NCBI RefSeq assembly: GCF_016756595.1
Contig: NZ_AP023257.1
Location: forward strand, 5,596,001-5,660,000
Source of the DNA: Mesorhizobium sp. L-2-11
GTDB taxonomy: Bacteria > Pseudomonadota > Alphaproteobacteria > Rhizobiales > Rhizobiaceae
Length of the DNA: 64,000 nucleotides
Direction of reading: 5' to 3'
Shown here: in pieces, positions 1-64,000 of the stretch
Layout: every line of letters starts with the position of its first letter
Numbering within the stretch: position 1 is the stretch's first letter
Position numbers and translations under genes: made by a program
Notes under the pieces: generated by a model
What the model saw: the letters and a program-made list of their open reading frames with translations, nothing else
Told to the model about the DNA's origin: nothing
Databases searched by the model: none

Positions 1-177
1 CGAGGCAAGCTTCAGCGACCGCCGCCAGAAATCGCGATAGGTCGTGCGCTGGCGACCATGGATGATCGCGACATGGTCGGGAAAAGTCCTTGCCGCCCGC
101 TCCAGATAGCTGAGCGGCGTCAGCGGCTGGTGGTTGGCTGGATTCCTGCCGAGATCCTGTTCGTAGGGATTGCCCAT
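1..177 (-). CDS. Acyl-CoA synthetase (AMP-forming), N-terminal part only
   Basis: Only the first 59 codons lie in the window; the gene runs off the left edge. The visible peptide begins MGNPYEQDLG, continues with LTPLSYLERAARTFPD and HVAIIHGRQRTTYRDF, the usual opening of medium-chain or methylmercaptopropionyl-type acyl-CoA ligases of the ANL superfamily, which activate carboxylic acids through an acyl-adenylate. The start at 177 is favoured by a good GGGGAGG ribosome binding site; an upstream ATG at 191 is out of frame. The adenylation motifs lie outside the window, so substrate cannot be judged. The family call rests on the N-terminal pattern alone. Confidence 0.75.
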   Translation of the reverse strand, partial: MGNPYEQDLGRNPANHQPLTPLSYLERAARTFPDHVAIIHGRQRTTYRDFWRRSLKLAS

Positions 178-235
178 CCCGTCCTCCCCATGTTTATCGA
201 ACGCTTCGGGACACTGGCGAGCGAGGCCGCCCCGG

Positions 236-565
236 CTACTCCTGTCGCCCCTGTCCGCCTTCACCTTCTGACCATAAAGCACCGATATCGCGATGCCCTT
301 CGATGATGTTCGCCACCTCGAAGCAATCTCCATCATAGCGGAAGAAAATGACATACCCCCGGAAAGCGAAACTCCGGATGTCCGGCCGGAGATCGGGACG
401 AGCACGACCGATCGTCGCCTGCAAGCTTGCCAGATCGCGGCATTTCTGGCGCAGCGCATTCACAAAACGCCGGCCAAGCACCAAGCTCCCGCTTTCGCGA
501 GCGACGTATTCAAAGATATTGACCAAATCTGTCTGTACCGACGGCAACATACGCAGCCGTGGCAC
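236..565 (-). CDS. parE: ParE/RelE-family toxin of type II TA module 1
   Basis: A 109-residue protein with the ParE/RelE-fold pattern: an N-terminal helix pair (TDLVNIFEYVARESG), a conserved Arg-Pro-Asp-Leu-Arg turn and a C-terminal beta hairpin (FAFRGYVIFFRY, then VANIIEGHRD). ParE toxins usually poison DNA gyrase; RelE relatives cleave mRNA, and sequence alone does not decide between them. The GTG start at 565 lies two bases after the antitoxin stop, so the pair is co-translated; an ATG at 550 is an alternative. The glycine/glutamate-rich tail after residue 98 is unusual and may be dispensable. Confidence 0.8.
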   Translation of the reverse strand: MPRLRMLPSVQTDLVNIFEYVARESGSLVLGRRFVNALRQKCRDLASLQATIGRARPDLRPDIRSFAFRGYVIFFRYDGDCFEVANIIEGHRDIGALWSEGEGGQGRQE

Positions 566-567
566 TC

Positions 568-813
568 CTAGAGGCCTTCCTTTGCGAGTTGCTCAGCCTT
601 GGCTTCCAAAGCCGCGTCAATATCCTGCTCAGTCGCTTCGCCGTCAGCAGCAAACGACTTGTCCAGCATGGCACGTAGCGCCTTCAGCTTTTCCTCGCGT
701 TCTTCGACCAGGCGTAAGCCCTCGCGCACGACTTCGCTGGCAGAGCCGTAGCGGCCCCGCTTGACTATGTTGGAGACAAAAGTTTCCCAGCGCTCACCCA
801 ATGAGACGTTCAT
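568..813 (-). CDS. parD: ParD-family antitoxin of type II TA module 1
   Basis: An 81-residue protein beginning MNVSLGERWETFVSNIV, a ribbon-helix-helix DNA-binding fold, followed by GRYGSASEVVREGLRLVEERE, the hallmark of ParD/CopG-like antitoxins, and an acidic C-terminal helix that would wrap the toxin. It sits first in the operon with parE directly behind it, the usual order. An inverted repeat 25-40 bases upstream of the start codon is a likely autoregulatory operator. Confidence in the family is high; no activity can be inferred from sequence. Confidence 0.85.
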   Translation of the reverse strand: MNVSLGERWETFVSNIVKRGRYGSASEVVREGLRLVEEREEKLKALRAMLDKSFAADGEATEQDIDAALEAKAEQLAKEGL

Positions 814-837
814 TGTCAGGCCTCCTGTTCAGTTTAT

Positions 838-853
838 TGTTAACGCGATAACA
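838..853. promoter_or_regulatory. Inverted repeat TGTTA-N6-TAACA between parD and the SorC gene
   Basis: The sequence TGTTAACGCGATAACA is a dyad with 5-bp arms, lying 25 bases upstream of the parD start. ParD-type antitoxins repress their own promoters by binding such repeats. It could instead serve the divergent SorC-type regulator, whose start is about 100 bases to the right. Confidence 0.4.
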
Positions 854-906
854 AAAATAGCGCAATAACTGGCATCGAGGAAAGACCCGCAGTTCACCAC
901 CACAAT

Positions 907-934
907 TTGACTTTTGTCGACAGTCGTGAATAAT
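907..934 (+). promoter_or_regulatory. Possible sigma70-type promoter for the SorC regulator
   Basis: TTGACT at 907-912 and AATAAT at 929-934 are separated by 16 bases, and the -10-like box lies just ahead of the AAGGAG ribosome binding site at 941. Overlapping half-sites (TTGAC and GTCGA) might also be regulator contacts. This is pattern matching only. Confidence 0.3.
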
Positions 935-951
935 GTCAGCAAGGAGATGGC

Positions 952-1917
952 ATGGCGATCCGACCGGCAGAACAGCTTATTCACAAGGCCGCCTGGCTCT
1001 ACTATGCCCACGGCTTGCGCCAGGACCAGGTGGCCAACCAGCTCAAGATTTCCCGCGCCTCGGTCGCCATGTATCTGCGCAAGGCGCGCGAGACCGGCAT
1101 CGTAAACATCTCGACCTCGACCCAGCTGTTCACGGACGATGTCATGGCGCGCAAGCTCGAAGACGCATTCAAGCTCGATGCCGTCTGGATCGCGCCGGAA
1201 AACGGCCATGTCGCCGATCCGTCGACCGACATCGCGGTGCTGGCGGCCAGCGTCTTTCTCGAGCTGATCAAGAAGGGTGATCGCATTGGCGTCGCCTGGG
1301 GAAGGACCATCTATACGATCGCCGACATCATGTCCTATGCCGACCTGCAGGATGTCACGGTGGTGCAACTCTGCGGCAATCTGGGAGCCCCCTATTCCTA
1401 CCGGCCCGACCAATGCACCATGGAAATCGCCCGCCGGCTCAATGCCAAGGGACTCAATTTCTATGCGCCGCTGGTGCTGACGACAGAGGAATTGGCGCGC
1501 GGCCTGCGCGCCGAGCCGGTGATCGGCGAGCAGTTGTCGGGCATCAGTGCGTGCAATCTGGCGCTTTACTCGGTCGGCACCGTCGACGCCGACAGCCATG
1601 TCGTCAAATGCGGCGCGCTGACTGTCAGCGAAATGGAGGTGCTGCGCCGTGCCGGGGCTGCCGGCGTCATCGCCGGGCAGATCATCGACTCGCAAGGCAA
1701 AGCGCTCGACTGCAGCTATAACCGGCGGATCATTTCGGCGGAGCTGTCATCGCTGCGCAAGATCGAAAAGCGTCTCGTGGTGGTGCAGGAGGACAGCAAG
1801 TTCGGACCGCTGGTGGCGGCGATCGCGGGTGGGCTGTGCACGCATCTGGTGGTCGGCGCGCGGATGGCGCGACGGCTGCTCGACCATGCCAGACCGGCGG
1901 CGGAAAAGGTCGCCTAG
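952..1917 (+). CDS. SorC-family sugar-responsive transcriptional regulator
   Basis: A 321-residue protein. Residues about 10-50 form a helix-turn-helix (YYAHGLRQDQVANQLKISRA) and the remainder is the SorC/DeoR-type sugar-phosphate sensing domain, with GDRIGVAWGRTI and a C-terminal VVVQEDSKFGPLVAAI stretch typical of the family. Such proteins derepress catabolic operons on binding a phosphorylated sugar. The ATG at 952 has AAGGAG five bases upstream. The aldolase/SDR gene follows 84 bases downstream on the same strand, so this is probably the local regulator of the modified-pentose cluster. The likely effector, a ketose 1-phosphate or 5-deoxy/5-methylthio analogue, is inferred from the neighbours. 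Confidence 0.85.
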   Translation: MAIRPAEQLIHKAAWLYYAHGLRQDQVANQLKISRASVAMYLRKARETGIVNISTSTQLFTDDVMARKLEDAFKLDAVWIAPENGHVADPSTDIAVLAASVFLELIKKGDRIGVAWGRTIYTIADIMSYADLQDVTVVQLCGNLGAPYSYRPDQCTMEIARRLNAKGLNFYAPLVLTTEELARGLRAEPVIGEQLSGISACNLALYSVGTVDADSHVVKCGALTVSEMEVLRRAGAAGVIAGQIIDSQGKALDCSYNRRIISAELSSLRKIEKRLVVVQEDSKFGPLVAAIAGGLCTHLVVGARMARRLLDHARPAAEKVA

Positions 1918-2001
1918 AGAATACAAGCCGCCGCTGACGCATTGTCATCAAGGCGTCGCGGCATTCCTGTTTCACGACGACAGCAAATCGGACGAGCGAA
2001 C

Positions 2002-4056
2002 ATGAAGAACCTGTGGAATGACGGCGACGCGGAGACGCTGGTTGCCGACTATGCAACAAAGGGTGTGGCCCGCGACCTGGCGCTGCGCGTCTACACGACC
2101 AGGCTACTGGGCGGCGAACCGCGGCTTGTCCTGCATGGCGGCGGCAACACATCGTGCAAAACAAAGGCCACTGACCTCGTCGGGGACGAATGGGAGGTGC
2201 TCTGCGTCAAGGGCAGCGGCTGGGACATGGGCGTCATCGAGCCGCAGGGCCTGCCGGCGGTCAAGCTCGGCGCGCTGCTTAAGGCGCGGTCGCTCAAAAA
2301 ACTCTCCGACGAAGACATGGTGGCGCTGCAGCGGGCGAACCTGATCGATCCGTCTTCGCCCAACCCTTCGGTCGAGACGCTGCTGCACGCCTTCCTGCCG
2401 CATAAATTCGTCGACCATACGCACTCGACCGCCATTCTCGCCATTGTCGACCAGGACGACAGCGAGGCGCTGAGCAAGAAGGTCTTCGGCAGCAAGATGG
2501 GGTTCGTGCCCTACATCATGCCCGGCTTCGACCTGGCGAAGGCGGCTGCCGATGTCTTTGACGCCGACCCGACGGTCGAAGGCCTGATCCTCGACAAGCA
2601 TGGCATTTTCACCTTCGGCGACGATGCCAAGCAGGCTTACGACCGGATGATCCATTATGTGAACGTCGCCGAGGATTTCATCGCCAGCCACGGCAAGCCG
2701 CGCAGCGAGAAAGCCGCCTTGCCGGCCAGGCTGGCGAAGCCTGCGGAGATTGCGCCGATGCTGCGCGGCGCGGTCGCGGTATCGCGCGGCGAAGGCCGCT
2801 TCGATCGCATGATCAGCGACTTCCGCACCTCGGAAGCGATCGTCGATTTCATCAATTCGGCAAAAATTGCCGACTATGCCGGGCGCGGCGTGTCGACGCC
2901 CGACCTGTCGATCCGCATCAAGACCGGACCCATGGCGCTGCCGGCGCCCGACGCGGACAAGATCGGCGACTATAAGTCCGTCATTCGCCAACACGTCGAA
3001 AAATTCGCCGGGGATTATCGCGCCTACTTCGAAACCAACGACGCGCTCGACGATGTGAAGCGTACTATGCTCGACCAGATGCCGCGGCTGACGCTGGTGC
3101 CGGGGCTCGGCATGTTCGGCCATGGCCGCACGCTGAAGGATGCGAAGATCGCCTCCGACGTCGGGGAGATGTGGATCGAAGCGGTGCGCGGCGCTGAAGC
3201 AATCGGCGATTTCCATCCACTGTCCAAAGCCGACCTGTTCCCGCTCGAATACTGGTCGCTGGAACAAGCCAAGCTCGCCTCCAACAAGCCGAAGCCACTG
3301 ACCGGCCAGGTTGTGCTGGTCACCGGCGGCGCCGGCGCGATCGGTGCCGCGACGGCAAAACTGTTCGCCGACAACGGCGCGCATGCGGTCGTTGTCGATC
3401 TCGACGCGGCAAGGGCGACGGAGGCGGCAAAAAAGGCCGGCAACGGCTCAATCGGCGTCGGCGCCGACATCACCGACCCGGCACAGATGCGCGCTGCCTT
3501 CGACAAGGCGGTCGCCGTCTACGGCGGCCTCGACATCCTCGTCTCGAATGCCGGTGCGGCCTGGGACGGCAGGATCGGCGAACTCGACGACGCCACTTTG
3601 CGCAAGAGCTTCGAACTCAATTTCTTCGCCCACCAGTCGGCGGCGCAGAACGCAGTGCGCATCATGCTCGAGCAAGGCACCGGCGGCGTGCTTTTGTTCA
3701 ACACTTCCAAGCAGGCGATCAATCCAGGTCCGAAGTTCGGCGCCTATGGTATGCCAAAGGCGGCGACGCTTTTCCTGTCCAGGCAATACGCCGTCGACTA
3801 CGGCGCCCATGGCATCCGCTCAAACGCCGTCAACGCCGACCGCATCCGTTCGGGGCTGTTGACCAACGCGATGATCGCCAGCCGTTCGAGCGCCCGCGGC
3901 GTGTCGGAAAAGGAATATATGGCGGGCAATCTGCTCGGGCAGGAAGTGACGGCCGAAGACGTCGCCCAGGCCTTCCTGCATTCGGCGCTGGCAGAGCGCA
4001 CCACCGCCAATGTGACGACGGTGGATGGCGGCAACATCGCGGCAGCGTTGAGGTAG
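2002..4056 (+). CDS. Bifunctional class II aldolase / short-chain dehydrogenase fusion
   Basis: A 684-residue fusion. Residues about 1-380 are a class II (zinc) aldolase of the rhamnulose/fuculose phosphate type, with the phosphate loop GGGNTSCK, zinc-binding His residues in DHTHST and a third His in LDKHGIFTFG. Residues about 430-684 are an SDR with the Rossmann motif VTGGAGAIG, NAG, and the Ser...YGMPK catalytic set. Known relatives (rhizobial RhaD) cleave L-rhamnulose 1-phosphate to DHAP and lactaldehyde and oxidise the aldehyde. No rhamnose isomerase or kinase is present here; instead mtnK- and mtnA-like genes share the locus, so a 5-deoxy- or 5-methylthio-ribulose 1-phosphate is a better substrate guess. 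The ATG at 2002 is chosen by domain alignment; its RBS is weak (GACGAGCGA). Confidence 0.85.
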   Translation: MKNLWNDGDAETLVADYATKGVARDLALRVYTTRLLGGEPRLVLHGGGNTSCKTKATDLVGDEWEVLCVKGSGWDMGVIEPQGLPAVKLGALLKARSLKKLSDEDMVALQRANLIDPSSPNPSVETLLHAFLPHKFVDHTHSTAILAIVDQDDSEALSKKVFGSKMGFVPYIMPGFDLAKAAADVFDADPTVEGLILDKHGIFTFGDDAKQAYDRMIHYVNVAEDFIASHGKPRSEKAALPARLAKPAEIAPMLRGAVAVSRGEGRFDRMISDFRTSEAIVDFINSAKIADYAGRGVSTPDLSIRIKTGPMALPAPDADKIGDYKSVIRQHVEKFAGDYRAYFETNDALDDVKRTMLDQMPRLTLVPGLGMFGHGRTLKDAKIASDVGEMWIEAVRGAEAIGDFHPLSKADLFPLEYWSLEQAKLASNKPKPLTGQVVLVTGGAGAIGAATAKLFADNGAHAVVVDLDAARATEAAKKAGNGSIGVGADITDPAQMRAAFDKAVAVYGGLDILVSNAGAAWDGRIGELDDATLRKSFELNFFAHQSAAQNAVRIMLEQGTGGVLLFNTSKQAINPGPKFGAYGMPKAATLFLSRQYAVDYGAHGIRSNAVNADRIRSGLLTNAMIASRSSARGVSEKEYMAGNLLGQEVTAEDVAQAFLHSALAERTTANVTTVDGGNIAAALR

Positions 4057-4100
4057 CTGAAACTCTGCCATCCCTCGTGGTGGGAGATCACCGGAGAATC

Positions 4101-4117
4101 CTAACAAAGATTGTTAG
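4101..4117. promoter_or_regulatory. Inverted repeat CTAACA-N5-TGTTAG upstream of parD2
   Basis: CTAACAAAGATTGTTAG is a perfect 6-bp dyad with a 5-base spacer, 30 bases upstream of the second ParD start and just ahead of an AT-rich TATGATATAA element that could be a -10 box. This is a probable antitoxin autoregulation site. Confidence 0.5.
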
Positions 4118-4146
4118 ATCTTGTGAGATATGATATAAGGCTACGC

Positions 4147-4422
4147 ATGAAGACCCAAGCCATGCGCACCCTTACCATATCCCTCACCCCGCAACAGGCT
4201 GCCCGCCTGCAAAGCGCTGTCGAGGGCGGGGGATATGCCTCTAACAGCGAGATTGTCCGCGACGCCTTGCGCCTGTGGGAACAGCGCGAGGAATTGCGCG
4301 CCTTGGAGTTGGAACACTTGAAACGGGCCTATGCCGACGGCATGGCCAGCGGCAATCCGGTGGAAGTCGAACCCGCCGAGTTCATACGCGGTCTGAAAGC
4401 AGAACGCCGCGCCCGTGGCTAG
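4147..4422 (+). CDS. parD: ParD-family antitoxin of TA module 2
   Basis: About 91 residues with the classic ParD opening (MRTLTISLTPQQAARL), the helix pair GGYASNSEIVRDALRLWE, and a C-terminal toxin-binding tail. The start at 4147 has AAGG seven bases upstream; an ATG at 4162 is possible and would match the shorter family form. It overlaps the following toxin gene by 8 bases, indicating translational coupling. The protein is clearly different from the antitoxin at 568-813, so the two modules are not recent duplicates. Confidence 0.88.
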   Translation: MKTQAMRTLTISLTPQQAARLQSAVEGGGYASNSEIVRDALRLWEQREELRALELEHLKRAYADGMASGNPVEVEPAEFIRGLKAERRARG

Positions 4423-4702
4423 ATATCGGCTCACGCCGCGCGCCTCGCAGGATTTGCGGGATATTTGGCACAACATCTCAATCGAGAGTGAAAAGGCAGC
4501 CGACAAGCTGCTCATGCGCATTTTTGACAGACTGGGGTTGGCGGCGGAGCATCCCAAAATGGGCGCAGCGAGGCCAGAGTTGAGCGTGACGGCCCGCGTG
4601 CTCATCGAGGGCCGCTACATCATCATCTACGAACCGCAGATGGAAGGCATCCTGGTCGTGGCGATCGTCCACGGGATGCGCGATCCGGAGCACTGGCTGT
4701 AA
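4415..4702 (+). CDS. parE: ParE-family toxin of TA module 2
   Basis: A 95-residue toxin: MARYRLTPRASQDLRDIW, the long helix hairpin ending in RLAEHP-like LGLAAEHPKMG, then RPEL, RVLIEGRYIIIYEP and VVAIVHGMRDPEHWL, all canonical ParE positions. ParE usually inhibits DNA gyrase. It is translationally coupled to the antitoxin. Together with the first pair, these modules bracket the SorC regulator and aldolase genes, which may stabilise that segment. Confidence 0.88.
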   Translation: MARYRLTPRASQDLRDIWHNISIESEKAADKLLMRIFDRLGLAAEHPKMGAARPELSVTARVLIEGRYIIIYEPQMEGILVVAIVHGMRDPEHWL

Positions 4703-4738
4703 ACCACGAAGCTGACGGAGCAGGCATTCAGACCTGGT

Positions 4739-4774
4739 AAAGAGCGGCCCGAAGCCGCTCGCGAGCCGCTCTTT
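4739..4774. terminator. Bidirectional hairpin terminator between parE2 and the sugar-binding-protein gene
   Basis: AAAGAGCGGC (4739-4748) pairs perfectly with GCCGCTCTTT (4765-4774). The A/T ends give a short U tract on either strand. It lies between two convergent units and just after the stop of the importer operon, so it can end both. Confidence 0.7.
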
Positions 4775-4794
4775 CCACTTACCTGTGATAAAAC

Positions 4795-5850
4795 CTACTT
4801 GGCGTTCGGGTTCGGCATCCAGGGCGGCATCGCGACATCGGCATGGGCGAACTGCGGCAGCTTGGCCGAGAGGTCTTCCATGTTCTTGATGTCCTTGTCG
4901 ATCAGATCCTTCTGGGTGATCAGCGTCGGCGGCACGATGACGTTGCGGCCAGGGTCTTCGCCGGCCAGAAGCTGCGCCAGCGCGCGCACCGAAACCTGGC
5001 CGACGACGGCCGGATTGGTGGCAGCCGTCGCCGCCCAAGCGCTGTCGGGCTCGCGCATCGCTGATATGTCGGAGGTCGAGATGTCGGCCGAGTAGATCTT
5101 GATGTCCTGCGACAGGCCGGCCTCGTCGACGGCGATCTTCACGCCCTTGGCGAATTCATCATAGGGCGCGAACATCACCTTGATGTCAGGGTTGGCCGAC
5201 AGCACCGAACGGGCCTGGTTGGCGACGGAATTGGCGATCGGGTTGTCGAGCGTGCCGAACATCGCCGCCTCTTTGATGCCCGGATATTTCTTCTTGAACT
5301 CGACCCAGGTCTCGTTGCGGCGGTCGAGCGGCGCGATGCCGGCGACATAGACGTAGCCGGCCTTCCAGCTCTCGCCATTGTCCTTGATCGCCTGCTCGAG
5401 CGCCAGGCGTGCAAGGTCGCGGTCGGACTGCTCGATCTGCGGTATTTTAGGATTTTCGACGTTGACGTCGAAGGCGACGACCTTGATGCCGGCGTCGACC
5501 GCGCGCTGGGCGGCTTCCTTCATCGATTCCGTCAGGCCGTGCTGGATGACGATGCCCTGGACGCCGAGCGCAATGGCCTGGTCGACCATGTCGGCCTGGA
5601 GGGCGGCATCCTGGCGGCTGTCGAGGACGCGCAGATCGACGCCAAGCGCCTTGGCCTGCGCTTCGACGCCGGACAGATAGGCCTGGAAGAAGTCGCCGGT
5701 CGAGAGATAGCGGACCAGCGCGATCTTGACGGCGCCGGGCTTGTCGAACGGCGCCGGCCTGTCCTGCGCCATCGCCGGCACCTGCATCAGCAGCGCAGCA
5801 CCGGCAAACCCGAGTGCTGCCTTCCCCAAAACTCTCCTTGTGATCTTCAT
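4795..5850 (-). CDS. Sugar ABC transporter substrate-binding protein (RbsB-like)
   Basis: A 351-residue periplasmic binding protein of the ribose/galactose class (peripla_BP_4). A signal peptide (residues 1-26, ending PAMAQ) is followed by IALVRYLSTGDFFQAYLSGVEAQAK and alternating alpha/beta lobes with the VIVDAGIKVVAFD-type hinge. The ATG at 5850 has GGAGGAG nine bases upstream. It is last in a minus-strand operon behind the ATPase and permease genes. The neighbouring mtnK/mtnA/aldolase genes suggest that the ligand is a 5-modified ribose such as methylthioribose or 5-deoxyribose rather than ribose; that is inference. Family call is secure. Confidence 0.9.
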   Translation of the reverse strand: MKITRRVLGKAALGFAGAALLMQVPAMAQDRPAPFDKPGAVKIALVRYLSTGDFFQAYLSGVEAQAKALGVDLRVLDSRQDAALQADMVDQAIALGVQGIVIQHGLTESMKEAAQRAVDAGIKVVAFDVNVENPKIPQIEQSDRDLARLALEQAIKDNGESWKAGYVYVAGIAPLDRRNETWVEFKKKYPGIKEAAMFGTLDNPIANSVANQARSVLSANPDIKVMFAPYDEFAKGVKIAVDEAGLSQDIKIYSADISTSDISAMREPDSAWAATAATNPAVVGQVSVRALAQLLAGEDPGRNVIVPPTLITQKDLIDKDIKNMEDLSAKLPQFAHADVAMPPWMPNPNAK

Positions 5851-5912
5851 GGTGTCTCCTCCACTTGTTGAACTCAAATTTTCAGCCGGGCGAAATCCTA
5901 TCCGTCGAAATC

Positions 5913-6932
5913 CTACCTGGTGCCCCTGCCGGAAAGGGCGAAGGTGAAGACAAGGGCAACCACGAGAACCACGCCCTTGATGAAATCCTGCGTGTAATAG
6001 GGCGCATTCATCATCGTCAGGCCCTGCAGCAGCACGCCGACAAACACCGCACCGACAGCCGTGCCGAAGGCGTTCGGCTTGGCGGCGCCAAGAACCGCGT
6101 AGCCGATGAGCGCCGCAGCGACAGCGTCGAGCAGGAGATTGTTACCCGAGGCGATGTCGCCGCGTCCAAGCCGGGCAGCGAGCAAAATGCCACCGATCGA
6201 GGCAAAAACCCCTGAAATAACGTATGCCCAGACTTTGTATGCCTTGCCAGGCGCGCCGGCGAGCTCGGCAGCCCGTTGGTTGCTGCCGACCGCATACATC
6301 ATGCGGCCGAAACGGGTGTATTCGAGAAAGAACCAGATCAGCACCGCAAGCACGAGCAGGACGACGACCGAAACCGGGATGAGGTTGGGGATGAAGAAAT
6401 CGAAGCGGTGGCGGCCGAGCGCCAGGAAGGCGCGGCCAAACGTGCCGTTGGCGACCGACCCATCGGGCATCGTCATGCCGGTGGCGATCGAGCGGCCTTC
6501 GGTCGGGATGCGCTGCAGGCCAACGAGCAGGAACATCATGCCGAGCGTCGCCAGGAGATCCGGCACGCGCATATAGACGATCAGCCAGCCATTGATGAGG
6601 CCGACGACGACGCCGATCAGGAGACAGGCGACAACCGCGACGATGACGTTCTGTTCCAGCACCACCATGACATAGGCGGCTGCCATCATGGCGCTTGTGG
6701 CGACCGAGCCGATCGACAGGTCGAAGCCGCCGACGACCAGGGTGGCGGTGACGCCGAGCGCCAGCACGCCGGTGATGGCGACGGACTGGAAGATGAAGAC
6801 GGCGCTCTGCGGCGAGACGAAGCCATCGGCGGCGATGGCGAAATAGGCGATCAACCCGAACAGCAGAACGATGAAGCCATAGCGGATGGCATGGTCGCGC
6901 GCAGCTGCCATCTCAACCCAACCCGAACTCAT
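5913..6932 (-). CDS. Sugar ABC transporter permease (RbsC-like)
   Basis: A 339-residue integral membrane protein with about 9-10 hydrophobic segments and the family motif GGFDLSIGSVA near residue 75, plus the coupling-helix segment YAVGSNQRAAELAGAP. It forms the channel with the two-domain ATPase encoded immediately upstream. An ATG at 6971 overlaps the ATPase stop by 4 bases, but the ATG at 6932 has GGAGAGGG directly ahead and starts at the expected place for RbsC-type proteins, so it is preferred. Confidence 0.9.
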   Translation of the reverse strand: MSSGWVEMAAARDHAIRYGFIVLLFGLIAYFAIAADGFVSPQSAVFIFQSVAITGVLALGVTATLVVGGFDLSIGSVATSAMMAAAYVMVVLEQNVIVAVVACLLIGVVVGLINGWLIVYMRVPDLLATLGMMFLLVGLQRIPTEGRSIATGMTMPDGSVANGTFGRAFLALGRHRFDFFIPNLIPVSVVVLLVLAVLIWFFLEYTRFGRMMYAVGSNQRAAELAGAPGKAYKVWAYVISGVFASIGGILLAARLGRGDIASGNNLLLDAVAAALIGYAVLGAAKPNAFGTAVGAVFVGVLLQGLTMMNAPYYTQDFIKGVVLVVALVFTFALSGRGTR

Positions 6933-6967
6933 GCCCTCTCCATTCCACGTCCCATTATCTGCCCGCC

Positions 6968-8479
6968 TCACGCCGCGCTGTGCAGCGGCCCGCCCGCCAC
7001 TTCGGCCAGCAGGCGCTCGAGGTCGATGTCGGCGTTGCGATGCTCGCCGACGATTGTCTGCTCCGACATCACCAGGATGCGGTCGGCGGTCTCCAGCGCC
7101 TCATCGAGCTCGGTCACGAACAGCAGGGTCGCACGGCCGTTGGCGCTCGCCCGCAGCTTGGCCGCGATGTCGCGCCTGGCTGAGATGTCGACGCCCTGGA
7201 ACGGCTCGTCCAGGATGAACAGTCTTGCCGCCTGCGACATCCAGCGGGCGACCATCACCTTCTGCTGGTTGCCGCCGGAAAGGGCGGACATTTCGTCCTT
7301 CTCCGAGCGGCAGACGATGCCCAATTCGCTGATCTGCCGGCGGGCGGTGGCGCGCTCAATGCTGCGCTTGAGAACGCCCAGACGCGACATCCGCTTGTGG
7401 AATGGCAGGCTGATATTCTCCTGGATGTTGAAGTCGCCGACGATCCCGTTTTCGCTTCGATCCTTGGCGACGAGAAACACGCCGGCGGCGATCGCTTCGC
7501 CTGTCGACCCCGGCGCATAGGCTTTGCCGTTCAGCACCATGGTGCCGGACAGCGGCTTGCGCACGCCAAACAGCGTCTCGGCGAGCGCGGTCTTGCCGAC
7601 GCCGACGAGGCCGGTGATGGCGACGACCTCGCCGTCGCCGAGCGTCAGCGAGATCGGCCTGGAAGCTTCGGCGATGCGCAACCCGTCAATCGTCAGGACA
7701 GGTCTGGCCGAATTCCTGGCGACGATCTGGTCGAGGTGGATCTTGCGGCCGAGCATGGCGTTGACCGCGCCTTCATAATCGAGCGGCTTGCTGTCGAAGA
7801 CACCTGAGATGACGCCGTCGCGCATCGAGACGATCCGGTCGGCAAGCCGCCTGATGTCCGACATGCGGTGCGAGATGTAGAGGATGGCGACGCCCTGCTC
7901 GCGCAGCCTGTCGAGCAGCGCGAAAAGCCGGTCGGCCTCGGCGCTGGACAAGGACGACGTCGGCTCGTCGAGGATCAGCACTTTCGGCTGATGCGCCATG
8001 GCGCGGGCAATCGCCACCATCTGGCGGTCGGCCAGCGAGAGATCGCTGATCCAGGCTTTCAGGTCGATCATCAGCCCCATGCGGTCGGCAACCGCCTTTG
8101 CCTCGCGGCGCACCCGGCCCGGATTGAACAGGATCGGCGCGCCGCTGCCGCTCAGCCTGCCGAGCGTCAAATTGGTGGCGACGTCGAGATCGGCGACGAC
8201 ACCGTCATTGATGTTCTGATGAACGGTGACGACGCCGGCGCGGATCGCCTCCGCCGGCGTTTTCGGCGCGAAGTTTTGGCCTGCGAGGCTCATCGTGCCG
8301 CCGCCGCGCTCGTAAACGCCGCTGATGATCTTGACCAGGGTGGATTTGCCGGCGCCGTTGGCGCCCATCAGCACGGTCACTTCACCGGCATGCAAATCGA
8401 GCGAGACGCCGCCAAGCACCTCGATAGGGCCGAAGGATTTCCTCAGGCCGTCGACGCGGAACACGGCATCATTGCCCAT
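6968..8479 (-). CDS. Sugar ABC transporter ATP-binding protein (RbsA-like, two ABC domains)
   Basis: A 503-residue protein with two fused ABC domains. Domain 1 has Walker A GANGAGKST, a divergent signature LSLADRQMVAIARAM and Walker B ILDEPTSSLS. Domain 2 has Walker A GLVGVGKTAL, signature LSGGNQQKV and Walker B ILDEPFQGVD. This arrangement is typical of carbohydrate importers of the CUT2 class. The ATG at 8479 has GGGAGGAACGA upstream; an ATG 60 bases further up lies over the palindromic operator and is less likely. It is first in the transporter operon and divergent from the kinase/isomerase operon across a 135-bp control region. Confidence 0.92.
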   Translation of the reverse strand: MGNDAVFRVDGLRKSFGPIEVLGGVSLDLHAGEVTVLMGANGAGKSTLVKIISGVYERGGGTMSLAGQNFAPKTPAEAIRAGVVTVHQNINDGVVADLDVATNLTLGRLSGSGAPILFNPGRVRREAKAVADRMGLMIDLKAWISDLSLADRQMVAIARAMAHQPKVLILDEPTSSLSSAEADRLFALLDRLREQGVAILYISHRMSDIRRLADRIVSMRDGVISGVFDSKPLDYEGAVNAMLGRKIHLDQIVARNSARPVLTIDGLRIAEASRPISLTLGDGEVVAITGLVGVGKTALAETLFGVRKPLSGTMVLNGKAYAPGSTGEAIAAGVFLVAKDRSENGIVGDFNIQENISLPFHKRMSRLGVLKRSIERATARRQISELGIVCRSEKDEMSALSGGNQQKVMVARWMSQAARLFILDEPFQGVDISARRDIAAKLRASANGRATLLFVTELDEALETADRILVMSEQTIVGEHRNADIDLERLLAEVAGGPLHSAA

Positions 8480-8515
8480 TCGTTCCTCCCTGGCGACGAC
8501 GCTATGGGCTGTTCC

Positions 8516-8544
8516 GGCAATTGTCAACTCGATTGACAATTGCC
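8516..8544. promoter_or_regulatory. Perfect 12-bp inverted repeat operator in the divergent promoter region
   Basis: GGCAATTGTCAA (8516-8527), five bases CTCGA, then TTGACAATTGCC (8533-8544). It is centred between the importer operon (minus) and the mtnK-mtnA operon (plus), so one bound repressor could control both. The SorC-type regulator at 952-1917 is the natural candidate. Confidence 0.7.
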
Positions 8545-8614
8545 AGAGGGCTTCCTAGCTTGGACCAACCGTGATGGCTCCACTAAGATGAGAGCGCGTA
8601 AACGGGAGGTGAGG

Positions 8615-9886
8615 ATGACTGGGAAATTGCCGTTCGAAGCACTGTCGGTCGAAACCCTGGCGGCACGGCTCGGCGCCAACGCGGCGCTGTGCTCGCATAT
8701 CGGCAAGGACACGGCCCGCTGGAAGGTTCGCGAGGTCGGCGACGGCAATCTGAACCTGGTGTTCATCGTCGAGGGTGCCCAGGGTGCGGCCGTCGTCAAG
8801 CAGGCCTTGCCCTATGTCCGCCTGGTCGGCGACAGCTGGCCGCTGCCGCTAAAACGCTCCTTCTTCGAATATCACGCGCTGACCCGGCAGCAGGCGAGAG
8901 CGCCCGGCTCGGTGCCGGCGATCCATCACTTCGAGGAAGGCCAGGCGCTGATCATCATGGAGTATCTGTCGCCGCACATCATCCTGCGGCGGGCGCTGAT
9001 CGAGGGCCGGCAACTGCCCAACATCGCCAGAGACATCGGCCTGTTCATGGCCCGCACCCTGTTTCGCGGCTCCGACCTGCATATGGCGACCAAAGATCGC
9101 AAGGCCGACCTGGCGCTGTTCGCCGACAATGTCGAGCTCTGCGACATTACCGAGAACCTGGTTTTCTCGGACCCGTATTTCGACGCCAGGATGAACCGGC
9201 ATACAAGCCCGCAACTCGACAGCATCGCCGCAGAGTTGCGCGCCGACCGCGACCTCAAGGTCGAGGCGCAGCGGCTGAAGCACATTTTTGCCGCCAATGC
9301 GGAGACGCTGCTGCACGGCGACCTGCATTCCGGCTCTATCATGGTCACCGAGACAGAAACGCGGATGATCGATCCCGAATTCGCCTTCTACGGCCCGATC
9401 GCCTTCGACGTCGGCATGCTGCTCGCCAATTTCTGGATGGCGTTCTTCTCGCAGCGCGGCCACGAGCAGAACGGAAAGCGCCACGCGATGCGCGCCTATC
9501 TGCTCGAGGTCACGGTCGAGACATGGTCGGTGTTCCGCAGCGAGTTCTCGCATCTGTGGCGAACCGAGCGCACCGGCATGCTCTACCAGAAAAGCCTGTT
9601 CGAGGATCAGGGCGACAGGCTCGGCGCCGAGCAGGCGCTCGACCACACGCTGCACCAGGTCTGGACCGACATGCTGGGCTTTGCCGGCGTCGAGGTGCAC
9701 CGGCGCATTCTTGGCCTCGCGCACAATGCCGATTTCGAGACCATTGCCGACGCCGATCTGCGCGCCACATGTGAGGCGAAGGCGCTGAAATTCGGCCGTC
9801 ACATCGCCGTCAACCGGCGCCAGATCCACAGCATCGACGAGGTCAACACGCTGGCCGCGCTGATCGAACAGGAGAACAGGATTTGA
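8615..9886 (+). CDS. mtnK: S-methyl-5-thioribose kinase family protein
   Basis: A 423-residue APH-fold kinase matching MtnK, which phosphorylates the anomeric C1-OH of 5-methylthioribose with ATP. Diagnostic segments are [11 protein letters not shown] (N-lobe glycine loop), [11 protein letters not shown] (catalytic Asp loop) and [15 protein letters not shown] (metal-binding Asp). The start at 8615 is set by GGGAGGTGAGG just upstream. The MtnA-type isomerase overlaps its stop by 4 bases. Since no other methionine-salvage genes (mtnB, C, D) are present and an aldolase and importer are, the enzyme may serve catabolism of imported MTR or 5-deoxyribose instead of methionine regeneration. Confidence 0.88.
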
Positions 9887-10977
9887 ACGTCGGCGACCGC
9901 CACTACCGCACCATCTGGCTGAGCGACGACCGGCGTTCGGTGGAGATCATCGACCAGCGCTGGCTGCCGCATGATTTCCGCGTCGAAAAAGTCGGCACCG
10001 TTGCCGGCATCGCCACGGCGATCCGCGACATGTGGGTGCGCGGCGCGCCGCTGATCGGCGTCACCGCGGCGTATGGCGTCGCCATGCAGATGGCCGACGA
10101 CCCTTCCGATGCGGCACTCGACGGCGTCTGGGAGGTCTTGCACGAAACCCGACCGACGGCGATCAATCTGCGCTGGGCGCTCGATGAGATGCGCAATTTG
10201 CTGCGGCCGCTTCCATCTGGACAGCGCGCCGAGGCGGCTTACCGGCGCGCCGGCGAAATCGCCGACGAGGATGTCGGCCTCAACCGCGCCATCGGCGTCA
10301 ACGGGCTTGAGATCATCAGGGAAATCGCAGCACGCAAGCAGTCGGGCGAGTCGGTCAATATCCTGACCCACTGCAACGCCGGCTGGCTGGCCACCGTCGA
10401 CTACGGCACCGCCACGGCGCCGATCTATCTGGCAACGGAAGCCGGCATTCCCGTTCATGTCTATGTCGACGAGACCCGCCCGCGCAACCAGGGCGCCCAG
10501 CTGACCGCGTGGGAGATGGCCGGCCACGGGGTGCCGCATACGTTGATCGTCGACAATGCCGGCGGCCATCTGATGCAGCGCGGCCAGATCGACATGGTCA
10601 TCGTCGGCACCGACCGCACCACCGCCGACGGCGATGTCTGCAACAAGATCGGCACCTATCTGAAGGCGCTGGCCGCGGCCGACAACGACGTGCCGTTCTA
10701 TGTCGCGCTGCCGTCGCCGACCATCGACTGGACGGTGGGTGACGGGCTGGCCGAAATCCCGATCGAACAGCGCTCCGGCGACGAGGTCTCGCTGGTCTGG
10801 GGCAAGAGCGCGAATGGCGAGATTGCGCAGGTCCGCATCTCGCCGGAGACGACGCCCGCCGCAAATCCGGCCTTCGACGTGACGCCGGCGCGGCTGGTCA
10901 CCGGATTGATCACCGAGCGCGGCGTCGCCAGTGCGTCGCGCGACGGCTTGAAGGCGATGTTTCCCGGACGGGGATGA
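9883..10977 (+). CDS. mtnA: S-methyl-5-thioribose-1-phosphate isomerase (MtnA)
   Basis: A 364-residue member of the MtnA/eIF2B-alpha family, which converts methylthioribose 1-phosphate to the ribulose 1-phosphate. The substrate-binding [13 protein letters not shown], the catalytic Cys in NILTHCNAG and the catalytic Asp in [11 protein letters not shown] are present. The start is a TTG overlapping the kinase stop (TTGA) with GGAGAACAGGA ahead of it. Some MtnA enzymes also accept 5-deoxyribose 1-phosphate, feeding a DHAP shunt with a class II aldolase; the aldolase/SDR gene in this locus fits that role. Confidence 0.92.
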
Positions 10978-11132
10978 TCCTGCTCCCACGGTTACTGCTG
11001 AAACGGTTGGCGGCGGACCCCAAGACATCAAGACTGACGGCTCGCCGGACTCCTGACAAGACCCCGCCTCGCCGGGAATGCAAAATGCGATGTCGATCCA
11101 CCGAATGATCCGAAAAGGCCGCCATCAGCTGG

Positions 11133-11156
11133 CGCAGTCAACGGCGCGTGACTGCG
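11133..11156. terminator. Hairpin downstream of mtnA
   Basis: CGCAGTCA (11133-11140) pairs with TGACTGCG (11149-11156) around an 8-base loop, about 155 bases after the mtnA stop. No U tract follows, so termination is uncertain. The rest of the 296-bp gap between mtnA and apnO shows only the operator at 11211-11226. Confidence 0.3.
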
Positions 11157-11210
11157 GAACTTGCCGTCATGAACGCCTTCATCCAAAACCGGATTGCCAA
11201 ATTATGGTAG

Positions 11211-11226
11211 TGTGATTATACCAGTT
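11211..11226. promoter_or_regulatory. FadR/NanR-type operator, site 1 (upstream of apnO)
   Basis: TGTGATTATACCAGTT matches the sites at 15317 and 21910 in 10-13 of 16 positions, and fits a GntR/FadR-type dyad with half-site ACCAGTT (or GGTATA on the other strand). It ends 48 bases before the apnO start. An additional TGGTA at 11205-11209 pairs with its TACCA. Confidence 0.6.
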
Positions 11227-11273
11227 ACTGAGGTGATGATCGGGCCCATCGATGAGATCAGGAGGACGGCTGG

Positions 11274-12101
11274 ATGACAACGATTGCGCTGTTTGGCGCC
11301 GGCGGCAAAATGGGTTACCGGCTGTCGACCAATTTTCGCGGCTCTTCCCACATCATACGCCATGTCGAGGTCAGCGACGCCGGCCGCGAGCGACTGAAGA
11401 CCGGGCTGGGCATCGACGCGGTCAGCGCCGATGAAGCCCTGAACGGCGCCGAAGTGGTGATCCTGGCGGTTCCCGACACTCATATCGGCAAGGTTGCGGC
11501 CAGCATCGAGGGCAAGCTTGCGTCCGGCACCATGGTGGTCGTGCTCGACGCCGCAGCGCCTTTCGCCGGCCATCTGCCGAAGCGGCCGGACCTGACCTAT
11601 TTCGTCACCCATCCCTGCCATCCGCCGATCTTCAACGACGAGACCGACATGGCGGCCAAGAAGGACTATTTCGGCGGCGTCAAGGCCAAGCAGCATATGG
11701 TCAGCGCGCTGATGCAGGGACCGGAGGAGGATTTCGCCAAGGGCGAAGCGATCGCCAAAATCATCTGGGCCCCGGTGATGCGGTCGCATCGCGTCACCGT
11801 CGACCAGATGGCGCTGCTCGAGCCAGGCCTTTCGGAGACCGTCTGCGCTTCGTTGCTGGTCGTGATGAAGGAAGCCGTCGACGAGGTCGTCGCGCGCGGG
11901 GTCGACCAGCAGGCTGCGCTCGACTTCCTGCTTGGCCACATGAATGTACTCGGCGCCGTCATATTCGGCGAGACCAAGGGCGTGTTCTCCGACGCCTGCA
12001 ACAAGGCCATCGAGTTCGGCAAGCCGGTGCTGATGCGCGACGACTGGAAGCGGGTCTTCGAGCCGGAAGAGATTGCGGCGAGCATTCAGCGCATCACCTG
12101 A
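11274..12101 (+). CDS. apnO: D-apionate oxidoisomerase-like NAD-dependent enzyme (ApnO family)
   Basis: A 275-residue protein with an N-terminal Rossmann fold (IALFGAGGKMGYRLS) and an all-helical C-terminal domain of the 6-phosphogluconate-dehydrogenase superfamily; THPCHPPIFNDE and DQMALLEPGLSETVC are the distinctive segments. In the D-apiose pathway described by Carter, Gerlt and colleagues (2018), ApnO converts D-apionate to 3-oxo-isoapionate with hydroxymethyl migration. The assignment rests on the architecture and on co-occurrence with ApsD-, RLP- and OiaK-like genes under the same operator. The start at 11274 has GGAGG eight bases upstream. It is a monocistronic unit ending at a hairpin. 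Confidence 0.72.
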   Translation: MTTIALFGAGGKMGYRLSTNFRGSSHIIRHVEVSDAGRERLKTGLGIDAVSADEALNGAEVVILAVPDTHIGKVAASIEGKLASGTMVVVLDAAAPFAGHLPKRPDLTYFVTHPCHPPIFNDETDMAAKKDYFGGVKAKQHMVSALMQGPEEDFAKGEAIAKIIWAPVMRSHRVTVDQMALLEPGLSETVCASLLVVMKEAVDEVVARGVDQQAALDFLLGHMNVLGAVIFGETKGVFSDACNKAIEFGKPVLMRDDWKRVFEPEEIAASIQRIT

Positions 12102-12112
12102 GGCGACCCTTT

Positions 12113-12137
12113 TCCTTCTCCCGCTGCGGGAGAAGGA
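12113..12137. terminator. Hairpin terminator / repeat after apnO
   Basis: TCCTTCTCCC (12113-12122) and GGGAGAAGGA (12128-12137) form a perfect 10-bp stem with loop GCTGC. It begins 12 bases after the apnO stop, and TCTCCCGC-GCGGGAGA hairpins are a common intergenic repeat in rhizobia. The same hairpin lies just past the stop of the convergent secreted-protein gene. Confidence 0.6.
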
Positions 12138-12148
12138 TGAGGCGCGCT

Positions 12149-12901
12149 TTATGTCACCGCGGCGACCCTGCCCGCCGCATCGAGGCGACAGCCGACTTGC
12201 GCCTGCCGAACCTCGACGCCGCCTTGTCTTGCATAGTGTATGCGCACCTCGAGCCGCGCCGTGAGCGCGCCCCGAAATTGCTGCAACGGACCTGCGCTTA
12301 CCGCTTGAACACGCACGGCGCCAAGCGGCGCCGCGGCCGACGCGATCGCCGTGCGGCAGGCGCGCACCACAGCTGGTGGGATACCGGGTTTGGCTCTCAG
12401 CGGCGCGATAAACGGATAGCCATAGGTGTTCGGCGCCAACGCGTCGCGACCCCCTCCGGAAGGCCTGAGCCTGCGCGGCAGGACGGCGAATTGTCGCGCC
12501 GCCATGGCCTTGGTGGTGGCTGGCGTGACGTCGGCGGTCGCGGCTTGCCCGGCGCCCAGTGCCGGGTTGCCTGGCTTAGCTCCTGGAGCTGTGCCCGATG
12601 CGGACGTAGGGTCGCCCACCCCGACACCTGTCGACAGGCCGCCGCTTGCACCGCCGAGGTTGCCGCTGACGCCAAGCCCGGCGCCGAGCGATCCCTTGTC
12701 CGCGCCGAGCGATCCGCCAAGGCTTGCTCCCCCTACTCCGTCGGCGCTCGCGCCGCCCGACACAGAGGCGCCTTTCGGGCCGGCGCCAAGGCCGGCACCG
12801 ACCCCGACACCGCCAAGTTTACCGCCAAGCCCCGCTTCCAGAGCCGAGGCCGGGCCAATCGCGATCGCGACTGTGAATGCGGCTGCGACGTATTTGTTCA
12901 T
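12149..12901 (-). CDS. Secreted glycine/alanine-rich protein of unknown function
   Basis: A 250-residue protein not recognised by family. Residues 1-20 are a signal peptide (MNKYVAAAFTVAIAIGPASA). Residues about 22-125 are low complexity, rich in Gly, Ala and Ser with repeated LGG/GLG/GAS steps, suggesting an extended extracellular or wall-associated segment. The C-terminal part, from about residue 150, is better mixed, with GYPFIAPLRAKPG and two cysteines (VRACR and VGCRL) that could form a disulfide. The ATG at 12901 has AGGAGG nine bases ahead; the ATG at 12907 is too close. It lies 62 bases downstream of the polysaccharide-export/coiled-coil gene and is probably co-transcribed. Confidence 0.6.
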   Translation of the reverse strand: MNKYVAAAFTVAIAIGPASALEAGLGGKLGGVGVGAGLGAGPKGASVSGGASADGVGGASLGGSLGADKGSLGAGLGVSGNLGGASGGLSTGVGVGDPTSASGTAPGAKPGNPALGAGQAATADVTPATTKAMAARQFAVLPRRLRPSGGGRDALAPNTYGYPFIAPLRAKPGIPPAVVRACRTAIASAAAPLGAVRVQAVSAGPLQQFRGALTARLEVRIHYARQGGVEVRQAQVGCRLDAAGRVAAVT

Positions 12902-12963
12902 CACCATATTCCTCCTGCGGCATGTATTCGGCCCACGGATATGCCCTTCACGATCAGCCCTCA

Positions 12964-15012
12964 CTAGTGAGCGCCGAGCTTCGACGGTCGCGTCGGGAGC
13001 AACGCGTCGGGAAGCGTGATGGTCGCCACCACAACAGCTCGCGACGGTCTTTTGGCCTTTACTTTGTGGTTTTCCCGCAACCCCGATTGACGGGCTGGTC
13101 GCGAGCGCGCCGACACATCTGCACGCGAAGTTGCGACGGCACGCGCTTTCGGAACGCGCTCGCTGCGACGTTCATCCCGGGCCTTTTCAACGTCAATCGC
13201 CTTTCGAGCGGCGCTGAGGTCGCGGGCCAGGCCGATGGCCTCGTTGCGCTCTTGCTCCAACGCCGCGCTCAGCTCCATCGAGACGCGGCTCGCCTCCTGC
13301 TTTGCCGCGTCGCGTTCCCGGCGAGCCCTGTCGCGATCATTTGCGGCTGAATCGGCCCGTTCGCGCTCCAGTTCGAGTGCATCGCCAGCTCGCTTCAAAG
13401 CCGCCTCGGCCGTCTGTCGGTCCCTGATGGCGCTGGTGCGCGCGGCCGCAGCCAGATCCGCGCTCGCCTTAAGCGCGTCGATGGTTTGGCGCGCGGCGGC
13501 GAGTTCGCGTTCGAAGCGCTCAGCCTTGTGCCGCTGCTCATCAAGCGCTCGCTGCGCCTCTGCCACGGAGGCCTCGATAGAGCGACGCGCTGCAAGCATG
13601 GCGGCCTTCTCGCGATCGTTTGCGGCTGTACCGGCCCGTTCGCGCTCCAGTTCGAGTGCGTCGCCAGCTCGCTTCAAAGCCGCCTCGGCCGCCTGTCGGT
13701 CCCTGATGGCGTTGGTGCGCGCGACCGCAGCCAGATCCGCGCTTGTCTTAAGCGCGTCGATGGTTTGGCGCGCCGCGGCGAGTTCGCGTTCGAAGCGCTC
13801 AGCCTTGTGCCGCTCCTCATCAAGCGTTCGCTGCGCCTCAGCCACGGAGGCCTCCATAGAGCGACGCGCTGCAAGCATGGCGGCCCTCTCGCGATCGGCG
13901 AAAACGGCTTTGGCCTTTAAATCCTCGACTTCGCGTCGCGCCACTTCCAGATCGAGCGCGAGCTCTTCGGCTCTTCGCCTCTGCTGTTTTAGCGCCTGTC
14001 CTTGTTCGGCCATCGTGTCGGCTACCGCTCGCGCCTGCGCGCTGGCGTCGCGGGCGCCGCGCTGCATCACGGTCAGTTCGGCTCGCGCTGCCGCCAAATC
14101 GCGGCCGTCATGGTCAGCGCGAGCCGGGTCACCGCGAGCCGACTGCACGCTCTTTTTGAGCGCGTCGACTTCCCTCAACGCCGCAAAGAGCTTTTGTTCC
14201 AGCGTGCCGCGATCAGTCCGCACCGCATCGAGTTCCCGCACCAAGGCGTCAGCCCGTTTGCGCGCCGTCGCAAGGTTCTGATTGTGTCGGGCGGCATCGT
14301 TGCGAGCAGTCTGGCGAGCCGCACGTGCTTCCGCGCGCGCTGAAGCAATTTCCATGCGAGCGGCGGACAGCTCATTCAGCAATGCCCCTTGCAGAGCTTG
14401 CTGTTGCTCCACAGCAGGTTGCCGAGGTGTGTGGGAACTGCGCACGCCCGGCTGCGCCTCGGCCTGGCCGTTCTCGACACTGGTGCGTTGCGAAGCCACG
14501 GCCGAAGAGCCGTCGCGGGCTGCGTCTGCAGGCGGTTCGGGCGCTTCTTGTTTGACCTCCACCGAAGCTGTGAGGTCAGAAGGCGAACTTTGTATCAATT
14601 TGACGGTTATGTCTGCCCGTTCCTGACGGCCGCTCCTGGCTTGCAAGCGATCTGAAATCAGCTCTGCCAGCTCCTCCTCACGTAGACCTGCGGCGGCAAT
14701 GCTACCGATCAATGGAAGGTCAAGCGTGCCAGTCGAGTCGATGGTGAAACTATGGTTGAGCTGCAACGCCTCCAGAACGCCATCGCGCAAGGCAGTCCAT
14801 TGCCAAACGTGCAGTTCGATCGTGTCTCGCGGAGCAAGTCTGTCGTCAGCCTGCGGCCGACCGTGTGCCGCAGATCCCAGCAGCAGGATGATACAGAACG
14901 AAACGAGGCACAGCATGGCGCTGCCGCCACGTGATGAAGCCAGATGGCGTCGGTCAGCAACGCTTGACGCGGGACTGGAGGATGGCGGCCTGGAACTCTG
15001 CACAAAAGTCAT
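12964..15012 (-). CDS. Poly_export-domain protein with long repeated coiled coil
   Basis: A 682-residue protein. A hydrophobic segment near residues 33-52 (MLCLVSFCIILLLGSAAHG) looks like a signal sequence after a 32-residue leader; the ATG encoding residue 33 is an alternative start. Residues about 58-140 resemble the Wza-type polysaccharide export domain (LAPRDTIELHVWQW, LDLPLIGSIAAAGLREEELAELI). From about 200 to 640 the chain is charged, alanine-rich coiled coil, including two nearly identical 93-residue tandem units (about 375-560). The basic C-terminus is rich in Arg/Lys. A role in exopolysaccharide export or envelope anchoring is inferred from the domain alone. No polymer-synthesis genes are adjacent. 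Confidence 0.65.
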   Translation of the reverse strand: MTFVQSSRPPSSSPASSVADRRHLASSRGGSAMLCLVSFCIILLLGSAAHGRPQADDRLAPRDTIELHVWQWTALRDGVLEALQLNHSFTIDSTGTLDLPLIGSIAAAGLREEELAELISDRLQARSGRQERADITVKLIQSSPSDLTASVEVKQEAPEPPADAARDGSSAVASQRTSVENGQAEAQPGVRSSHTPRQPAVEQQQALQGALLNELSAARMEIASARAEARAARQTARNDAARHNQNLATARKRADALVRELDAVRTDRGTLEQKLFAALREVDALKKSVQSARGDPARADHDGRDLAAARAELTVMQRGARDASAQARAVADTMAEQGQALKQQRRRAEELALDLEVARREVEDLKAKAVFADRERAAMLAARRSMEASVAEAQRTLDEERHKAERFERELAAARQTIDALKTSADLAAVARTNAIRDRQAAEAALKRAGDALELERERAGTAANDREKAAMLAARRSIEASVAEAQRALDEQRHKAERFERELAAARQTIDALKASADLAAAARTSAIRDRQTAEAALKRAGDALELERERADSAANDRDRARRERDAAKQEASRVSMELSAALEQERNEAIGLARDLSAARKAIDVEKARDERRSERVPKARAVATSRADVSARSRPARQSGLRENHKVKAKRPSRAVVVATITLPDALLPTRPSKLGAH
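13331..13888 (-). repeat. Tandem duplication of 279 bp inside the coiled-coil gene
   Basis: Units 13331-13609 and 13610-13888 are 279 bases each and nearly identical in DNA, including synonymous positions, so the duplication is recent or kept homogeneous. Each encodes 93 residues with the order AAMLAARRS, EASVAEAQR, HKAERFERELAAAR, QTIDALK, RDRQ-AEAALKRAGDALELERER. Confidence 0.85.
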
Positions 15013-16479
<1,467 letters not shown>

Positions 16480-16572
16480 GCCGGCGTGACCTCAATCGCA
16501 GGGGACGGGCTTCCGGCTCGTCCCTTGCTTCCATTTCCTGGGTGCCCTGACCGCCATGCCGAAGAAGCCGAC

Positions 16573-17247
16573 ATGTTGAACAAGCTGACTTGGCCGACCG
16601 TTGCCTGGCCGACCCTCGCTTGGCCGACCCTTGCCGTGATATTTGGCATCAGCGTGACTGCCTGCAAGATCCTGCCGACGCCGTCCGCGGAAGATGGCGG
16701 CAATGCCCCGGCCTTCAATGCGGACAAGATGGTCGGCGATATCTGGGCTGCGAAGGTGGTGCCCTATGTCAGGCAGAAGGCCGGATCGTTTCCCGAGGTT
16801 CACGCCCTGGCGAAAGCCGATCCTGCGGCTGCCGGCGCCAAATTTGGCAATCCGAAGAAGCAGGCGAATTCGCCGTGGACCTTCGCGGTTCGCCTCGAAG
16901 GCAAGATTGTTGCGGCGAACACACAGTCACGCGCGGCGACCATGGACGTCGATGCCGACGGCGACGGCAAGGCGGATGCGCGGGTGCAGATCGGACCGGC
17001 GATGCGTGGCACCGCGCTGCGCGACAGCCTCGACTTCATCCAGTTCAACGATTTCACCAACCAGATCGACTTCGCCCAGTTCGGCAAGGCGTTCAACAAC
17101 CATGCCGACAAGACGGTGCTCTCCAAGCTGCCGCGCGAAGCGCTGGAGGGCCGCAGCGCCAGGGTTGTCGGCGCTTATGTGATGGGCAGCGGCCAGGACT
17201 TGCCGCTGGTGACCCCGGCGGAGGCAGAGGTGGGGCCGAAGCCATGA
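16573..17247 (+). CDS. DUF2291 family periplasmic lipoprotein
   Basis: A 224-residue protein with a hydrophobic N-terminus and a lipobox-like SVTAC at about residues 27-31, so probably a lipoprotein. The mature part has KMVGDIWAAKVVPYV and ends in VVGAYVMGSG, the pattern of DUF2291, a family of predicted lipoproteins found within sugar importer operons; its biochemical role is unknown. Its stop overlaps the ATPase start (ATGA). The signal segment contains an odd threefold WPT repeat. An upstream start at 16486 is possible but would place 29 residues before the signal peptide. Confidence 0.75.
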   Translation: MLNKLTWPTVAWPTLAWPTLAVIFGISVTACKILPTPSAEDGGNAPAFNADKMVGDIWAAKVVPYVRQKAGSFPEVHALAKADPAAAGAKFGNPKKQANSPWTFAVRLEGKIVAANTQSRAATMDVDADGDGKADARVQIGPAMRGTALRDSLDFIQFNDFTNQIDFAQFGKAFNNHADKTVLSKLPREALEGRSARVVGAYVMGSGQDLPLVTPAEAEVGPKP

Positions 17248-18800
17248 CTGCCGCCGGCAAGCATGATGTCATCCTGAAGCTGGAAGACGTCTCCAAGGTC
17301 TATTCGGGCACAGTCGCGGTCAAGCGCGCGAATTTCGAAGTGCGCAAGGGCGCGGTCAACGTGCTGGTCGGCGAAAACGGCGCCGGCAAATCGACGCTGA
17401 TGAAGATCATCGCCGGCGTCGAGCAGCCGACGCTCGGCCGCATCCTGCTGGAGGGCGAGGAGGTTTCCTTCTCCTCATCCGGGGACGCGGTGAACCGCGG
17501 CATCGGCATGGTGTTCCAGGAGCTGAACCTGTTCGGCAATTTGAGCGTCGCCGAAAACATTTTTGCCACCCGCGAGATCACCAACCGGTTCCGCAAGATC
17601 GACGGCCGGGAACAGGAGCGCCGCGCGGCCGAATTTCTCGAGCGCCTGCAAGCCGGCATCCGGCCCGACATGCTGGTCGAGGACCTGCGCATCGGCCAGC
17701 AGCAGCTGGTCGAGATCGCCAAGGCGGTTTCGCTCGATGCGCGGATCCTGATCATGGACGAACCGACCTCGGCGCTGAGTGCGGCGGAGGTCGAGATCCT
17801 GTTCAAGGTCATTGCCGACCTCAAGGCGCGCGGCGTGGCGATCGTCTACATCTCGCACCGGCTCGAGGAACTGATCCGCATCGGCGACTACATCACCGTG
17901 CTGCGCGACGGCCGCATCACCGGCCAGGAGAGGATGAAAAACGTCGACGCGCAATGGATCGTGCGGCAGATGATCGGCTCTGACGCCAAGGACTTCGCCA
18001 AGGCCGACGGCCATGTTCCGGGCGAAGAGATCTTCCGCGCCGAGGACATCTGCCTGCCGCGCGTGACCGGGGGGCTTGCGGTCGATCATGTCTCGCTGTC
18101 GCTGCGTGCCGGCGAGATCCTCGGCATCTACGGCCTGATGGGCGCCGGACGCAGCGAGCTGTTCGACTGCATCATGGGGCGCCATGTGCATGCCACCGGA
18201 GCGATCTTCATCGCCGGCAAGAAGGTCAGAGAACGCGACACCACGCGGCGCATCCGGCGCGGGCTCGCGCTGATCCCCGAGGACCGCCAGCGCGAGGGTC
18301 TGGTGTCGATCCTCTCGGTCGCCAGCAATCTGACGCTGGCCAGCCTGTCGCGGTTTGTGCGCCTGTTCCATATTAGCGGCGCCAAGGAAAACCAGGCTGT
18401 GACGCAGATGGTGCGGGAACTGGCGATCAAGGTCGCCGACCCTGCACAGGAGGTCTCGTCGCTGTCGGGCGGCAACCAGCAGAAGGTGGTGATCGGCAAG
18501 GCGCTGCTCACCGGGCCGAAGGTGCTGCTGATGGACGAGCCGAGCCGCGGCATCGATGTCGGCGCCAAGGCCGACGTCTTCCGCACCATGCGCAAGCTGT
18601 CCCGCGACGGGCTCGGCATTCTGTTCGCCACCTCCGATCTCGACGAGGTGATGGCGCTGTCGGACCGCATTGCGGTGATGAGCAATGGAAAGCTGACCGG
18701 CATGTTCGATCGCGCCGAGGCGACGGAGGCGGCACTTGTCGCCGCATCGGCGCTTGGCCACGGACCGGTCCCGCACATGGAGAGCCATGCCCATGACTGA
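17244..18800 (+). CDS. Sugar ABC transporter ATP-binding protein (RbsA-like), apiose cluster
   Basis: A 518-residue protein with two ABC domains. The first has Walker A GENGAGKST, Q-loop VFQELNLF, signature-region LRIGQQQLVEIAKAV and Walker B IMDEPTSALS. The second has the usual degenerate Walker A GLMGAGRSE (Lys replaced by Arg, common in the C-terminal half of RbsA proteins), signature LSGGNQQKV and LMDEPSRGID. The start overlaps the DUF2291 stop, and its own stop overlaps the permease start, so translation is coupled. It energises uptake of the ligand of the 15538 binding protein. Confidence 0.92.
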   Translation: MTAAGKHDVILKLEDVSKVYSGTVAVKRANFEVRKGAVNVLVGENGAGKSTLMKIIAGVEQPTLGRILLEGEEVSFSSSGDAVNRGIGMVFQELNLFGNLSVAENIFATREITNRFRKIDGREQERRAAEFLERLQAGIRPDMLVEDLRIGQQQLVEIAKAVSLDARILIMDEPTSALSAAEVEILFKVIADLKARGVAIVYISHRLEELIRIGDYITVLRDGRITGQERMKNVDAQWIVRQMIGSDAKDFAKADGHVPGEEIFRAEDICLPRVTGGLAVDHVSLSLRAGEILGIYGLMGAGRSELFDCIMGRHVHATGAIFIAGKKVRERDTTRRIRRGLALIPEDRQREGLVSILSVASNLTLASLSRFVRLFHISGAKENQAVTQMVRELAIKVADPAQEVSSLSGGNQQKVVIGKALLTGPKVLLMDEPSRGIDVGAKADVFRTMRKLSRDGLGILFATSDLDEVMALSDRIAVMSNGKLTGMFDRAEATEAALVAASALGHGPVPHMESHAHD

Positions 18801-19857
18801 CATCCCGGCCAAGGCTTCGGTTGCCTCAGCCTCGAACGGCTCCGTGCTACTGACGCTGATGAAGGCGAGGACGTTCATCGCGCTGATCGCCGTCCTGATC
18901 TTCTTCTCGATCGCGGCGCCGAATTTCCTGTCGGCCGCCAACCTGATCCTGATGTCGAAGCACGTGGCGCTGAACGCCTTCCTGGCCATGGGCATGACCT
19001 TCGTCATCATCACCGGCGGCATCGACCTCTCGGTCGGCTCGATCGTCGGCCTGTGCGGCATGGTCGCCGGCTATCTCGTGCTCAACGGCATCGACCTGCA
19101 GGTCGGCTACACGATCTATTTCAACGTCTTCGAGATAGCACTGATCACGCTGGCGGTCGGCATATTGATCGGCGCCGTCAACGGATTGCTGATCACCAGG
19201 CTGAATGTCGCACCGTTCATCGCCACGCTCGGCGTGCTCTATGTCGCACGCGGCCTGGCGCTGCTGTCGTCGGATGGCCGCACCTTTCCGAACCTCGTCG
19301 GCAAGCCCGATCTGGGCACGACCGGGTTCGGCTTCCTCGGCGCCGGCCGTCTGCTCGGCCTGCCGGTCTCGATATGGATTCTTGTCGTCGTAGCAGTTGG
19401 GGCGGCCTATCTGGCCAAATACACCCCGCTCGGCCGCCACATCTTCGCCGTCGGCGGCAACGAACGGGCGGCGCGGATTTCGGGCGTCAGGGTCAACATG
19501 GTGAAGATGTTCGTCTACATGTTCTCCGGCTTCTGCGCGGCGGTCGTCGGGCTGATCATCTCCTCCGAACTGATGGCCTCGCATCCGGCGACCGGCGAAA
19601 GCTTCGAGCTCAACGCCATCGCCGCGGCGGTGCTCGGCGGCACCTCGATGTCGGGCGGCCGCGGCACGATCGGCGGCACCATCGTCGGCGCCTTCGTCAT
19701 CGGTATCCTTTCCGATGGGCTGGTGATGATGGGGGTGAGCTCGTTCTGGCAGATGGTGATCAAGGGCCTGGTGATCATCGTCGCCGTCGTCGTCGACCAG
19801 GCGCAGCGCCGGCTGCAGAGCCGGGTGACGCTGATGCAGATGGCAAAGGCGGGCTGA
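18793..19857 (+). CDS. Sugar ABC transporter permease (RbsC-like), apiose cluster
   Basis: A 354-residue polytopic membrane protein with about 8-10 hydrophobic segments, the family motif GGIDLSVGSIVGLCG and FAVGGNERAARISGV, the ATPase-contact region. The ATG at 18793 has GGAGAG eight bases upstream and overlaps the ATPase stop by 8 bases; the ATG at 18787 is too close to the RBS. The dehydrogenase gene follows after only three bases. Confidence 0.92.
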   Translation: MTDIPAKASVASASNGSVLLTLMKARTFIALIAVLIFFSIAAPNFLSAANLILMSKHVALNAFLAMGMTFVIITGGIDLSVGSIVGLCGMVAGYLVLNGIDLQVGYTIYFNVFEIALITLAVGILIGAVNGLLITRLNVAPFIATLGVLYVARGLALLSSDGRTFPNLVGKPDLGTTGFGFLGAGRLLGLPVSIWILVVVAVGAAYLAKYTPLGRHIFAVGGNERAARISGVRVNMVKMFVYMFSGFCAAVVGLIISSELMASHPATGESFELNAIAAAVLGGTSMSGGRGTIGGTIVGAFVIGILSDGLVMMGVSSFWQMVIKGLVIIVAVVVDQAQRRLQSRVTLMQMAKAG

Positions 19858-19860
19858 CCC

Positions 19861-20895
19861 GTGGCGGACTTAAGTGGAGCACTGATCGGCTGCGGCTTCT
19901 TTGCCGTCAACCAGATGCATGCCTGGCGCAACATCGAGGGCGCCTCGATCGTCGCCATCTGCGACCGCGACCCGGAACGGCTCAAAGTAGTCGGCGACCA
20001 GTTCGGCATCGAGCGGCGCTATGTCGACGCGACCGCACTTTTTGCCGGCGAAAGCCTGGATTTCGTCGATATCGCCACCACCGCGCCCAGCCATCGTCCG
20101 CTTGTCGAGATGGCGGCGCAAAACCACATTCCGGCGATCTGCCAAAAGCCGTTTGCGCCGTCGCTTGCCGATGCCAAGGCCATGGTGAAGGCATGCAGAG
20201 ATGCCGGCGTGGCGTTGATGGTGCATGAAAATTTTCGCTGGCAGTCGCCGATCCAGGCGGTGCGCGCCGTGCTCGACAGCGGCGACATCGGCACGCCCTT
20301 CTTCGGCCGCGTCTCGTTCCGCTCGGCCTATGACGTGTTTTCCGGGCAGCCCTATCTGGCGACGGGAAAGCGCTTCATCATCGAAGACCTCGGCATCCAC
20401 TGCCTCGACATAGCCCGCTTCCTGCTGGGCGACGTTTCGACGATCACGACACGAACCGCTCGCATCAATCCCAAGATTGCCGGCGAGGACGTCGCCACTA
20501 TGCTGATGGACCACAAGAGCGGCGCAACGTCCGTGGTCGACTGCAGCTATGCGACCAAGCTTGCGACAGAACCGTTTCCGCAGACGCTGGTCGAGATCGA
20601 CGGCAGTGACGGCACGATACGGCTCGAGCAGAATTACCGGCTCACCGTCACGGGCAGGAACGGAACGGCGGTCAGCGACGTCTCGCCGCCGCTGCTGCCC
20701 TGGGCGTCGCGGCCATGGCACAACATCCAGGAAAGCGTCGTCGCCATTCAAAGGCACTGGGTCGACTGCCTGGCGAACGGGACCGAGCCGGCAACCTCGG
20801 GCGCCGACAATCTCAGGACCCTGGCGCTGGTCGAGGCCGCCTATGCCGGTGCTGCAAGCGGTGAACCGGTGCAGCTCGACGCTTTGCTGAGATGA
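19861..20895 (+). CDS. apsD: Gfo/Idh/MocA-family dehydrogenase, probable D-apiose dehydrogenase
   Basis: A 344-residue NAD(P)-dependent sugar dehydrogenase. The Rossmann motif is ALIGCGFFAVNQMHAW, followed by ICQKPFAPS (the EKP-like catalytic Lys region) and EDLGIHCLDIARFLLG, the conserved His/Asp active-site segment. In the apiose pathway ApsD oxidises D-apiose to D-apionolactone. The enzyme is assigned to that role from its operon with the importer and shared operator with ApnO-, RLP- and OiaK-like genes. The start is a GTG three bases after the permease stop. No lactonase (ApnL) gene is present in the window; the lactone might hydrolyse spontaneously or by a distant enzyme. Confidence 0.72.
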   Translation: MADLSGALIGCGFFAVNQMHAWRNIEGASIVAICDRDPERLKVVGDQFGIERRYVDATALFAGESLDFVDIATTAPSHRPLVEMAAQNHIPAICQKPFAPSLADAKAMVKACRDAGVALMVHENFRWQSPIQAVRAVLDSGDIGTPFFGRVSFRSAYDVFSGQPYLATGKRFIIEDLGIHCLDIARFLLGDVSTITTRTARINPKIAGEDVATMLMDHKSGATSVVDCSYATKLATEPFPQTLVEIDGSDGTIRLEQNYRLTVTGRNGTAVSDVSPPLLPWASRPWHNIQESVVAIQRHWVDCLANGTEPATSGADNLRTLALVEAAYAGAASGEPVQLDALLR

Positions 20896-21101
20896 CCGCC
20901 GACGGCTTCCTCCTCTATGCACACACGCGGTCGAGGCCGAGCCAGTCAGCCTGCGCGCCGGCGCGCTCAACGCGGATTTGGTAACGGCAATCTGCGCACC
21001 ATCCGCCATGGCGGCATCGAACGACGCCGCCTTGTGATGACGCCTTACGCGATCACCCGGATCGGGTGAATCAGCTGGCGGAGTTCGTCACCCGGAATTC
21101 A

Positions 21102-21812
21102 TCACCCGGAATTCATCACATAGAGCGCGCGTGAGCGCTCGAGGTGCTTGATCATTGCCTTCTCGGCGCCGTCCGCATCCTTCTGCTCGATGCGGCCGAT
21201 GATCTCTTCATGCTCGGTCAGTGTGAAATTTTCCTTGCCGGTCCAGATCAGCATCTCGGTGTGATATTCCTTCAGCCAGCCAAGCATCGCTTCGCTGACC
21301 GCGACATAGATCGGGTTGCCGGATATCGCCGCGATCTGGGTATGAAACTTCATATCCGCGGATATGAAGGCTTCGGAATCGCCGCGAAAGCTCCGCTGTT
21401 CGGCAATTGTTGCCCGCAACCGCTGCACGTCCTCGGCGGTTGCCTTTTCGGCGGCTTCCCTGACCATGCCGCGCTCGAAGAAGATGCGGGCGTTCTTGAG
21501 GTGCTCCAGCGTGTCCTTCGATGACGACAGGATGATCTTGGCCGCGCCGTCGACCTGTTTGATGATCGACTTGGCGGTCAACTGCAGCACTTTAGCCCGC
21601 TCGCCATGCGAGATCGCGACAAGGCCCATATTGCTCAATGCCTGCATCGCCTCGCGGATCGCCGGTCTGCCGACCTCGAAGCGCTCCATCAGCTCGCGCT
21701 CCGACGGCATGTCGTCGCCCGGCTGCAATTCGCCGCTGGTGATCAGGCGCTTCAGTCGCAAAAACACTTCGTCGGAAAGTTTGCGCCGGACGATCGGCTC
21801 CGAACGGTTCAT
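21102..21812 (-). CDS. GntR-family regulator, FadR subfamily (FCD domain)
   Basis: A 236-residue regulator. The N-terminal winged helix (LSDEVFLRLKRLITSGELQPG, then SERELMERFEVGRPAIREAM) is GntR; the C-terminal helical FCD domain has metal-type positions in DMKFHTQI and HLERS, close to NanR and other sugar-acid regulators. It is transcribed away from the RLP gene across a 142-bp gap that holds one of three GGTATA-containing operators. It probably represses apnO, the importer operon and the RLP/kinase operon, with an apiose-derived acid as inducer; that effector is inferred. Confidence 0.88.
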   Translation of the reverse strand: MNRSEPIVRRKLSDEVFLRLKRLITSGELQPGDDMPSERELMERFEVGRPAIREAMQALSNMGLVAISHGERAKVLQLTAKSIIKQVDGAAKIILSSSKDTLEHLKNARIFFERGMVREAAEKATAEDVQRLRATIAEQRSFRGDSEAFISADMKFHTQIAAISGNPIYVAVSEAMLGWLKEYHTEMLIWTGKENFTLTEHEEIIGRIEQKDADGAEKAMIKHLERSRALYVMNSG

Positions 21813-21909
21813 CGTCGCGAATCACTCCCTTGACCGGTCTCTGTTTAGCATTGCCATCACGAATCCCAGAATGCCCGCCCGAGCAGGATATCGCTTGCAA
21901 TACTCATGT

Positions 21910-21925
21910 ACTCATTATACCAGAT
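21910..21925. promoter_or_regulatory. FadR/NanR-type operator, site 3 (GntR/RLP divergent region)
   Basis: ACTCATTATACCAGAT shares its first 14 bases exactly with the site at 15317. It is 30 bases before the RLP start and about 100 bases from the GntR start, so it can regulate the RLP/kinase operon and perhaps the regulator itself. Confidence 0.65.
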
Positions 21926-21954
21926 TTCGAAGATCAGGGAACTTTTTTCGAGCT

Positions 21955-23205
21955 ATGATCACCCTCACCTATCGCATCGAGACATCGTCGAGCATCGAGG
22001 CGCTGGCGGCCAAGATCGCAAGCGACCAGTCGACCGGAACCTTCGTCGCGTTGGCCGGCGAGACCGAAGAGCTCAAGGCCCGGGTGGCGGCGCGTGTTCT
22101 TGCGATTAGGCATCTGCCAGACGCCGATCGCCCGTCGCTTCCCGAAGCCGGCGACGGACCTTTCAAGCGCGCAGATGTCGACATCGCATTTCCGATTGAT
22201 GCCATCGGCACCGATCTTTCGGCATTGATGACGATCGCCATTGGTGGCGCCTTTTCGATCAAGGGTCTGTCCGGCATTCGCGTCGTCGACATGAAGCTGC
22301 CGGAGGAATACCGGGGTGCGCATCCGGGCCCGCAATTCGGCGTCGCCGGCAGCCGCCGGCTGACCGGCGTCGAGGGCCGCCCGATCATCGGAACGATCGT
22401 CAAGCCGGCGCTGGGGCTGCGGCCACACGAGACGGCGGAGATGGTCGGTGAGTTGATCGATGCCGGCGTCGATTTCATCAAGGACGACGAGAAGCTGATG
22501 AGCCCGGCCTATTCGCCGCTGTCGGAACGGGTGAAAGCGATCATGCCGCTCGTCCTCGACCATGAGCAGAAGACTGGCAAAAAGGTGATGTATGCCTTTG
22601 GGATCTCGCACGCCGACCCGGACGAGATGATGCGCAACCACGATATGGTGGCAAAGGCCGGCGGTAATTGCGCGGTGGTCAACATCAATTCCGTCGGCTT
22701 CGGCGGCATGGCGTTCCTGCGGAAGCGCTCCAGCCTGGTGCTGCACGCGCACCGCAACGGCTGGGACATTCTCACCCGTCACCCCGGCCTCGGCATGGAC
22801 TTCAAGGTCTGGCAGCAGTTCTGGCGGCTGCTCGGCGTCGATCAGTTCCAGATCAACGGCATCGCCTCGAAATATTGGGAGCCGGACTGGTCTTTCATCA
22901 GTTCCTTCGAGGCGGTGACCACGCCGATCTTTTCGCCGGATGATTGCGCGCTGCCGGTCGCCGGCTCCGGCCAATGGGGTGGACAAGCCCCCGAAACCTA
23001 CCGGCGAACCGGCCGAACGGTCGATCTTCTCTATCTCTGCGGCGGCGGCATCGTCAGCCATCCTGACGGGCCGGGCGCCGGCGTGCGCGCCGTGCAGCAA
23101 GCCTGGCAGGCGGCGGTCGATGACATACCGTTGGCGGACTTCGCCCTGAGCCACCCGGAACTGGCGCGGTCGATCGAGAAATTCGGCGACGGCAAAGCGG
23201 CCTGA
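21955..23205 (+). CDS. RuBisCO-like protein (Form IV), probable 3-oxo-isoapionate-4-phosphate decarboxylase or transcarboxylase
   Basis: A 416-residue RuBisCO-superfamily protein. Active-site positions are well kept: K150 in GTIVKPALGL, the carbamylation set K176-D177-D178-E179 in DFIKDDEK, H264 and H266 in LVLHAHRNG, K306 at the loop 6 position (GIASKYW), and the phosphate-binding GGG at 363-365 with H369. Form IV proteins do not fix CO2. In apiose pathways two RLP types act on 3-oxo-isoapionate 4-phosphate: OiaX releases CO2 and L-erythrulose 1-phosphate, OiaT gives 3-phosphoglycerate and glycolate. The kinase that makes the substrate follows directly. I cannot separate OiaX from OiaT by eye. 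The ATG at 21955 fits the family length. Confidence 0.82.
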   Translation: MITLTYRIETSSSIEALAAKIASDQSTGTFVALAGETEELKARVAARVLAIRHLPDADRPSLPEAGDGPFKRADVDIAFPIDAIGTDLSALMTIAIGGAFSIKGLSGIRVVDMKLPEEYRGAHPGPQFGVAGSRRLTGVEGRPIIGTIVKPALGLRPHETAEMVGELIDAGVDFIKDDEKLMSPAYSPLSERVKAIMPLVLDHEQKTGKKVMYAFGISHADPDEMMRNHDMVAKAGGNCAVVNINSVGFGGMAFLRKRSSLVLHAHRNGWDILTRHPGLGMDFKVWQQFWRLLGVDQFQINGIASKYWEPDWSFISSFEAVTTPIFSPDDCALPVAGSGQWGGQAPETYRRTGRTVDLLYLCGGGIVSHPDGPGAGVRAVQQAWQAAVDDIPLADFALSHPELARSIEKFGDGKAA

Positions 23206-23209
23206 CGCC

Positions 23210-24544
23210 ATGCAAAGCCTGCTCCTGAGCTATTATGGCGACGACCTCACCGGTTCGACCGACGTCATGGAGGCGCTCGAGCTCGGCGGCGTGCCGACCG
23301 TGCTGTTCATGCGCCAGCCGGACGAGGCCCTGCTTTCGCAGTTCGGGCATTGCCGTGCCATCGGTCTGGCCGGCACCAGCCGCAGCGAGACGCCGCAATG
23401 GATGGACACATATCTGCGGGACGCCTTTGCCTGGCTGAAGACCCTGAACGCCGAGATCTGCCACTACAAGGTCTGCTCGACCTTCGATTCCAGCCCGGCG
23501 ATCGGCAGCATCGGCCGGGCGATCGAGATCGGCCGCTCGGTTTTTAGCCAGGACAGCGTGCCGCTGGTGGTCGGCGCGCCGCAGCTCAAGCGCTACACCG
23601 CCTTCGGCCATCTATTCGCGGCCTACCGCGACAAATACTACCGCATCGACCGCCATCCCGTGATGAGCCGACACCCGACCACACCGATGGATGAATCCGA
23701 CCTGCTGATCCATCTGTCGCGCCAGACGGACCTCGCCTCAGGGCTGGTCGACCTGGCGACGCTGCAGTCGGCGTCCCGATCGGAAGCGTTCGATCGCTTG
23801 CTGGCCGATGGCACCAACATCGTGCTTTTGGATATCGCCAGCCTGGAAAGTCAGGCACTTGCCAGCAAGGAGATATGGCGCGTTCGCCGGCCGGGCGGCA
23901 CTCTCGTCGTCGGCTCTTCGGGCATCGAATATGCGTTATTGGCCGAATGGGCTTCTAACGGGACCGTCCGGGTCGAGCCCAGCTTTTCGCCGCCGGGTGC
24001 GGCAGAGCGGATCGCAGTGGTCTCGGGCAGTTGCTCGCCGACGACGGAACGACAGATCCGCCATGCTTTGACGGACGGTTTCGACGGGATCGAAGTGGAC
24101 CCTGTCGAACTGGTTTCCGAAGCCTCCAGCGATGCGATTGCGCGCGCGGCGGCAAGCGGGCGTGCCAGCCTGGAAGCCGGTCGCAGCGTCGTCCTTTACA
24201 CCGCCCTCGGCCCCACAGCCGACCGGGGCGCCGAAATCGACCGGCAGGAAGGCGCCCGCCACAAGCTTGGCCGCGGCCTCGGCGAACTTCTTCGCGAGCT
24301 GACGATCGAGCAGAAATTGCAGCGTGTGGTCATCGCCGGCGGCGACACTTCGAGCCATGCGCTCGGCCAGATGGGCGTCGATGCGCTGACGGTCAGGATG
24401 CCGCTGCCCGCGTCGCCGGGCTCTCCGCTTTGCGTCGCCCACTCGCGCGTCAAGGCGATCAACGGACTGGAGATTGCCCTCAAGGGCGGGCAAGTCGGAA
24501 CCGATCGCTATTTCTGCGCCATCCGCGATGGGCTCGGCGGCTGA
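23210..24544 (+). CDS. oiaK: DUF1537 four-carbon acid sugar kinase family, probable 3-oxo-isoapionate kinase
   Basis: A 444-residue kinase of the SbnA/DUF1537 family. The N-terminal domain has YYGDDLTGSTDVMEAL, the conserved acid-sugar binding segment; the C-terminal domain has VVIAGGDTSSHALGQMGVDAL, the nucleotide-binding GGDTS motif. OiaK phosphorylates 3-oxo-isoapionate at O4; related enzymes (OtnK, DenK, LtnK) use four-carbon acid sugars. It starts four bases after the RLP stop, so the two are coupled, which strongly supports an RLP substrate bearing a phosphate made by this enzyme. Confidence 0.8.
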   Translation: MQSLLLSYYGDDLTGSTDVMEALELGGVPTVLFMRQPDEALLSQFGHCRAIGLAGTSRSETPQWMDTYLRDAFAWLKTLNAEICHYKVCSTFDSSPAIGSIGRAIEIGRSVFSQDSVPLVVGAPQLKRYTAFGHLFAAYRDKYYRIDRHPVMSRHPTTPMDESDLLIHLSRQTDLASGLVDLATLQSASRSEAFDRLLADGTNIVLLDIASLESQALASKEIWRVRRPGGTLVVGSSGIEYALLAEWASNGTVRVEPSFSPPGAAERIAVVSGSCSPTTERQIRHALTDGFDGIEVDPVELVSEASSDAIARAAASGRASLEAGRSVVLYTALGPTADRGAEIDRQEGARHKLGRGLGELLRELTIEQKLQRVVIAGGDTSSHALGQMGVDALTVRMPLPASPGSPLCVAHSRVKAINGLEIALKGGQVGTDRYFCAIRDGLGG

Positions 24545-24691
24545 CAGCAGGCGCGCTGGATTTGCCTGATCTCACGACTTCTTGAACACGGCGCGGTTAC
24601 CAACGCACGATGCCTGCCCCACATAAGGCGCCGTACGCGCAGCGGCGGGGCGGCGTAAACGCTCAAGCGGGGCTGGGTCACGGCTCCGCAA

Positions 24692-25597
24692 ATGAACCAG
24701 TGGGATGCCGCGATGTCATTCAGACCGTTGCTTGGCGAAGGACGGGTTCGGAGCCAGGAGGAGAGGTCGGAGCCCCGGCAAGCCGCGTCATGGGCCGACT
24801 CGTCGATCGTTTTCGACAATCGGCGGTGGGCGTGCCGCGAAGCGGAACTCCGCTGGACAGCCCCTCATCATCTGATCGTGCTGACCGAAGAAGGCGGAAC
24901 CTCCCATACGTCCATCCGGCACGAGGCGAGATCGCTCTACGACGGAATGGACCGGCCCGGAGCCCTCACCTTCGTCCCCGCCGGCGCCGAGCGGCAGGGC
25001 TTCTATCGCGATGTAAACCTCTCCTACTCAGCCTTGTGGATCGATCCCGATATCAGGCTTCCCGGCTGCGAACGCTTGAGAGACCTGCCGATCCTGGTGA
25101 ACAGGAAAGACATGGTGATCGCCACGCTGCTGAGTTCGCTTCGCGACGAAATGGCGCTCGGCCACAAGCCGGACACTGCCTATATCGAGCATCTGGTCGC
25201 CCTGGTCAGCCTCCGCGTGGCCACCCTGAACCGGGAGCAACGCCCGTCAGTGCGTCACGGCCGTCTCAGCCGTCGCGCGCTTGGTCGAGTTCGGGCTTAC
25301 ATCGATGCCCATATGAATGCCGACATTTCGCTAAGCGAGCTGGCGGCCGTCGCTGATATGGCCGTCGACAGTTTTGCACGACGCTTCAAGGCGACGACCG
25401 GACTTGCACCCTATGCTTATGTGATCGAGGAACGCGTGCGGCGAGCCGAGATACTGCTGCGCGAAACAGGTTTGTCGATCGGTAGCATTGCCTTTCGTCT
25501 TGGCTTTTCAAGCCAGAGCCACTTCACCACGACCTTCCGGCGTCTCAGGGGCATGACGCCTCGGGCCTATCGGGTGAATTCTTCTCCGGAATCCTGA
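24692..25597 (+). CDS. AraC-family transcriptional regulator
   Basis: A 301-residue protein. The N-terminal part (about 30-180) looks like a cupin-type effector domain; residues about 195-295 form the double helix-turn-helix with LAAVADMAVDSFARRFKATTG and IGSIAFRLGFSSQSHFTTTFRR, then GMTPRAYR. It lies 148 bases after oiaK and 129 bases before the molybdenum aldehyde oxidoreductase genes, so it most likely activates the latter in response to an aldehyde or aromatic ligand; that is inference. The start is uncertain: the ATG at 24713 is also possible, as neither has a strong RBS. Confidence 0.85.
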   Translation: MNQWDAAMSFRPLLGEGRVRSQEERSEPRQAASWADSSIVFDNRRWACREAELRWTAPHHLIVLTEEGGTSHTSIRHEARSLYDGMDRPGALTFVPAGAERQGFYRDVNLSYSALWIDPDIRLPGCERLRDLPILVNRKDMVIATLLSSLRDEMALGHKPDTAYIEHLVALVSLRVATLNREQRPSVRHGRLSRRALGRVRAYIDAHMNADISLSELAAVADMAVDSFARRFKATTGLAPYAYVIEERVRRAEILLRETGLSIGSIAFRLGFSSQSHFTTTFRRLRGMTPRAYRVNSSPES

Positions 25598-25726
25598 TAT
25601 TGCCGCCGGTTTCTTGAAAGAAAGCCGCCGCGCGCCTCCCCACCTCCAAGGTCGATGAGTGACAGAACCCGACGGTACGCCATGGCGCCGTCTTCCGTTC
25701 TTGTCATTGCGACTGGGAGACCATGC

Positions 25727-26386
25727 ATGACCGAAACTGACAACAGAAACGGGCCGACGCGTCGAACGGTGCTGGAGGGCGGGGTGGCGACCGGCGTGCT
25801 CCTGGCTACCGGTCTACCGGTATATGCGGAGCCGGCCGGCGCCGTTGCGGCGGCCGCACCGCCGACGCCGGCGCCGACGAAGCCGATGTCGCTGCGGATC
25901 AACGCGAAGGATTTTGCCGTCGAGCTCGACCCGCGGACGACGCTGCTTGACGCGCTGCGCAACCATCTCGGCCTCACCGGCTCGAAGAAAGGCTGCCACC
26001 ATGGCCAGTGCGGCGCATGCACGGTGCTGGTCGATGGGCGCCGGATCAATTCCTGCTTGACGCTTGCGGTAATGCATCAAGGCGACGAGATCACCACGAT
26101 CGAGGGCCTGGCCGAGGGCGACCGGCTGCATCCGGTGCAGGCCGCCTTCGTTGCCCGCGACGGCTTCCAGTGCGGTTACTGCACGCCGGGCCAGATCTGC
26201 TCCGCGGTCGGCATGCTTGACGAAGCCAGGGCCGGCTGGCCGAGCCATGCGAGCGCCGACGTGGCAGCGGCTTCTGTCGCCCTCACCGATGCAGAGATCC
26301 GCGAGCGGATGAGCGGCAACATCTGCCGTTGTGCCGCTTATCCGAACATTGTCGCTGCCATCCGCGACGCGGCAGAGGGGGCGTGA
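25727..26386 (+). CDS. paoA: Aldehyde oxidoreductase [2Fe-2S] subunit, Tat-exported (PaoA-like)
   Basis: A 219-residue subunit. A twin-arginine signal (TRRTVLEGGVATGVLLA) is followed by an Ala/Pro-rich linker to residue 52. The plant-ferredoxin-like cluster uses C90, C95, C98 and C110; the second, helical cluster uses C149, C152, C200 and C202 (CGYCTPGQ, CRC). This is the layout of E. coli PaoA (YagT), the small subunit of the periplasmic MCD-containing aldehyde oxidoreductase that detoxifies aromatic aldehydes. The start at 25727 has GGGAGA six bases upstream. The FAD subunit follows after three bases. Confidence 0.88.
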   Translation: MTETDNRNGPTRRTVLEGGVATGVLLATGLPVYAEPAGAVAAAAPPTPAPTKPMSLRINAKDFAVELDPRTTLLDALRNHLGLTGSKKGCHHGQCGACTVLVDGRRINSCLTLAVMHQGDEITTIEGLAEGDRLHPVQAAFVARDGFQCGYCTPGQICSAVGMLDEARAGWPSHASADVAAASVALTDAEIRERMSGNICRCAAYPNIVAAIRDAAEGA

Positions 26387-26389
26387 GCA

Positions 26390-27376
<987 letters not shown>

Positions 27377-27382
27377 GGTGAC

Positions 27383-29671
27383 ATGATGACAGAGACGAAG
27401 ACCTCGAACCGTCCTCGCGAAACACGCAGCGGCATCATCGGGCGTCCATTCGATCGCATCGATGGTCCGCTCAAGGTGAGAGGCGATGCCGCCTACGCCT
27501 ACGAGAATACGCTGGAGGGTACCGCCTTTGGCTATATTCTCGGCGCCGCCGTCGCCAAGGGGCGCATTGCCGAGATCGACACGGCGGAAGCCGAACGGGC
27601 GCCGGCAGTGCTGCTGGTCATGACGCACCGTAATGCGCCGTCCCAGCCGGATTTCGGCCCGGCGGTCACGCCGACGGTGCCGGAGGTCTTCACCCGCGCC
27701 CGGCCCGCGCTCAACAGCGAGCGGGTGCGCTACTACGACGAGCCCGTCGCGCTGGTCGTTGCGGAGACGTTCGAGGCGGCACGCGCTGCCGCCGGCCTCA
27801 TCAAAGTGCGCTACGACGAGGAGCCGGGCCGCTACGATCTGCCGGGAAATGTGGCTGACGCCTACGCACCAAAGCGGACCAATGCCGGCTTCGAGACCGA
27901 CAGCGTGATCGGCGACTTCGAGAGCGCCTTTGCCGCGGCTCCGGTCAAGGTCGATGCCACTTACCGGACGCCCTTCGAACATCACAATCCGATGGAGCCC
28001 CATGCGACGCTCGCCGCCTGGTCAGGCAACGAGCTGACGATCCATACATCGGCGCAGACCCTGGCGAATTTCCGGGCGGGGGTCGCCAGCACGCTTCGCA
28101 TCCCGCCCGAGCGCGTGCGGATCGTCAGCCCGTTCATCGGTGGCGGCTTCGGCTCCAAGCTGATCGCCCATGCCGATACGATCCTGGCCGCGCTTGCCGC
28201 GCGGGTCCTGCAGCGTCCCGTCAAGATCGCGCTGACGCGACAACAGATGTTCGCCAATGCCGGTCATCGCGCAGAGATGATCCAGCAGGTGCGTCTCAGT
28301 ACGGACACTGACGGGCGGCTCACCGGGATCGCGCACGACGTTTGGTCGGCAACGTCCAGCTTCGAGGAGTACTGCGAGCAAACGGCAGTTTTTGCCCGCT
28401 CGCTCTATTCGGCGCCGAACCGTGTCACCCGGCATCGCCTGGTCCCGCTGGATATCAACCGCGGCGAATGGATGCGCTCGCCCGGCGAAGCGCCCGGCAT
28501 GCTGGCCTTCGAATGCGCCATGGATGAACTCGCCGAGCGGCTCGGACTGGACCCGATCGAGCTCAGGATCCGCAATGAACCGGCACAGGATCCCGAGCGC
28601 GGCGTGCCGTTCTCCACCCGCAATCTCGTCGCCTGCATGGAGGAAGGCGCCCGCCGTTTCGGTTGGCAGCGGAGAAACCCGACGCCGGGCAGCACTCGAG
28701 AGGGCCGCAAGCTCATCGGCTACGGAATGGCGGCGGCGATCCGTCCAAACTACATCGGCGCGGCGACGGCGCGGGTTGCAGTCGACCGGGACGGTCGGGT
28801 GACGGCGCGGCTCGACATGACCGATATCGGGACCGGCACCTATACGATCCTGACCCAGATCGCTGCGGAGAGCCTCGGCGTGCCGATCTCGTCGATCAAA
28901 GTGGAGCTTGGCGACAGCCGCTTCCCGCGCACCGCCGGCTCCGGCGGGTCCTGGGGCGCGGCGAGTGCAGGGTCGGCGCTGCACAATGCCTGCAATGCCC
29001 TCAAGCAACGGATATTGGACGCGGCGCAGTCGAGCGAAGCCTCACCGTTACGCGGCGCGAACGCCACCGAGGCAAGCTTTGCCGACGGCGAGGTCAGGGT
29101 CGGCCAGCGGTCGGCAAGCCTGGCCGACCTCGTCCGACGGATCGCACCCGACGGGTTCGAAGCCGAGGGTTCCGTGGCCACCGGCGCTGCCACTCAGTCA
29201 TACAAGGCTTACTCGCAGCATTCCTATGGCGCGCATTTCGCCGAGGTCGCCGTCGATTGCGACACCGGTGAGATCCGCATGCGCCGCATGCTGGCGGTGA
29301 TGGGCGCCGGCCGTATCCTCAACCCCAAGACCGCGCGCTCGCAAATCATCGGCGGCATGACCTGGGGGATCGGTGCGGCGCTGATGGAGCAGACGGTGCT
29401 CGACCGGCGCTACGGCCACTTCGTCAATCACGATCTTGCCGAGTATCACGTCCCGATCAACGGCGACGTCCCCGAGATGGAGGTCGTCTTCCTCGAGGAA
29501 CATGACGACAAGGCCAATCCATTCGGCGCGAAGGGGATCGGCGAGCTTGGAGTCTGCGGTGCGGGGGCAGCTGTTGCCAACGCCATCTACAACGCGACCG
29601 GCGTGCGGGTGCGTGAATTTCCCATCACCCTGGACAAGCTGCTGCCTGCCTTGCCGGTGATCGCCATTTGA
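27383..29671 (+). CDS. paoC: Aldehyde oxidoreductase molybdenum-binding subunit (PaoC-like)
   Basis: A 762-residue molybdopterin subunit. FEHHNPMEPHATLA and PFIGGGFGSK are cofactor-channel motifs, RSPGEAPG is the conserved Arg segment, and the base-catalyst Glu lies in KGIGELGVCGAG near residue 720. PaoC-type enzymes use molybdopterin cytosine dinucleotide, inserted by a XdhC/PaoD chaperone; no such gene lies in the window. There is no own signal peptide, so it would be co-exported with the Tat-bearing small subunit. Substrate is likely an aldehyde; a link with sugar aldehydes from adjacent pathways is only a possibility. Confidence 0.88.
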   Translation: MMTETKTSNRPRETRSGIIGRPFDRIDGPLKVRGDAAYAYENTLEGTAFGYILGAAVAKGRIAEIDTAEAERAPAVLLVMTHRNAPSQPDFGPAVTPTVPEVFTRARPALNSERVRYYDEPVALVVAETFEAARAAAGLIKVRYDEEPGRYDLPGNVADAYAPKRTNAGFETDSVIGDFESAFAAAPVKVDATYRTPFEHHNPMEPHATLAAWSGNELTIHTSAQTLANFRAGVASTLRIPPERVRIVSPFIGGGFGSKLIAHADTILAALAARVLQRPVKIALTRQQMFANAGHRAEMIQQVRLSTDTDGRLTGIAHDVWSATSSFEEYCEQTAVFARSLYSAPNRVTRHRLVPLDINRGEWMRSPGEAPGMLAFECAMDELAERLGLDPIELRIRNEPAQDPERGVPFSTRNLVACMEEGARRFGWQRRNPTPGSTREGRKLIGYGMAAAIRPNYIGAATARVAVDRDGRVTARLDMTDIGTGTYTILTQIAAESLGVPISSIKVELGDSRFPRTAGSGGSWGAASAGSALHNACNALKQRILDAAQSSEASPLRGANATEASFADGEVRVGQRSASLADLVRRIAPDGFEAEGSVATGAATQSYKAYSQHSYGAHFAEVAVDCDTGEIRMRRMLAVMGAGRILNPKTARSQIIGGMTWGIGAALMEQTVLDRRYGHFVNHDLAEYHVPINGDVPEMEVVFLEEHDDKANPFGAKGIGELGVCGAGAAVANAIYNATGVRVREFPITLDKLLPALPVIAI

Positions 29672-29845
29672 TGCGGCAAGCCTTCTTCGAGCATTTCAAA
29701 CTCAAGGACAGAGAGGCAGCCAATCCCTGAGTGCGGGTCATGGCCGCGCGGGAACATATTGCCGCGTGAAATGTCCGTCCCCGGGTGGAAATTCCGGTAA
29801 CAGCCTGTACTATCTGCGAAAATACGGAACTCGGGGAGGCTGCCG

Positions 29846-30853
29846 GTGCAGACGAAAAAGATCATCAACGACGGTAACCGCACCGTCGATGAGATGCTGG
29901 AAGGTATTCTGGCCGCGCATCCGCGCCATCTCAAAAGCGCGGAGGGCAGTCCACGCTCGATTATCGCCCGCAATGGGCCTCGCCAGGGCAAGGTCGGCCT
30001 CGTCATCGGCGGCGGCTCCGGTCACGAGCCGACATTCCTCGGTTTCGTCGGCAAGGGGCTGGCCGACGCGGCGGCGATCGGCAATGTCTTTGCCTCGCCG
30101 CCGCCGGACCCGATCCTCGAATGCGCCAAGGCGGCCAGCGGCGGCGCCGGCGTGCTGTTCATGTATGGCAACTATGCCGGCGACGTGATGAATTTCGACA
30201 TGGCCGCAGAGATGGCGGCGATGGATGACATCGAGGTGCGCACCGTGCTGACCACCGACGACGTGGCATCGGCGCCGCGTGACCAGCGGCGAAAGCGGCG
30301 TGGTGTTGCCGGCAATTTCTTCATCTTCAAGGCCGCTGGTGGCGCCTGCGACCGGATGCTGTCATTCGACGAATGCGAGCGCATCGCCAGGAAGGCCAAT
30401 GATCACACCTTCACCATGGGAGTGGCGCTGTCACCCTGTTCGCTGCCGCAGACCCGCCGGCCGAACTTCGAAATCGGGCCCGACGAGATGGAGATCGGCA
30501 TGGGCATCCATGGCGAGCCGGGCATTGCCCGCGGAAAACTGAAAACCGCCGACGAGATCACCGACGAGATGCTGGACAAGATCTTCGCCGAGATGGCGCC
30601 GGCGCGTGGCGACAAGGTCGCCGTGCTCGTGAATTCGCTCGGCTCGACGCCGCTGATGGAGCTTTACATCATGAACCGGCGTGTGAAGCAGCGGCTCGAT
30701 GACATCGGCGTGTCAGTTCACGCGACCTGGGTCGGCAATTACTGCACCTCGCTCGAAATGGCCGGCGCCTCGGTGACCCTGATGCATCTCGACGGCGAAT
30801 TGCAGGCGATGCTCGATCATCCTTGCGACTGCGCCATGTTCCGCGCCGGCTGA
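29846..30853 (+). CDS. dhaK: Dihydroxyacetone kinase subunit DhaK family, possible tetrulose kinase
   Basis: A 335-residue DhaK domain that binds ketoses covalently through a His hemiaminal: here GMGIHGEPGIARG near residue 222. GLVIGGGSGHEPTFLGFVG forms the substrate pocket. The start is a GTG with GGGGAGG six bases ahead. DhaL is encoded 10 bases downstream. No DhaM or PTS phosphocarrier gene is present, so the pair may use ATP directly. DhaK-type L-erythrulose kinases occur in D-apiose and tetritol pathways, and the adjacent eryI and eryH genes would consume L-erythrulose 1-phosphate, so tetrulose is a reasonable alternative to dihydroxyacetone. Confidence 0.85.
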   Translation: MQTKKIINDGNRTVDEMLEGILAAHPRHLKSAEGSPRSIIARNGPRQGKVGLVIGGGSGHEPTFLGFVGKGLADAAAIGNVFASPPPDPILECAKAASGGAGVLFMYGNYAGDVMNFDMAAEMAAMDDIEVRTVLTTDDVASAPRDQRRKRRGVAGNFFIFKAAGGACDRMLSFDECERIARKANDHTFTMGVALSPCSLPQTRRPNFEIGPDEMEIGMGIHGEPGIARGKLKTADEITDEMLDKIFAEMAPARGDKVAVLVNSLGSTPLMELYIMNRRVKQRLDDIGVSVHATWVGNYCTSLEMAGASVTLMHLDGELQAMLDHPCDCAMFRAG

Positions 30854-30863
30854 AGGTGCATCC

Positions 30864-31502
30864 ATGACATCCATCGATGCAGCCGATCTGAAAAGAATGT
30901 TCGATGCGATCGCGGAGGCGATCGAAGCCGACAAGGACCGGCTCTGTCAGCTCGACGGCGTCATCGGCGACGCCGACCATGGCATCGCCATGGCGCTCGG
31001 TTTCAATGCTGCGCGCGACGCGCTGGCGCCGCTGGAGCTCACGGCGACCGAGCCGACAGCTCTCCTCAACACTGCGGCGAAGTCGTTCCTCAACGCCGTC
31101 GGCGCCTCGTCGGGTCCGCTCTACGCAACGGCCTTCATGCGTGGTGCGGCGGCCGTCAAGGGCAAGACGACCCTGACAGATGCCGACGTCGTCGCCCTGT
31201 TCCAGGCAATGGCGCAAGGCATCCAGGATCGCGGCAAGGCGGAGATCGGCGAGAAGACGATGGTTGACGCCTGGCTGCCGGCGGCGCAAGCCGCGGCCGC
31301 TGCTCATGCCGCCGGCAAGCCACTGTCCGAAAGCCTGGCAGCCGCCCTTGAAGCAGCCGAACGGGGCGCCGAGGCGACCAAGGACATGATCGCCGCGAAG
31401 GGCCGCTCCTCGCGGCTCGGCGAGCGGTCGCTCGGGCACATCGACCCCGGCGCCGCGTCGGCGGTCACCGTTATCGGCGCGATGCGAAAAAGCCTGGGTT
31501 AG
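30864..31502 (+). CDS. dhaL: Dihydroxyacetone kinase nucleotide-binding subunit DhaL family
   Basis: A 212-residue all-helical DhaL domain. Three Mg-ADP-binding aspartates lie in D31-G-V-I-G-D36-A-D38, and [10 protein letters not shown] is the conserved helix cap. A second conserved segment, [16 protein letters not shown], closes the domain. It forms the active kinase with the DhaK protein encoded just upstream. Its stop overlaps the stop of the convergent rpiB gene by two bases, an unusually tight arrangement. Whether it carries ADP as a fixed cofactor (PTS type) or exchanges ATP cannot be told by eye. Confidence 0.87.
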
Positions 31503-31942
31503 CCCAGCTTCGCCGCGTCGAGCCTGTCGATCGCCTGGACATTGCCGGCCGACGGTCCCTTTTCGTCGAACTCCGATGCGAGCCAGGCGTCGACGATCGA
31601 CTTGGCCAGTTCCGGGCCGATGACGCGGGCGCCCATCGTGATGATCTGGGCATTGTTGGATTTCGCCGCGCGCTCCGCCGAATAGGTGTCATGGGTGAGT
31701 GCGGCGCGAATGCCGGGCACCTTGTTGGCCGAGATCGAGACGCCGATGCCGGTGCCGCAAAACAGGATGCCGCGATCGTTCTCGCCGTCAAGAATGGTCT
31801 GGGCGAGCTTCTGCGACAGGTCGGCATAGTAGCCGGCCTGGCTGAGGTCGCTGACGGTGAGGCCGGGTTTGCTGGCCAGGTGAGCGGCAATGACGTCGAG
31901 CAGCGGCTTGCCGGCGCTGTCGGCTCCAATGGCTATTTTCAT
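31499..31942 (-). CDS. eryI: RpiB-type isomerase, probable D-erythrose-4-phosphate isomerase (EryI)
   Basis: A 147-residue LacA/RpiB protein: [14 protein letters not shown], the catalytic Cys loop [17 protein letters not shown], and [28 protein letters not shown]. RpiB isomerises ribose 5-phosphate; the Brucella relative EryI converts D-erythrulose 4-phosphate to D-erythrose 4-phosphate, the last step of erythritol breakdown. The gene is 29 bases downstream of the triose-phosphate-isomerase-like eryH in the same unit as a DeoR gene, the order seen in rhizobial erythritol loci, which favours the EryI role. Confidence 0.82.
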
Positions 31943-31971
31943 TTTTTCTGTCCTTTTCTATTGCTATTAAT

Positions 31972-32730
31972 TCAGATCGCCGCCGAGGCGCATTCGAGGA
32001 TGTCGATATAGCCTTCCGCCTGCCAGGCGGAGCGGCCGATGAACAGCCCGTCGATATGAGGCTGGCCGATCAGCTCAGCGGCATTTTGTGGATTGACGCT
32101 GCCGCCATAAAGCACCGGCGGTATGGACGGCAGAAGATCGCCGGCGATCTTCTTGATCAGCGCCTGCTGCCTGTCGGCATAGTCCGCACTTGCCGGAATG
32201 CCCTTGTCGCCGATCGCCCAGACCGGTTCGTAAGCAAACAGGATCGTCGCCGCCTTGGCCTGGCCTTCGAGATATTGCAGCGCGCCGTGCACCTGCAAGG
32301 CCAGTACCGAATCGGCCTGGCCGCTGTTGCGTTGCGCTAATGTCTCGCCGACGCAGATGAGCGCCACAAGCCCGTGCTTCACCGCCGCTGCGGTCTTGAG
32401 ACCGATCGTATTGTCGGTCTCACCGAAATGCTCGCGCCGTTCGCTATGGCCGAGCTCGACGAGGTCGAGCCCGCAATCCGTCAGCATCACCGGCGAGATC
32501 TCCCCGGTCCAGGCTCCGGCGTCGGCCCAGTGCATGTTCTGGGCACCGACCTTGACCCGCGTCATCGCCAGTGCCTTCTTGACCTCGCGAACCGCCGTGA
32601 AGGGTGGGATGACGAAGGGCTGGATACGGTCGTCGAAACCAGGGACGAACCCCGCCAGCGCCCTGGCAAAATCAGTCGCTTCTGCAAGCGTCTTGTTCAT
32701 TTTCCAGCTTGTGCCGACCCAGTAAGCCAC
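31972..32730 (-). CDS. eryH: Triosephosphate-isomerase-like protein, probable EryH (TpiA2)
   Basis: A 252-residue TIM barrel with WVGTSWKMNKT (catalytic Lys), LGHSERREHFGE (catalytic His), FAYEPVWAIG (catalytic Glu) and LYGGSVNPQN (phosphate loop). Its sequence departs from housekeeping TpiA in the N-terminal and loop regions. Brucella EryH moves the keto group of a tetrulose phosphate. The start is a GTG at 32730 with AAGGAGG just ahead; an ATG at 32757 would place the N-terminus inside an intergenic repeat and is rejected. Confidence 0.82.
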   Translation of the reverse strand: MAYWVGTSWKMNKTLAEATDFARALAGFVPGFDDRIQPFVIPPFTAVREVKKALAMTRVKVGAQNMHWADAGAWTGEISPVMLTDCGLDLVELGHSERREHFGETDNTIGLKTAAAVKHGLVALICVGETLAQRNSGQADSVLALQVHGALQYLEGQAKAATILFAYEPVWAIGDKGIPASADYADRQQALIKKIAGDLLPSIPPVLYGGSVNPQNAAELIGQPHIDGLFIGRSAWQAEGYIDILECASAAI

Positions 32731-32740
32731 GCGTCCTCCT

Positions 32741-32841
32741 TCTAGAGCCTGTTCCATCCCGCGAAGCGGGATGGGGCTCTATCTCCTTCTTTGACCATGA
32801 TCTTTTCCGAAAACCGGTTCCCACCTTTCGGGATCATGGTC
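32741..32841. repeat. Palindromic mosaic intergenic repeat (two hairpins)
   Basis: Hairpin 1: TAGAGCC and CCATCCCGC (32743-32762) pair with GCGGGATGG and GGCTCTA (32766-32781). Hairpin 2: GACCATGATC (32793-32802) pairs with GATCATGGTC (32832-32841), enclosing AAAACCGGTT. Such two-part palindromes are abundant in rhizobial spacers (RIME-like). It fills the gap between the deoR stop and eryH and may tune the downstream message. Confidence 0.75.
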
Positions 32842-33608
32842 TAGACCTTCTCGACCAGTGTTAGCGAAACACCGGCGCCATCCAACGCCTCGCGCATCTG
32901 CGGTCCCAGTTCGCGCCCGGTGAAGACGGCGTCGAACGCCTTGAGATCGGTCAGGAAATGCAGGGCCGTGCGGCCGAACTTGCCGTGATCGACCAGCAGA
33001 TATTTACGCGCGGCGGCGGCCATCATCAGCCGCTTGGTGTGGACCACTTCCTGGTCCTGGTGGAAGGCGGAAGCGCCGTGGATTGCAGACGACGACAGGA
33101 AGGCGACATCGGCGCGCAGCGATCGCAACGTGTCCTCGGCAAGCAGGCCGAAGAAACCGTGAAACTTCTTGCTGTACTGGCCACCGAGGACAATCAGCGT
33201 GATACCGGCAACGCCTGCCAGTTCCTGGATGACGGCCAGATTGTTGGAGATCACCGTCAGCGGGCGCAGATCCGCAAGGTGGCGCGCAATGCCGCCCGCC
33301 GTCGAGCCGTCGTCGATGATCACCGTCTGGCCCGGTTCGATGACAGCCACGGCGGCAACCGCCAAGCGCTGCTTCTCCTCGGCGGCCTGCTTCTGACGGT
33401 AGCGGAAATCACTCTCGAACAGACCGCTCGGCTGGATCGAGGCGCCGCCGCGCACCTTGCGCAGGAAGCCGCTTTCCTCAAGCTCATCGAGGTCGCGATG
33501 GACGGTCATCTTCGACACGCCGAAGCGCGAGGCAAGATCGTCGACACTTGCCGTGCCGGTGTCCATCAGAAAATCCATGATGCCTTGCCGCCGGCCGTCG
33601 CTCTTCAT
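32841..33608 (-). CDS. DeoR-family transcriptional regulator
   Basis: A 255-residue DeoR regulator: winged helix MDTGTASVDDLASRFGVSKMTVHRDLDELE (residues about 16-45) and a sugar-phosphate isomerase-like effector domain with VIIDDGSTAGGIA and VISNNLAVIQEL. It is first in the unit with eryH and eryI; this deoR-tpiA2-rpiB order is known from rhizobial erythritol loci. It probably responds to a phosphorylated tetrose or triose. It is divergent from the fructose-bisphosphate aldolase gene. Confidence 0.88.
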   Translation of the reverse strand: MKSDGRRQGIMDFLMDTGTASVDDLASRFGVSKMTVHRDLDELEESGFLRKVRGGASIQPSGLFESDFRYRQKQAAEEKQRLAVAAVAVIEPGQTVIIDDGSTAGGIARHLADLRPLTVISNNLAVIQELAGVAGITLIVLGGQYSKKFHGFFGLLAEDTLRSLRADVAFLSSSAIHGASAFHQDQEVVHTKRLMMAAAARKYLLVDHGKFGRTALHFLTDLKAFDAVFTGRELGPQMREALDGAGVSLTLVEKV

Positions 33609-33893
33609 TGTCCAGCCTGTTTTCTGATCGCGTCCGCTGCGAACCGCCGTGGGGGAGCGGAAGCTAAGGCATTATAACAGAGTAAATCGCATATATGCCA
33701 AACTTTTTGTGATTGTGTTGCATTTTCTTGGGATATTGCTCGCTTCTGATTGCTGTCCTGTAACAAGAATTGCTCCCGGCGACACGGCCAAAGGTTGCGG
33801 TCCTTTGGAAATCCGGCCAGAAGCATCAATGGGCTGAACGACGATCGAACGGCTCGCAACCATAGGCTTGAAACAAATACGGGAGACTATTGG
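33609..33893. promoter_or_regulatory. Divergent promoter region between deoR and fba
   Basis: This 285-bp spacer contains an AT-rich stretch at 33668-33740 (CATTATAACAGAGTAAATCG, then TTTTTGTGATTGTG) against an otherwise GC-rich background, likely the promoter zone for both directions. I see no clear long palindrome in it. Confidence 0.4.
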
Positions 33894-34958
33894 GTGGCTC
33901 GCATCACATTGAGACAATTGCTCGACCATGCCGCCGAACACGGCTATGGCGTGCCTGCGTTCAACATGAACAATATGGAACAGGGCCTCGCCATCATGGA
34001 GGCCGCCGAGGAGACCAAATCGCCTGTTATCCTGCAGGCGAGCCGCGGCGCCCGCGCCTATGCCAACGACGTCGTGCTGGCCAAGCTGATCGACGCGCTG
34101 GTCGAAATCCATCCCGATATCCCGGTCTGCATGCATCTCGACCACGGCAACAACGAAGCCACATGCGTGACCGCGATCCAGTATGGCTTCACCTCGGTGA
34201 TGATGGACGGATCGCTGAAGGAAGACGGCAAGACGCCAGCCGATTACGACTATAATTCCGGCATCACGCGGCGGGTCGTCGACATGGCGCATTGGGGCGG
34301 CGTGTCGGTGGAAGGCGAGATCGGCGTTCTCGGCTCCCTGGAGATGGGCGGCGGCGAACAGGAAGACGGCCACGGCGTCGAGGGCGCCGTCAGCCACGAT
34401 CAGCTGCTGACCAATCCCGAGCAGGCGGTGCAATTCGTCAAGGACACGCATGTCGACGCGCTGGCCGTCGCCATGGGCACCAGCCATGGCGCCTACAAGT
34501 TCTCGCGCAAGCCGGACGGCGCGGTGCTGGCCATGAACGTGATCGAGGAGATCCACCGCCGCCTGCCGAACATGCACCTGGTCATGCACGGCTCGTCCTC
34601 GGTGCCGGAAGAGCTGCAGGAGATCATCAACAAATATGGCGGCCAGATGAAGCCGACATGGGGCGTGCCGGTCGAGGAGATCCAGCGCGGCATCAAGCAC
34701 GGCGTGCGCAAGATCAACATCGACACAGACAACCGCATGGCGCTGACCGGCGCGATCCGCAAGGTCTTGACCGAAAACCCGAGCGAATTCGATCCACGCA
34801 AATATCTGACGCCGGCAATGGCCGCCATGAGGAAGCTGTGCAAGGAGCGCTTCGAGCAGTTCGGAACCGCCGGCAACGCGCAGAAGATCAAGCCGCTGCC
34901 GGTCTCGGAAATGGCCAAGCGCTACAAGTCGGGCAGTCTCGATCCGAAATTCGGCTGA
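33894..34958 (+). CDS. fba: Class II fructose-1,6-bisphosphate aldolase
   Basis: A 354-residue zinc aldolase of the CbbA/class II type. Zinc and substrate motifs: HLDHGNN (H81, D83, H84), [31 protein letters not shown] and [13 protein letters not shown]. The start is a GTG with GGGAGAC a few bases upstream. It cleaves fructose 1,6-bisphosphate to DHAP and glyceraldehyde 3-phosphate, linking the tetrose and triose products of neighbouring pathways to the hexose pool. An IS element now separates it from the ery genes on its right. Confidence 0.93.
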
Positions 34959-35014
34959 CGGATTCGGGCCTAATTCTACAGCGTCATAGCCCACTATCAT
35001 AACTGTCGCCGTCG

Positions 35015-35174
35015 GCGCTGCCCCTCACTGTCCTGCCGGACATCTCTCCCCGTATAGTGACGGGGAGAGAGTGGCTGGCCTCAACGCCCGCTTCCTTCCT
35101 CCAACGCTGACAATTGGCGAAATCATCGACAATGGCGCCCCTCTCCCCGTCACTATACGGGGAGAGGATGCCGG
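35015..35174. repeat. Palindromic mosaic element, left part, split by the IS
   Basis: Hairpin A: CTCTCCCCGT (35044-35053) with ACGGGGAGAG (35060-35069), loop ATAGTG. Hairpin B: the same arms at 35141-35150 and 35157-35166, loop CACTAT, an inverted copy of A. The outer arm GCGCTGCCCCTCAC (35015-35028) has its inverted partner GTGAGGGGCAGCGC at 36525-36538, beyond the IS. Before insertion this was one palindromic element of about 180 bp. Confidence 0.8.
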
Positions 35175-36513
35175 TGTCCGAACCGGATAGATAGGTAACA
35201 GAGTAGACCGATTGCATAGGTGACAGTTTTCTTGTCCGCCGGGAGGTACCGGCGATGGTTTGGCGAGAGACTGACATCATGGACGAGCGGTTGAGGTTTA
35301 TAGTGGATTGCCTTTCGGGAGAGGAGACGATGACGGCTGTTTGCGAGCGGTACGGGATATCGCGCAAGATCGGCTACAAGTGGCTTGGTCGTTACCGGGA
35401 GTTCGGCCCGGAAGGTTTGCATGATCTGCCGCGAGCGCCGCTCAATCACGGCCGCGCGACCGCTGCCGATCTGGTTGAGCGGATCGTTGCGCTGAAGGAG
35501 GCGCATCCGGCATGGGGGCCCAAGAAGATCATCGGGCGGCTCAAGCGTGAGGCGCCGTCGCACCCGTGGCCGGCGATCTCGACGGCCGGCGAGATTCTGA
35601 AGCGCCACGGCCTTGTCGGCCGGCGGCGGGGGCGCTGGAGAGCTGTGGGCAACGGCCCCTGGCCAGATGCGCAAAGGCCGAATGCGGTGTGGACGGGCGA
35701 CCACAAGGGCTGGTTCCGGACCCGTGACGGGTGGCGCTGCGAACCGTTGACAGTGCTGGATGCGTGGAGCCGCTACCTGTTGGCGCTCGAAGCGACGGGT
35801 TCGACGGCAGATGAGGAGGCCTGGCCGGTGTTCGAACGGCTGTTTGAGGAGCATGGTCTGCCGGATCGGTTCAGAAGCGACAATGGTTCACCCTTCGCGT
35901 CGGCCGGCGTCACCGGGCTGACGCCGCTTGCGGTGCGCTTCATCAAGCTCGGCATCGCGCTGGAGCGGATCGCGCCCGGCAAGCCTCAGCAGAACGGCTG
36001 CCACGAGCGCTTTCACCTGACCATGTTGCCGCTGGCCAAGGCGCCTGAGATCGACAGACAGGCGCAGAGCCAGGCTTTCGACGCCTTCCGTCGCGAGTAC
36101 AATGAGGAGCGTCCGCATGAGGCGCTCGGCATGGACACGCCGGCCGAATACTACCGCGGTAGCGAGCGGCAAATGCCGGCCAACGTGCCCGAGCCCGACT
36201 ATCCGGCCGAGGCCGCAGTCAGGCGCGTGCGCAACAATGGCGCGATCAAGTGGCAGGGCGGCGAGATCTATGTCTCGGCCTCGCTTGCCGGCGAGCCGGT
36301 CGCCGTCGAAGAAACCGAAACCGGCGAATGGGCCTTACGCTTCTACGCCCACCCGCTCGGCCACATCGATCTCAAGCGAATGCGCCTGGTCCGCCGCAGC
36401 GCCTTGCAACCCCGACCAGCCGGCGCTGCGGCGGACACCACTGCGCAGGAGAAGGGGGGAAAACTGTAACCTATGTATCCGGTTCAAACTGTTACCTATC
36501 TATCGGCTGGACA
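35175..36513 (+). mobile_element. IS481-family insertion sequence, 1339 bp, complete
   Basis: The ends are imperfect inverted repeats beginning TGTCC: left TGTCCGAACCGGATAGATAG, right (reverse complement) TGTCCAGCCGATAGATAGGT, with GGTAACAG shared further in. The target CCGG is present on both sides (35171-35174 and 36514-36517), a 4-bp duplication. One intact DDE transposase fills the element. The copy looks recent because ends, duplication and gene are all intact. Confidence 0.85.
35255..36469 (+). CDS. IS481-family transposase
   Basis: A 404-residue transposase. N-terminal helix-turn-helix regions (ETMTAVCERYGISRKIGYKWLGRYREFG) are followed by the rve/DDE core with the first Asp in AVWTGDHKGWF, the second in RFRSDNGSPFAS and the Glu in QQNGCHERFHLT. 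A C-terminal beta domain ends the protein. The start at 35255 has GGGAGG nine bases upstream; an ATG at 35279 is an alternative. No frameshift or stop is seen, so it may be active. Confidence 0.92.
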   Translation: MVWRETDIMDERLRFIVDCLSGEETMTAVCERYGISRKIGYKWLGRYREFGPEGLHDLPRAPLNHGRATAADLVERIVALKEAHPAWGPKKIIGRLKREAPSHPWPAISTAGEILKRHGLVGRRRGRWRAVGNGPWPDAQRPNAVWTGDHKGWFRTRDGWRCEPLTVLDAWSRYLLALEATGSTADEEAWPVFERLFEEHGLPDRFRSDNGSPFASAGVTGLTPLAVRFIKLGIALERIAPGKPQQNGCHERFHLTMLPLAKAPEIDRQAQSQAFDAFRREYNEERPHEALGMDTPAEYYRGSERQMPANVPEPDYPAEAAVRRVRNNGAIKWQGGEIYVSASLAGEPVAVEETETGEWALRFYAHPLGHIDLKRMRLVRRSALQPRPAGAAADTTAQEKGGKL

Positions 36514-36538
36514 CCGGCAGGCAGGTGAGGGGCAGCGC
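36514..36538. repeat. Right remnant of the mosaic palindrome interrupted by the IS
   Basis: This short segment begins with the duplicated CCGG and continues GCAGGCAG then GTGAGGGGCAGCGC, the inverted partner of 35015-35028. It shows where the pre-insertion element ended. Confidence 0.7.
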
Positions 36539-36636
36539 AAACGGTAAGGATTGTGTTCGGCCAAAAATCATGACGCAGTAGAATTAAGCGTCGCGTTGAA
36601 ATCGTTTCAATCGAGGCGCTTAAAACTTTGTTTTTT

Positions 36637-37578
36637 TTATCCTGCTCGCGGCAAAATCGCCGCCCTGCCGGTTTCGATAAACGGTGCCCAATAGTCTACC
36701 GATTCGCGGATCATGGCGACGACCTGGTGGTCGACCGGTTCGCGTTCGCGAAACGACAGTTCGAGGCAGATCTCGTTGTCGACGCCGCCGCCGCGGCGAA
36801 CCGTCTCCAGAAGCTTTTCCGGCGTGATGCGGCCGCCCCTGTTGTAGGCTGCGATGAACGGCCAATGACCGCCTTTGTTCATCGACGACTGTTTGATGTG
36901 GATGATCGGCGAAACCTTGGGAAAGGCTTCGGCCCAGGCATAGGGATCGATGTCGGCCGGATTGCTCGAAGTCACGTCGCCATGGTCGATATCGACCATC
37001 ATCTTCAACGGAATGGCCATGCCGGCTGCTTCGATCTGGTTGTGCAGTGCCCAGCAACTCTCGATCGTATGGCCGAATTCGCGGCCGACCGACATCGGCT
37101 CCCAAAACAGATAGGTTAATCCGGCCGCCCTGGCGTGCTCGGCGACCTCGCGCCAGCATTCCAGCGCGATGTCGAAAAGCCGCTCACGACGCTCGGGATC
37201 GTCAAAATCCCTGTGCGTGAAGATCGCGAACTGGGTGCCCATGCCGCCGGCGCCGAGCTCGGCCGAAATGTCGGCAAAGGTCTTGAACCAATCGACGTAG
37301 TAGCGGCGAACGTCGGCGTCGGGATGGCCAAAATGGTTGAGCCGCCCGTAAGGGCCGGTCATCCCCGACGTCACGCGCACGCCGGTGCGGTCGAGCGCGG
37401 TGCGGAACAGGCGGACGAATTTCGAGATCGTCGCCGCCGGCCAGCCGGGATTGACGAATTCATGCGTGAGCTGCACGTCCCGGATGCCGATGTCGTAGGC
37501 GATTGCATCGATCAGATCGTCCGGTTCGGCGAAACGATTGACCAGCGGATTGGTGTTGAGGGAAAGCGTAAAGACCAT
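36637..37578 (-). CDS. eryC: EryC-type tetrulose-4-phosphate racemase (xylose isomerase superfamily)
   Basis: A 313-residue TIM-barrel protein. FTLSLNTNPLVNRFAEPDDL, RVTSGMTGPYGRLNHFGHPD and MMVDIDHGDVTSSNPADIDP are closely like Brucella EryC (about 309 residues), shown to racemise L-3-tetrulose 4-phosphate to the D form. Metal ligands are expected at the Glu in FWEPMS, the Asp/His in DIDHGD and the C-terminal Glu in ICLELSF. Its ATG shares one base with the eryB stop (TGATG), so the two are translationally coupled. It is the last gene of the ery operon, next to the IS. Confidence 0.88.
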   Translation of the reverse strand: MVFTLSLNTNPLVNRFAEPDDLIDAIAYDIGIRDVQLTHEFVNPGWPAATISKFVRLFRTALDRTGVRVTSGMTGPYGRLNHFGHPDADVRRYYVDWFKTFADISAELGAGGMGTQFAIFTHRDFDDPERRERLFDIALECWREVAEHARAAGLTYLFWEPMSVGREFGHTIESCWALHNQIEAAGMAIPLKMMVDIDHGDVTSSNPADIDPYAWAEAFPKVSPIIHIKQSSMNKGGHWPFIAAYNRGGRITPEKLLETVRRGGGVDNEICLELSFREREPVDHQVVAMIRESVDYWAPFIETGRAAILPRAG

Positions 37579-39095
37579 CAGCTTGCTTTCACCAGCCGAC
37601 CCGCGCACCAGTCCTCGAAGGCTGCTCTTTCCGCGGCGGACAGATGCAGCCCATGCTTGGTGCGCCGTTCGAGAAAATCGGCAGCGGTCAGCGCCCATTC
37701 ATGCTCGAACAGATAATTGGCTTCGCGTTCGAAAAAATCCTTGCCGAAGCACCGCCCCAGATCGGCGAGCGACCTGGCTGCCCCGACCAGAACGCGCGTC
37801 CTGGTGCCGTAGAGCCGGCCATAATGCTTGACCAGCGACGTCGGCATCCAGGGATATTCGCGGCCGAGATCGCCGAGAAACTGTTCGAAATCGGCGTTGG
37901 CGATATCGCCACCCGGCAGGTAGCCTTTCGACGTCCATGGCTTGCCCATTTTCGGAAAGAAAGGCGCGATCCGGTCCAGCGCGTGCTCGGCCAGCTTGCG
38001 GAAGGTGGTGATCTTGCCGCCGAAGACGGAGAGCAGCGGCGCCTGCCCGGACGCTGCGTCGAGTTGGAAAATATAGTCGCGCGTCACCGCGCTCGGATTG
38101 TCGGCGTTGTCGTCATAGAGCGGCCTGACGCCCGAGAACGAGTAGATGACATCATCGCGGGCAAGTTCGCGCTTGAAGTAGCGGTTGACCACCTTGATCA
38201 GGTAGTCGACCTCGCTGGCATCCGCCGCTACGTCTTCCGGCCGTCCCTCATAGGGGATGTCGGTGGTGCCGATCAGGGCCAGATCGTTCTGGTAGGGATT
38301 GATGAAGATCACGCGCTTGTCGCTGTTCTGGACGAGATAAGCCTGCCGCCCTTCCCAGAATTTCGGCACGACGATGTGGCTGCCCTTGACAAGGCGGACG
38401 TTCCGCTTGGAGTTCTGGCCGGCCACGCGGTTGATGATGTCGTTGACCCAGGGACCGGCGGCGTTGATCAATGCACGCGCCCGAACCGTGGTCCTGACGC
38501 CGGTTCGGCCGTCGCGCATCTCGACCGACCACAGGCCGTTTTCACGGCGGGCGGCGGTGCAGGCGGTCCGGGTGAAGATCCTGGCTCCCCGTTCCGCAGC
38601 GTCGAGCGCGTTGATGATGACGAGACGGGCGTCGTCGACCCAGCAATCGGAATATTCGAAACCGCGCTTGAACGCATCCTTGATCGGCGCGCCTTCGGGC
38701 GCGGTGCGCAGGTCAAGCGTGCGGGTGCCCGGCAGCCGCTTGCGGCCGCCGAGATGATCGTAGAGGAACAGGCCGAGCCGGACCAGCCAGGCCGGCCGGT
38801 CGTCCGGGCTGTGCGGCAGCACGAAGCGCATCGGCCAGATGATGTGCGGCGCCGATTCAAGCAGCACTTCGCGTTCGATCAGCGCCTCGCGCACCAGCCG
38901 GAATTCGTAATATTCGAGATAGCGCAGGCCGCCATGGACGAGCTTTCCCGATCGCGAACTGGTGCCTTCGGCGAGATCGTCTTTTTCGCACAGGATGACG
39001 GAAAGGCCGCGGCCGGCTGCGTCGCGCGCGACGCCCGCCCCATTGACGCCACCGCCGATGACGAACAGATCGACGATTTCAGTGGCGCCGCTCAT
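37578..39095 (-). CDS. eryB: EryB-type erythritol phosphate dehydrogenase (GlpD-like flavoprotein)
   Basis: A 505-residue flavoprotein of the glycerol-3-phosphate dehydrogenase family: FAD motif VIGGGVNGAGVARDAAGRGL, then SSRSGKLVHGGLRYLEYYEF, INAAGPWVND and SVFGGKITTFRKLAEHAL. Brucella EryB oxidises erythritol phosphate to a tetrulose phosphate and passes electrons to the membrane quinone pool. The eryC gene overlaps its end and eryA is two genes upstream, supporting EryB over GlpD. The start at 39095 is set by family alignment; the region upstream reads as an artefact of GC-rich DNA. Confidence 0.85.
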   Translation of the reverse strand: MSGATEIVDLFVIGGGVNGAGVARDAAGRGLSVILCEKDDLAEGTSSRSGKLVHGGLRYLEYYEFRLVREALIEREVLLESAPHIIWPMRFVLPHSPDDRPAWLVRLGLFLYDHLGGRKRLPGTRTLDLRTAPEGAPIKDAFKRGFEYSDCWVDDARLVIINALDAAERGARIFTRTACTAARRENGLWSVEMRDGRTGVRTTVRARALINAAGPWVNDIINRVAGQNSKRNVRLVKGSHIVVPKFWEGRQAYLVQNSDKRVIFINPYQNDLALIGTTDIPYEGRPEDVAADASEVDYLIKVVNRYFKRELARDDVIYSFSGVRPLYDDNADNPSAVTRDYIFQLDAASGQAPLLSVFGGKITTFRKLAEHALDRIAPFFPKMGKPWTSKGYLPGGDIANADFEQFLGDLGREYPWMPTSLVKHYGRLYGTRTRVLVGAARSLADLGRCFGKDFFEREANYLFEHEWALTAADFLERRTKHGLHLSAAERAAFEDWCAGRLVKAS

Positions 39096-39144
39096 CTCGC
39101 CGGATCCTCTATGCCTGGATTGCGTTTCATGGCTGCCGCGACCT

Positions 39145-40185
39145 TCAGCACGGGTTGACCGGCGGGAGCCCGACGATGAAGCGGCGCACCTCTTCGGCCG
39201 CCTGCTCGGCCGCATAGGTCACCGTGCGCACCGAAGCGCCGGCGATATGCGGCGTCAAGGTGACATTCGGAAGCTGTAGCAGCGGCCAGTCGGCAGGCAC
39301 CGGCTCGACCGCAAAGGTCTCCAGCATGGCGCTGCCGATATGGCCAGAGACAAGCGCATCGTAGAGCGCGTCGTAGTCGACCAGCGGCCCGCGCGCGGTG
39401 TTGACGAAAATCACCCCCGGCTTCATCCGGGCGATGGTGTCCTTGCCGATCAGGCCGCGGGTTTCCTCGGTCACCCGGGGATGAAGCGTGACCACATCGG
39501 AGCGGGACAGGAGTTCGTCCAGCGCGACCAGTTCGACGCCGGCATTGCGGTCTTCAGCGCTCAATTGCACATAGGGATCGGTGACCAGGATGCGGCAGCC
39601 GAAGGCGCGCAGCAGGCGGACGACCTTGGTACCGATATTGCCGTAGCCGATGACGCCAACGGTCATTTCGTTGAGCTCGCGGCCGGTACGGTCGGCGCGG
39701 TAGAGATCGCCGCGCCATTGCCCCTTGCGCAATGCTTCGTGCCCGACCCGGATCAGCCGCGTCTCTGCAAGGATCGCACCGATGGTGAATTCGGCCACAG
39801 CACTTGCATTGCGGCCGGGCACATTGACGACGGTGATGCCGTAGGCCCTGGCGGCAACCATGTCGATGTTGATCGGGCCGCCGCGCGAGACCGCGACAAG
39901 CTTCAGCGCCGGCAGACGCCGCATCATGGTCTCGGAGAGCGGCGCAAGCTGGGTGACGAAGATTTCGGCGTCGCCAATGAAATCGACCACCTCGTCCGGA
40001 TCGCCAAAATACTCCTTCACCTTGTCGAGGCCGAGCGCCGCATTGCCGAATTCCATCGGCTCGTCGGGCCAGGCCGCCTCAAGCGTGCGAATGTCAAGAT
40101 TGTCGCCACAGGCCTTCTCGATTTTCTCGCGAAAGGCATCGGGAAGCATGAAGCGGTCGCCAATGATTGCAATCTTCTTACGCAT
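39145..40185 (-). CDS. D-2-hydroxyacid dehydrogenase, NAD-binding (SerA-like)
   Basis: A 346-residue dehydrogenase of the D-isomer family. The Rossmann motif is VGVIGYGNIGTKVVRLL; the substrate Arg is in VNTARGPLVDYDALYDAL, the catalytic Glu in SAMLETFAVEP and the His in LTPHIAG. It would interconvert a 2-hydroxyacid and a 2-oxoacid. It sits between eryA and eryB, 10 bases after the kinase stop; this gene is not part of the classical eryABCD set, so its substrate here (a tetronate, glycerate or phosphorylated acid) is unknown. Confidence 0.82.
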   Translation of the reverse strand: MRKKIAIIGDRFMLPDAFREKIEKACGDNLDIRTLEAAWPDEPMEFGNAALGLDKVKEYFGDPDEVVDFIGDAEIFVTQLAPLSETMMRRLPALKLVAVSRGGPINIDMVAARAYGITVVNVPGRNASAVAEFTIGAILAETRLIRVGHEALRKGQWRGDLYRADRTGRELNEMTVGVIGYGNIGTKVVRLLRAFGCRILVTDPYVQLSAEDRNAGVELVALDELLSRSDVVTLHPRVTEETRGLIGKDTIARMKPGVIFVNTARGPLVDYDALYDALVSGHIGSAMLETFAVEPVPADWPLLQLPNVTLTPHIAGASVRTVTYAAEQAAEEVRRFIVGLPPVNPC

Positions 40186-40195
40186 GCTCGACTTC

Positions 40196-41749
40196 TCAGT
40201 TTGCCCTGGATGCGGCCATCGACCGCCAGACCGGCCGCAGCGCCTCGTGCGCCAATGTGTAGGACGGAACCGCCCGCTCATAGATCGCGGCAAGTTTTGG
40301 GTCGCTCGGCTCCGCCGCACCCAGCAGCGGCGTGACCCATTCGCCGACGCATTCGTCCATCGATCTGTATTGGCCGACACAGACCGCGGCGATCATCGCG
40401 GCGCCCGCCGCACCGGCTTCCTCGCGCTGGCTGGTGCGAATGTCGGCGCCGACGACAGCGCCCAGGATCTTGCGCAGAGCCGGGCTTTTGGCGGCGCCGC
40501 CGGTCAGCCGAACTTCGCTCGGCAGCGGCCCCATGGCGGCGTAGCAATCGCGCGACGCAAATGCCAGCCCCTCAAATACGGCGCGGACCATATCGGCATA
40601 ACCGTGCCGCGACGAAATGCCGACGAAACCGGCCCTGGCGTTGGCATCGACGAACGGCCCGCGCTCGCCGGCCTCCGACACATAGGGCTGATAGAGCAGC
40701 GAAGCCGGTTCAGATGACGATATCCATTCGTCGACCAGCGCGATCATCTCGCCATTGCTGCGGGTGATGCCTTGCGAGGCGAGAATGCCGGAGGCGAGGC
40801 TGAGGATCCAATCGATGTTGAGCGTCGCTGCCATGTTCGACTGCATCTGCGCGAAGACGCCGGGCGCCGGCATCGTCATCGTGTAGCCGGTCCTGGCCTC
40901 GTTGAGCAGCACTTCGTCCGGCGTCTGCGCCAGCCGCATATGCATGCCGGTGGAGCCGATGATGGAGCAGCCGGGCTTGCGCTCGCGGTCGAGCAGGCCG
41001 GCGCCGAGCGCGGTGCAGGCCACGTCGACATAGGCCAGCACCACCGGTGTTCCGGAAAGCAGACCGGTCGCTTCGGCAGCCGCCGCCGACAGGCCGGCGC
41101 TATGCCTGGTGCCGTCGACGATCGGCGGCAGCAGATGCCTGAGATCGGCGACGCCGAGCACCTCAAGCACCTCGTCGCAATAGCCACGGGTGCGGAAGTC
41201 GCCGAAGGTGAAGGTGCCTTCGGACGGATCGGTGGCGCGTTCGCCGGTCAGGTTGAAATAGAGCCAGTCCTTGCAATGGAATGCCGTCGCGGCGCCGGCA
41301 AGCCTGTCAGGCGCGCTGCGCTTCATGAAGGCAAGCTGCGGTCCCTGCTGGCAGGCGGCGAGCCCGCTGCCGGTCTTTTCGAAACGAAGCCGGTCATCGG
41401 GCCGCGCGCGGATCTCCTCGACGATCGCGGCAGCGCGCGCGTCGAGCCACAGCCAGCCTTTGGCGACCGGCTCACCGTGCTTGTCGATCAGCCAGGTGCC
41501 GTCGCCCTGCCCGGTCACGGCGACCGCAATGGCGCGGCTGGCAAGGTCCGGGACCTTGTCGGCAAGCTGGCGCAGGGTGGTCGCGGTATCAGCCCAGGTG
41601 CGCGCCAGATCCTGCTCGGCGCCGCCGCCGGGCAAGGTCTCGTACCGGTTCGGCACCGCCGCGGCGGCGAGCTGCCGGCCCGCCGTGTCGAAGGCGACAG
41701 ATTTGATGACAGACGTGCCGGCGTCGACGCCGATCAGCACATCCCGCAT
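40196..41749 (-). CDS. eryA: FGGY-family carbohydrate kinase, probable erythritol kinase (EryA)
   Basis: A 517-residue FGGY kinase: VLIGVDAGTSVIKSVAFD (ATP phosphate loop 1), GTWLIDKHGEPVAKGWLWLDAR (sugar-binding region), SIIGSTGMHMR, and the C-terminal RLTGGAAKSPALRKILGAVVG nucleotide motif. Length and neighbours match EryA, which phosphorylates erythritol with ATP. XylB- or GlpK-like activity cannot be ruled out by sequence alone. Its start overlaps the stop of the ABC ATPase gene (TGATG). Confidence 0.83.
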   Translation of the reverse strand: MRDVLIGVDAGTSVIKSVAFDTAGRQLAAAAVPNRYETLPGGGAEQDLARTWADTATTLRQLADKVPDLASRAIAVAVTGQGDGTWLIDKHGEPVAKGWLWLDARAAAIVEEIRARPDDRLRFEKTGSGLAACQQGPQLAFMKRSAPDRLAGAATAFHCKDWLYFNLTGERATDPSEGTFTFGDFRTRGYCDEVLEVLGVADLRHLLPPIVDGTRHSAGLSAAAAEATGLLSGTPVVLAYVDVACTALGAGLLDRERKPGCSIIGSTGMHMRLAQTPDEVLLNEARTGYTMTMPAPGVFAQMQSNMAATLNIDWILSLASGILASQGITRSNGEMIALVDEWISSSEPASLLYQPYVSEAGERGPFVDANARAGFVGISSRHGYADMVRAVFEGLAFASRDCYAAMGPLPSEVRLTGGAAKSPALRKILGAVVGADIRTSQREEAGAAGAAMIAAVCVGQYRSMDECVGEWVTPLLGAAEPSDPKLAAIYERAVPSYTLAHEALRPVWRSMAASRAN

Positions 41750-42873
41750 CAGGCAAGCTCCATGCCGTGCGAAATGGCCATGCCGCTGGATTGATCGAAG
41801 ACGTGCAGGTTTTTCGGATCGATGCTGATGTTGATCGGAGCGCCAAGCTCAAGCCGGGTCCGGTCATGTTCGACCAGGACCAGCGAGCCGCCGGCGAAAT
41901 CCGCCGCGATATGGGTCTGGTCGCCGAGCCATTGGTTGGCCGAAACTGTGGCCGGCACGCCGTCCTTCGAGCGGCGAACCGCATAGGGCCTGACACCGAT
42001 GACGACCCGCTCGCGTTTGAGCAATTCGTCGCGAACCGAGCCGCTGAATGCGTCCTTGTCATAGTCCAGTGATAGCCCGTCGGGCAGCCGCAGATTGATC
42101 TTGTCGGCAGCCGTGCCGACATAGGCCTCGAAGACATTCATCGGCGGCTCCCCGACGAAGGTGCCGGTGAACAGGTTGGCCGGCCGCTGCTTGAGCATAT
42201 CGGGCGTATCGAACTGCTGCAGCACGCCGCCTTCCATCACCGCGATCCGGTCGGCCAATGCATTGGCCTCGGTCTGGTCGTGAGTGACCAGGATCGCGGT
42301 CAGGCCGCGCTCCTTGATGAAGTGCTTGATGCGGCCGCGCAGCACGGCGCGAAGCTGCGGCTCGAGCTGGCCCATCGGTTCGTCCAGCAGATGCAGGTCG
42401 GCCTCGCGGATCAGCGCCCGGCCGAGGCTGGCGCGCTGCTGCTGGCCGCCGGAGATGGAACTCGGATAGCGCTCAAGAATGTCCTCGATCTCGAGCAGCT
42501 TGGCGATGCTGGCAACTTTCGCGTCGACCTGACTTTTCGGCAGCCTGGCCGCCTTCAGCGCAAACGCCATGTTCTCGCGCACGGTCAGCGGCGGATACAG
42601 CGAATAGCCCTCGAACGCCATCGCCACATTGCGCCTGACCGGCGGCAGCGTGTGCACCTTGCGGCCGGCAACCGAGATGGTGCCGCGCGAGACCTCCTCG
42701 AAACCGGCGATCATGCGCAATGTCGAAGTCTTGCCGCAGCCGGACGAGCCGAGCAGTGCGACGATCTCGCCCCTGGCGATTTCCATCGTCAGGTTCTGGA
42801 CGGCGTGCACGCCCCGATCGATCGGGCCGTAGAATTTGTCGACGCCGGAAATGGTGAGTGCGCTCTGGCTCAT
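41749..42873 (-). CDS. Polyol ABC transporter ATPase 2 (MalK/GlpT-like)
   Basis: A 374-residue MalK-type ATPase with a C-terminal TOBE regulatory region. Walker A is GSSGCGKT (42-49), signature SGGQ (141-144), Walker B LLDEP (162-166) with the catalytic E165, and H198 in the H-loop. The Q-loop position reads AFEGYSLYP, with Glu88 where Gln is expected, and the D-loop is unusual (MGQLEPQLR). It pairs with the ATPase encoded just upstream, as GlpS/GlpT do in the Rhizobium glycerol importer. Its start overlaps that gene by 4 bases. Confidence 0.88.
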   Translation of the reverse strand: MSQSALTISGVDKFYGPIDRGVHAVQNLTMEIARGEIVALLGSSGCGKTSTLRMIAGFEEVSRGTISVAGRKVHTLPPVRRNVAMAFEGYSLYPPLTVRENMAFALKAARLPKSQVDAKVASIAKLLEIEDILERYPSSISGGQQQRASLGRALIREADLHLLDEPMGQLEPQLRAVLRGRIKHFIKERGLTAILVTHDQTEANALADRIAVMEGGVLQQFDTPDMLKQRPANLFTGTFVGEPPMNVFEAYVGTAADKINLRLPDGLSLDYDKDAFSGSVRDELLKRERVVIGVRPYAVRRSKDGVPATVSANQWLGDQTHIAADFAGGSLVLVEHDRTRLELGAPINISIDPKNLHVFDQSSGMAISHGMELA

Positions 42874-43988
42874 GCCGCTTCTCCGCTGCGCAGATTGACC
42901 ACATTGCTGGCGCCGATGCGGTCGCCGCTGGCATGATCGAACAGCAGCGCACTTTTGTCGTCGACGGCGATGTGGGCCCTGCCCTCGGTTTGACCCGGTG
43001 TTCCGGCCGGCCGGGAGACCAGGATTTCGCGGCCGCGCACGGTGCGCACCAGCGTGACGATCTTTTCATTGAGCGGCGTCTCCGCCTCGACGGTCACCGG
43101 TATTGCAGCGGGCGTGCCTTCGTCTACGAAGCGCAGCGCTTCGGGCCGCAAGCCGATCACGCAATCGCGGCCGACCGTCGCGTCATAGGCGCCCGTCAGA
43201 TGGACCTGGACATTCGACAGGCCGACATAGATGCCCTTGGCATCGCGCGACGGCTTGACGTCGAGCAGGTTGATCGTCGGATCGCCGAACAGCCGCGCGA
43301 TCTCGATGTTGGCCGGCTCGCGATAGATCTGCTCGGGCGTGCCGAGCTGCTTGATGACACCTTGCGACATCACCGCGATGCGGTCGCCGAGCGCCATGGC
43401 CTCCTTGTAGTCCTGGGTGACGTAGACGACGGTCGCGCCACGGTCGGCCAGCAGCCTCGGCAGTTCGAGCCGCATCTCGAAGCGCAGTTTGGCATCGACG
43501 TTGCGCAGCGGGTCATCGAGCAGGAGCACCGGCGGCGAGCCGACCAGCGCGCGGGCGAGCGCGGTGCGCTGCTTCTGGCCGTTGGACAGCGCCCGTGGCT
43601 TGTGGCTGAGCACGTGGCCGATCTTCAGCAGCTTGGCGACGCTCTCGACACCCGCCTTCATCGCACCTTGCGGCGATCGCTTGGCCTGCAGCGGCGTGGC
43701 GATGTTGTCGAAGGCGGTCATGTGCGGAAACAGCGCGAAATTCTGGAACGCCATGCCGACGCCGCGGAACTCGGCGTCAAGGTCGGTCATGTCCTCGCCG
43801 CCGATAAGTATCTTTCCTTCATCGGGGTCGATGACGCCGGCGACGAGCCGCAGCAGCACCGTCTTGCCGGCACCGGACGGTCCGAACAGGACCAGGGTTT
43901 CGCCGTCGGCGACGCTCAGCGACAGATTGTCGAGCACAGTCTGGCTCTTGTAGCGCTTGACGACATTTCGCAATTCGAGGCTGGCCAT
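42870..43988 (-). CDS. Polyol ABC transporter ATPase 1 (MalK/GlpS-like) with degenerate catalytic residues
   Basis: A 372-residue MalK-type ATPase starting MASLELRNVVKRY. Walker A GPSGAGKT (36-43) and Q82 are normal, but the signature is LSNGQ (134-138), the Walker B ends LLLDDP with Asp159 in place of the catalytic Glu, and the H-loop reads VTQDYKEA with Gln192 for His. It is therefore probably weak or inactive as a hydrolase, forming an asymmetric heterodimer with the partner ATPase. A C-terminal TOBE domain follows. The reading frame stays open far upstream through the permease genes, but the family start and position place the ATG at 43988. Confidence 0.88.
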   Translation of the reverse strand: MASLELRNVVKRYKSQTVLDNLSLSVADGETLVLFGPSGAGKTVLLRLVAGVIDPDEGKILIGGEDMTDLDAEFRGVGMAFQNFALFPHMTAFDNIATPLQAKRSPQGAMKAGVESVAKLLKIGHVLSHKPRALSNGQKQRTALARALVGSPPVLLLDDPLRNVDAKLRFEMRLELPRLLADRGATVVYVTQDYKEAMALGDRIAVMSQGVIKQLGTPEQIYREPANIEIARLFGDPTINLLDVKPSRDAKGIYVGLSNVQVHLTGAYDATVGRDCVIGLRPEALRFVDEGTPAAIPVTVEAETPLNEKIVTLVRTVRGREILVSRPAGTPGQTEGRAHIAVDDKSALLFDHASGDRIGASNVVNLRSGEAA

Positions 43989-43993
43989 CGGAG

Positions 43994-44851
43994 CTATCCT
44001 TTCACCGCGCCGAGCGACAGGCCTTCGACGAGATAGCGCTGCGCGTAAAGGGCGAGCGCCAGCGTCGGGGTGATCGACAGCACGATCGCTGCCGAGATCT
44101 GGCCGTACTGGATGCCGGAGGAGGTGATGAAGGCGAGCGCGCCGACCGTCACCGGCTGCTTGTCGGCCGAAGCGAGCACGAGCGCGAAGACGAAATTGTT
44201 CCAGGCGAAGATGAAGGCGAGCAGGCCCGCAGCCGCGATGCCGGGGCCGGCAAGCGGCAGCGCGATCTTGCGGAAGGTGGCGAACCAGGAATGGCCGGCT
44301 ATGCGATAGGCATATTCGATATCGGCCGGGATATCCTCGAAATAGCCGCGCACGATCCACAGGATCAGCGGCAGGCAGATCAGCTGATAGACCCAGATCA
44401 GCCCGATATAGGTGTTGGCCAGTCCAAGCTTCTGGAAATAGAGGGTCAGCGGCAGCAGCACCAGCAGCGCCGGCGCGAACCGGAACGACAGCAGCGTGAA
44501 GGCGATGTCCTCCGAGCCGCGGAACTTGTGCCGGGCAAAGGCATAAGCGGCGGGGACGCCGAGCAGCAGCGCGACGGCGACGGAGGTGACCGACAGGAAC
44601 ACCGAATTCCACAGATTGCGCATGAAGGCGATGTCGAGCGTGCCGGCCGCCGTGGTCAGCTTTCCGGTGATCAGCGCGGTGTAGTTGGCCAGCGTCGGCT
44701 TGAAGACGAGCTGCGGCGGAATCCGCAGGATGGTCTCGTTGGTCTGGAACGACATCATGAGGATCCAGACGATCGGGAACATGAAGAAGATCACGACCAG
44801 CGCCAGCGCTATGCCGCGCAGGATGCGTTCGAGAAGCGAGGTGTGTTCCAT
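43994..44851 (-). CDS. Polyol ABC transporter permease (MalG-like)
   Basis: A 285-residue permease with six hydrophobic segments. The N-terminal segment is GIALALVVIFFMFPIVWILMM, and the cytoplasmic EAA loop reads EYAYRIAGHSWFATFRKIALP, where it docks to the ATPases. It belongs to the CUT1 class. It lies five bases before the ATPase 1 gene and 9 bases after the MalF-like permease, in the same unit. Confidence 0.9.
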   Translation of the reverse strand: MEHTSLLERILRGIALALVVIFFMFPIVWILMMSFQTNETILRIPPQLVFKPTLANYTALITGKLTTAAGTLDIAFMRNLWNSVFLSVTSVAVALLLGVPAAYAFARHKFRGSEDIAFTLLSFRFAPALLVLLPLTLYFQKLGLANTYIGLIWVYQLICLPLILWIVRGYFEDIPADIEYAYRIAGHSWFATFRKIALPLAGPGIAAAGLLAFIFAWNNFVFALVLASADKQPVTVGALAFITSSGIQYGQISAAIVLSITPTLALALYAQRYLVEGLSLGAVKG

Positions 44852-44860
44852 CTCGGCCTC

Positions 44861-45784
44861 CTATGCCAGGCCGCGGGCGCGTTCGCGCAGCCGCAGCCAG
44901 TTCTTGATGAAGATGTTCGACAGGAAATAGGTGATCGCCCACAGGATGATCATCAGCGCCGCTGAGCGGCCGACATTGGTCGACTGGAAGAAGTTGAGAT
45001 AGGCCTCGACCTGGAAGACGGTCAGCGTGTCGCCCGGGCCGCCCTGGGTCATGGCATAGATGATGTCGAACTGCTGGATGGAATCCAGCAGGCGAAACAG
45101 CGTCGCCGTCAGGATGTAGGGCGTGAGCATCGGCAAGGTGATGCGGAAGAACACGAAACTCCGCGGCACGCCGTCCAGTGCTGCTGCCTCGAAGGGCTGC
45201 GTCGGCAGGCTGCGCAAGCCGGCCAGCAGCAGGATCATGATGAAGGGCGTGTAGACCCAGATATCGACAAGGACCACCGTGAAAAGCGCGGTCGACGGCG
45301 ACGAGGCCCAGCGGAAATCCTGCAATCCGATCAGGCTGGCGAGATAGCTCAGCACGCCAAAGCCGGGATTGGTCATCAGCTTCCACATCAGCGCGGCAAG
45401 CGCCGGCGCCGTCATCAGCGGCATCAACAGCATGATCGAGATGAAGTTGTTTAGCGTCGAGCGCTTCTGCAGCAGCATGGCGATGCCGAGGCCGAGAAGC
45501 AGTTCGAGCAGCACGGTGATGCCGGCATAGAGCAGCGATATCTCCAGCGTGTTCCAGAACCTCGGGTCCGTGAAAAACGAGATATAGTTGTCGCCCCAGT
45601 TGAACTGCCGCGCCCAGGGCTGGCTCAGCCGGTAGCGCTGGAACGAATAGACGACCGATGTGAAGAACGGGATCAGTATGCCGATGCAGACGAGCAGGGC
45701 CGGCAGGCTGAGCACATAGGGCAGCACTCTCTTGCTGATCCTGAAGCCGGAAGGCTTGTTTCTTTGCATTGTCACCGCAGTCAT
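44861..45784 (-). CDS. Polyol ABC transporter permease (MalF-like)
   Basis: A 307-residue permease with six hydrophobic segments, beginning with VLPYVLSLPALLVCIGILIPF, and an EAA loop FEAAALDGVPRSFVFFRITLPML. It forms the translocation pore with the MalG-like partner. It follows the binding-protein gene after a 200-bp gap that holds repeats and a strong hairpin. Confidence 0.9.
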   Translation of the reverse strand: MTAVTMQRNKPSGFRISKRVLPYVLSLPALLVCIGILIPFFTSVVYSFQRYRLSQPWARQFNWGDNYISFFTDPRFWNTLEISLLYAGITVLLELLLGLGIAMLLQKRSTLNNFISIMLLMPLMTAPALAALMWKLMTNPGFGVLSYLASLIGLQDFRWASSPSTALFTVVLVDIWVYTPFIMILLLAGLRSLPTQPFEAAALDGVPRSFVFFRITLPMLTPYILTATLFRLLDSIQQFDIIYAMTQGGPGDTLTVFQVEAYLNFFQSTNVGRSAALMIILWAITYFLSNIFIKNWLRLRERARGLA

Positions 45785-45876
45785 CGTGGCTCACCCGTCA
45801 TCTCTGTTGCTTCGCCCTGCCGGCCGCCCAGGGAGCCAGGCGGCCGGTTGGGCGAGTGGCGGCACCGCCAGTGTTT

Positions 45877-45918
45877 GAGCATCGGATCTTCCCAAAACCG
45901 GTTTGGGGCCTGATGCTC
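45877..45918. repeat. Palindromic intergenic repeat between permease and binding-protein genes
   Basis: GAGCATC (45877-45883) pairs with GATGCTC (45912-45918) around a core CCAAAACCGGTTTGG-like palindrome (45892-45906). The AAAACCGGTT core is shared with the repeat at 32793-32841, pointing to a dispersed rhizobial repeat family. Confidence 0.65.
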
Positions 45919-45942
45919 CAGGCGCCGCTTCGCAGTGGAATC

Positions 45943-45974
45943 GCCGGCTGGCCCGCAGCAGCGGGCCAGCCGGC
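45943..45974 (-). promoter_or_regulatory. Strong intra-operon hairpin after the binding-protein gene
   Basis: GCCGGCTGGCCCGC (45943-45956), loop AGCA, and GCGGGCCAGCCGGC (45961-45974): a perfect 14-bp GC-rich stem with a 4-base loop, starting 11 bases after the binding-protein stop. No U tract follows, so it more likely protects the 5' message and lowers downstream expression than terminates fully. Confidence 0.65.
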
Positions 45975-45984
45975 CGCCAGGACT

Positions 45985-47430
45985 TTAGCCTAGCCCGGCT
46001 TCCCTAAGCTGACCGTCGACGCTGGTGGCCAGCATGTCGAGGCCTTCGTCGACCGGCACTTCCTTGGCCACCATCTTCTGCAGCGTCGCCGCCCATTCGG
46101 TGGTCAGATCGAAGAACAGCGGCTGCGGGGTGAACTTGATGCTGGCGCCGGGTGCCGAGACGTCGAACATCTCGACATAGCCCGGATAGCTCTTGTTCAG
46201 CCTCTCGCGGAACATCTGGTCGTTCCAGACCGACTGACGGACCGGATTGACGAAGTCCATCTTGGTTGCACCGAACAGTGCATGCTCGGGCCCGGATGCC
46301 CATTGCATGAAGTACCAGGTGGCGTCCTTGTCCTTGGAGAAGTTGGACATCGACAGCGACCAGATCCAGATATTTGGCGTCGGCGCCTTGGCGGCGGGAT
46401 TGGCCTTGAAGGCGGAAAAGGCGAGCTTGCCGGCCATCTTGTTGTCGCCGCCATTCATGAAGTAGCCGAGGATGTCGGCGTCGTAGATCATTGCAGAGGC
46501 GCCGGCGCCAAGATCGGTGCCGACCTGATACCAGGTGTAGGTCGACCAGTCCTTGGGGCCGCTCTCCTGGATCATCTGGACCCACTGCTTGTGGAAGGCC
46601 TTGGATTCGGCGGTGTTCATCGCGGCCGACAATTTGCCGTCGGCTGAAACGTTCAGGTCCTTCTGGTCAAAGTTGGCGTAAGCCGACAGGAAGCCGGGAT
46701 GGATCGTCGCCCAGGAACGCGAGCCGCGCACACCGATGCCGTAGACGCCGCCACCGACATCCTTGGTCAGCTTGGCCGCCGTAGCGACCATCTCGTCCAT
46801 ATTGCCGGGAACGCTGACCCCGACCTTGTCGAACATGCCCTTATTGTAGGTGATGTTGTTCTGTTCGAAGCCCCACGGAATGCACCACTGCTTGGCGTCG
46901 TCGGAACCGAGCACGCCGCCGGGCTGGCCGTTCCACGCGCAGGACTTCCTGACACCGGGCAGGAAGTCGTCCCAGGCATAGTTCACATTGGTCTTGGTCG
47001 GATCCTTGATCCATTCGTTGAGATCGGTGATCCAGCCGGCCGGGCCGTAAGTCCAGGTCATGTAGGCGCCGGTCATGAAGGCATCGTATTCGGGCGAGCT
47101 GGCCGACAGCGCAGCGGTGACCTTGTCGAAATAGACGTCTTCCGGAAACACGTCATAGACGACTTCCATGCCGGTCAGCTTCTTGAAGTTTTCAAGGTTG
47201 GCGATCATCGCATCCGCGTAAGGATGCTTGTTGAGCAAGAGCTTGATGGTCTTGCCCTTGTGCGCCTGCCAGTCGAAATCCGCCGCCAGCGCCTGGGTCT
47301 GCCCCAGATTGAGCAGCGTTCCGGCCGTGCCGACGGCAAGGCCCATCGCGCCAAGGCCCTTGATCAGCCCACGACGATCGACTTGTCCGCGCAGGAACGC
47401 ATCGATCAGGTCTTTTTCTTTCTCATGCAT
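45985..47430 (-). CDS. Polyol ABC transporter substrate-binding protein (GlpV-like)
   Basis: A 481-residue periplasmic binding protein of the SBP_bac_1 class. A Tat-like signal (VDRRGLIKGLGAMGLAVGTAG) covers about residues 17-48. The mature chain has IKLLLNKHPYADAMIANLENFKKLTG and GAYMTWTYGPAGWITDLNEWI. Length and architecture recall the GlpV protein of the Rhizobium glycerol importer, but the clustering with eryABCD suggests erythritol or a related polyol. It is first of the transporter genes after the eryD regulator, with an RBS-like GGAGGAG near the start. Confidence 0.88.
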   Translation of the reverse strand: MHEKEKDLIDAFLRGQVDRRGLIKGLGAMGLAVGTAGTLLNLGQTQALAADFDWQAHKGKTIKLLLNKHPYADAMIANLENFKKLTGMEVVYDVFPEDVYFDKVTAALSASSPEYDAFMTGAYMTWTYGPAGWITDLNEWIKDPTKTNVNYAWDDFLPGVRKSCAWNGQPGGVLGSDDAKQWCIPWGFEQNNITYNKGMFDKVGVSVPGNMDEMVATAAKLTKDVGGGVYGIGVRGSRSWATIHPGFLSAYANFDQKDLNVSADGKLSAAMNTAESKAFHKQWVQMIQESGPKDWSTYTWYQVGTDLGAGASAMIYDADILGYFMNGGDNKMAGKLAFSAFKANPAAKAPTPNIWIWSLSMSNFSKDKDATWYFMQWASGPEHALFGATKMDFVNPVRQSVWNDQMFRERLNKSYPGYVEMFDVSAPGASIKFTPQPLFFDLTTEWAATLQKMVAKEVPVDEGLDMLATSVDGQLREAGLG

Positions 47431-47474
47431 TTGTCTTCTCCTCCACAGGGTAGTTTCAATCGAATGGCTGCCGG

Positions 47475-48449
47475 CTACCCGACCGGCGTCTGCTCCACGA
47501 GTGATCGCGCCGTCTTCTCATCGGTGACCAGGCCCTTGAGATAGCGGCCCTCCAACACCGATTTGATGGCACGAACCTTCACCTTGCCGCCGGCAACGGC
47601 GACAATCCTGCGATTGCTGATGTCTTCGCGCGCCAGCGCCAGCGCCCGGTTGGAAAGCGTCGTCTCGACCGCTCTTCCAGCGTCATCGAAGAAATGGCCG
47701 AGCAGTTCGCCGACACCGCCGTTGCGGCGGATCTCCTCCATTTCGCCCTTCTCGATCATGCCGGTGGCGACCAGCGACGCCTCGCGCTCTGCGGTGCCGA
47801 TGCCGGCAATGAGCAGGTCGGCGGCCTTGCCGAGATCGAAGACCTCGCTGATGCCCTTCTGCCCGAGCAGCACGGTTCGATCCTCGACCGTGTTGGCGAA
47901 CATCGGCACCGGCATCACATAGGCTTCGGCGCCGGTCCGTTCGGCCAGGCGGTGAATGACGTCGTGCGGATTGGCCGAGAACTTGCGCGTCAGGCCGCCA
48001 AGCAGTGAGACGAAGCGGGTCTTTTCGGCCGAAATGCGCGGCAGATACTCCACGCAGGCGGCCAGTGTGCGGCCGTGACCGACGCCGATCAGCGTATCCT
48101 CGCCGCGTTCGATCTCACGCTTGAGAAATTGCGCGCCGGCAATGCCAAGCGCCTTGAGCGGCAGGTCTTCGCCATCGAAGTCGGGAACGACCTCGCAATA
48201 GTCGAGACCGTAGCGGCTGGACAAATCGTCTTCAAGCGCCACGCATTCCGACACTTCGCCGTCGATATAGACTTTGACCAGCCCCTCTTGATTGGCCTTG
48301 GTGATAAGGCGATGCGCCTTGAGGCTGGTCAGGCCAAGCCGCTTGGCGACCTCCGACTGGGTCAGGCCACCAGCATAATGAAGCCAGGCGGCACGCGTCG
48401 CCATACTGGTTTCATCGTCACGCAGGAGGCCGTTTCCAAAACCAACCAT
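47475..48449 (-). CDS. eryD: SorC-family regulator, probable EryD
   Basis: A 324-residue SorC regulator: HTH AWLHYAGGLTQSEVAKRLGLTSLKAHRLI (residues about 21-49), then a sugar-phosphate domain with GVGHGRTLAACVEYLP and VKVRAIKSVLEGRYLKGLVTDE. EryD represses the erythritol operon in Brucella and Rhizobium. It lies upstream of the transporter and catabolic genes on the same strand. A palindromic site 28 bases ahead of its start suggests autoregulation and control of the whole unit. Confidence 0.87.
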   Translation of the reverse strand: MVGFGNGLLRDDETSMATRAAWLHYAGGLTQSEVAKRLGLTSLKAHRLITKANQEGLVKVYIDGEVSECVALEDDLSSRYGLDYCEVVPDFDGEDLPLKALGIAGAQFLKREIERGEDTLIGVGHGRTLAACVEYLPRISAEKTRFVSLLGGLTRKFSANPHDVIHRLAERTGAEAYVMPVPMFANTVEDRTVLLGQKGISEVFDLGKAADLLIAGIGTAEREASLVATGMIEKGEMEEIRRNGGVGELLGHFFDDAGRAVETTLSNRALALAREDISNRRIVAVAGGKVKVRAIKSVLEGRYLKGLVTDEKTARSLVEQTPVG

Positions 48450-48899
48450 TTCCGCCCTAAGATATTTTTATCAGTTGGTGCAAAATTTTTCACAAGCCGC
48501 CGCCGGAGTCAAGCGCCGCGTGGTTCAAATCACGGCAAGGGCCAAAATTCGGCCCGCTGAAGAGCGATCGTGAGGTTAGCGCCCGTTTGAAGCGCCATGC
48601 CTATCGACCTGAAGGGCAAAGGCTGAACGGCTCGCTAGTCGAAACCAGTTGCATTGGTGCTAAGGCCTGCTCCGGTCCGCTGAGCGCACAACTGGGCTGG
48701 CCGACGCCAGACGCCGTTTTGCTGACAATCCGCTGCCTGCCGAAACGGCGGGCCTCGCTTGCGGATCAGGCGGATTCGGGCACATAAGGCCAGGCGCAGA
48801 GACGTATCGATCTTCGCTTCACGAGAGCTACAATAATTCTTCACAAACGGCTATCTATCCTGGTGACAGGGGTTTGGTTCGAGTCACGAGGGGCGCGGC
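48450..48899. other. 450-bp intergenic region between eryD and the SWIM gene
   Basis: The left end has the dyad GTGCAAAATTTTTCAC at 48478-48493, likely an EryD-type operator, next to an AT-rich stretch (GATATTTTTATC at 48461-48472). The remaining 400 bases show no convincing gene or stable hairpin. Confidence 0.5.
48478..48493. promoter_or_regulatory. Palindromic operator upstream of eryD
   Basis: GTGCAAAATTTTTCAC reads as GTG-N-AAAA-TTTT-N-CAC, symmetric except for one pair, 28 bases before the eryD start and overlapping the probable promoter. SorC regulators bind such dyads. Confidence 0.5.
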
Positions 48900-50300
48900 T
48901 TGGAATTCGATTTGAAGACCATTGAGGCGCTTGCTCCCGATCAGGCGTCGCTGAGCGCTGCCTCCAAGCTGACCAAACGATCGAACTGGCCGCGGCTCGA
49001 AAAGAATGAGCAGCAGGCGCTCATCTGGGGCGAATGCCAGGGTTCCGGCTCCAATCCGTATCGCGTGGTGGTCGACACGGGCGATCACGGCTACAAATGC
49101 ACCTGCCCGTCGCGAAAATTCCCGTGCAAGCACACGCTGGCGCTGATGTGGATTGCCGCCACCGCGCCAGCCAGTTTTGCAGCCGCTGAATCGACGCCGG
49201 AATGGGTGAGTGACTGGCTTGGCCGGCGCAGGAAGACGACGCCACCGCCAGCGCAATTGCCATCCGGCGTGGCAGCCAAGAGCATCGATGAGGCTGCACG
49301 GACGGACGAGAGCGCCGCCGTCGAAGACGTTGCGGCGGTGGAGCGTCGTGAGGCAGCGCAGCGCAAGCGGGCCGAAGACACACGACAAGCAGTGTCGGCG
49401 GCGCTCGATGAACTCGACCAGTGGATCGCCGATCAGTTGCGGCTTGGTCTTTCCGGTTTTGTCGACGGCAGCAGCGACCGTTGCCGCCGGATTGCCGCGC
49501 GGCTGGTCGACATGAAGGCAACCGCGCTTGCCGGTCGCATTGACGAGATCCCAGCGCGGCTGATGGCGCTGCGCAGCGAAGAAAAACCGGATGCGGCGAT
49601 CCGCGAGCTTGGCAAGCTTGTGCTGTTGGCCAAGGCGTGGCGGGCGGCGCCCGACGATCCCGAGTTGAAGCGCCTCGTATCGACGTCTGAAACCCGCGAA
49701 CAGGTTCTGGCCAACCCCGACGCAAGACGGGTCGAAAGCTTCTGGGAAGTTCTGGGCGAGAAGATTGAGAGCCGCCGCGACGGTCTCGTCAGCCATTCGA
49801 CCTGGCTTCTAGATCTGAAGAGCACTACCCCGCAATTTGCCGTGCTGCTCGACTATTTTCCGGCTTCTGCCGGACGCCGGTCCAACGCTTTTGCACCGGG
49901 CGATCGTTTCGATGCCAAGCTGGTCTTCTATCCAGCCCGCAAACCGCTGCGCGCACTGGTGGCGGAACGCATGGGTGAAGTGATGTCCGGTGCATGGCCT
50001 GATTTCAGCTTGGGCGCTACAAAGGACCCACTCGCCGGGCATGCTTCCTATCAGGATGCAGCGCCTTGGATTACCGACTGTCCTCTCTTGCTGCCGCCTG
50101 GTGCGATCCTGGTCGATGACCGCGGCACAGGCTGGTGGCAGGCCGCGGACGATCCGCAAGGGATAGCCTTGCCGATCGCAGGCGCTGTCAATCAAACATT
50201 GCTCGGCCTCGACCTTGCGGCCACGGCAGCGCTCTGGGATGGCGCCCGGCTTGACCTTCTGGCGGCGCAAAGCGGATTCGGGAGACTTGACCTGTCGTGA
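48900..50300 (+). CDS. SWIM zinc finger protein (YehQ-like)
   Basis: A 466-residue protein with a SWIM zinc finger near the N-terminus: C67-x-C69-x6-C76-x-H78 (KCTCPSRKFPCKH), a fold for nucleic-acid or protein binding. The rest contains an acidic/alanine-rich helical stretch (about 125-170) and a beta-rich C-terminal half without a known motif. The start is a TTG at 48900. It opens a five-gene cassette whose members resemble E. coli YehQ, YehL, YehM and YehP. Its stop overlaps the start of the next gene by 4 bases. Confidence 0.82.
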   Translation: MEFDLKTIEALAPDQASLSAASKLTKRSNWPRLEKNEQQALIWGECQGSGSNPYRVVVDTGDHGYKCTCPSRKFPCKHTLALMWIAATAPASFAAAESTPEWVSDWLGRRRKTTPPPAQLPSGVAAKSIDEAARTDESAAVEDVAAVERREAAQRKRAEDTRQAVSAALDELDQWIADQLRLGLSGFVDGSSDRCRRIAARLVDMKATALAGRIDEIPARLMALRSEEKPDAAIRELGKLVLLAKAWRAAPDDPELKRLVSTSETREQVLANPDARRVESFWEVLGEKIESRRDGLVSHSTWLLDLKSTTPQFAVLLDYFPASAGRRSNAFAPGDRFDAKLVFYPARKPLRALVAERMGEVMSGAWPDFSLGATKDPLAGHASYQDAAPWITDCPLLLPPGAILVDDRGTGWWQAADDPQGIALPIAGAVNQTLLGLDLAATAALWDGARLDLLAAQSGFGRLDLS

Positions 50301-51742
50301 ACGAGGGCGAGCAAACAGGCCTGGCGACAATGCGCGATTGCTGGATCACCGGCGGAGCCAGTTTCGATCTGGCTCCAACCGCCTGGAAGACAATCGCCGA
50401 CGATGCAAGTGCCGACGAGCAGGAGCGCCGGCTCCTGGCAATCGCAGCACAGGCGCTGGACGTCGCCCTGCGGCCTGCGGCGCCGAAGACGCTCAAGCGC
50501 CGGCCGCCGCTGCCCAGGCTTGCGCTCCCTATGCTGCCGGAGCGGTTGCGGCCGCTGTCGAGAGCCGCTCTGAAACACGCCGCCGACGCGAGACGCAAGA
50601 CGCGCGTGGTGACGCTTATCGCCAGCCGCGGCTTTGTCCTCCATCCGATGGACTGGATGCCCGTCGCGTCGGATCAGAACAGTCCGGACGTCTACGCTCC
50701 CTGGATCGACTGGCAAGCAAGCCTGGACGGGGAGAGACATGCCCCGCAAGAGAAACTGACGGCGGAAAATTGGGATGAGTTCTATCCCGCCGCGCGACGC
50801 ATCGCGCTGGCAGAGATGCGCCGCAGTGAACCGGCTTCGGCTCGACTGCTGGTTGAGGCCAAGGCATCGGGCGAGCCCGCCGAGGCCAGGCTTGCGCTCG
50901 TCGAGCTCATGCGCTTCGGCCTGAATCCTGAGGACGCGCCGTTCCTTAAAAGCCTCTCCGCCGACAGGTCCGGCAAGGTGCGTGAACTGGCTGGCCGGCT
51001 GCTGGCAAGGCTGGGGGAGCACGGCCGTTCAATCGATGGCGGACCGGATGATGCCGCAGCTGAACTCGCCGCTTTCATCAGCGAAGGCAAATCCGGCTTC
51101 ATCCGCCGCCGCAGCATCTACACGCCGGCGAAATTGAAATCGCCGGCGCAGGAAAAGCGTCGAGCTGAATTGTTCGAGACCTGCAATCTGGTCGACCTGG
51201 CCGCACGGTTCAGTGCTAGCGAACCTGAGTTCATAGGAGCCTGGCAATTCGGCGCCGACAACAACGCTGACATCCTGATCGCACGAATGGTCGCCGCCTC
51301 GGGGAGCGACGCCACGGTGACGCATATGGCGGACGCACTTGTCGCCGATGGCGGCAAGCCAGCGCTGTTCGTACTGCACCTCACGCCGCGCCTGGACAGT
51401 CGCAGAAAACGAGCCCTGGTCCGGATGATCCTCAAGCAAGCGAATTACCTCAACGCGATCAATCTGGCGGAAGGCATTGATGCTGGCTGGCTGGAATGGG
51501 ACGATCTTTCGAATGGATCGGCTCTTGCGGCGCTGCGTTCCGCCGTTGCGGGAAACGACGACGCCATGCGCCGGGGCGCCGACGATATGCTGGAAACGAT
51601 CGGCTTCCTCGCCACGGCGACCACAGCGGCAAAATTGATCGACGAGGTCGTCGCAGCCGGCATGCCTCCCGCAGCCCCATCACTCAGTGTCCTGGGTCTC
51701 AACGCGGCGCTGGCCGAACATCAATCTAGAACCGACACATGA
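50297..51742 (+). CDS. DUF5691-like helical repeat protein of the MoxR-VWA cassette
   Basis: A 481-residue protein of unknown function. Residues about 190-260 and 360-470 are alpha-helical with HEAT-like spacing (ARLALVELMRFGLNPEDAPFLKSL, GKVRELAGRLLARLGE), consistent with a scaffold. It begins with a GTG overlapping the SWIM gene stop. I match it to DUF5691 from its place between SWIM and MoxR genes and its FVLHPMDWMP segment; that family name needs a profile search. Confidence 0.65.
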   Translation: MNEGEQTGLATMRDCWITGGASFDLAPTAWKTIADDASADEQERRLLAIAAQALDVALRPAAPKTLKRRPPLPRLALPMLPERLRPLSRAALKHAADARRKTRVVTLIASRGFVLHPMDWMPVASDQNSPDVYAPWIDWQASLDGERHAPQEKLTAENWDEFYPAARRIALAEMRRSEPASARLLVEAKASGEPAEARLALVELMRFGLNPEDAPFLKSLSADRSGKVRELAGRLLARLGEHGRSIDGGPDDAAAELAAFISEGKSGFIRRRSIYTPAKLKSPAQEKRRAELFETCNLVDLAARFSASEPEFIGAWQFGADNNADILIARMVAASGSDATVTHMADALVADGGKPALFVLHLTPRLDSRRKRALVRMILKQANYLNAINLAEGIDAGWLEWDDLSNGSALAALRSAVAGNDDAMRRGADDMLETIGFLATATTAAKLIDEVVAAGMPPAAPSLSVLGLNAALAEHQSRTDT

Positions 51743-51760
51743 TCAATCCGGAGAATTCAT

Positions 51761-52840
51761 ATGAACGCTGCCATCCGTCTCCCGGTCGAGCAGGCCTATG
51801 CCTCTGAATTGCAGGCGCTGGCGCGCGGTGACGACAGGCAAAAGCCTGCCGGCTGGAGCCTCTCGCCACAGGCTGTGCTGACTTATCTGCTGGGCGGGAA
51901 GGCCGGTGACGGCACGCCGGTAACGCCAAAATATGTCGGTCGCCGCCAACTGATGGAGACCGCGGTGGCAACGCTCGCCACCGACCGCGCATTGTTGCTG
52001 CTCGGCGTTCCCGGAACGGCCAAGTCCTGGGTGTCGGAACATCTGGCCGCCGCCATTATGGGCGACTCGACGCTGATCGTGCAGTGCACGGCCGGCACCG
52101 ACGAGAACCAGATCCGCTATGGCTGGAACTATGCACAACTTCTGGCAAAGGGCCCGAGCCAGGAAGCATTGGTGCCGACGCCGCTCTACCGCGCTATGCA
52201 GACCGGCAAGCTCTGCCGGCTCGAGGAACTGACGCGCATGGGCTCGGATGTGCAAGACACGCTGATCACCGTACTTTCCGAAAAGATGATGCCGATCCCG
52301 GAATTGAACACGTCGATTTATGCCCAGCGCGGCTTCAACATCATCGCCACGGCAAACAACCGGGACAAAGGTGTGAATGAACTCTCCTCGGCACTCAAGC
52401 GTCGTTTCAATGTCGTGGTGCTGCCATTGCCGGAAGACATGGCTGAAGAGGTGGCGATCGTCTCCAAGCGGGTCGATGAGATGGCCGGCGGGCTCGACCT
52501 GCCGGTGCCGAAAAATGTTGGCGAGGAGATAGCCCGGGTATTGACCATCTTCCGTGAATTGCGGGCCGGTGCGACCGCCGACGGCAAGGTGACGCTGAAG
52601 ACGCCCTCGGGCTCGCTGTCGACCGCCGAGGCGATCGCGACGATGGTTGGCGGGCTGAGCCAGGCGGCGTGGTTCGACAGCGGCAAGCTCGGCGCCGAAG
52701 GTCTCGCCGCCAGCCTTGTCGGCGCGATCGTGAAAGACCCGGTTCAGGACAAGGCAGTGCTTGAGGAATATCTGGAAACAGTGCTCAAGAAGCGGCCCGA
52801 CTATGCCGGCTACTATGCGGCCTTGAACGCAGCGATCTGA
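51761..52840 (+). CDS. MoxR-type AAA+ ATPase (YehL subfamily)
   Basis: A 359-residue AAA+ ATPase. Walker A is GVPGTAKS (82-89), the Walker B segment reads LCRLEEL (151-157) with Glu-Glu where Asp-Glu is usual, sensor 1 is IIATANNR (194-201) and the arginine finger region is LKRRF (212-216). MoxR ATPases act as chaperones that mature or remodel partner complexes, usually with a VWA protein, as here. The YehL subfamily is one of the recognised MoxR groups. It lies 18 bases after the previous gene and 6 before the next. Confidence 0.9.
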   Translation: MNAAIRLPVEQAYASELQALARGDDRQKPAGWSLSPQAVLTYLLGGKAGDGTPVTPKYVGRRQLMETAVATLATDRALLLLGVPGTAKSWVSEHLAAAIMGDSTLIVQCTAGTDENQIRYGWNYAQLLAKGPSQEALVPTPLYRAMQTGKLCRLEELTRMGSDVQDTLITVLSEKMMPIPELNTSIYAQRGFNIIATANNRDKGVNELSSALKRRFNVVVLPLPEDMAEEVAIVSKRVDEMAGGLDLPVPKNVGEEIARVLTIFRELRAGATADGKVTLKTPSGSLSTAEAIATMVGGLSQAAWFDSGKLGAEGLAASLVGAIVKDPVQDKAVLEEYLETVLKKRPDYAGYYAALNAAI

Positions 52841-52846
52841 CGCGCC

Positions 52847-55105
52847 ATGGGGCATAGCGACGTCGTCTATTTCGGCATACGCCATCACGGGCCGGGTTCC
52901 GCCGACAGCCTTGTGCAGGCATTGCTGGATTTGCAGCCGGTCGCGGTGCTGATCGAGGGGCCGATCGATGCCTCCGCGCTACTGCCGTTGCTGGCCCGCC
53001 CGGAGATGCAGCCGCCGGTAGCACTGCTTTGCTATCCGGAGGAGGATCCGGCTTCGACAAGCTTCTGGCCATTCGCCGAGTTCTCGCCGGAATATCAGGC
53101 GGTCCTTTGGTCCGTGGACAACAAGGCGGCGTTGCGCTTCATCGACCTGCCGTCGTCGGCGCGCTTCTCGGAACCGGCGGTCGACGGCGCGGAAAATGTC
53201 GATGCTGACGAAGCGAAGGAAGCAAGCGAGCGTGACGATGTGGCTCCGCATCGGCGTGATCCGATAGGCACGCTGGCCCGCGCCGCCGGCTATGAGGATG
53301 GCGAAAGCTGGTGGTCGGACATCATCGAGCAGAATCCGGAACCAGGCCCCATATTCGCGGCCATCTCCGACGCGATGATGACGCTGAGGGATGGCGAAGG
53401 CTCGATCGCGCAGTTCGAGGCCCAGCGCGAAGCGCATATGCGGCTCGAAATCGCTGCAGCGCGCAAGGAATTCGACGGACCTATCGCAGTCGTCTGCGGG
53501 GCGTGGCATGTGCCGGCACTGCAGGCGACACACACGCAGAAAAACGACCAAGCCCTGCTTAAGGGGATTGCAAGGCGCAAGAGCACGATGACATGGGCGC
53601 CGTGGACGGGACCGCGTCTGGCGCTGGGCTACGGCTATGGCGCGGGCGTCGTCGCACCCGGCTGGTGCAAGCATCTGTGGCGCACGCGCGGCCGGCGCGA
53701 TACAGCAACCTTGTGGCTTGCAATGATTGCAGCGGTGCTGCGGGTGAAGGGTCACTTGGTCTCGACCGCTTCGCTGATCGAAGCGGAGCGGCTCGCCCGC
53801 ACGCTCGCCGCAATTCGCGAGCGGCCGAAACCTGGGTTTGAGGAATTGCGCGACGCCGCCATTGCGGCTCTGTTCAATGGCGAAGCGTTGCTGTGGGCCC
53901 TGGTCGAGGCCGAGCTGCTTCTGGGTGCGGACGTCGGCGAAATTCCACCCGACACGCCGTTGGCGCCGTTGATCGAGGATCTGCAGCGCAACCAGAAGGC
54001 GGCGCGGCTGAAACCTGAAGCGCTGGAGCGGGAACTATCCGTCGACCTGCGAAGCGACAGCGGGCTGTTTCGTTCGACATTGCTGCATCGGCTGAACGTG
54101 CTTGGCGTGCATTGGGGCAAGTTGACGGACGCCGGTCGCAGCCGTGGCACTTTCCGCGAGCGGTGGACCCTGGCCTGGGAGCCGGAATATGCCGTTCGCC
54201 TGGTGGAGAACCTGATCTACGGGCCGACCATCGAAAAGGCTGCCAACGGCCGCCTGATCCAGATGATCGAAGCCGCAGCAACCCTCGATACGCTTGCGGC
54301 ACTGGTCCAGGGCGCCATCACGGCAGGCCTGTCGGAAGCATCGACGGCCGGTCTCGCGGCCCTGGAGGCGCGCGCGGCGCGCAGCAGCGAATGCCTGGAG
54401 ATTCTGGCCTCGGTGCCGCCGCTCGCCGATATCATCCGCTATGGCGAGGCCCGCAAAACGGAGACGAACCGGCTTTCCGGCCTCATGGAGCGGCTGATCG
54501 TCGAAGGTGCGATCGCGCTTCCCTATGCGGCACGCGACCTGGATGAGCAGGCCGCCGCGACGCTGGCTAGCGCGATGCGCAAGGCCGATGAGGCGATCAG
54601 GCTGGTCGAGCCCGGGGAAGACGTGCTGAATGGATGGCGCAACGGGCTGGCTGCCGTGCTGGAGGGGTCGCAGGCGACGGCGCTGCTGGCCGGATGCGCC
54701 GCGCACCTGCTCTACGAAGCCGGCCGCCTGTCCGCCGAAGCCGCAGCCGGGCTGCTCGGGCGACGCCTGTCGCCGGGCACGCCGGTCGCCGAGGCGGCGG
54801 GGTTCTTCGAGGGCTTCTTCAGCACAGCCGGTCAACGGCTGATCTATGACGAAGGTCTGCGCGGCGCGGTCGATTCCTGGCTCAAATCTCTCGACGAAGA
54901 TGCTTTCATAGCGCACCTGCCATTGCTGCGCCGCGTCTTTTCCAATCTGGACAGCATGGAGCGCCGGCGGCTAATCGAAGCGGTTCTCGGCCGCGCCGCG
55001 CGCTTGCCGGCTGGCTTGACGCCGACGCCGGATGGCGGCGAGGCATGGCGCCGACACCTGGAACGGCTTGGACCATTGCTCATGGGAGGAAACGGCAATG
55101 GATGA
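52847..55105 (+). CDS. DUF5682 family protein (YehM-like)
   Basis: A 752-residue protein opening VVYFGIRHHGPGSADSL (His 13-14) and LIEGPIDASALLPLL (Glu 37), with VCGAWHVPAL near residues 216-225. These His/Glu motifs resemble the GxxH-type signatures of TIKI/TraB/EreA-like hydrolases, so an esterase- or peptidase-like domain is possible at the N-terminus; this is inference. The remainder is mostly helical. It belongs to the DUF5682 family, found with MoxR and VWA genes. The VWA gene overlaps its end by 8 bases. Confidence 0.82.
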   Translation: MGHSDVVYFGIRHHGPGSADSLVQALLDLQPVAVLIEGPIDASALLPLLARPEMQPPVALLCYPEEDPASTSFWPFAEFSPEYQAVLWSVDNKAALRFIDLPSSARFSEPAVDGAENVDADEAKEASERDDVAPHRRDPIGTLARAAGYEDGESWWSDIIEQNPEPGPIFAAISDAMMTLRDGEGSIAQFEAQREAHMRLEIAAARKEFDGPIAVVCGAWHVPALQATHTQKNDQALLKGIARRKSTMTWAPWTGPRLALGYGYGAGVVAPGWCKHLWRTRGRRDTATLWLAMIAAVLRVKGHLVSTASLIEAERLARTLAAIRERPKPGFEELRDAAIAALFNGEALLWALVEAELLLGADVGEIPPDTPLAPLIEDLQRNQKAARLKPEALERELSVDLRSDSGLFRSTLLHRLNVLGVHWGKLTDAGRSRGTFRERWTLAWEPEYAVRLVENLIYGPTIEKAANGRLIQMIEAAATLDTLAALVQGAITAGLSEASTAGLAALEARAARSSECLEILASVPPLADIIRYGEARKTETNRLSGLMERLIVEGAIALPYAARDLDEQAAATLASAMRKADEAIRLVEPGEDVLNGWRNGLAAVLEGSQATALLAGCAAHLLYEAGRLSAEAAAGLLGRRLSPGTPVAEAAGFFEGFFSTAGQRLIYDEGLRGAVDSWLKSLDEDAFIAHLPLLRRVFSNLDSMERRRLIEAVLGRAARLPAGLTPTPDGGEAWRRHLERLGPLLMGGNGNG

Positions 55106-56339
55106 CGAGGGCGAAATGAACGAGCCCGGCCCATTCACTGTAGATGCCGGAGGGGAGCGCCGCTGGCGCCTGGCGATCGGCGCCGATGACGAGGCGTCGG
55201 CGGCACTTTCCAGCGACGACAAACGACTTTCGGCGGCACTCGATGCTCTCTACGGCGATGGTGCCAGCGCGGCGGCCAGTGACCCGCGCAAGCGGCGTGG
55301 CGGGCTTGGCCGCTCGGCACCGCGCGTTGCGCAATGGATGGGCGACATTCGCTCCTTCTTTCCCGCGCAGGTCGTTCAGATTGTCCAGAAGGACGCTTTC
55401 GAACGGCTGGACCTGAAGCAGATGCTGATGGAGCCGGAGTTCCTCAAGGCGATCGAGGCGGACGTCAACCTGGTCGCCGACCTGATTTCGCTCCGCTCGG
55501 TCATGCCGGCCAAGTCCAAGGACATCGCCCGCACGATCATCGCCGACATCGTCGCCAAGCTGATGCAGAAGCTGGAGCAGAAGACCGCCGAGGCGATACG
55601 CGGCGCGCTCGACCGATCGAAGCGCACCAACCGTCCGCGTGCGCGCGATATCGACTGGCAGCGCACCATCTCGGCGAACCTTCGCCACTACCAGCACGAG
55701 CACAAAACCATCGTGCCGGAGAAGCTGGTTGGTTTCATGCGCAAGCAGCGCCGGCTGGTCGATCTTGACGAAGTCGTTCTCTGCGTCGACCAGTCCGGCT
55801 CGATGGCGAGCTCGGTGGTCTACGCCTCGATCTTCGCGGCGGTGTTGGCCTCGCTGCCGATCGTGCGCACCAAGCTCGTCTGTTTCGATACGGCCATCGT
55901 CGACCTTACCGAAGAACTCAGCGATCCCGTCGAAGTGCTGTTCGGCGTGCAGCTTGGCGGCGGCACCGATATCAACCAGGCCGTCGCCTATTGCGCCGAC
56001 CGTATCGAGCGGCCAACCAAGTCGCATCTGGTGCTGATCACCGACCTCTACGAGGGCGGCAATGGCCAGGAGTTGCTGCGGCGGCTGGCGGCGCTGGTTC
56101 GATCCGGCGTCAATGTCGTCGTGCTTCTGGCGCTGACGGACCAAGGCCGGCCCGGCTATGATCCGGCAATGGCAGGTTCGGTCGCCGCACTTGGCATCCC
56201 GGTCTTCGCCTGCACGCCGGATTTGTTTCCGGACATGATGGCGGCGGCATTGCGCCGGGAAGATATCGGCGCTTGGGCGGCGGGAGCCGACATCAAGTTG
56301 GTTCGCGCCGAGGCCGAAGCGCCCAGGGCGAACGAGTGA
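55098..56339 (+). CDS. VWA domain protein (YehP-like)
   Basis: A 413-residue protein. Its N-terminal half is helical and charged; residues about 225-400 form a von Willebrand A domain with an intact MIDAS: DQSGS (about 232-236), Thr in GGGTDINQAV (about 290) and Asp in LITDLYEGG (about 315). VWA proteins of this kind are the usual partners of MoxR ATPases. The ATG at 55098 has GGGAGG nine bases upstream and overlaps the DUF5682 stop, closing the coupled cassette. Confidence 0.9.
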   Translation: MDDEGEMNEPGPFTVDAGGERRWRLAIGADDEASAALSSDDKRLSAALDALYGDGASAAASDPRKRRGGLGRSAPRVAQWMGDIRSFFPAQVVQIVQKDAFERLDLKQMLMEPEFLKAIEADVNLVADLISLRSVMPAKSKDIARTIIADIVAKLMQKLEQKTAEAIRGALDRSKRTNRPRARDIDWQRTISANLRHYQHEHKTIVPEKLVGFMRKQRRLVDLDEVVLCVDQSGSMASSVVYASIFAAVLASLPIVRTKLVCFDTAIVDLTEELSDPVEVLFGVQLGGGTDINQAVAYCADRIERPTKSHLVLITDLYEGGNGQELLRRLAALVRSGVNVVVLLALTDQGRPGYDPAMAGSVAALGIPVFACTPDLFPDMMAAALRREDIGAWAAGADIKLVRAEAEAPRANE

Positions 56340-56344
56340 GCCCC

Positions 56345-57736
56345 ATGTCGCAGAAGGTTGCCGAGCTCCTGTCGCGGCTGGAAAAACGGCTGGACAGGTC
56401 AGCGATCGTTTCGGCCGACGAGGCCGGACCGCGTTACAGGGAAGATCCCGACGGCAAGACCGGCGCACTGCCGGAGTTCGTGCTGCGTCCGCGCAAGACC
56501 GGCGAGGTTTCGGACATACTGCGCCTGTGCAACGAGGCGGGGCAAAGGCTTGTCGTCCAGGGTGGCCGAACCGGGCTTGCCGGTGCGGCTCGCATCCAGC
56601 CCGGCGAAGCGGTGCTGTCGCTGGAGCGCATGACGGCGATCGAGACTCCCGACCGCGAGGCGGCAAAGATCGTCGCCGAGGCCGGCGCACCACTGCAGAT
56701 GGTGCAGGACGCGGCCGATACGGCCGGCTTGCTGTTCGGCGTCGACATCGGCGCGCGCGGCACGGCCACGGTCGGCGGCAATGTCGCCACCAATGCCGGC
56801 GGTATCCGGGTGCTGCGCTACGGCATGTACCGCGCGCAGGTGCTCGGCCTGGAAGCAGTACTTGCCGATGGCAGCATCCTGACGTCGCTCAAGGGCTTGT
56901 CCAAGGACAATTCCGGCTATGATCTCAACCAGCTATTCATTGGCAGCGAAGGCACGCTGGGTGTCGTCACGCGCGCCTGCCTGCGCCTGCACCCGAAGCC
57001 GGCCACCGAGGTCAACGCCTTCTGCGCGCTTGCTTCGGTCGACGCGGCGATCGCGCTGCTCGGTCTGCTCAGACAGAGACTTGGACCCCTGCTCTCGGCC
57101 TATGAAGTGAATTTCGCGCCGCTCTATGGCGCCATGGTCGCCGGCATGGATGCGCCGGCGCCGCTGCCCGTCGGCTCGCCCGTCTATGTGCTCGCCGAGA
57201 TACAGGGCAGCGAGCCCGACCACGACGGCGAACGTTTTGCCGCTGTGCTGATGCAGGCGGTCGAGGACGGCGTGATCGACGACGTGGTGGTCTCGCAGTC
57301 GCCGCGCGAATTCCGCGCGCTGTGGGCGGTGCGAGAGGACGCCAATCGCTTCCTGTTTTCGATAAAAGGCCTGGTCGGCGTCGATGTCAGCATCCCGCTG
57401 GCGAGGATGGGCACTTTCCTGCGGGAAACGGAAGCCGCGGTCCGGGCCGTTGACCGCAACGCCGACATCTACGTCTTCGGTCATCTCGGCGATGGCAATC
57501 TGCACTATCAGGTCCGCACGGTGGATCCGGCGGCGGCATATGACATCGTCTATCGCAGCGTGGCTGCGGCCGGCGGCGGCGTCTCGGCCGAGCATGGCAT
57601 CGGCCTCGACAAGAAGAAATGGTTGCACCTCGTGCGCGGCGATGCCGAGATCGCCGCCATGCGGCGCTTGAAAGCGGCTTTCGATCCGAACAATATCCTC
57701 AATGCCGGGCGGGTTTTCGATCCCGGGCCCGCCTGA
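56345..57736 (+). CDS. FAD-linked D-2-hydroxyacid dehydrogenase (D-lactate/glycolate type)
   Basis: A 463-residue flavoprotein of the GlcD/Dld family. The FAD_binding_4 domain has VVQGGRTGLAGAARI and GGNVATNAGGIRVLRYGMYRAQVLGLEA (split FAD loop); the C-terminal domain has FGHLGDGNLHY and SAEHGIGLDKKKWL, the substrate and metal-binding segments. It oxidises a D-2-hydroxyacid (lactate, 2-hydroxyglutarate or glycolate are candidates) and passes electrons to quinone or cytochrome. It starts five bases after the VWA stop and may share its message, but its function appears unrelated to the cassette. Confidence 0.88.
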   Translation: MSQKVAELLSRLEKRLDRSAIVSADEAGPRYREDPDGKTGALPEFVLRPRKTGEVSDILRLCNEAGQRLVVQGGRTGLAGAARIQPGEAVLSLERMTAIETPDREAAKIVAEAGAPLQMVQDAADTAGLLFGVDIGARGTATVGGNVATNAGGIRVLRYGMYRAQVLGLEAVLADGSILTSLKGLSKDNSGYDLNQLFIGSEGTLGVVTRACLRLHPKPATEVNAFCALASVDAAIALLGLLRQRLGPLLSAYEVNFAPLYGAMVAGMDAPAPLPVGSPVYVLAEIQGSEPDHDGERFAAVLMQAVEDGVIDDVVVSQSPREFRALWAVREDANRFLFSIKGLVGVDVSIPLARMGTFLRETEAAVRAVDRNADIYVFGHLGDGNLHYQVRTVDPAAAYDIVYRSVAAAGGGVSAEHGIGLDKKKWLHLVRGDAEIAAMRRLKAAFDPNNILNAGRVFDPGPA

Positions 57737-57743
57737 AATCGAA

Positions 57744-57760
57744 GGCCGGTAGCGCCGGCC
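57744..57760. terminator. Short hairpin between convergent genes
   Basis: GGCCGG (57744-57749) pairs with CCGGCC (57755-57760), loop TAGCG, in the 35-bp gap between the FAD dehydrogenase and psuG stops. It may end both messages; there is no strong U tract. Confidence 0.4.
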
Positions 57761-57771
57761 GGGTGCTGAGC

Positions 57772-58701
57772 CTATTTGGCCATGCGCTTCAACCGCGCAT
57801 GCGCCACCGCAATGCGGGCGGCAAGCGCGGCGTTGTTGCGGACCAGCGCGATGTTGGCCTTCAGGCTGCGGCCCTGCGAGAGCTCGTTGATGCGGGCGAG
57901 CAGGAACGGCGTCAGCTCCTTGCGCCCGATGCCGCGTTTCTCGGCCTCTGCCACGGCTGCCGTGATGGTGCCGTCGATGAAGGCCGGATCGAGCGTATCC
58001 ACTTGCGGAATTGGATTGGCGACGAGAATGCCGGTGCCCGAGCCGATCTGCTCGTGCAGCAGCATGGCCTGCGCAATGTCCTCGGGCGTATCGAGGCGGT
58101 GATCGGCTTGCAGTCCGCTGGAGCGCGTATAGAAGGCCGGAAAATCGTCGCTCTGATAGGCAATCACCGGCACGCGTTGGGTCTCCAGATATTCCAGCGT
58201 TTTTGCAATATCGAGGATCGATTTCACGCCGGCGCAGACGACGGTCGTGCCGGTCTGGCCGAGTTCGGTCAGGTCGGCCGAGATATCGAAAGTGGCCTCG
58301 GCGCCACGATGCACGCCGCCGACGCCGCCGGTCGCGAAAATGCCGATGCCGGCCAATGCAGCGATCCGCATCGTCGCCGAAACCGTGGTTCCGCCCGACC
58401 CGCCGCCCACCATGATGGCGGCGAGGTCGCGCCCGGAGGCCTTGACCACGTCTTTTGCCGCTGCCAGCTGCTCGAGCTCCCGGTCACCAAGCCCGACCTT
58501 GATCTTGCCGGCGACCACCGCGATCGTGGCGGGCACGGCGCCATTCTCGCGCACCACGGTCTCGACGCCGCGCGCAGTCTCAAGATTGGCCGGATATGGC
58601 ATGCCATGGGTGATGATCGTCGATTCCAGCGCCACCACCGCGCCGCCGTCCCGGAGTGCTGCCGCGACTTCGTCGTTCAGGTGGAGAAGGGAAGTGTTCA
58701 T
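57772..58701 (-). CDS. psuG: Pseudouridine-5'-phosphate glycosidase
   Basis: A 309-residue PsuG protein. VALESTIITHGMPYPANLETA (metal and phosphate-binding), VGLGDRELEQLA, GGTTVSATMRIAALAGI (with the GGVGGVHRGAE segment that carries the catalytic region) and LDTPEDIAQAM are characteristic. PsuG cleaves the C-C bond of pseudouridine 5'-phosphate to uracil and ribose 5-phosphate. The kinase that makes its substrate is encoded 31 bases upstream on the same strand. Start by family alignment at 58701. Confidence 0.93.
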   Translation of the reverse strand: MNTSLLHLNDEVAAALRDGGAVVALESTIITHGMPYPANLETARGVETVVRENGAVPATIAVVAGKIKVGLGDRELEQLAAAKDVVKASGRDLAAIMVGGGSGGTTVSATMRIAALAGIGIFATGGVGGVHRGAEATFDISADLTELGQTGTTVVCAGVKSILDIAKTLEYLETQRVPVIAYQSDDFPAFYTRSSGLQADHRLDTPEDIAQAMLLHEQIGSGTGILVANPIPQVDTLDPAFIDGTITAAVAEAEKRGIGRKELTPFLLARINELSQGRSLKANIALVRNNAALAARIAVAHARLKRMAK

Positions 58702-58732
58702 CGTCGTCTCGCTTTCAGGGTTCGGCTCGCGT

Positions 58733-59842
58733 TCAGGCGGGAATGCGGTACATGCCGGCGGTGAGGAAGCGCGGCGACAGGTCGGGATGGACGCTGGATT
58801 CACTCTCGGTGGTCAGCGTGGCGAGCAGCGCCCCGGTGCGCGCCGCGTCGAGCACGGGCTCGCCCGAAAGCACCCTGTACATGGTGCCGGCAATCATTGC
58901 GTCGCCGGCACCGGTGATATCGACGGCGCGGGCCGGGACGGAACGCATCGTCGTCACGCCGATTTCGGTCGCGACCGCAAATCCATGCGCGCCCATGGTC
59001 ACGATCACCTCGCTGGCGCCGGCCGCGCGCAGTGCCGCCGCAGCCTCTTCCGGCCCCAGCCGCTTGTCGGCATCGGCGATGCCAAGCATCGTATTGGCCT
59101 CGTCACGGTTGGTGAACAAAAGATCGATGCCGGTCAGGTCCTTTGGCAGGCGCGCCGATTTCGGCGACGACACCGTGTCGACGGCGAGCTTGAAGCGCGC
59201 GCCCTGCTTGCGTGACATCAGCGTTGCGATCGTCGCGGCCGGCAGGTTGCAGTCGATGAACACCCACGTCGCCGAAGCCAGATGCGGCCAGAAACGGTCG
59301 AGATAGGCTGGTGAAAACAGATCGAAGATCTCCATGTCGGCGATGCCGAGCACGAGATCGTTATTGAGGTCGAGGATCGCCGCATATTCCGCCGTCGGCC
59401 GCTCCGTTGTGGTGATGACCTGGCTGACATCGGCGCCGAGATCGCGCAGATGCCGCACCAGCGAGCGGCCGGTTTCATCGTCGCCGACGATCGAGACGAA
59501 GCTTGTGTCGACGCCGAGGCGGACAAGGTTTTCGACGACGTTGCGGGCGACGCCGCCGAAGCTGCGATAGCCGTCGACCGGGTTCGACGTCCCGAAGATC
59601 AGATCCTTCTTGGCGTGGTACTTGCGGTCCAAAACCGCGCCGCCGATGCAGATCATGCGCTTGGAGGCCGGCAACACATAGCCACGGCCGAGAATGTAGC
59701 CCTTGTTGACGAGCTGCACGATGTGGGCCGCGACGGTCGAACGGGCAATGCCGAGCGCGGTCGCTATGTCCTGCTGGCCGGCGAAAGGGTTCGCCGCGAT
59801 GAGATCCAGCACTGCCTGTTCCTGTGCTCCAAGATCGTCCAT
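58733..59842 (-). CDS. psuK: Pseudouridine kinase (PfkB family) with N-terminal HTH
   Basis: A 369-residue fusion. Residues about 5-55 are a winged helix-turn-helix ([26 protein letters not shown]); from about 60 a PfkB kinase follows with [17 protein letters not shown] and the C-terminal [12 protein letters not shown], which carries the catalytic Asp. PsuK phosphorylates pseudouridine. The HTH suggests that the enzyme also controls its own operon. Start at 59842 is preferred; an ATG at 59863 would add seven residues. An ACAACA-N5-TGTTGT dyad lies about 45 bases upstream. Confidence 0.9.
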
Positions 59843-59884
59843 CGCCTCACCCGGCTCGCGCAATTCATGGCTGGACTTTTATCA

Positions 59885-59901
59885 ACAACAGATGATGTTG
59901 T
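59885..59901. promoter_or_regulatory. Inverted repeat ACAACA-N5-TGTTGT between psuK and murQ
   Basis: ACAACAGATGATGTTGT is a perfect 6-bp dyad with spacer GATGA, in the 166-bp divergent region. A second TTGTCAAC follows at 59899. It may bind the HTH domain of PsuK or a MurR-type regulator elsewhere. Confidence 0.5.
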
Positions 59902-60008
59902 CAACATTTGTTTGGCGGGCTTATCGACGCCAGCCGCTGGTACTGGTCAACGCCCGGCGACGCATCACATTACTTGTTGCCGATGGCAAGAAGTTTGAAA
60001 GCAAGGGG

Positions 60009-60932
60009 ATGAATGAACAGCAGTTGATGGCGGAGCTGGAGCGGTTGGTTTCCGAGGAGCGGAACCCGAGGACGATGGATATCGACTTGCTGCCGACCAT
60101 CGATATCCTGCGCATGATCAATGATGAGGACAGCGACGTTCCGGCCGCCGTCGAGAAGGTCATCCCGCAAATTGCTGCTGCGGTAGACCAGATCGTCAGT
60201 GCGTTTCAAAGAGGCGCGCGGCTTGTCTATATGGGCGCTGGCACGAGCGGCCGGCTGGGGGTTCTCGATGCCTCGGAGTGTCCGCCGACATTTGGCGTGC
60301 CCGAGGACATGGTGCTCGGCCTGATCGCGGGCGGCCCCAAAGCGCTGGTGCGGGCCGTGGAAGGCGCCGAGGATGATCCGCAACAAGGCATCAAGGCACT
60401 GCAGGGAATCAAGTTGACCGCCGACGATGTGGTGGTCGGCATCGCGGTCAGCGGCCGCACACCCTACGTCATCGGCGGCTTGACCTATGCAAGGCAGGTA
60501 GGGGCAACGACCGTGGCGCTTTCCTGCAACCCCAGGTCAGTCATTGCCGGCATCGCCGACATTGCCATCTCTCCGCTTGTCGGCCCCGAGGTTCTCGCCG
60601 GCTCGACCCGGTTGAAGTCGGGAACCGCGCAAAAGCTGGTCCTCAACATGCTGACGACAGCCAGCATGATCCGGATCGGCAAGAGCTATCAGAACCTGAT
60701 GGTCGACCTTAATCCCAGCAACAAGAAGCTCGTCTCCAGGGCGGTCGGGATGGTGATGCAGACCACCGGCTGCACAGCGCAGCAGGCACGACGGGCGCTC
60801 GACCAGACCGGCAAAGACGTCAAGCTGGCGATCCTGGTGACGATCACCGGGATGGGGATCGAAGAGGCGCGCAAGGCGCTCGACAATGCGGGCGGGTTTT
60901 TGCGAAAGGCGATCGGCGAAAAGACGCTGTGA
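60009..60932 (+). CDS. murQ: N-acetylmuramic acid 6-phosphate etherase
   Basis: A 307-residue SIS-domain protein: [44 protein letters not shown] (catalytic Glu region), [17 protein letters not shown] and [17 protein letters not shown]. MurQ removes the lactyl ether of MurNAc 6-phosphate to give GlcNAc 6-phosphate in cell-wall recycling. The ATG at 60009 fits the family start, though its RBS is weak and AAGGGG is too close. The anmK gene, 155 bases downstream, makes its substrate. Confidence 0.93.
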
Positions 60933-61087
60933 AGCCGCCAGGATACCGGTATACAGCATGGATCACTTCGACAAAGGCAGGGCATGGGACCTTGCTCACC
61001 AGACGGATCCATCCGACACATCATTTCGACAGCGGGAGTATCGAGATTCGCCAATCGGTCGGCGATCTCGTCAACGGAGCCTAACAA

Positions 61088-62221
61088 GTGATGATTGCCA
61101 ACAGTGGGGAACCAATCTGGGCCGTCGGCCTGATGACCGGCACCGTCCTCGACGGCAATGTCGACGTCGCGCTGATCAAGACCGATGGCGAGCGGATCGC
61201 GGATTTCGGCACCTACACGCTGGCACCCTACCCCAGCTCAATCCGGACGCTGCTGGAGGAGACGCTGGATCAGGCCAGGGCGTGGAATTTTGCCGGACCG
61301 GAACCGGCGATCTTTCGCGAGGCCGAAGAAGCGCTGACGCGCGCCCAGTCGGCAGCGGTCAAGGATCTGGTCGAAAGCTACCGGCTGACAATGGCCGATA
61401 TCGGCGTCGTCGGCTTCCATGGCCAAACCGTGCTGCATCGCGCCCCGCAACCCGGCCGGCTCGGCCAGACCCGCCAGCTCGGCGATGGCGAGTTGATGCA
61501 TTCCATTCTGGAAACCAAAGTCGCCTATGATTTCCGTTCGGCCGACATGCGCGCCGGCGGGCAAGGGGCGCCGCTGTCGGCCGCCTATCACGCCGCGCTG
61601 CTGCGCGATGCCGATATCAGCGGCGACACAGCGGTGCTCAATCTCGGCGGCGTCGCCAACATCACCTGGTGGGACGGCAAGGACAATGTCGTCGCTTTCG
61701 ACACCGGACCGGCCAATGCGCCGCTTAACGATTTCATCAAGGCGAAGGGTTTGGGTGAGATGGACCGCGACGGCGCTCTGGCCCGCGCCGGCACCGTCGA
61801 TGAGGCCCGGCTGGCCCAGCTCCTGCAGCATCCCTACCTGGCCAAGCCCTATCCAAAATCGCTTGACCGGTTCGATTTCGGCGCGGCCATGGCGGACGGG
61901 ATGAACGCTGAGGATGGCGCCGCACTGCTGACGGCCTTCGCCACTGCGGCCGTCGGCAAGGCGCTCGACCTCCTGCCGCATCGGCCGAAGCGGCTGGTGG
62001 TCAGCGGCGGCGGCCGCCACAACCCAACGATCATGGCCATGCTCACCAGCCGCGCCGGCGTCGAAGCGGTGCCGGCGGAGGCGCTCGGCTGGAAGGGCGA
62101 CGCGGTGGAGGCGGAGTGCTTTGCTTTCCTTGCGGTTCGCGTCCTCCGTGGCCTGCCGATCAGCTTCCCGACTACCACCGGTGTGCCAGAACCGATGCGC
62201 GGCGGGCGCCTTGCCGGCTGA
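61088..62221 (+). CDS. anmK: Anhydro-N-acetylmuramic acid kinase
   Basis: A 377-residue kinase of the AnmK family: [21 protein letters not shown] (ATP loop), [44 protein letters not shown] and [12 protein letters not shown]. It opens and phosphorylates 1,6-anhydroMurNAc to MurNAc 6-phosphate, which MurQ then uses. The start is a GTG at 61088 directly followed by an in-frame ATG at 61091; GGAG lies 8 bases before the GTG. The family's usual GTSLDG reads GTVLDG here. Confidence 0.92.
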
Positions 62222-62321
62222 TCAAGTCGACAACTTCTTCTAAGGGAAAACGCGGCTGCGCGAAGGCGGCGCAAGCTTTGCCGCCGCGGGGCACGAACCG
62301 GCGGCTAGCGATGGTCCGCGG

Positions 62322-63494
62322 CTACCGCGGCGAATGCCACGCCGCCGCCGCAGCGGCAACCAGCATGAGCAACGCTGCGACCATGGCCGATGCCGCAAAA
62401 CCAAAGCTGGAGTAAAGCGGTCCGAAGGCTGTGGTGCCGACAAACACCGCGAGATAGGTCACCGCGCTGTTCAAACCCATGATCGTGCCGCGCCGCGCCG
62501 GATCGAGCGCCGAGAGGCGCATCACCAGGACGTTCAGTCCAAAATGATTGGCAAGGCCCCAGGCCGCCACCATCGCGATGGTCAGATGGAAACTACTGCT
62601 TGTCGCGGCAAGCGCGACATAGACGACCGCGACCAGGAGATAGGCGAATGGCATGACGCGTCGTGCGCCAAGCCGATCGATCACGCCGTCAAGCAGTGCC
62701 GCCATGCCGAAGCCGGCGCCATAGGCGAGCGCGGCCAACCCGTTGGCGCTGACCGGCCGTCCCAAGCCGTTGTGAAGGTGATCGCCGAGATAGCCATAGA
62801 CACCGTAGAAGGCGGTCATGAAGGCGCCGCAGGCGACCAGAAGCGGCACTATGCCGGGCACGGCCAAGGCGCCGAGCGGCGTCGGCGCCGGGCCGCCTTT
62901 CCTGACATCGCTCAGCGACGTCAGCGTAAGGCCGGTCAGCGCAAGCGCCGCAAGGACCGCGACCGCCGCGAAAACGGCGCGCCAATGCAGCAGATCGGCA
63001 AGCACCGCCGATAGGGAGACGCCGGCCACCATGCTCAGGGTCCATCCGGTCAGTACGACGCCGATCGTCCCGCTTTCGCGGCCAGGCGGCGCGATCGCAG
63101 CGGCGCTGGCATAGATTGCCGGCATCGCGACGCCGGCAGCGATGCCGGCGAGAAGCTGGGCCGCAACCAGCGCCGTCACTGTCGGCGCGGCGGCGCTGGC
63201 GAGAAGCGCGACCGCCAGCAGCAGCAACGCCCCTTGCAGCATGCGGCGAGCGCCGAGCCGATCGATATAGCGGGCCAGGAACAAGGCGCTTGCCGACGTG
63301 CCGAGGCCGAAGGCGGCGGATGCGATCATGACGGCCGGCACGCTCGTCGCAAACGATGCGGCCACCGCCGGCGCTATCGGACCGAGAACCAGCGAGTTCG
63401 AGCCGATCACCGCGATGCATCCGGTCAAGAGATAGGCGAGCGCCGGGATAGGCGGCCTTGCCGTCAATGTTGCGACTTGATCACTGTTCGTCAT
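62322..63494 (-). CDS. MFS transporter (DHA1-like efflux protein)
   Basis: A 390-residue protein with 12 hydrophobic segments. The segment between TM2 and TM3 reads RYIDRLGARRMLQGALLLL, the MFS motif A equivalent, and a similar DRLGARRVMPFAYLL recurs in the second half. It is divergent from an Lrp/AsnC regulator gene 48 bases away, suggesting inducible export of an amino acid or drug-like compound. The substrate is unknown. Confidence 0.88.
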   Translation of the reverse strand: MTNSDQVATLTARPPIPALAYLLTGCIAVIGSNSLVLGPIAPAVAASFATSVPAVMIASAAFGLGTSASALFLARYIDRLGARRMLQGALLLLAVALLASAAAPTVTALVAAQLLAGIAAGVAMPAIYASAAAIAPPGRESGTIGVVLTGWTLSMVAGVSLSAVLADLLHWRAVFAAVAVLAALALTGLTLTSLSDVRKGGPAPTPLGALAVPGIVPLLVACGAFMTAFYGVYGYLGDHLHNGLGRPVSANGLAALAYGAGFGMAALLDGVIDRLGARRVMPFAYLLVAVVYVALAATSSSFHLTIAMVAAWGLANHFGLNVLVMRLSALDPARRGTIMGLNSAVTYLAVFVGTTAFGPLYSSFGFAASAMVAALLMLVAAAAAAWHSPR

Positions 63495-63512
63495 ACGACG
63501 ATAATCGCCGTA
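63494..63512. promoter_or_regulatory. 19-bp palindrome between the MFS and Lrp genes
   Basis: TACGACGATAATCGCCGTA is symmetric except for one base pair and the centre. It abuts the MFS start codon (63494-63492) and lies about 30 bases before the Lrp start, so an Lrp-type protein bound here could control both. Confidence 0.55.
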
Positions 63513-63542
63513 TTAAATTCTGTATCAATAAGGAATTTCACC

Positions 63543-64000
63543 ATGGATGAAGAAACAGATGGCATTCCGCAGAACAGGCCTGCTGCCCGGGACGTCGACG
63601 CGACCGACCGAAAGATATTAGGCGTTCTGGTCGACGACGCCACGATCAGCTATACCGAGCTCGGCGATCGTGTCGGCCTGTCGCCGCCGGCAGCGCATGA
63701 ACGGGTGAAGCGGCTTCGGCGAAGCGGCGCCATCCGCAACACCGCGGCCATCATCGATCCCAAGGCGGTGCGCAAGCCGTTGCTGGCTTTCGTGCACATC
63801 GACACCAAGGGTTGGGGAAAGACCCCCGAACTGATGGCGATTTCCGAGCACCCCGAAGTCGAGGAGATTCATTCGGTCGCCGGCGACACATGCATGCTGA
63901 TCAAGGTCCGCACCGAGGACACAAGGGCGCTCGAAGGCCTGCTGTCGCGGCTTTACGAAACGCCTGGCGTGACCTCGACGCGTAGCTATGTGGTTCTGTC
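63543..64000 (+). CDS. Lrp/AsnC-family transcriptional regulator, 3' truncated by the window
   Basis: The first 152 codons are visible. Residues about 18-65 form the helix-turn-helix (DATDRKILGVLVDDATISYTEL, then VGLSPPAAHERVKRLRRSG), followed by the RAM ligand domain (LLAFVHIDTKGWGK, VEEIHSVAGDTCMLIKVR, LYETPGVTSTRSYVVL). The protein appears nearly complete at the window edge. It is divergent from the MFS gene and is its likely regulator. Confidence 0.9.
   Translation, partial: MDEETDGIPQNRPAARDVDATDRKILGVLVDDATISYTELGDRVGLSPPAAHERVKRLRRSGAIRNTAAIIDPKAVRKPLLAFVHIDTKGWGKTPELMAISEHPEVEEIHSVAGDTCMLIKVRTEDTRALEGLLSRLYETPGVTSTRSYVVL

Follow-up and report, generated by a model that had tools for sequence, protein, structure and literature searches.

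A candidate DHAP shunt for imported 5-methylthioribose or 5-deoxyribose, with an aldolase-dehydrogenase fusion, in Mesorhizobium sp. L-2-11

Introduction

What does a locus do in which MtnK and MtnA are encoded beside a sugar importer and an aldolase fused to a short-chain dehydrogenase (SDR), and which sugar would enter it? This question is raised by Mesorhizobium sp. L-2-11, in a stretch of 64,000 nucleotides that is called the window here. A candidate substrate is 5-methylthioribose (MTR), which arises from S-adenosylmethionine use, for polyamines and, in plants, ethylene; another is 5-deoxyribose. An earlier note had placed a SorC regulator, an aldolase/SDR fusion, an Rbs-type importer, MtnK and MtnA in one locus, and all of them are indeed open frames with family matches, lying within 952-10977 of the window as follows.

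952..1917, + strand: SorC/DeoR-type sugar-sensing regulator, proposed cassette repressor (PF04198 sugar-binding domain, 166 bits)
2002..4056, + strand: aldolase/SDR fusion, proposed 5-methylthioribulose/5-deoxyribulose 1-phosphate aldolase and aldehyde dehydrogenase (NF006192)
4795..5850, - strand: importer periplasmic binding protein, proposed 5-methylthioribose binder (PF13407)
5913..6935, - strand: importer permease, CUT2/Rbs type (PF02653, 142 bits)
6968..8479, - strand: importer double ATPase, CUT2/Rbs type (PF00005, two stretches)
8516..8544, no strand: proposed SorC operator, a perfect palindrome whose 12-base arms flank a 5-base centre
8615..9886, + strand: MtnK (TIGR01767, 508 bits against a cut-off of 275)
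9883..10977, + strand: MtnA, 5-methylthioribose 1-phosphate isomerase (TIGR00512, 422 bits against a cut-off of 279)

The reading frames of MtnK and MtnA share 4 bases, and the starts that we chose for the fusion (2002), the binding protein (5850) and MtnK (8615) are slightly off those of the longest frames.

Results

MtnK matches the structure 2pyw (335 bits) and the methylthioribose kinase 2olc (255 bits), and in alignment to 2pyw it retains HGDLH, DPEF and RR, which we take to be motifs with the roles known for the kinase family. MtnA matches 1t9k, 6a34 and 2yrf and is the genome's only IF-2B-family match at 0.001. The claim that no other methionine-salvage genes accompany the pair can be extended from the locus, where no MtnB, MtnC or MtnD was recognised, to the whole genome as far as tested: PF03079, the MtnD (acireductone dioxygenase) family, has 0 matches there (5 of 14 controls match, 2 of them over the cut-off), and MtnB sequences found no strong match, reaching at best 53.5 bits by tblastn against the eight genomic Aldolase_II loci, two of whose proteins, both stand-alone, score 64.7 and 58.1 bits against TIGR03328 (cut-off 137.05). 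An MtnN nucleosidase is encoded in the genome (TIGR01705, 394.7 bits; cut-off 152.2). No stand-alone class II aldolase of the FucA/Ald2/DrdA kind lies in the locus, which has the RhaEW-like fusion instead; FucA-like genes occur elsewhere in the genome.

The MtnK loci treated here as close relatives are so called because they are the best 80 of 240; 77 are titled Mesorhizobium and 67 are full length. Among these 67 (from the best 80 of 240 MtnK matches), the importer, MtnK and MtnA occur in every locus, the fusion in 66 and a recognisable SorC in 57, the edge of the stretch cutting SorC in 7 of the 10 misses, and the spacing between fusion and importer differs by several kb. The clustering of the cassette genes is thus more than chance. 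Two neighbours were set aside as cassette members: the PGDH_C gene at 11274, present in just 16/67 full-length close-relative loci, and the ParD gene and its accompanying ParE-like frame at about 4159-4702, found in just 13/80. The earlier note had proposed looking for the gene set in other Rhizobiales; across 297 genomes of the order the importer adjoins MtnK in 44, and each of the 45 binding-protein orthologues that reach 60% identity has MtnK no more than 10 kb away; nine of the 45 belong to the window's genus. Of 73 MtnK loci read, 35 bear the importer and lie outside the genus; SorC relatives (at least 30% identity) are found in 25 of these 35, and each of the 35 holds at least one module potentially able to use the MtnA product. 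This exit module is a stand-alone FucA-like aldolase only in 14/35 loci, MtnB with MtnD in 7/35, and a split transketolase without aldolase in others, either with a RuBisCO-like protein (5/35) or without it (1/35); the remaining loci combine a RuBisCO-like protein and split transketolase with the fusion (6/35) or with a stand-alone aldolase (2/35). MtnK without MtnA was seen in eight loci of one family, f32.

Among solved proteins, the binding protein of the window is closest, along most of its length, to PDB 4RY8 (TLET_1677 of Thermotoga lettingae), by sequence and, in a VIA-align second look alone, by fold; 4RY8 is titled a 5-methylthioribose transporter solute binding protein, and identity is 36%. 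Against structures, 4ry8 scores 220 bits and ribose binders at most 64, with only the unassigned 5ulb (137) between. An importer whose binding protein is 55-63% identical to that of the window sits with MtnB/MtnD in seven loci; these two enzymes require the methylthio group, and the importer's place beside them therefore points to MTR. We propose that the window's binding protein is a 5-methylthioribose binder. The opposing case, a binding protein for an ordinary sugar, would make the importer a carrier of a pentose such as ribose, with MtnK and MtnA serving internal salvage only in a loose neighbourhood. The importer does belong to the CUT2 ribose class; RbsB, RhaS and other models match it weakly and all under their cut-offs. 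This reading is very improbable given a nearest relative titled as an MTR transporter component rather than a ribose binder, the proximity of every close orthologue to MtnK, and a palindrome in the promoter region common to importer and mtnK.

That palindrome (8516-8544) lies upstream of mtnK in the divergent importer/mtnK promoter region, and its core occurs at a single place in the 7.4 Mb genome. The exact core recurs in 63/80 close-relative loci, and 16 of the 17 others keep a palindrome with one arm mismatch. In importer loci outside the genus it stands upstream of mtnK in 24 of 25 with SorC and in 0 of 10 without, against 8/1460 in the control; the palindrome tracks SorC across families. 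We propose that it is the SorC operator and SorC the repressor of the cassette. A palindrome at 837-854, upstream of sorC, was rejected as a second operator, its pattern matching in only 1/59 close-relative loci.

The fusion consists of a class II aldolase (about residues 1-425) and an SDR (about 426-684) and scores 1143 bits against NF006192 (cut-off 639). It keeps E, HxH and H, which we take to be the aldolase motifs, and TGGxGxIG, S and YxxxK, presumably those of the SDR. At the probable general base it has Glu where the genome's rhamnose-type copy has Asp. Glu at this place is not confined to MtnA-linked fusions, an FGGY-linked relative (L263) having it too. An acidic residue follows the second strand of the SDR domain, which in SDR enzymes suggests NAD(H). 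On a tree of 32 full-length relatives, the window's fusion included, 21 have MtnA nearby and 11 were not seen near it; eight relatives adjoin MtnP, Apt and MtnA without MtnK, and the fusion therefore follows MtnA rather than the kinase.

The same architecture is known from RhaEW, a rhamnulose-phosphate aldolase joined to a lactaldehyde dehydrogenase, and the two share the Aldolase_II and SDR chain, a similar length and catalytic motifs; in the part of the description available, the Chloroflexus enzyme forms lactate and DHAP with NAD+, has no activity with NADH, and the fusion is stated to be always encoded within the rha gene locus (PMC3870299). A rhamnulose 1-phosphate aldolase/lactaldehyde dehydrogenase in a locus for a 6-deoxyhexose would suit this identical architecture and the name RhaD that some sources give to close relatives. 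We nevertheless regard it as highly improbable and reject the fusion as a rhamnose enzyme: it scores 492.8 bits against TIGR02632, the model of that enzyme, under the cut-off of 567.75, whereas a second, rhamnose-type fusion elsewhere in the genome, about 33% identical to it, reaches 1064.9 bits, and it has Glu for Asp. Its neighbours are SorC, the importer, MtnK and MtnA rather than a rha locus, and no rhamnose isomerase or rhamnose kinase was recognised among the locus genes. The refuting case of the earlier note, an aldolase active on rhamnulose 1-phosphate and not on MtnA products, is thus opposed by the sequence comparison as well as by the MtnA linkage.

Discussion

Taken together, these comparisons make it quite probable that the locus encodes a DHAP shunt for MTR or 5-deoxyribose, supplied by its own importer, in which the aldolase is fused to a dehydrogenase. 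The binding protein would capture MTR, and plausibly 5-deoxyribose as well, for import by the CUT2 permease and ATPase; MtnK would phosphorylate C1, and MtnA would convert its product to 5-methylthioribulose (or 5-deoxyribulose) 1-phosphate, which the aldolase domain may split into DHAP and methylthioacetaldehyde (or acetaldehyde). By analogy with RhaEW, NAD+-dependent oxidation of the aldehyde to the acid is the most likely role of the SDR domain. SorC would hold the divergent importer/mtnKA promoter off at 8516-8544 until a pathway sugar phosphate appears, and MTR or 5-deoxyribose freed inside the cell by MtnN would also enter at MtnK. The order of import, C1 phosphorylation, isomerisation, cleavage and SDR conversion, as first put forward in the earlier note, fits these comparisons.

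The DHAP shunt of Bacillus thuringiensis, E. coli ATCC 25922 and R. rubrum (DrdK-DrdI-DrdA, corresponding to MtnK-MtnA-Ald2), as far as the available text describes it, has MtnK and MtnA homologues in common with the window, and some of its known clusters include transporter genes (PMC6079011, PMC10986504, PMC12632272). Both show incomplete methionine salvage, and in both a class II aldolase is proposed for the MtnA product. In the window, on the other hand, aldolase and dehydrogenase form one RhaEW-like chain, encoded alongside a binding-protein importer; there being no stand-alone aldolase, the system is shunt-like in working but a variant rather than a standard member. Regulation differs too, the available account of E. 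coli naming MtnR as the repressor and proposing for it a semi-palindrome that differs from the palindrome here. Universal methionine salvage (MtnK, MtnA, MtnB, MtnC/WX, MtnD) shares MtnK and MtnA with the window but differs in having the later enzymes, of which MtnB/C/D were not recognised in the locus and MtnD was not found in the genome. The remark in the earlier note that no rhizobial version with importer and fusion had been characterised stands in so far as none of the matches listed, from the open literature, describes this cassette in rhizobia; its other part is weakened by a relative's titled structure, by sugar transporters noted in such clusters in 2018 in the available part of PMC6079011, and by experiments on MTR transporters, in another paper's supplement, to which an excerpt of PMC6302742 points.

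Two alternatives concern the substrate and the last step. The main physiological substrate might be 5-deoxyribose, from 5'-deoxyadenosine, with MTR incidental and the same steps leading through acetaldehyde to acetate. In the available text, the B. thuringiensis DrdKIA enzymes act on 5-deoxyribose and the kinase accepts both sugars (PMC6079011); the window's genome, moreover, has no MtnD, and therefore nothing found in it demands sulfur. We think this unlikely nonetheless, the nearest relative of the binding protein being a titled MTR protein and its 55-63% identical counterparts serving importers beside MtnB/MtnD. As to the last step, SDR enzymes are commonly reductases, and the domain may instead reduce the aldehyde to 2-methylthioethanol or ethanol, like the separate alcohol dehydrogenases of E. 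coli and R. rubrum; according to the portion of PMC10986504 available, the DHAP shunt of E. coli ends at 2-methylthioethanol. The characterised aldolase-SDR fusion, however, is described as oxidising and needing NAD+ in the excerpt of PMC3870299 cited above. The residue after the second strand, with the NAD(H) use that it suggests, also speaks against reduction, which we hold possible but on the unlikely side.

Beyond the genus, we tentatively consider, as a possibility somewhat short of even, a modular MTR-import system in Rhizobiales and their relatives, in which the importer, MtnK, SorC and operator would be constant and the exits from 5-methylthioribulose 1-phosphate exchangeable. The Mesorhizobium exit would be an oxidative DHAP shunt, its fusion yielding DHAP and methylthioacetate or acetate, and a further new exit in sister genera would combine a RuBisCO-like protein, making 1-methylthioxylulose 5-phosphate, with a split transketolase that would cut this compound between C2 and C3 and keep glyceraldehyde 3-phosphate and a sulfur-bearing two-carbon unit. 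Among the matches listed, from the open literature, none concerned such a modular system or a RuBisCO-like protein and transketolase beside MtnK/MtnA. The MTA-isoprenoid shunt of R. rubrum, in the available description a RuBisCO-like isomerase and a cupin (PMC4958253), shares with the sister loci a RuBisCO-like protein beside MtnK/MtnA; the sister loci differ in pairing theirs with a split transketolase, and near MtnK the window's genome has no RuBisCO-like gene: one of its two RuBisCO_large matches lies elsewhere and one in the window (21961-23205). The latter is OiaX (775.8 bits against a cut-off of 700), 25-28% identical to the RuBisCO-like proteins of the sister loci, and was rejected as one of their type.

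From an ecological point of view, E. coli without MtnK excretes MTR as waste, according to the available part of PMC6302742. If the proposed pathway is true, soil and root bacteria would harvest MTR as food, and the cassette would offer a genetic handle on that. The DHAP shunt would gain a second aldolase family and some genes named after rhamnose would need correcting, and the sister loci, if correctly read, may hold a new role for RuBisCO-like proteins.

Gene content and conservation

The candidate locus lies in a 7.4-Mb genome, with Mesorhizobium as the nearest named relatives of the window, and comprises, in order:

952-1917, SorC-type regulator
2002-4056, class II aldolase/short-chain dehydrogenase (SDR) fusion, 684 residues
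about 4159-4702, gene for the antitoxin ParD plus a frame resembling ParE (the latter assigned by eye), between fusion and importer
4795-8479, minus strand, Rbs-type importer (binding protein, permease, double ATPase)
8516-8544, perfect 29-base palindrome between importer and mtnK
8615-9886, MtnK
9883-10977, MtnA (to the end of the locus, 952-10977)

The MtnK and MtnA frames share four bases; a single short region separates mtnKA from the divergently oriented importer genes. Among close relatives (the best 80 of 240 loci fetched by MtnK, a set biased to near kin because 77 are titled Mesorhizobium), importer, MtnK, and MtnA occur in all 67 full-length loci, the fusion in 66 (L078 has none in its stretch), and SorC in 57, with 7 of the 10 misses being a SorC cut at the stretch edge. 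The PGDH_C gene 3' of MtnA is matched in 16 of these 67 loci and ParD in 13 of the 80; the fusion-to-importer gap differs by several kb. On these counts, the cassette is taken to consist of SorC, fusion, importer, MtnK, and MtnA.

Further genes at 11274-12101 and 15538-24544 include this PGDH_C-family gene, a second Rbs-type binding protein with importer-like neighbors, a MocA-type oxidoreductase, OiaX (775.8 bits, cut-off 700), and an OiaK-like kinase (463, under 700); they probably form a D-apionate pathway, within which we presume an ApnO. A second RuBisCO_large-family gene, additional to the OiaX-type one, lies elsewhere in the genome (L201, G000:C1:2409062-2409985; PF00016, 448.5 bits). 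Genes of triose-phosphate metabolism also lie near the cassette (29846-34958): DhaK-like (under cut-offs) and DhaL subunits, triose-phosphate isomerase, a class II fructose-bisphosphate aldolase, and, by eye, a DeoR-like regulator.

Linkage of the importer to MtnK and a proposed operator

Of 297 genomes of the order, 78 have MtnK over the cut-off, with 82 matches in all when the window's own is counted. A search of these 297 genomes with the binding protein (matches to 1e-60) placed all 36 matches of at least 70% identity and all nine of 60-70% within 10 kb of MtnK, along with 5 of 15 at 50-60% and none of three below 50%; the protein is present in 44 of the 78 genomes with MtnK. Outside the genus, the surroundings of the 73 MtnK matches over the cut-off contained the importer in 35 cases and lacked it in 38. 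A class sample added 386 further genomes, of which two, neither belonging to the order, have a close binding protein; both carry permease, ATPase, MtnK, MtnA, and SorC next to it, and in one the binding-protein frame contains a stop.

The palindrome core has a single genomic site, matched on either strand, and stands exactly in 63 of the 80 close-relative loci; in 16 of the other 17, one arm of the palindrome differs from its partner at one base, and L053 has neither core nor palindrome. The pattern TGTCAA-N3-7-TTGACA (at most one mismatch, at most 260 bases upstream of mtnK) was sought in the 73 loci outside the genus. Where both importer and SorC are present, 24 of 25 loci have it; where the importer stands without SorC, none of 10 do; and of the 38 loci lacking the importer, one does, a locus that has SorC. 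Random stretches drawn from these loci matched in 8 of 1460 cases. These figures are descriptive, since the core was chosen with loci already in view, the random stretches consist mostly of coding sequence, and related genomes do not count as independent. A parallel is the semi-palindrome proposed for the E. coli repressor MtnR over the DHAP shunt promoter (PMC12632272).

The fusion and its substrate

The window fusion scores 1143 bits (cut-off 639) with NF006192, a bifunctional aldolase/dehydrogenase model that names no substrate, versus 493 bits, under the cut-off of 567.75, with the rhamnose model TIGR02632. A second fusion in the genome reaches 1065 bits with TIGR02632; therefore, rhamnose has its own enzyme. 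Matches to the window fusion at 1e-100 occur in 51 of the 297 genomes, the weakest 34-36% identical. We built a quick maximum-likelihood tree from 32 selected full-length relatives (the window's fusion and two close kin, eight taken from MtnK loci, and 21 whose loci have no MtnK nearby) plus the rhamnose-type copy, with five short rows omitted; one FGGY-linked row forms a long branch. Of the 32, 21 lie near MtnA, including the window's clade and other importer-bearing sets. Among the rest of the 21, two have MtnK and MtnA only, two MtnA only, and eight MTA phosphorylase (536 bits in one locus, cut-off 437) and adenine phosphoribosyltransferase alongside, with MtnK absent. Given these MtnK and MTA-phosphorylase neighborhoods, the fusion accompanies MtnA whichever of two routes leads up to it, and no other sequence evidence speaks as strongly for the putative substrate.

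The 11 relatives away from MtnA comprise four with glycerol-1-phosphate-dehydrogenase-like and FGGY-like kinase neighbors (named by eye), one beside a RuBisCO-like gene, and six with nothing recognized nearby, some at contig ends. The fusions adjoining the dehydrogenase-like and kinase genes (L263, L264, L267, and L268; 44-50%), with a SorC-like regulator also in L263, L264, and L268, would represent a different use of the fusion.

In a nine-row alignment, the window fusion retains the residues of both domains: the Glu of NPSVE, HTH, and KHG in the aldolase, and TGGxGxIG, Ser, YxxxK, and, following the second strand, an acidic residue in the SDR. At the position where the other eight rows, one of them FGGY-linked, have Glu, Asp stands in the rhamnose-type copy; an active-site glutamate is described for this aldolase class by Beaudoin et al. 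(PMC6079011).

RhaEW, the rhamnose aldolase-SDR fusion, has the same architecture. The Chloroflexus enzyme formed lactate and DHAP with NAD+, gave no activity with NADH and no DHAP without NAD+, and the Bacillus enzyme showed weak activity in that assay (PMC3870299). If the window fusion works in an analogous way, its product would be methylthioacetate or acetate. For E. coli with the DHAP shunt, 2-methylthioethanol is described as the end of the aldehyde (PMC10986504); for the window fusion, we infer that oxidation is the likelier direction and reduction a less probable one.

Possible alternative routes from the MtnA product

All 35 importer loci outside the genus hold at least one module able in principle to use the MtnA product.

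Modules in MtnK loci outside the genus
With importer (35)
Stand-alone FucA-like aldolase only: 14
MtnB and MtnD: 7
Fusion, split transketolase, and RuBisCO-like protein: 6
Transketolase and RuBisCO-like protein, no aldolase found: 5
Stand-alone aldolase, transketolase, and RuBisCO-like protein: 2
Transketolase alone: 1
Without importer (38)
None of the modules: 17
MtnA only: 10
MtnA and stand-alone aldolase: 7
MtnA and fusion: 2
MtnA, SorC, and stand-alone aldolase: 1
MtnB and MtnD: 1

We name the stand-alone aldolase by similarity alone: the nearest solved chain to one representative is E. coli FucA (about 200 bits; 148 for 6btd, which we take to be DrdA), and it scores under the FucA model cut-offs. 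For the MtnB/MtnD loci, one representative of each protein was scored, giving 186.9 bits for MtnB (TIGR03328, cut-off 137.05) and 128.6 for MtnD (PF03079, cut-off 27); none of the seven such importer loci showed MtnA within the stretch fetched. Family f32 loci (L128, L135-L138, L141, L145, L158) have MtnK without MtnA in a recurrent neighborhood with genes of other kinds.

The most surprising result comes from the sister loci: a RuBisCO-like protein and a split transketolase (PF00456, PF02779, PF02780) accompany or replace the aldolase. Both stand beside importer, MtnK, and MtnA in L142-L144, L148, L149, L153, L159, L160, L168, L170, L175, L176, and L186, whereas L185 has the transketolase with no RuBisCO-like gene in range. 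Because no aldolase was found in the fetched loci L142, L144, L148, L159, L176, and L185, the pair may provide an independent route out of 5-methylthioribulose 1-phosphate. The best NCBIfam model for the RuBisCO-like protein is methionine-salvage enolase (170 bits, under the cut-off of 409). The R. rubrum RuBisCO-like protein is described as converting 5-methylthioribulose 1-phosphate to 1-methylthioxylulose 5-phosphate (PMC4958253), which a transketolase could, hypothetically, cleave.

In the window genome, an MtnN-type nucleosidase is present (394.7 bits, cut-off 152.2), four of the five PF01048 matches (all but L206) include no MTA phosphorylase over the cut-off, and no MtnD was found. Two FucA-like aldolases lie elsewhere in the genome, so a back-up aldolase is possible. 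Together, these data support the earlier note's overall reading of a candidate 5-methylthioribose or 5-deoxyribose catabolic locus. We regard it as a new version of the DHAP shunt: the logic is the same, but the aldolase is different, the dehydrogenase is built in, the importer is dedicated, and control would be by SorC.
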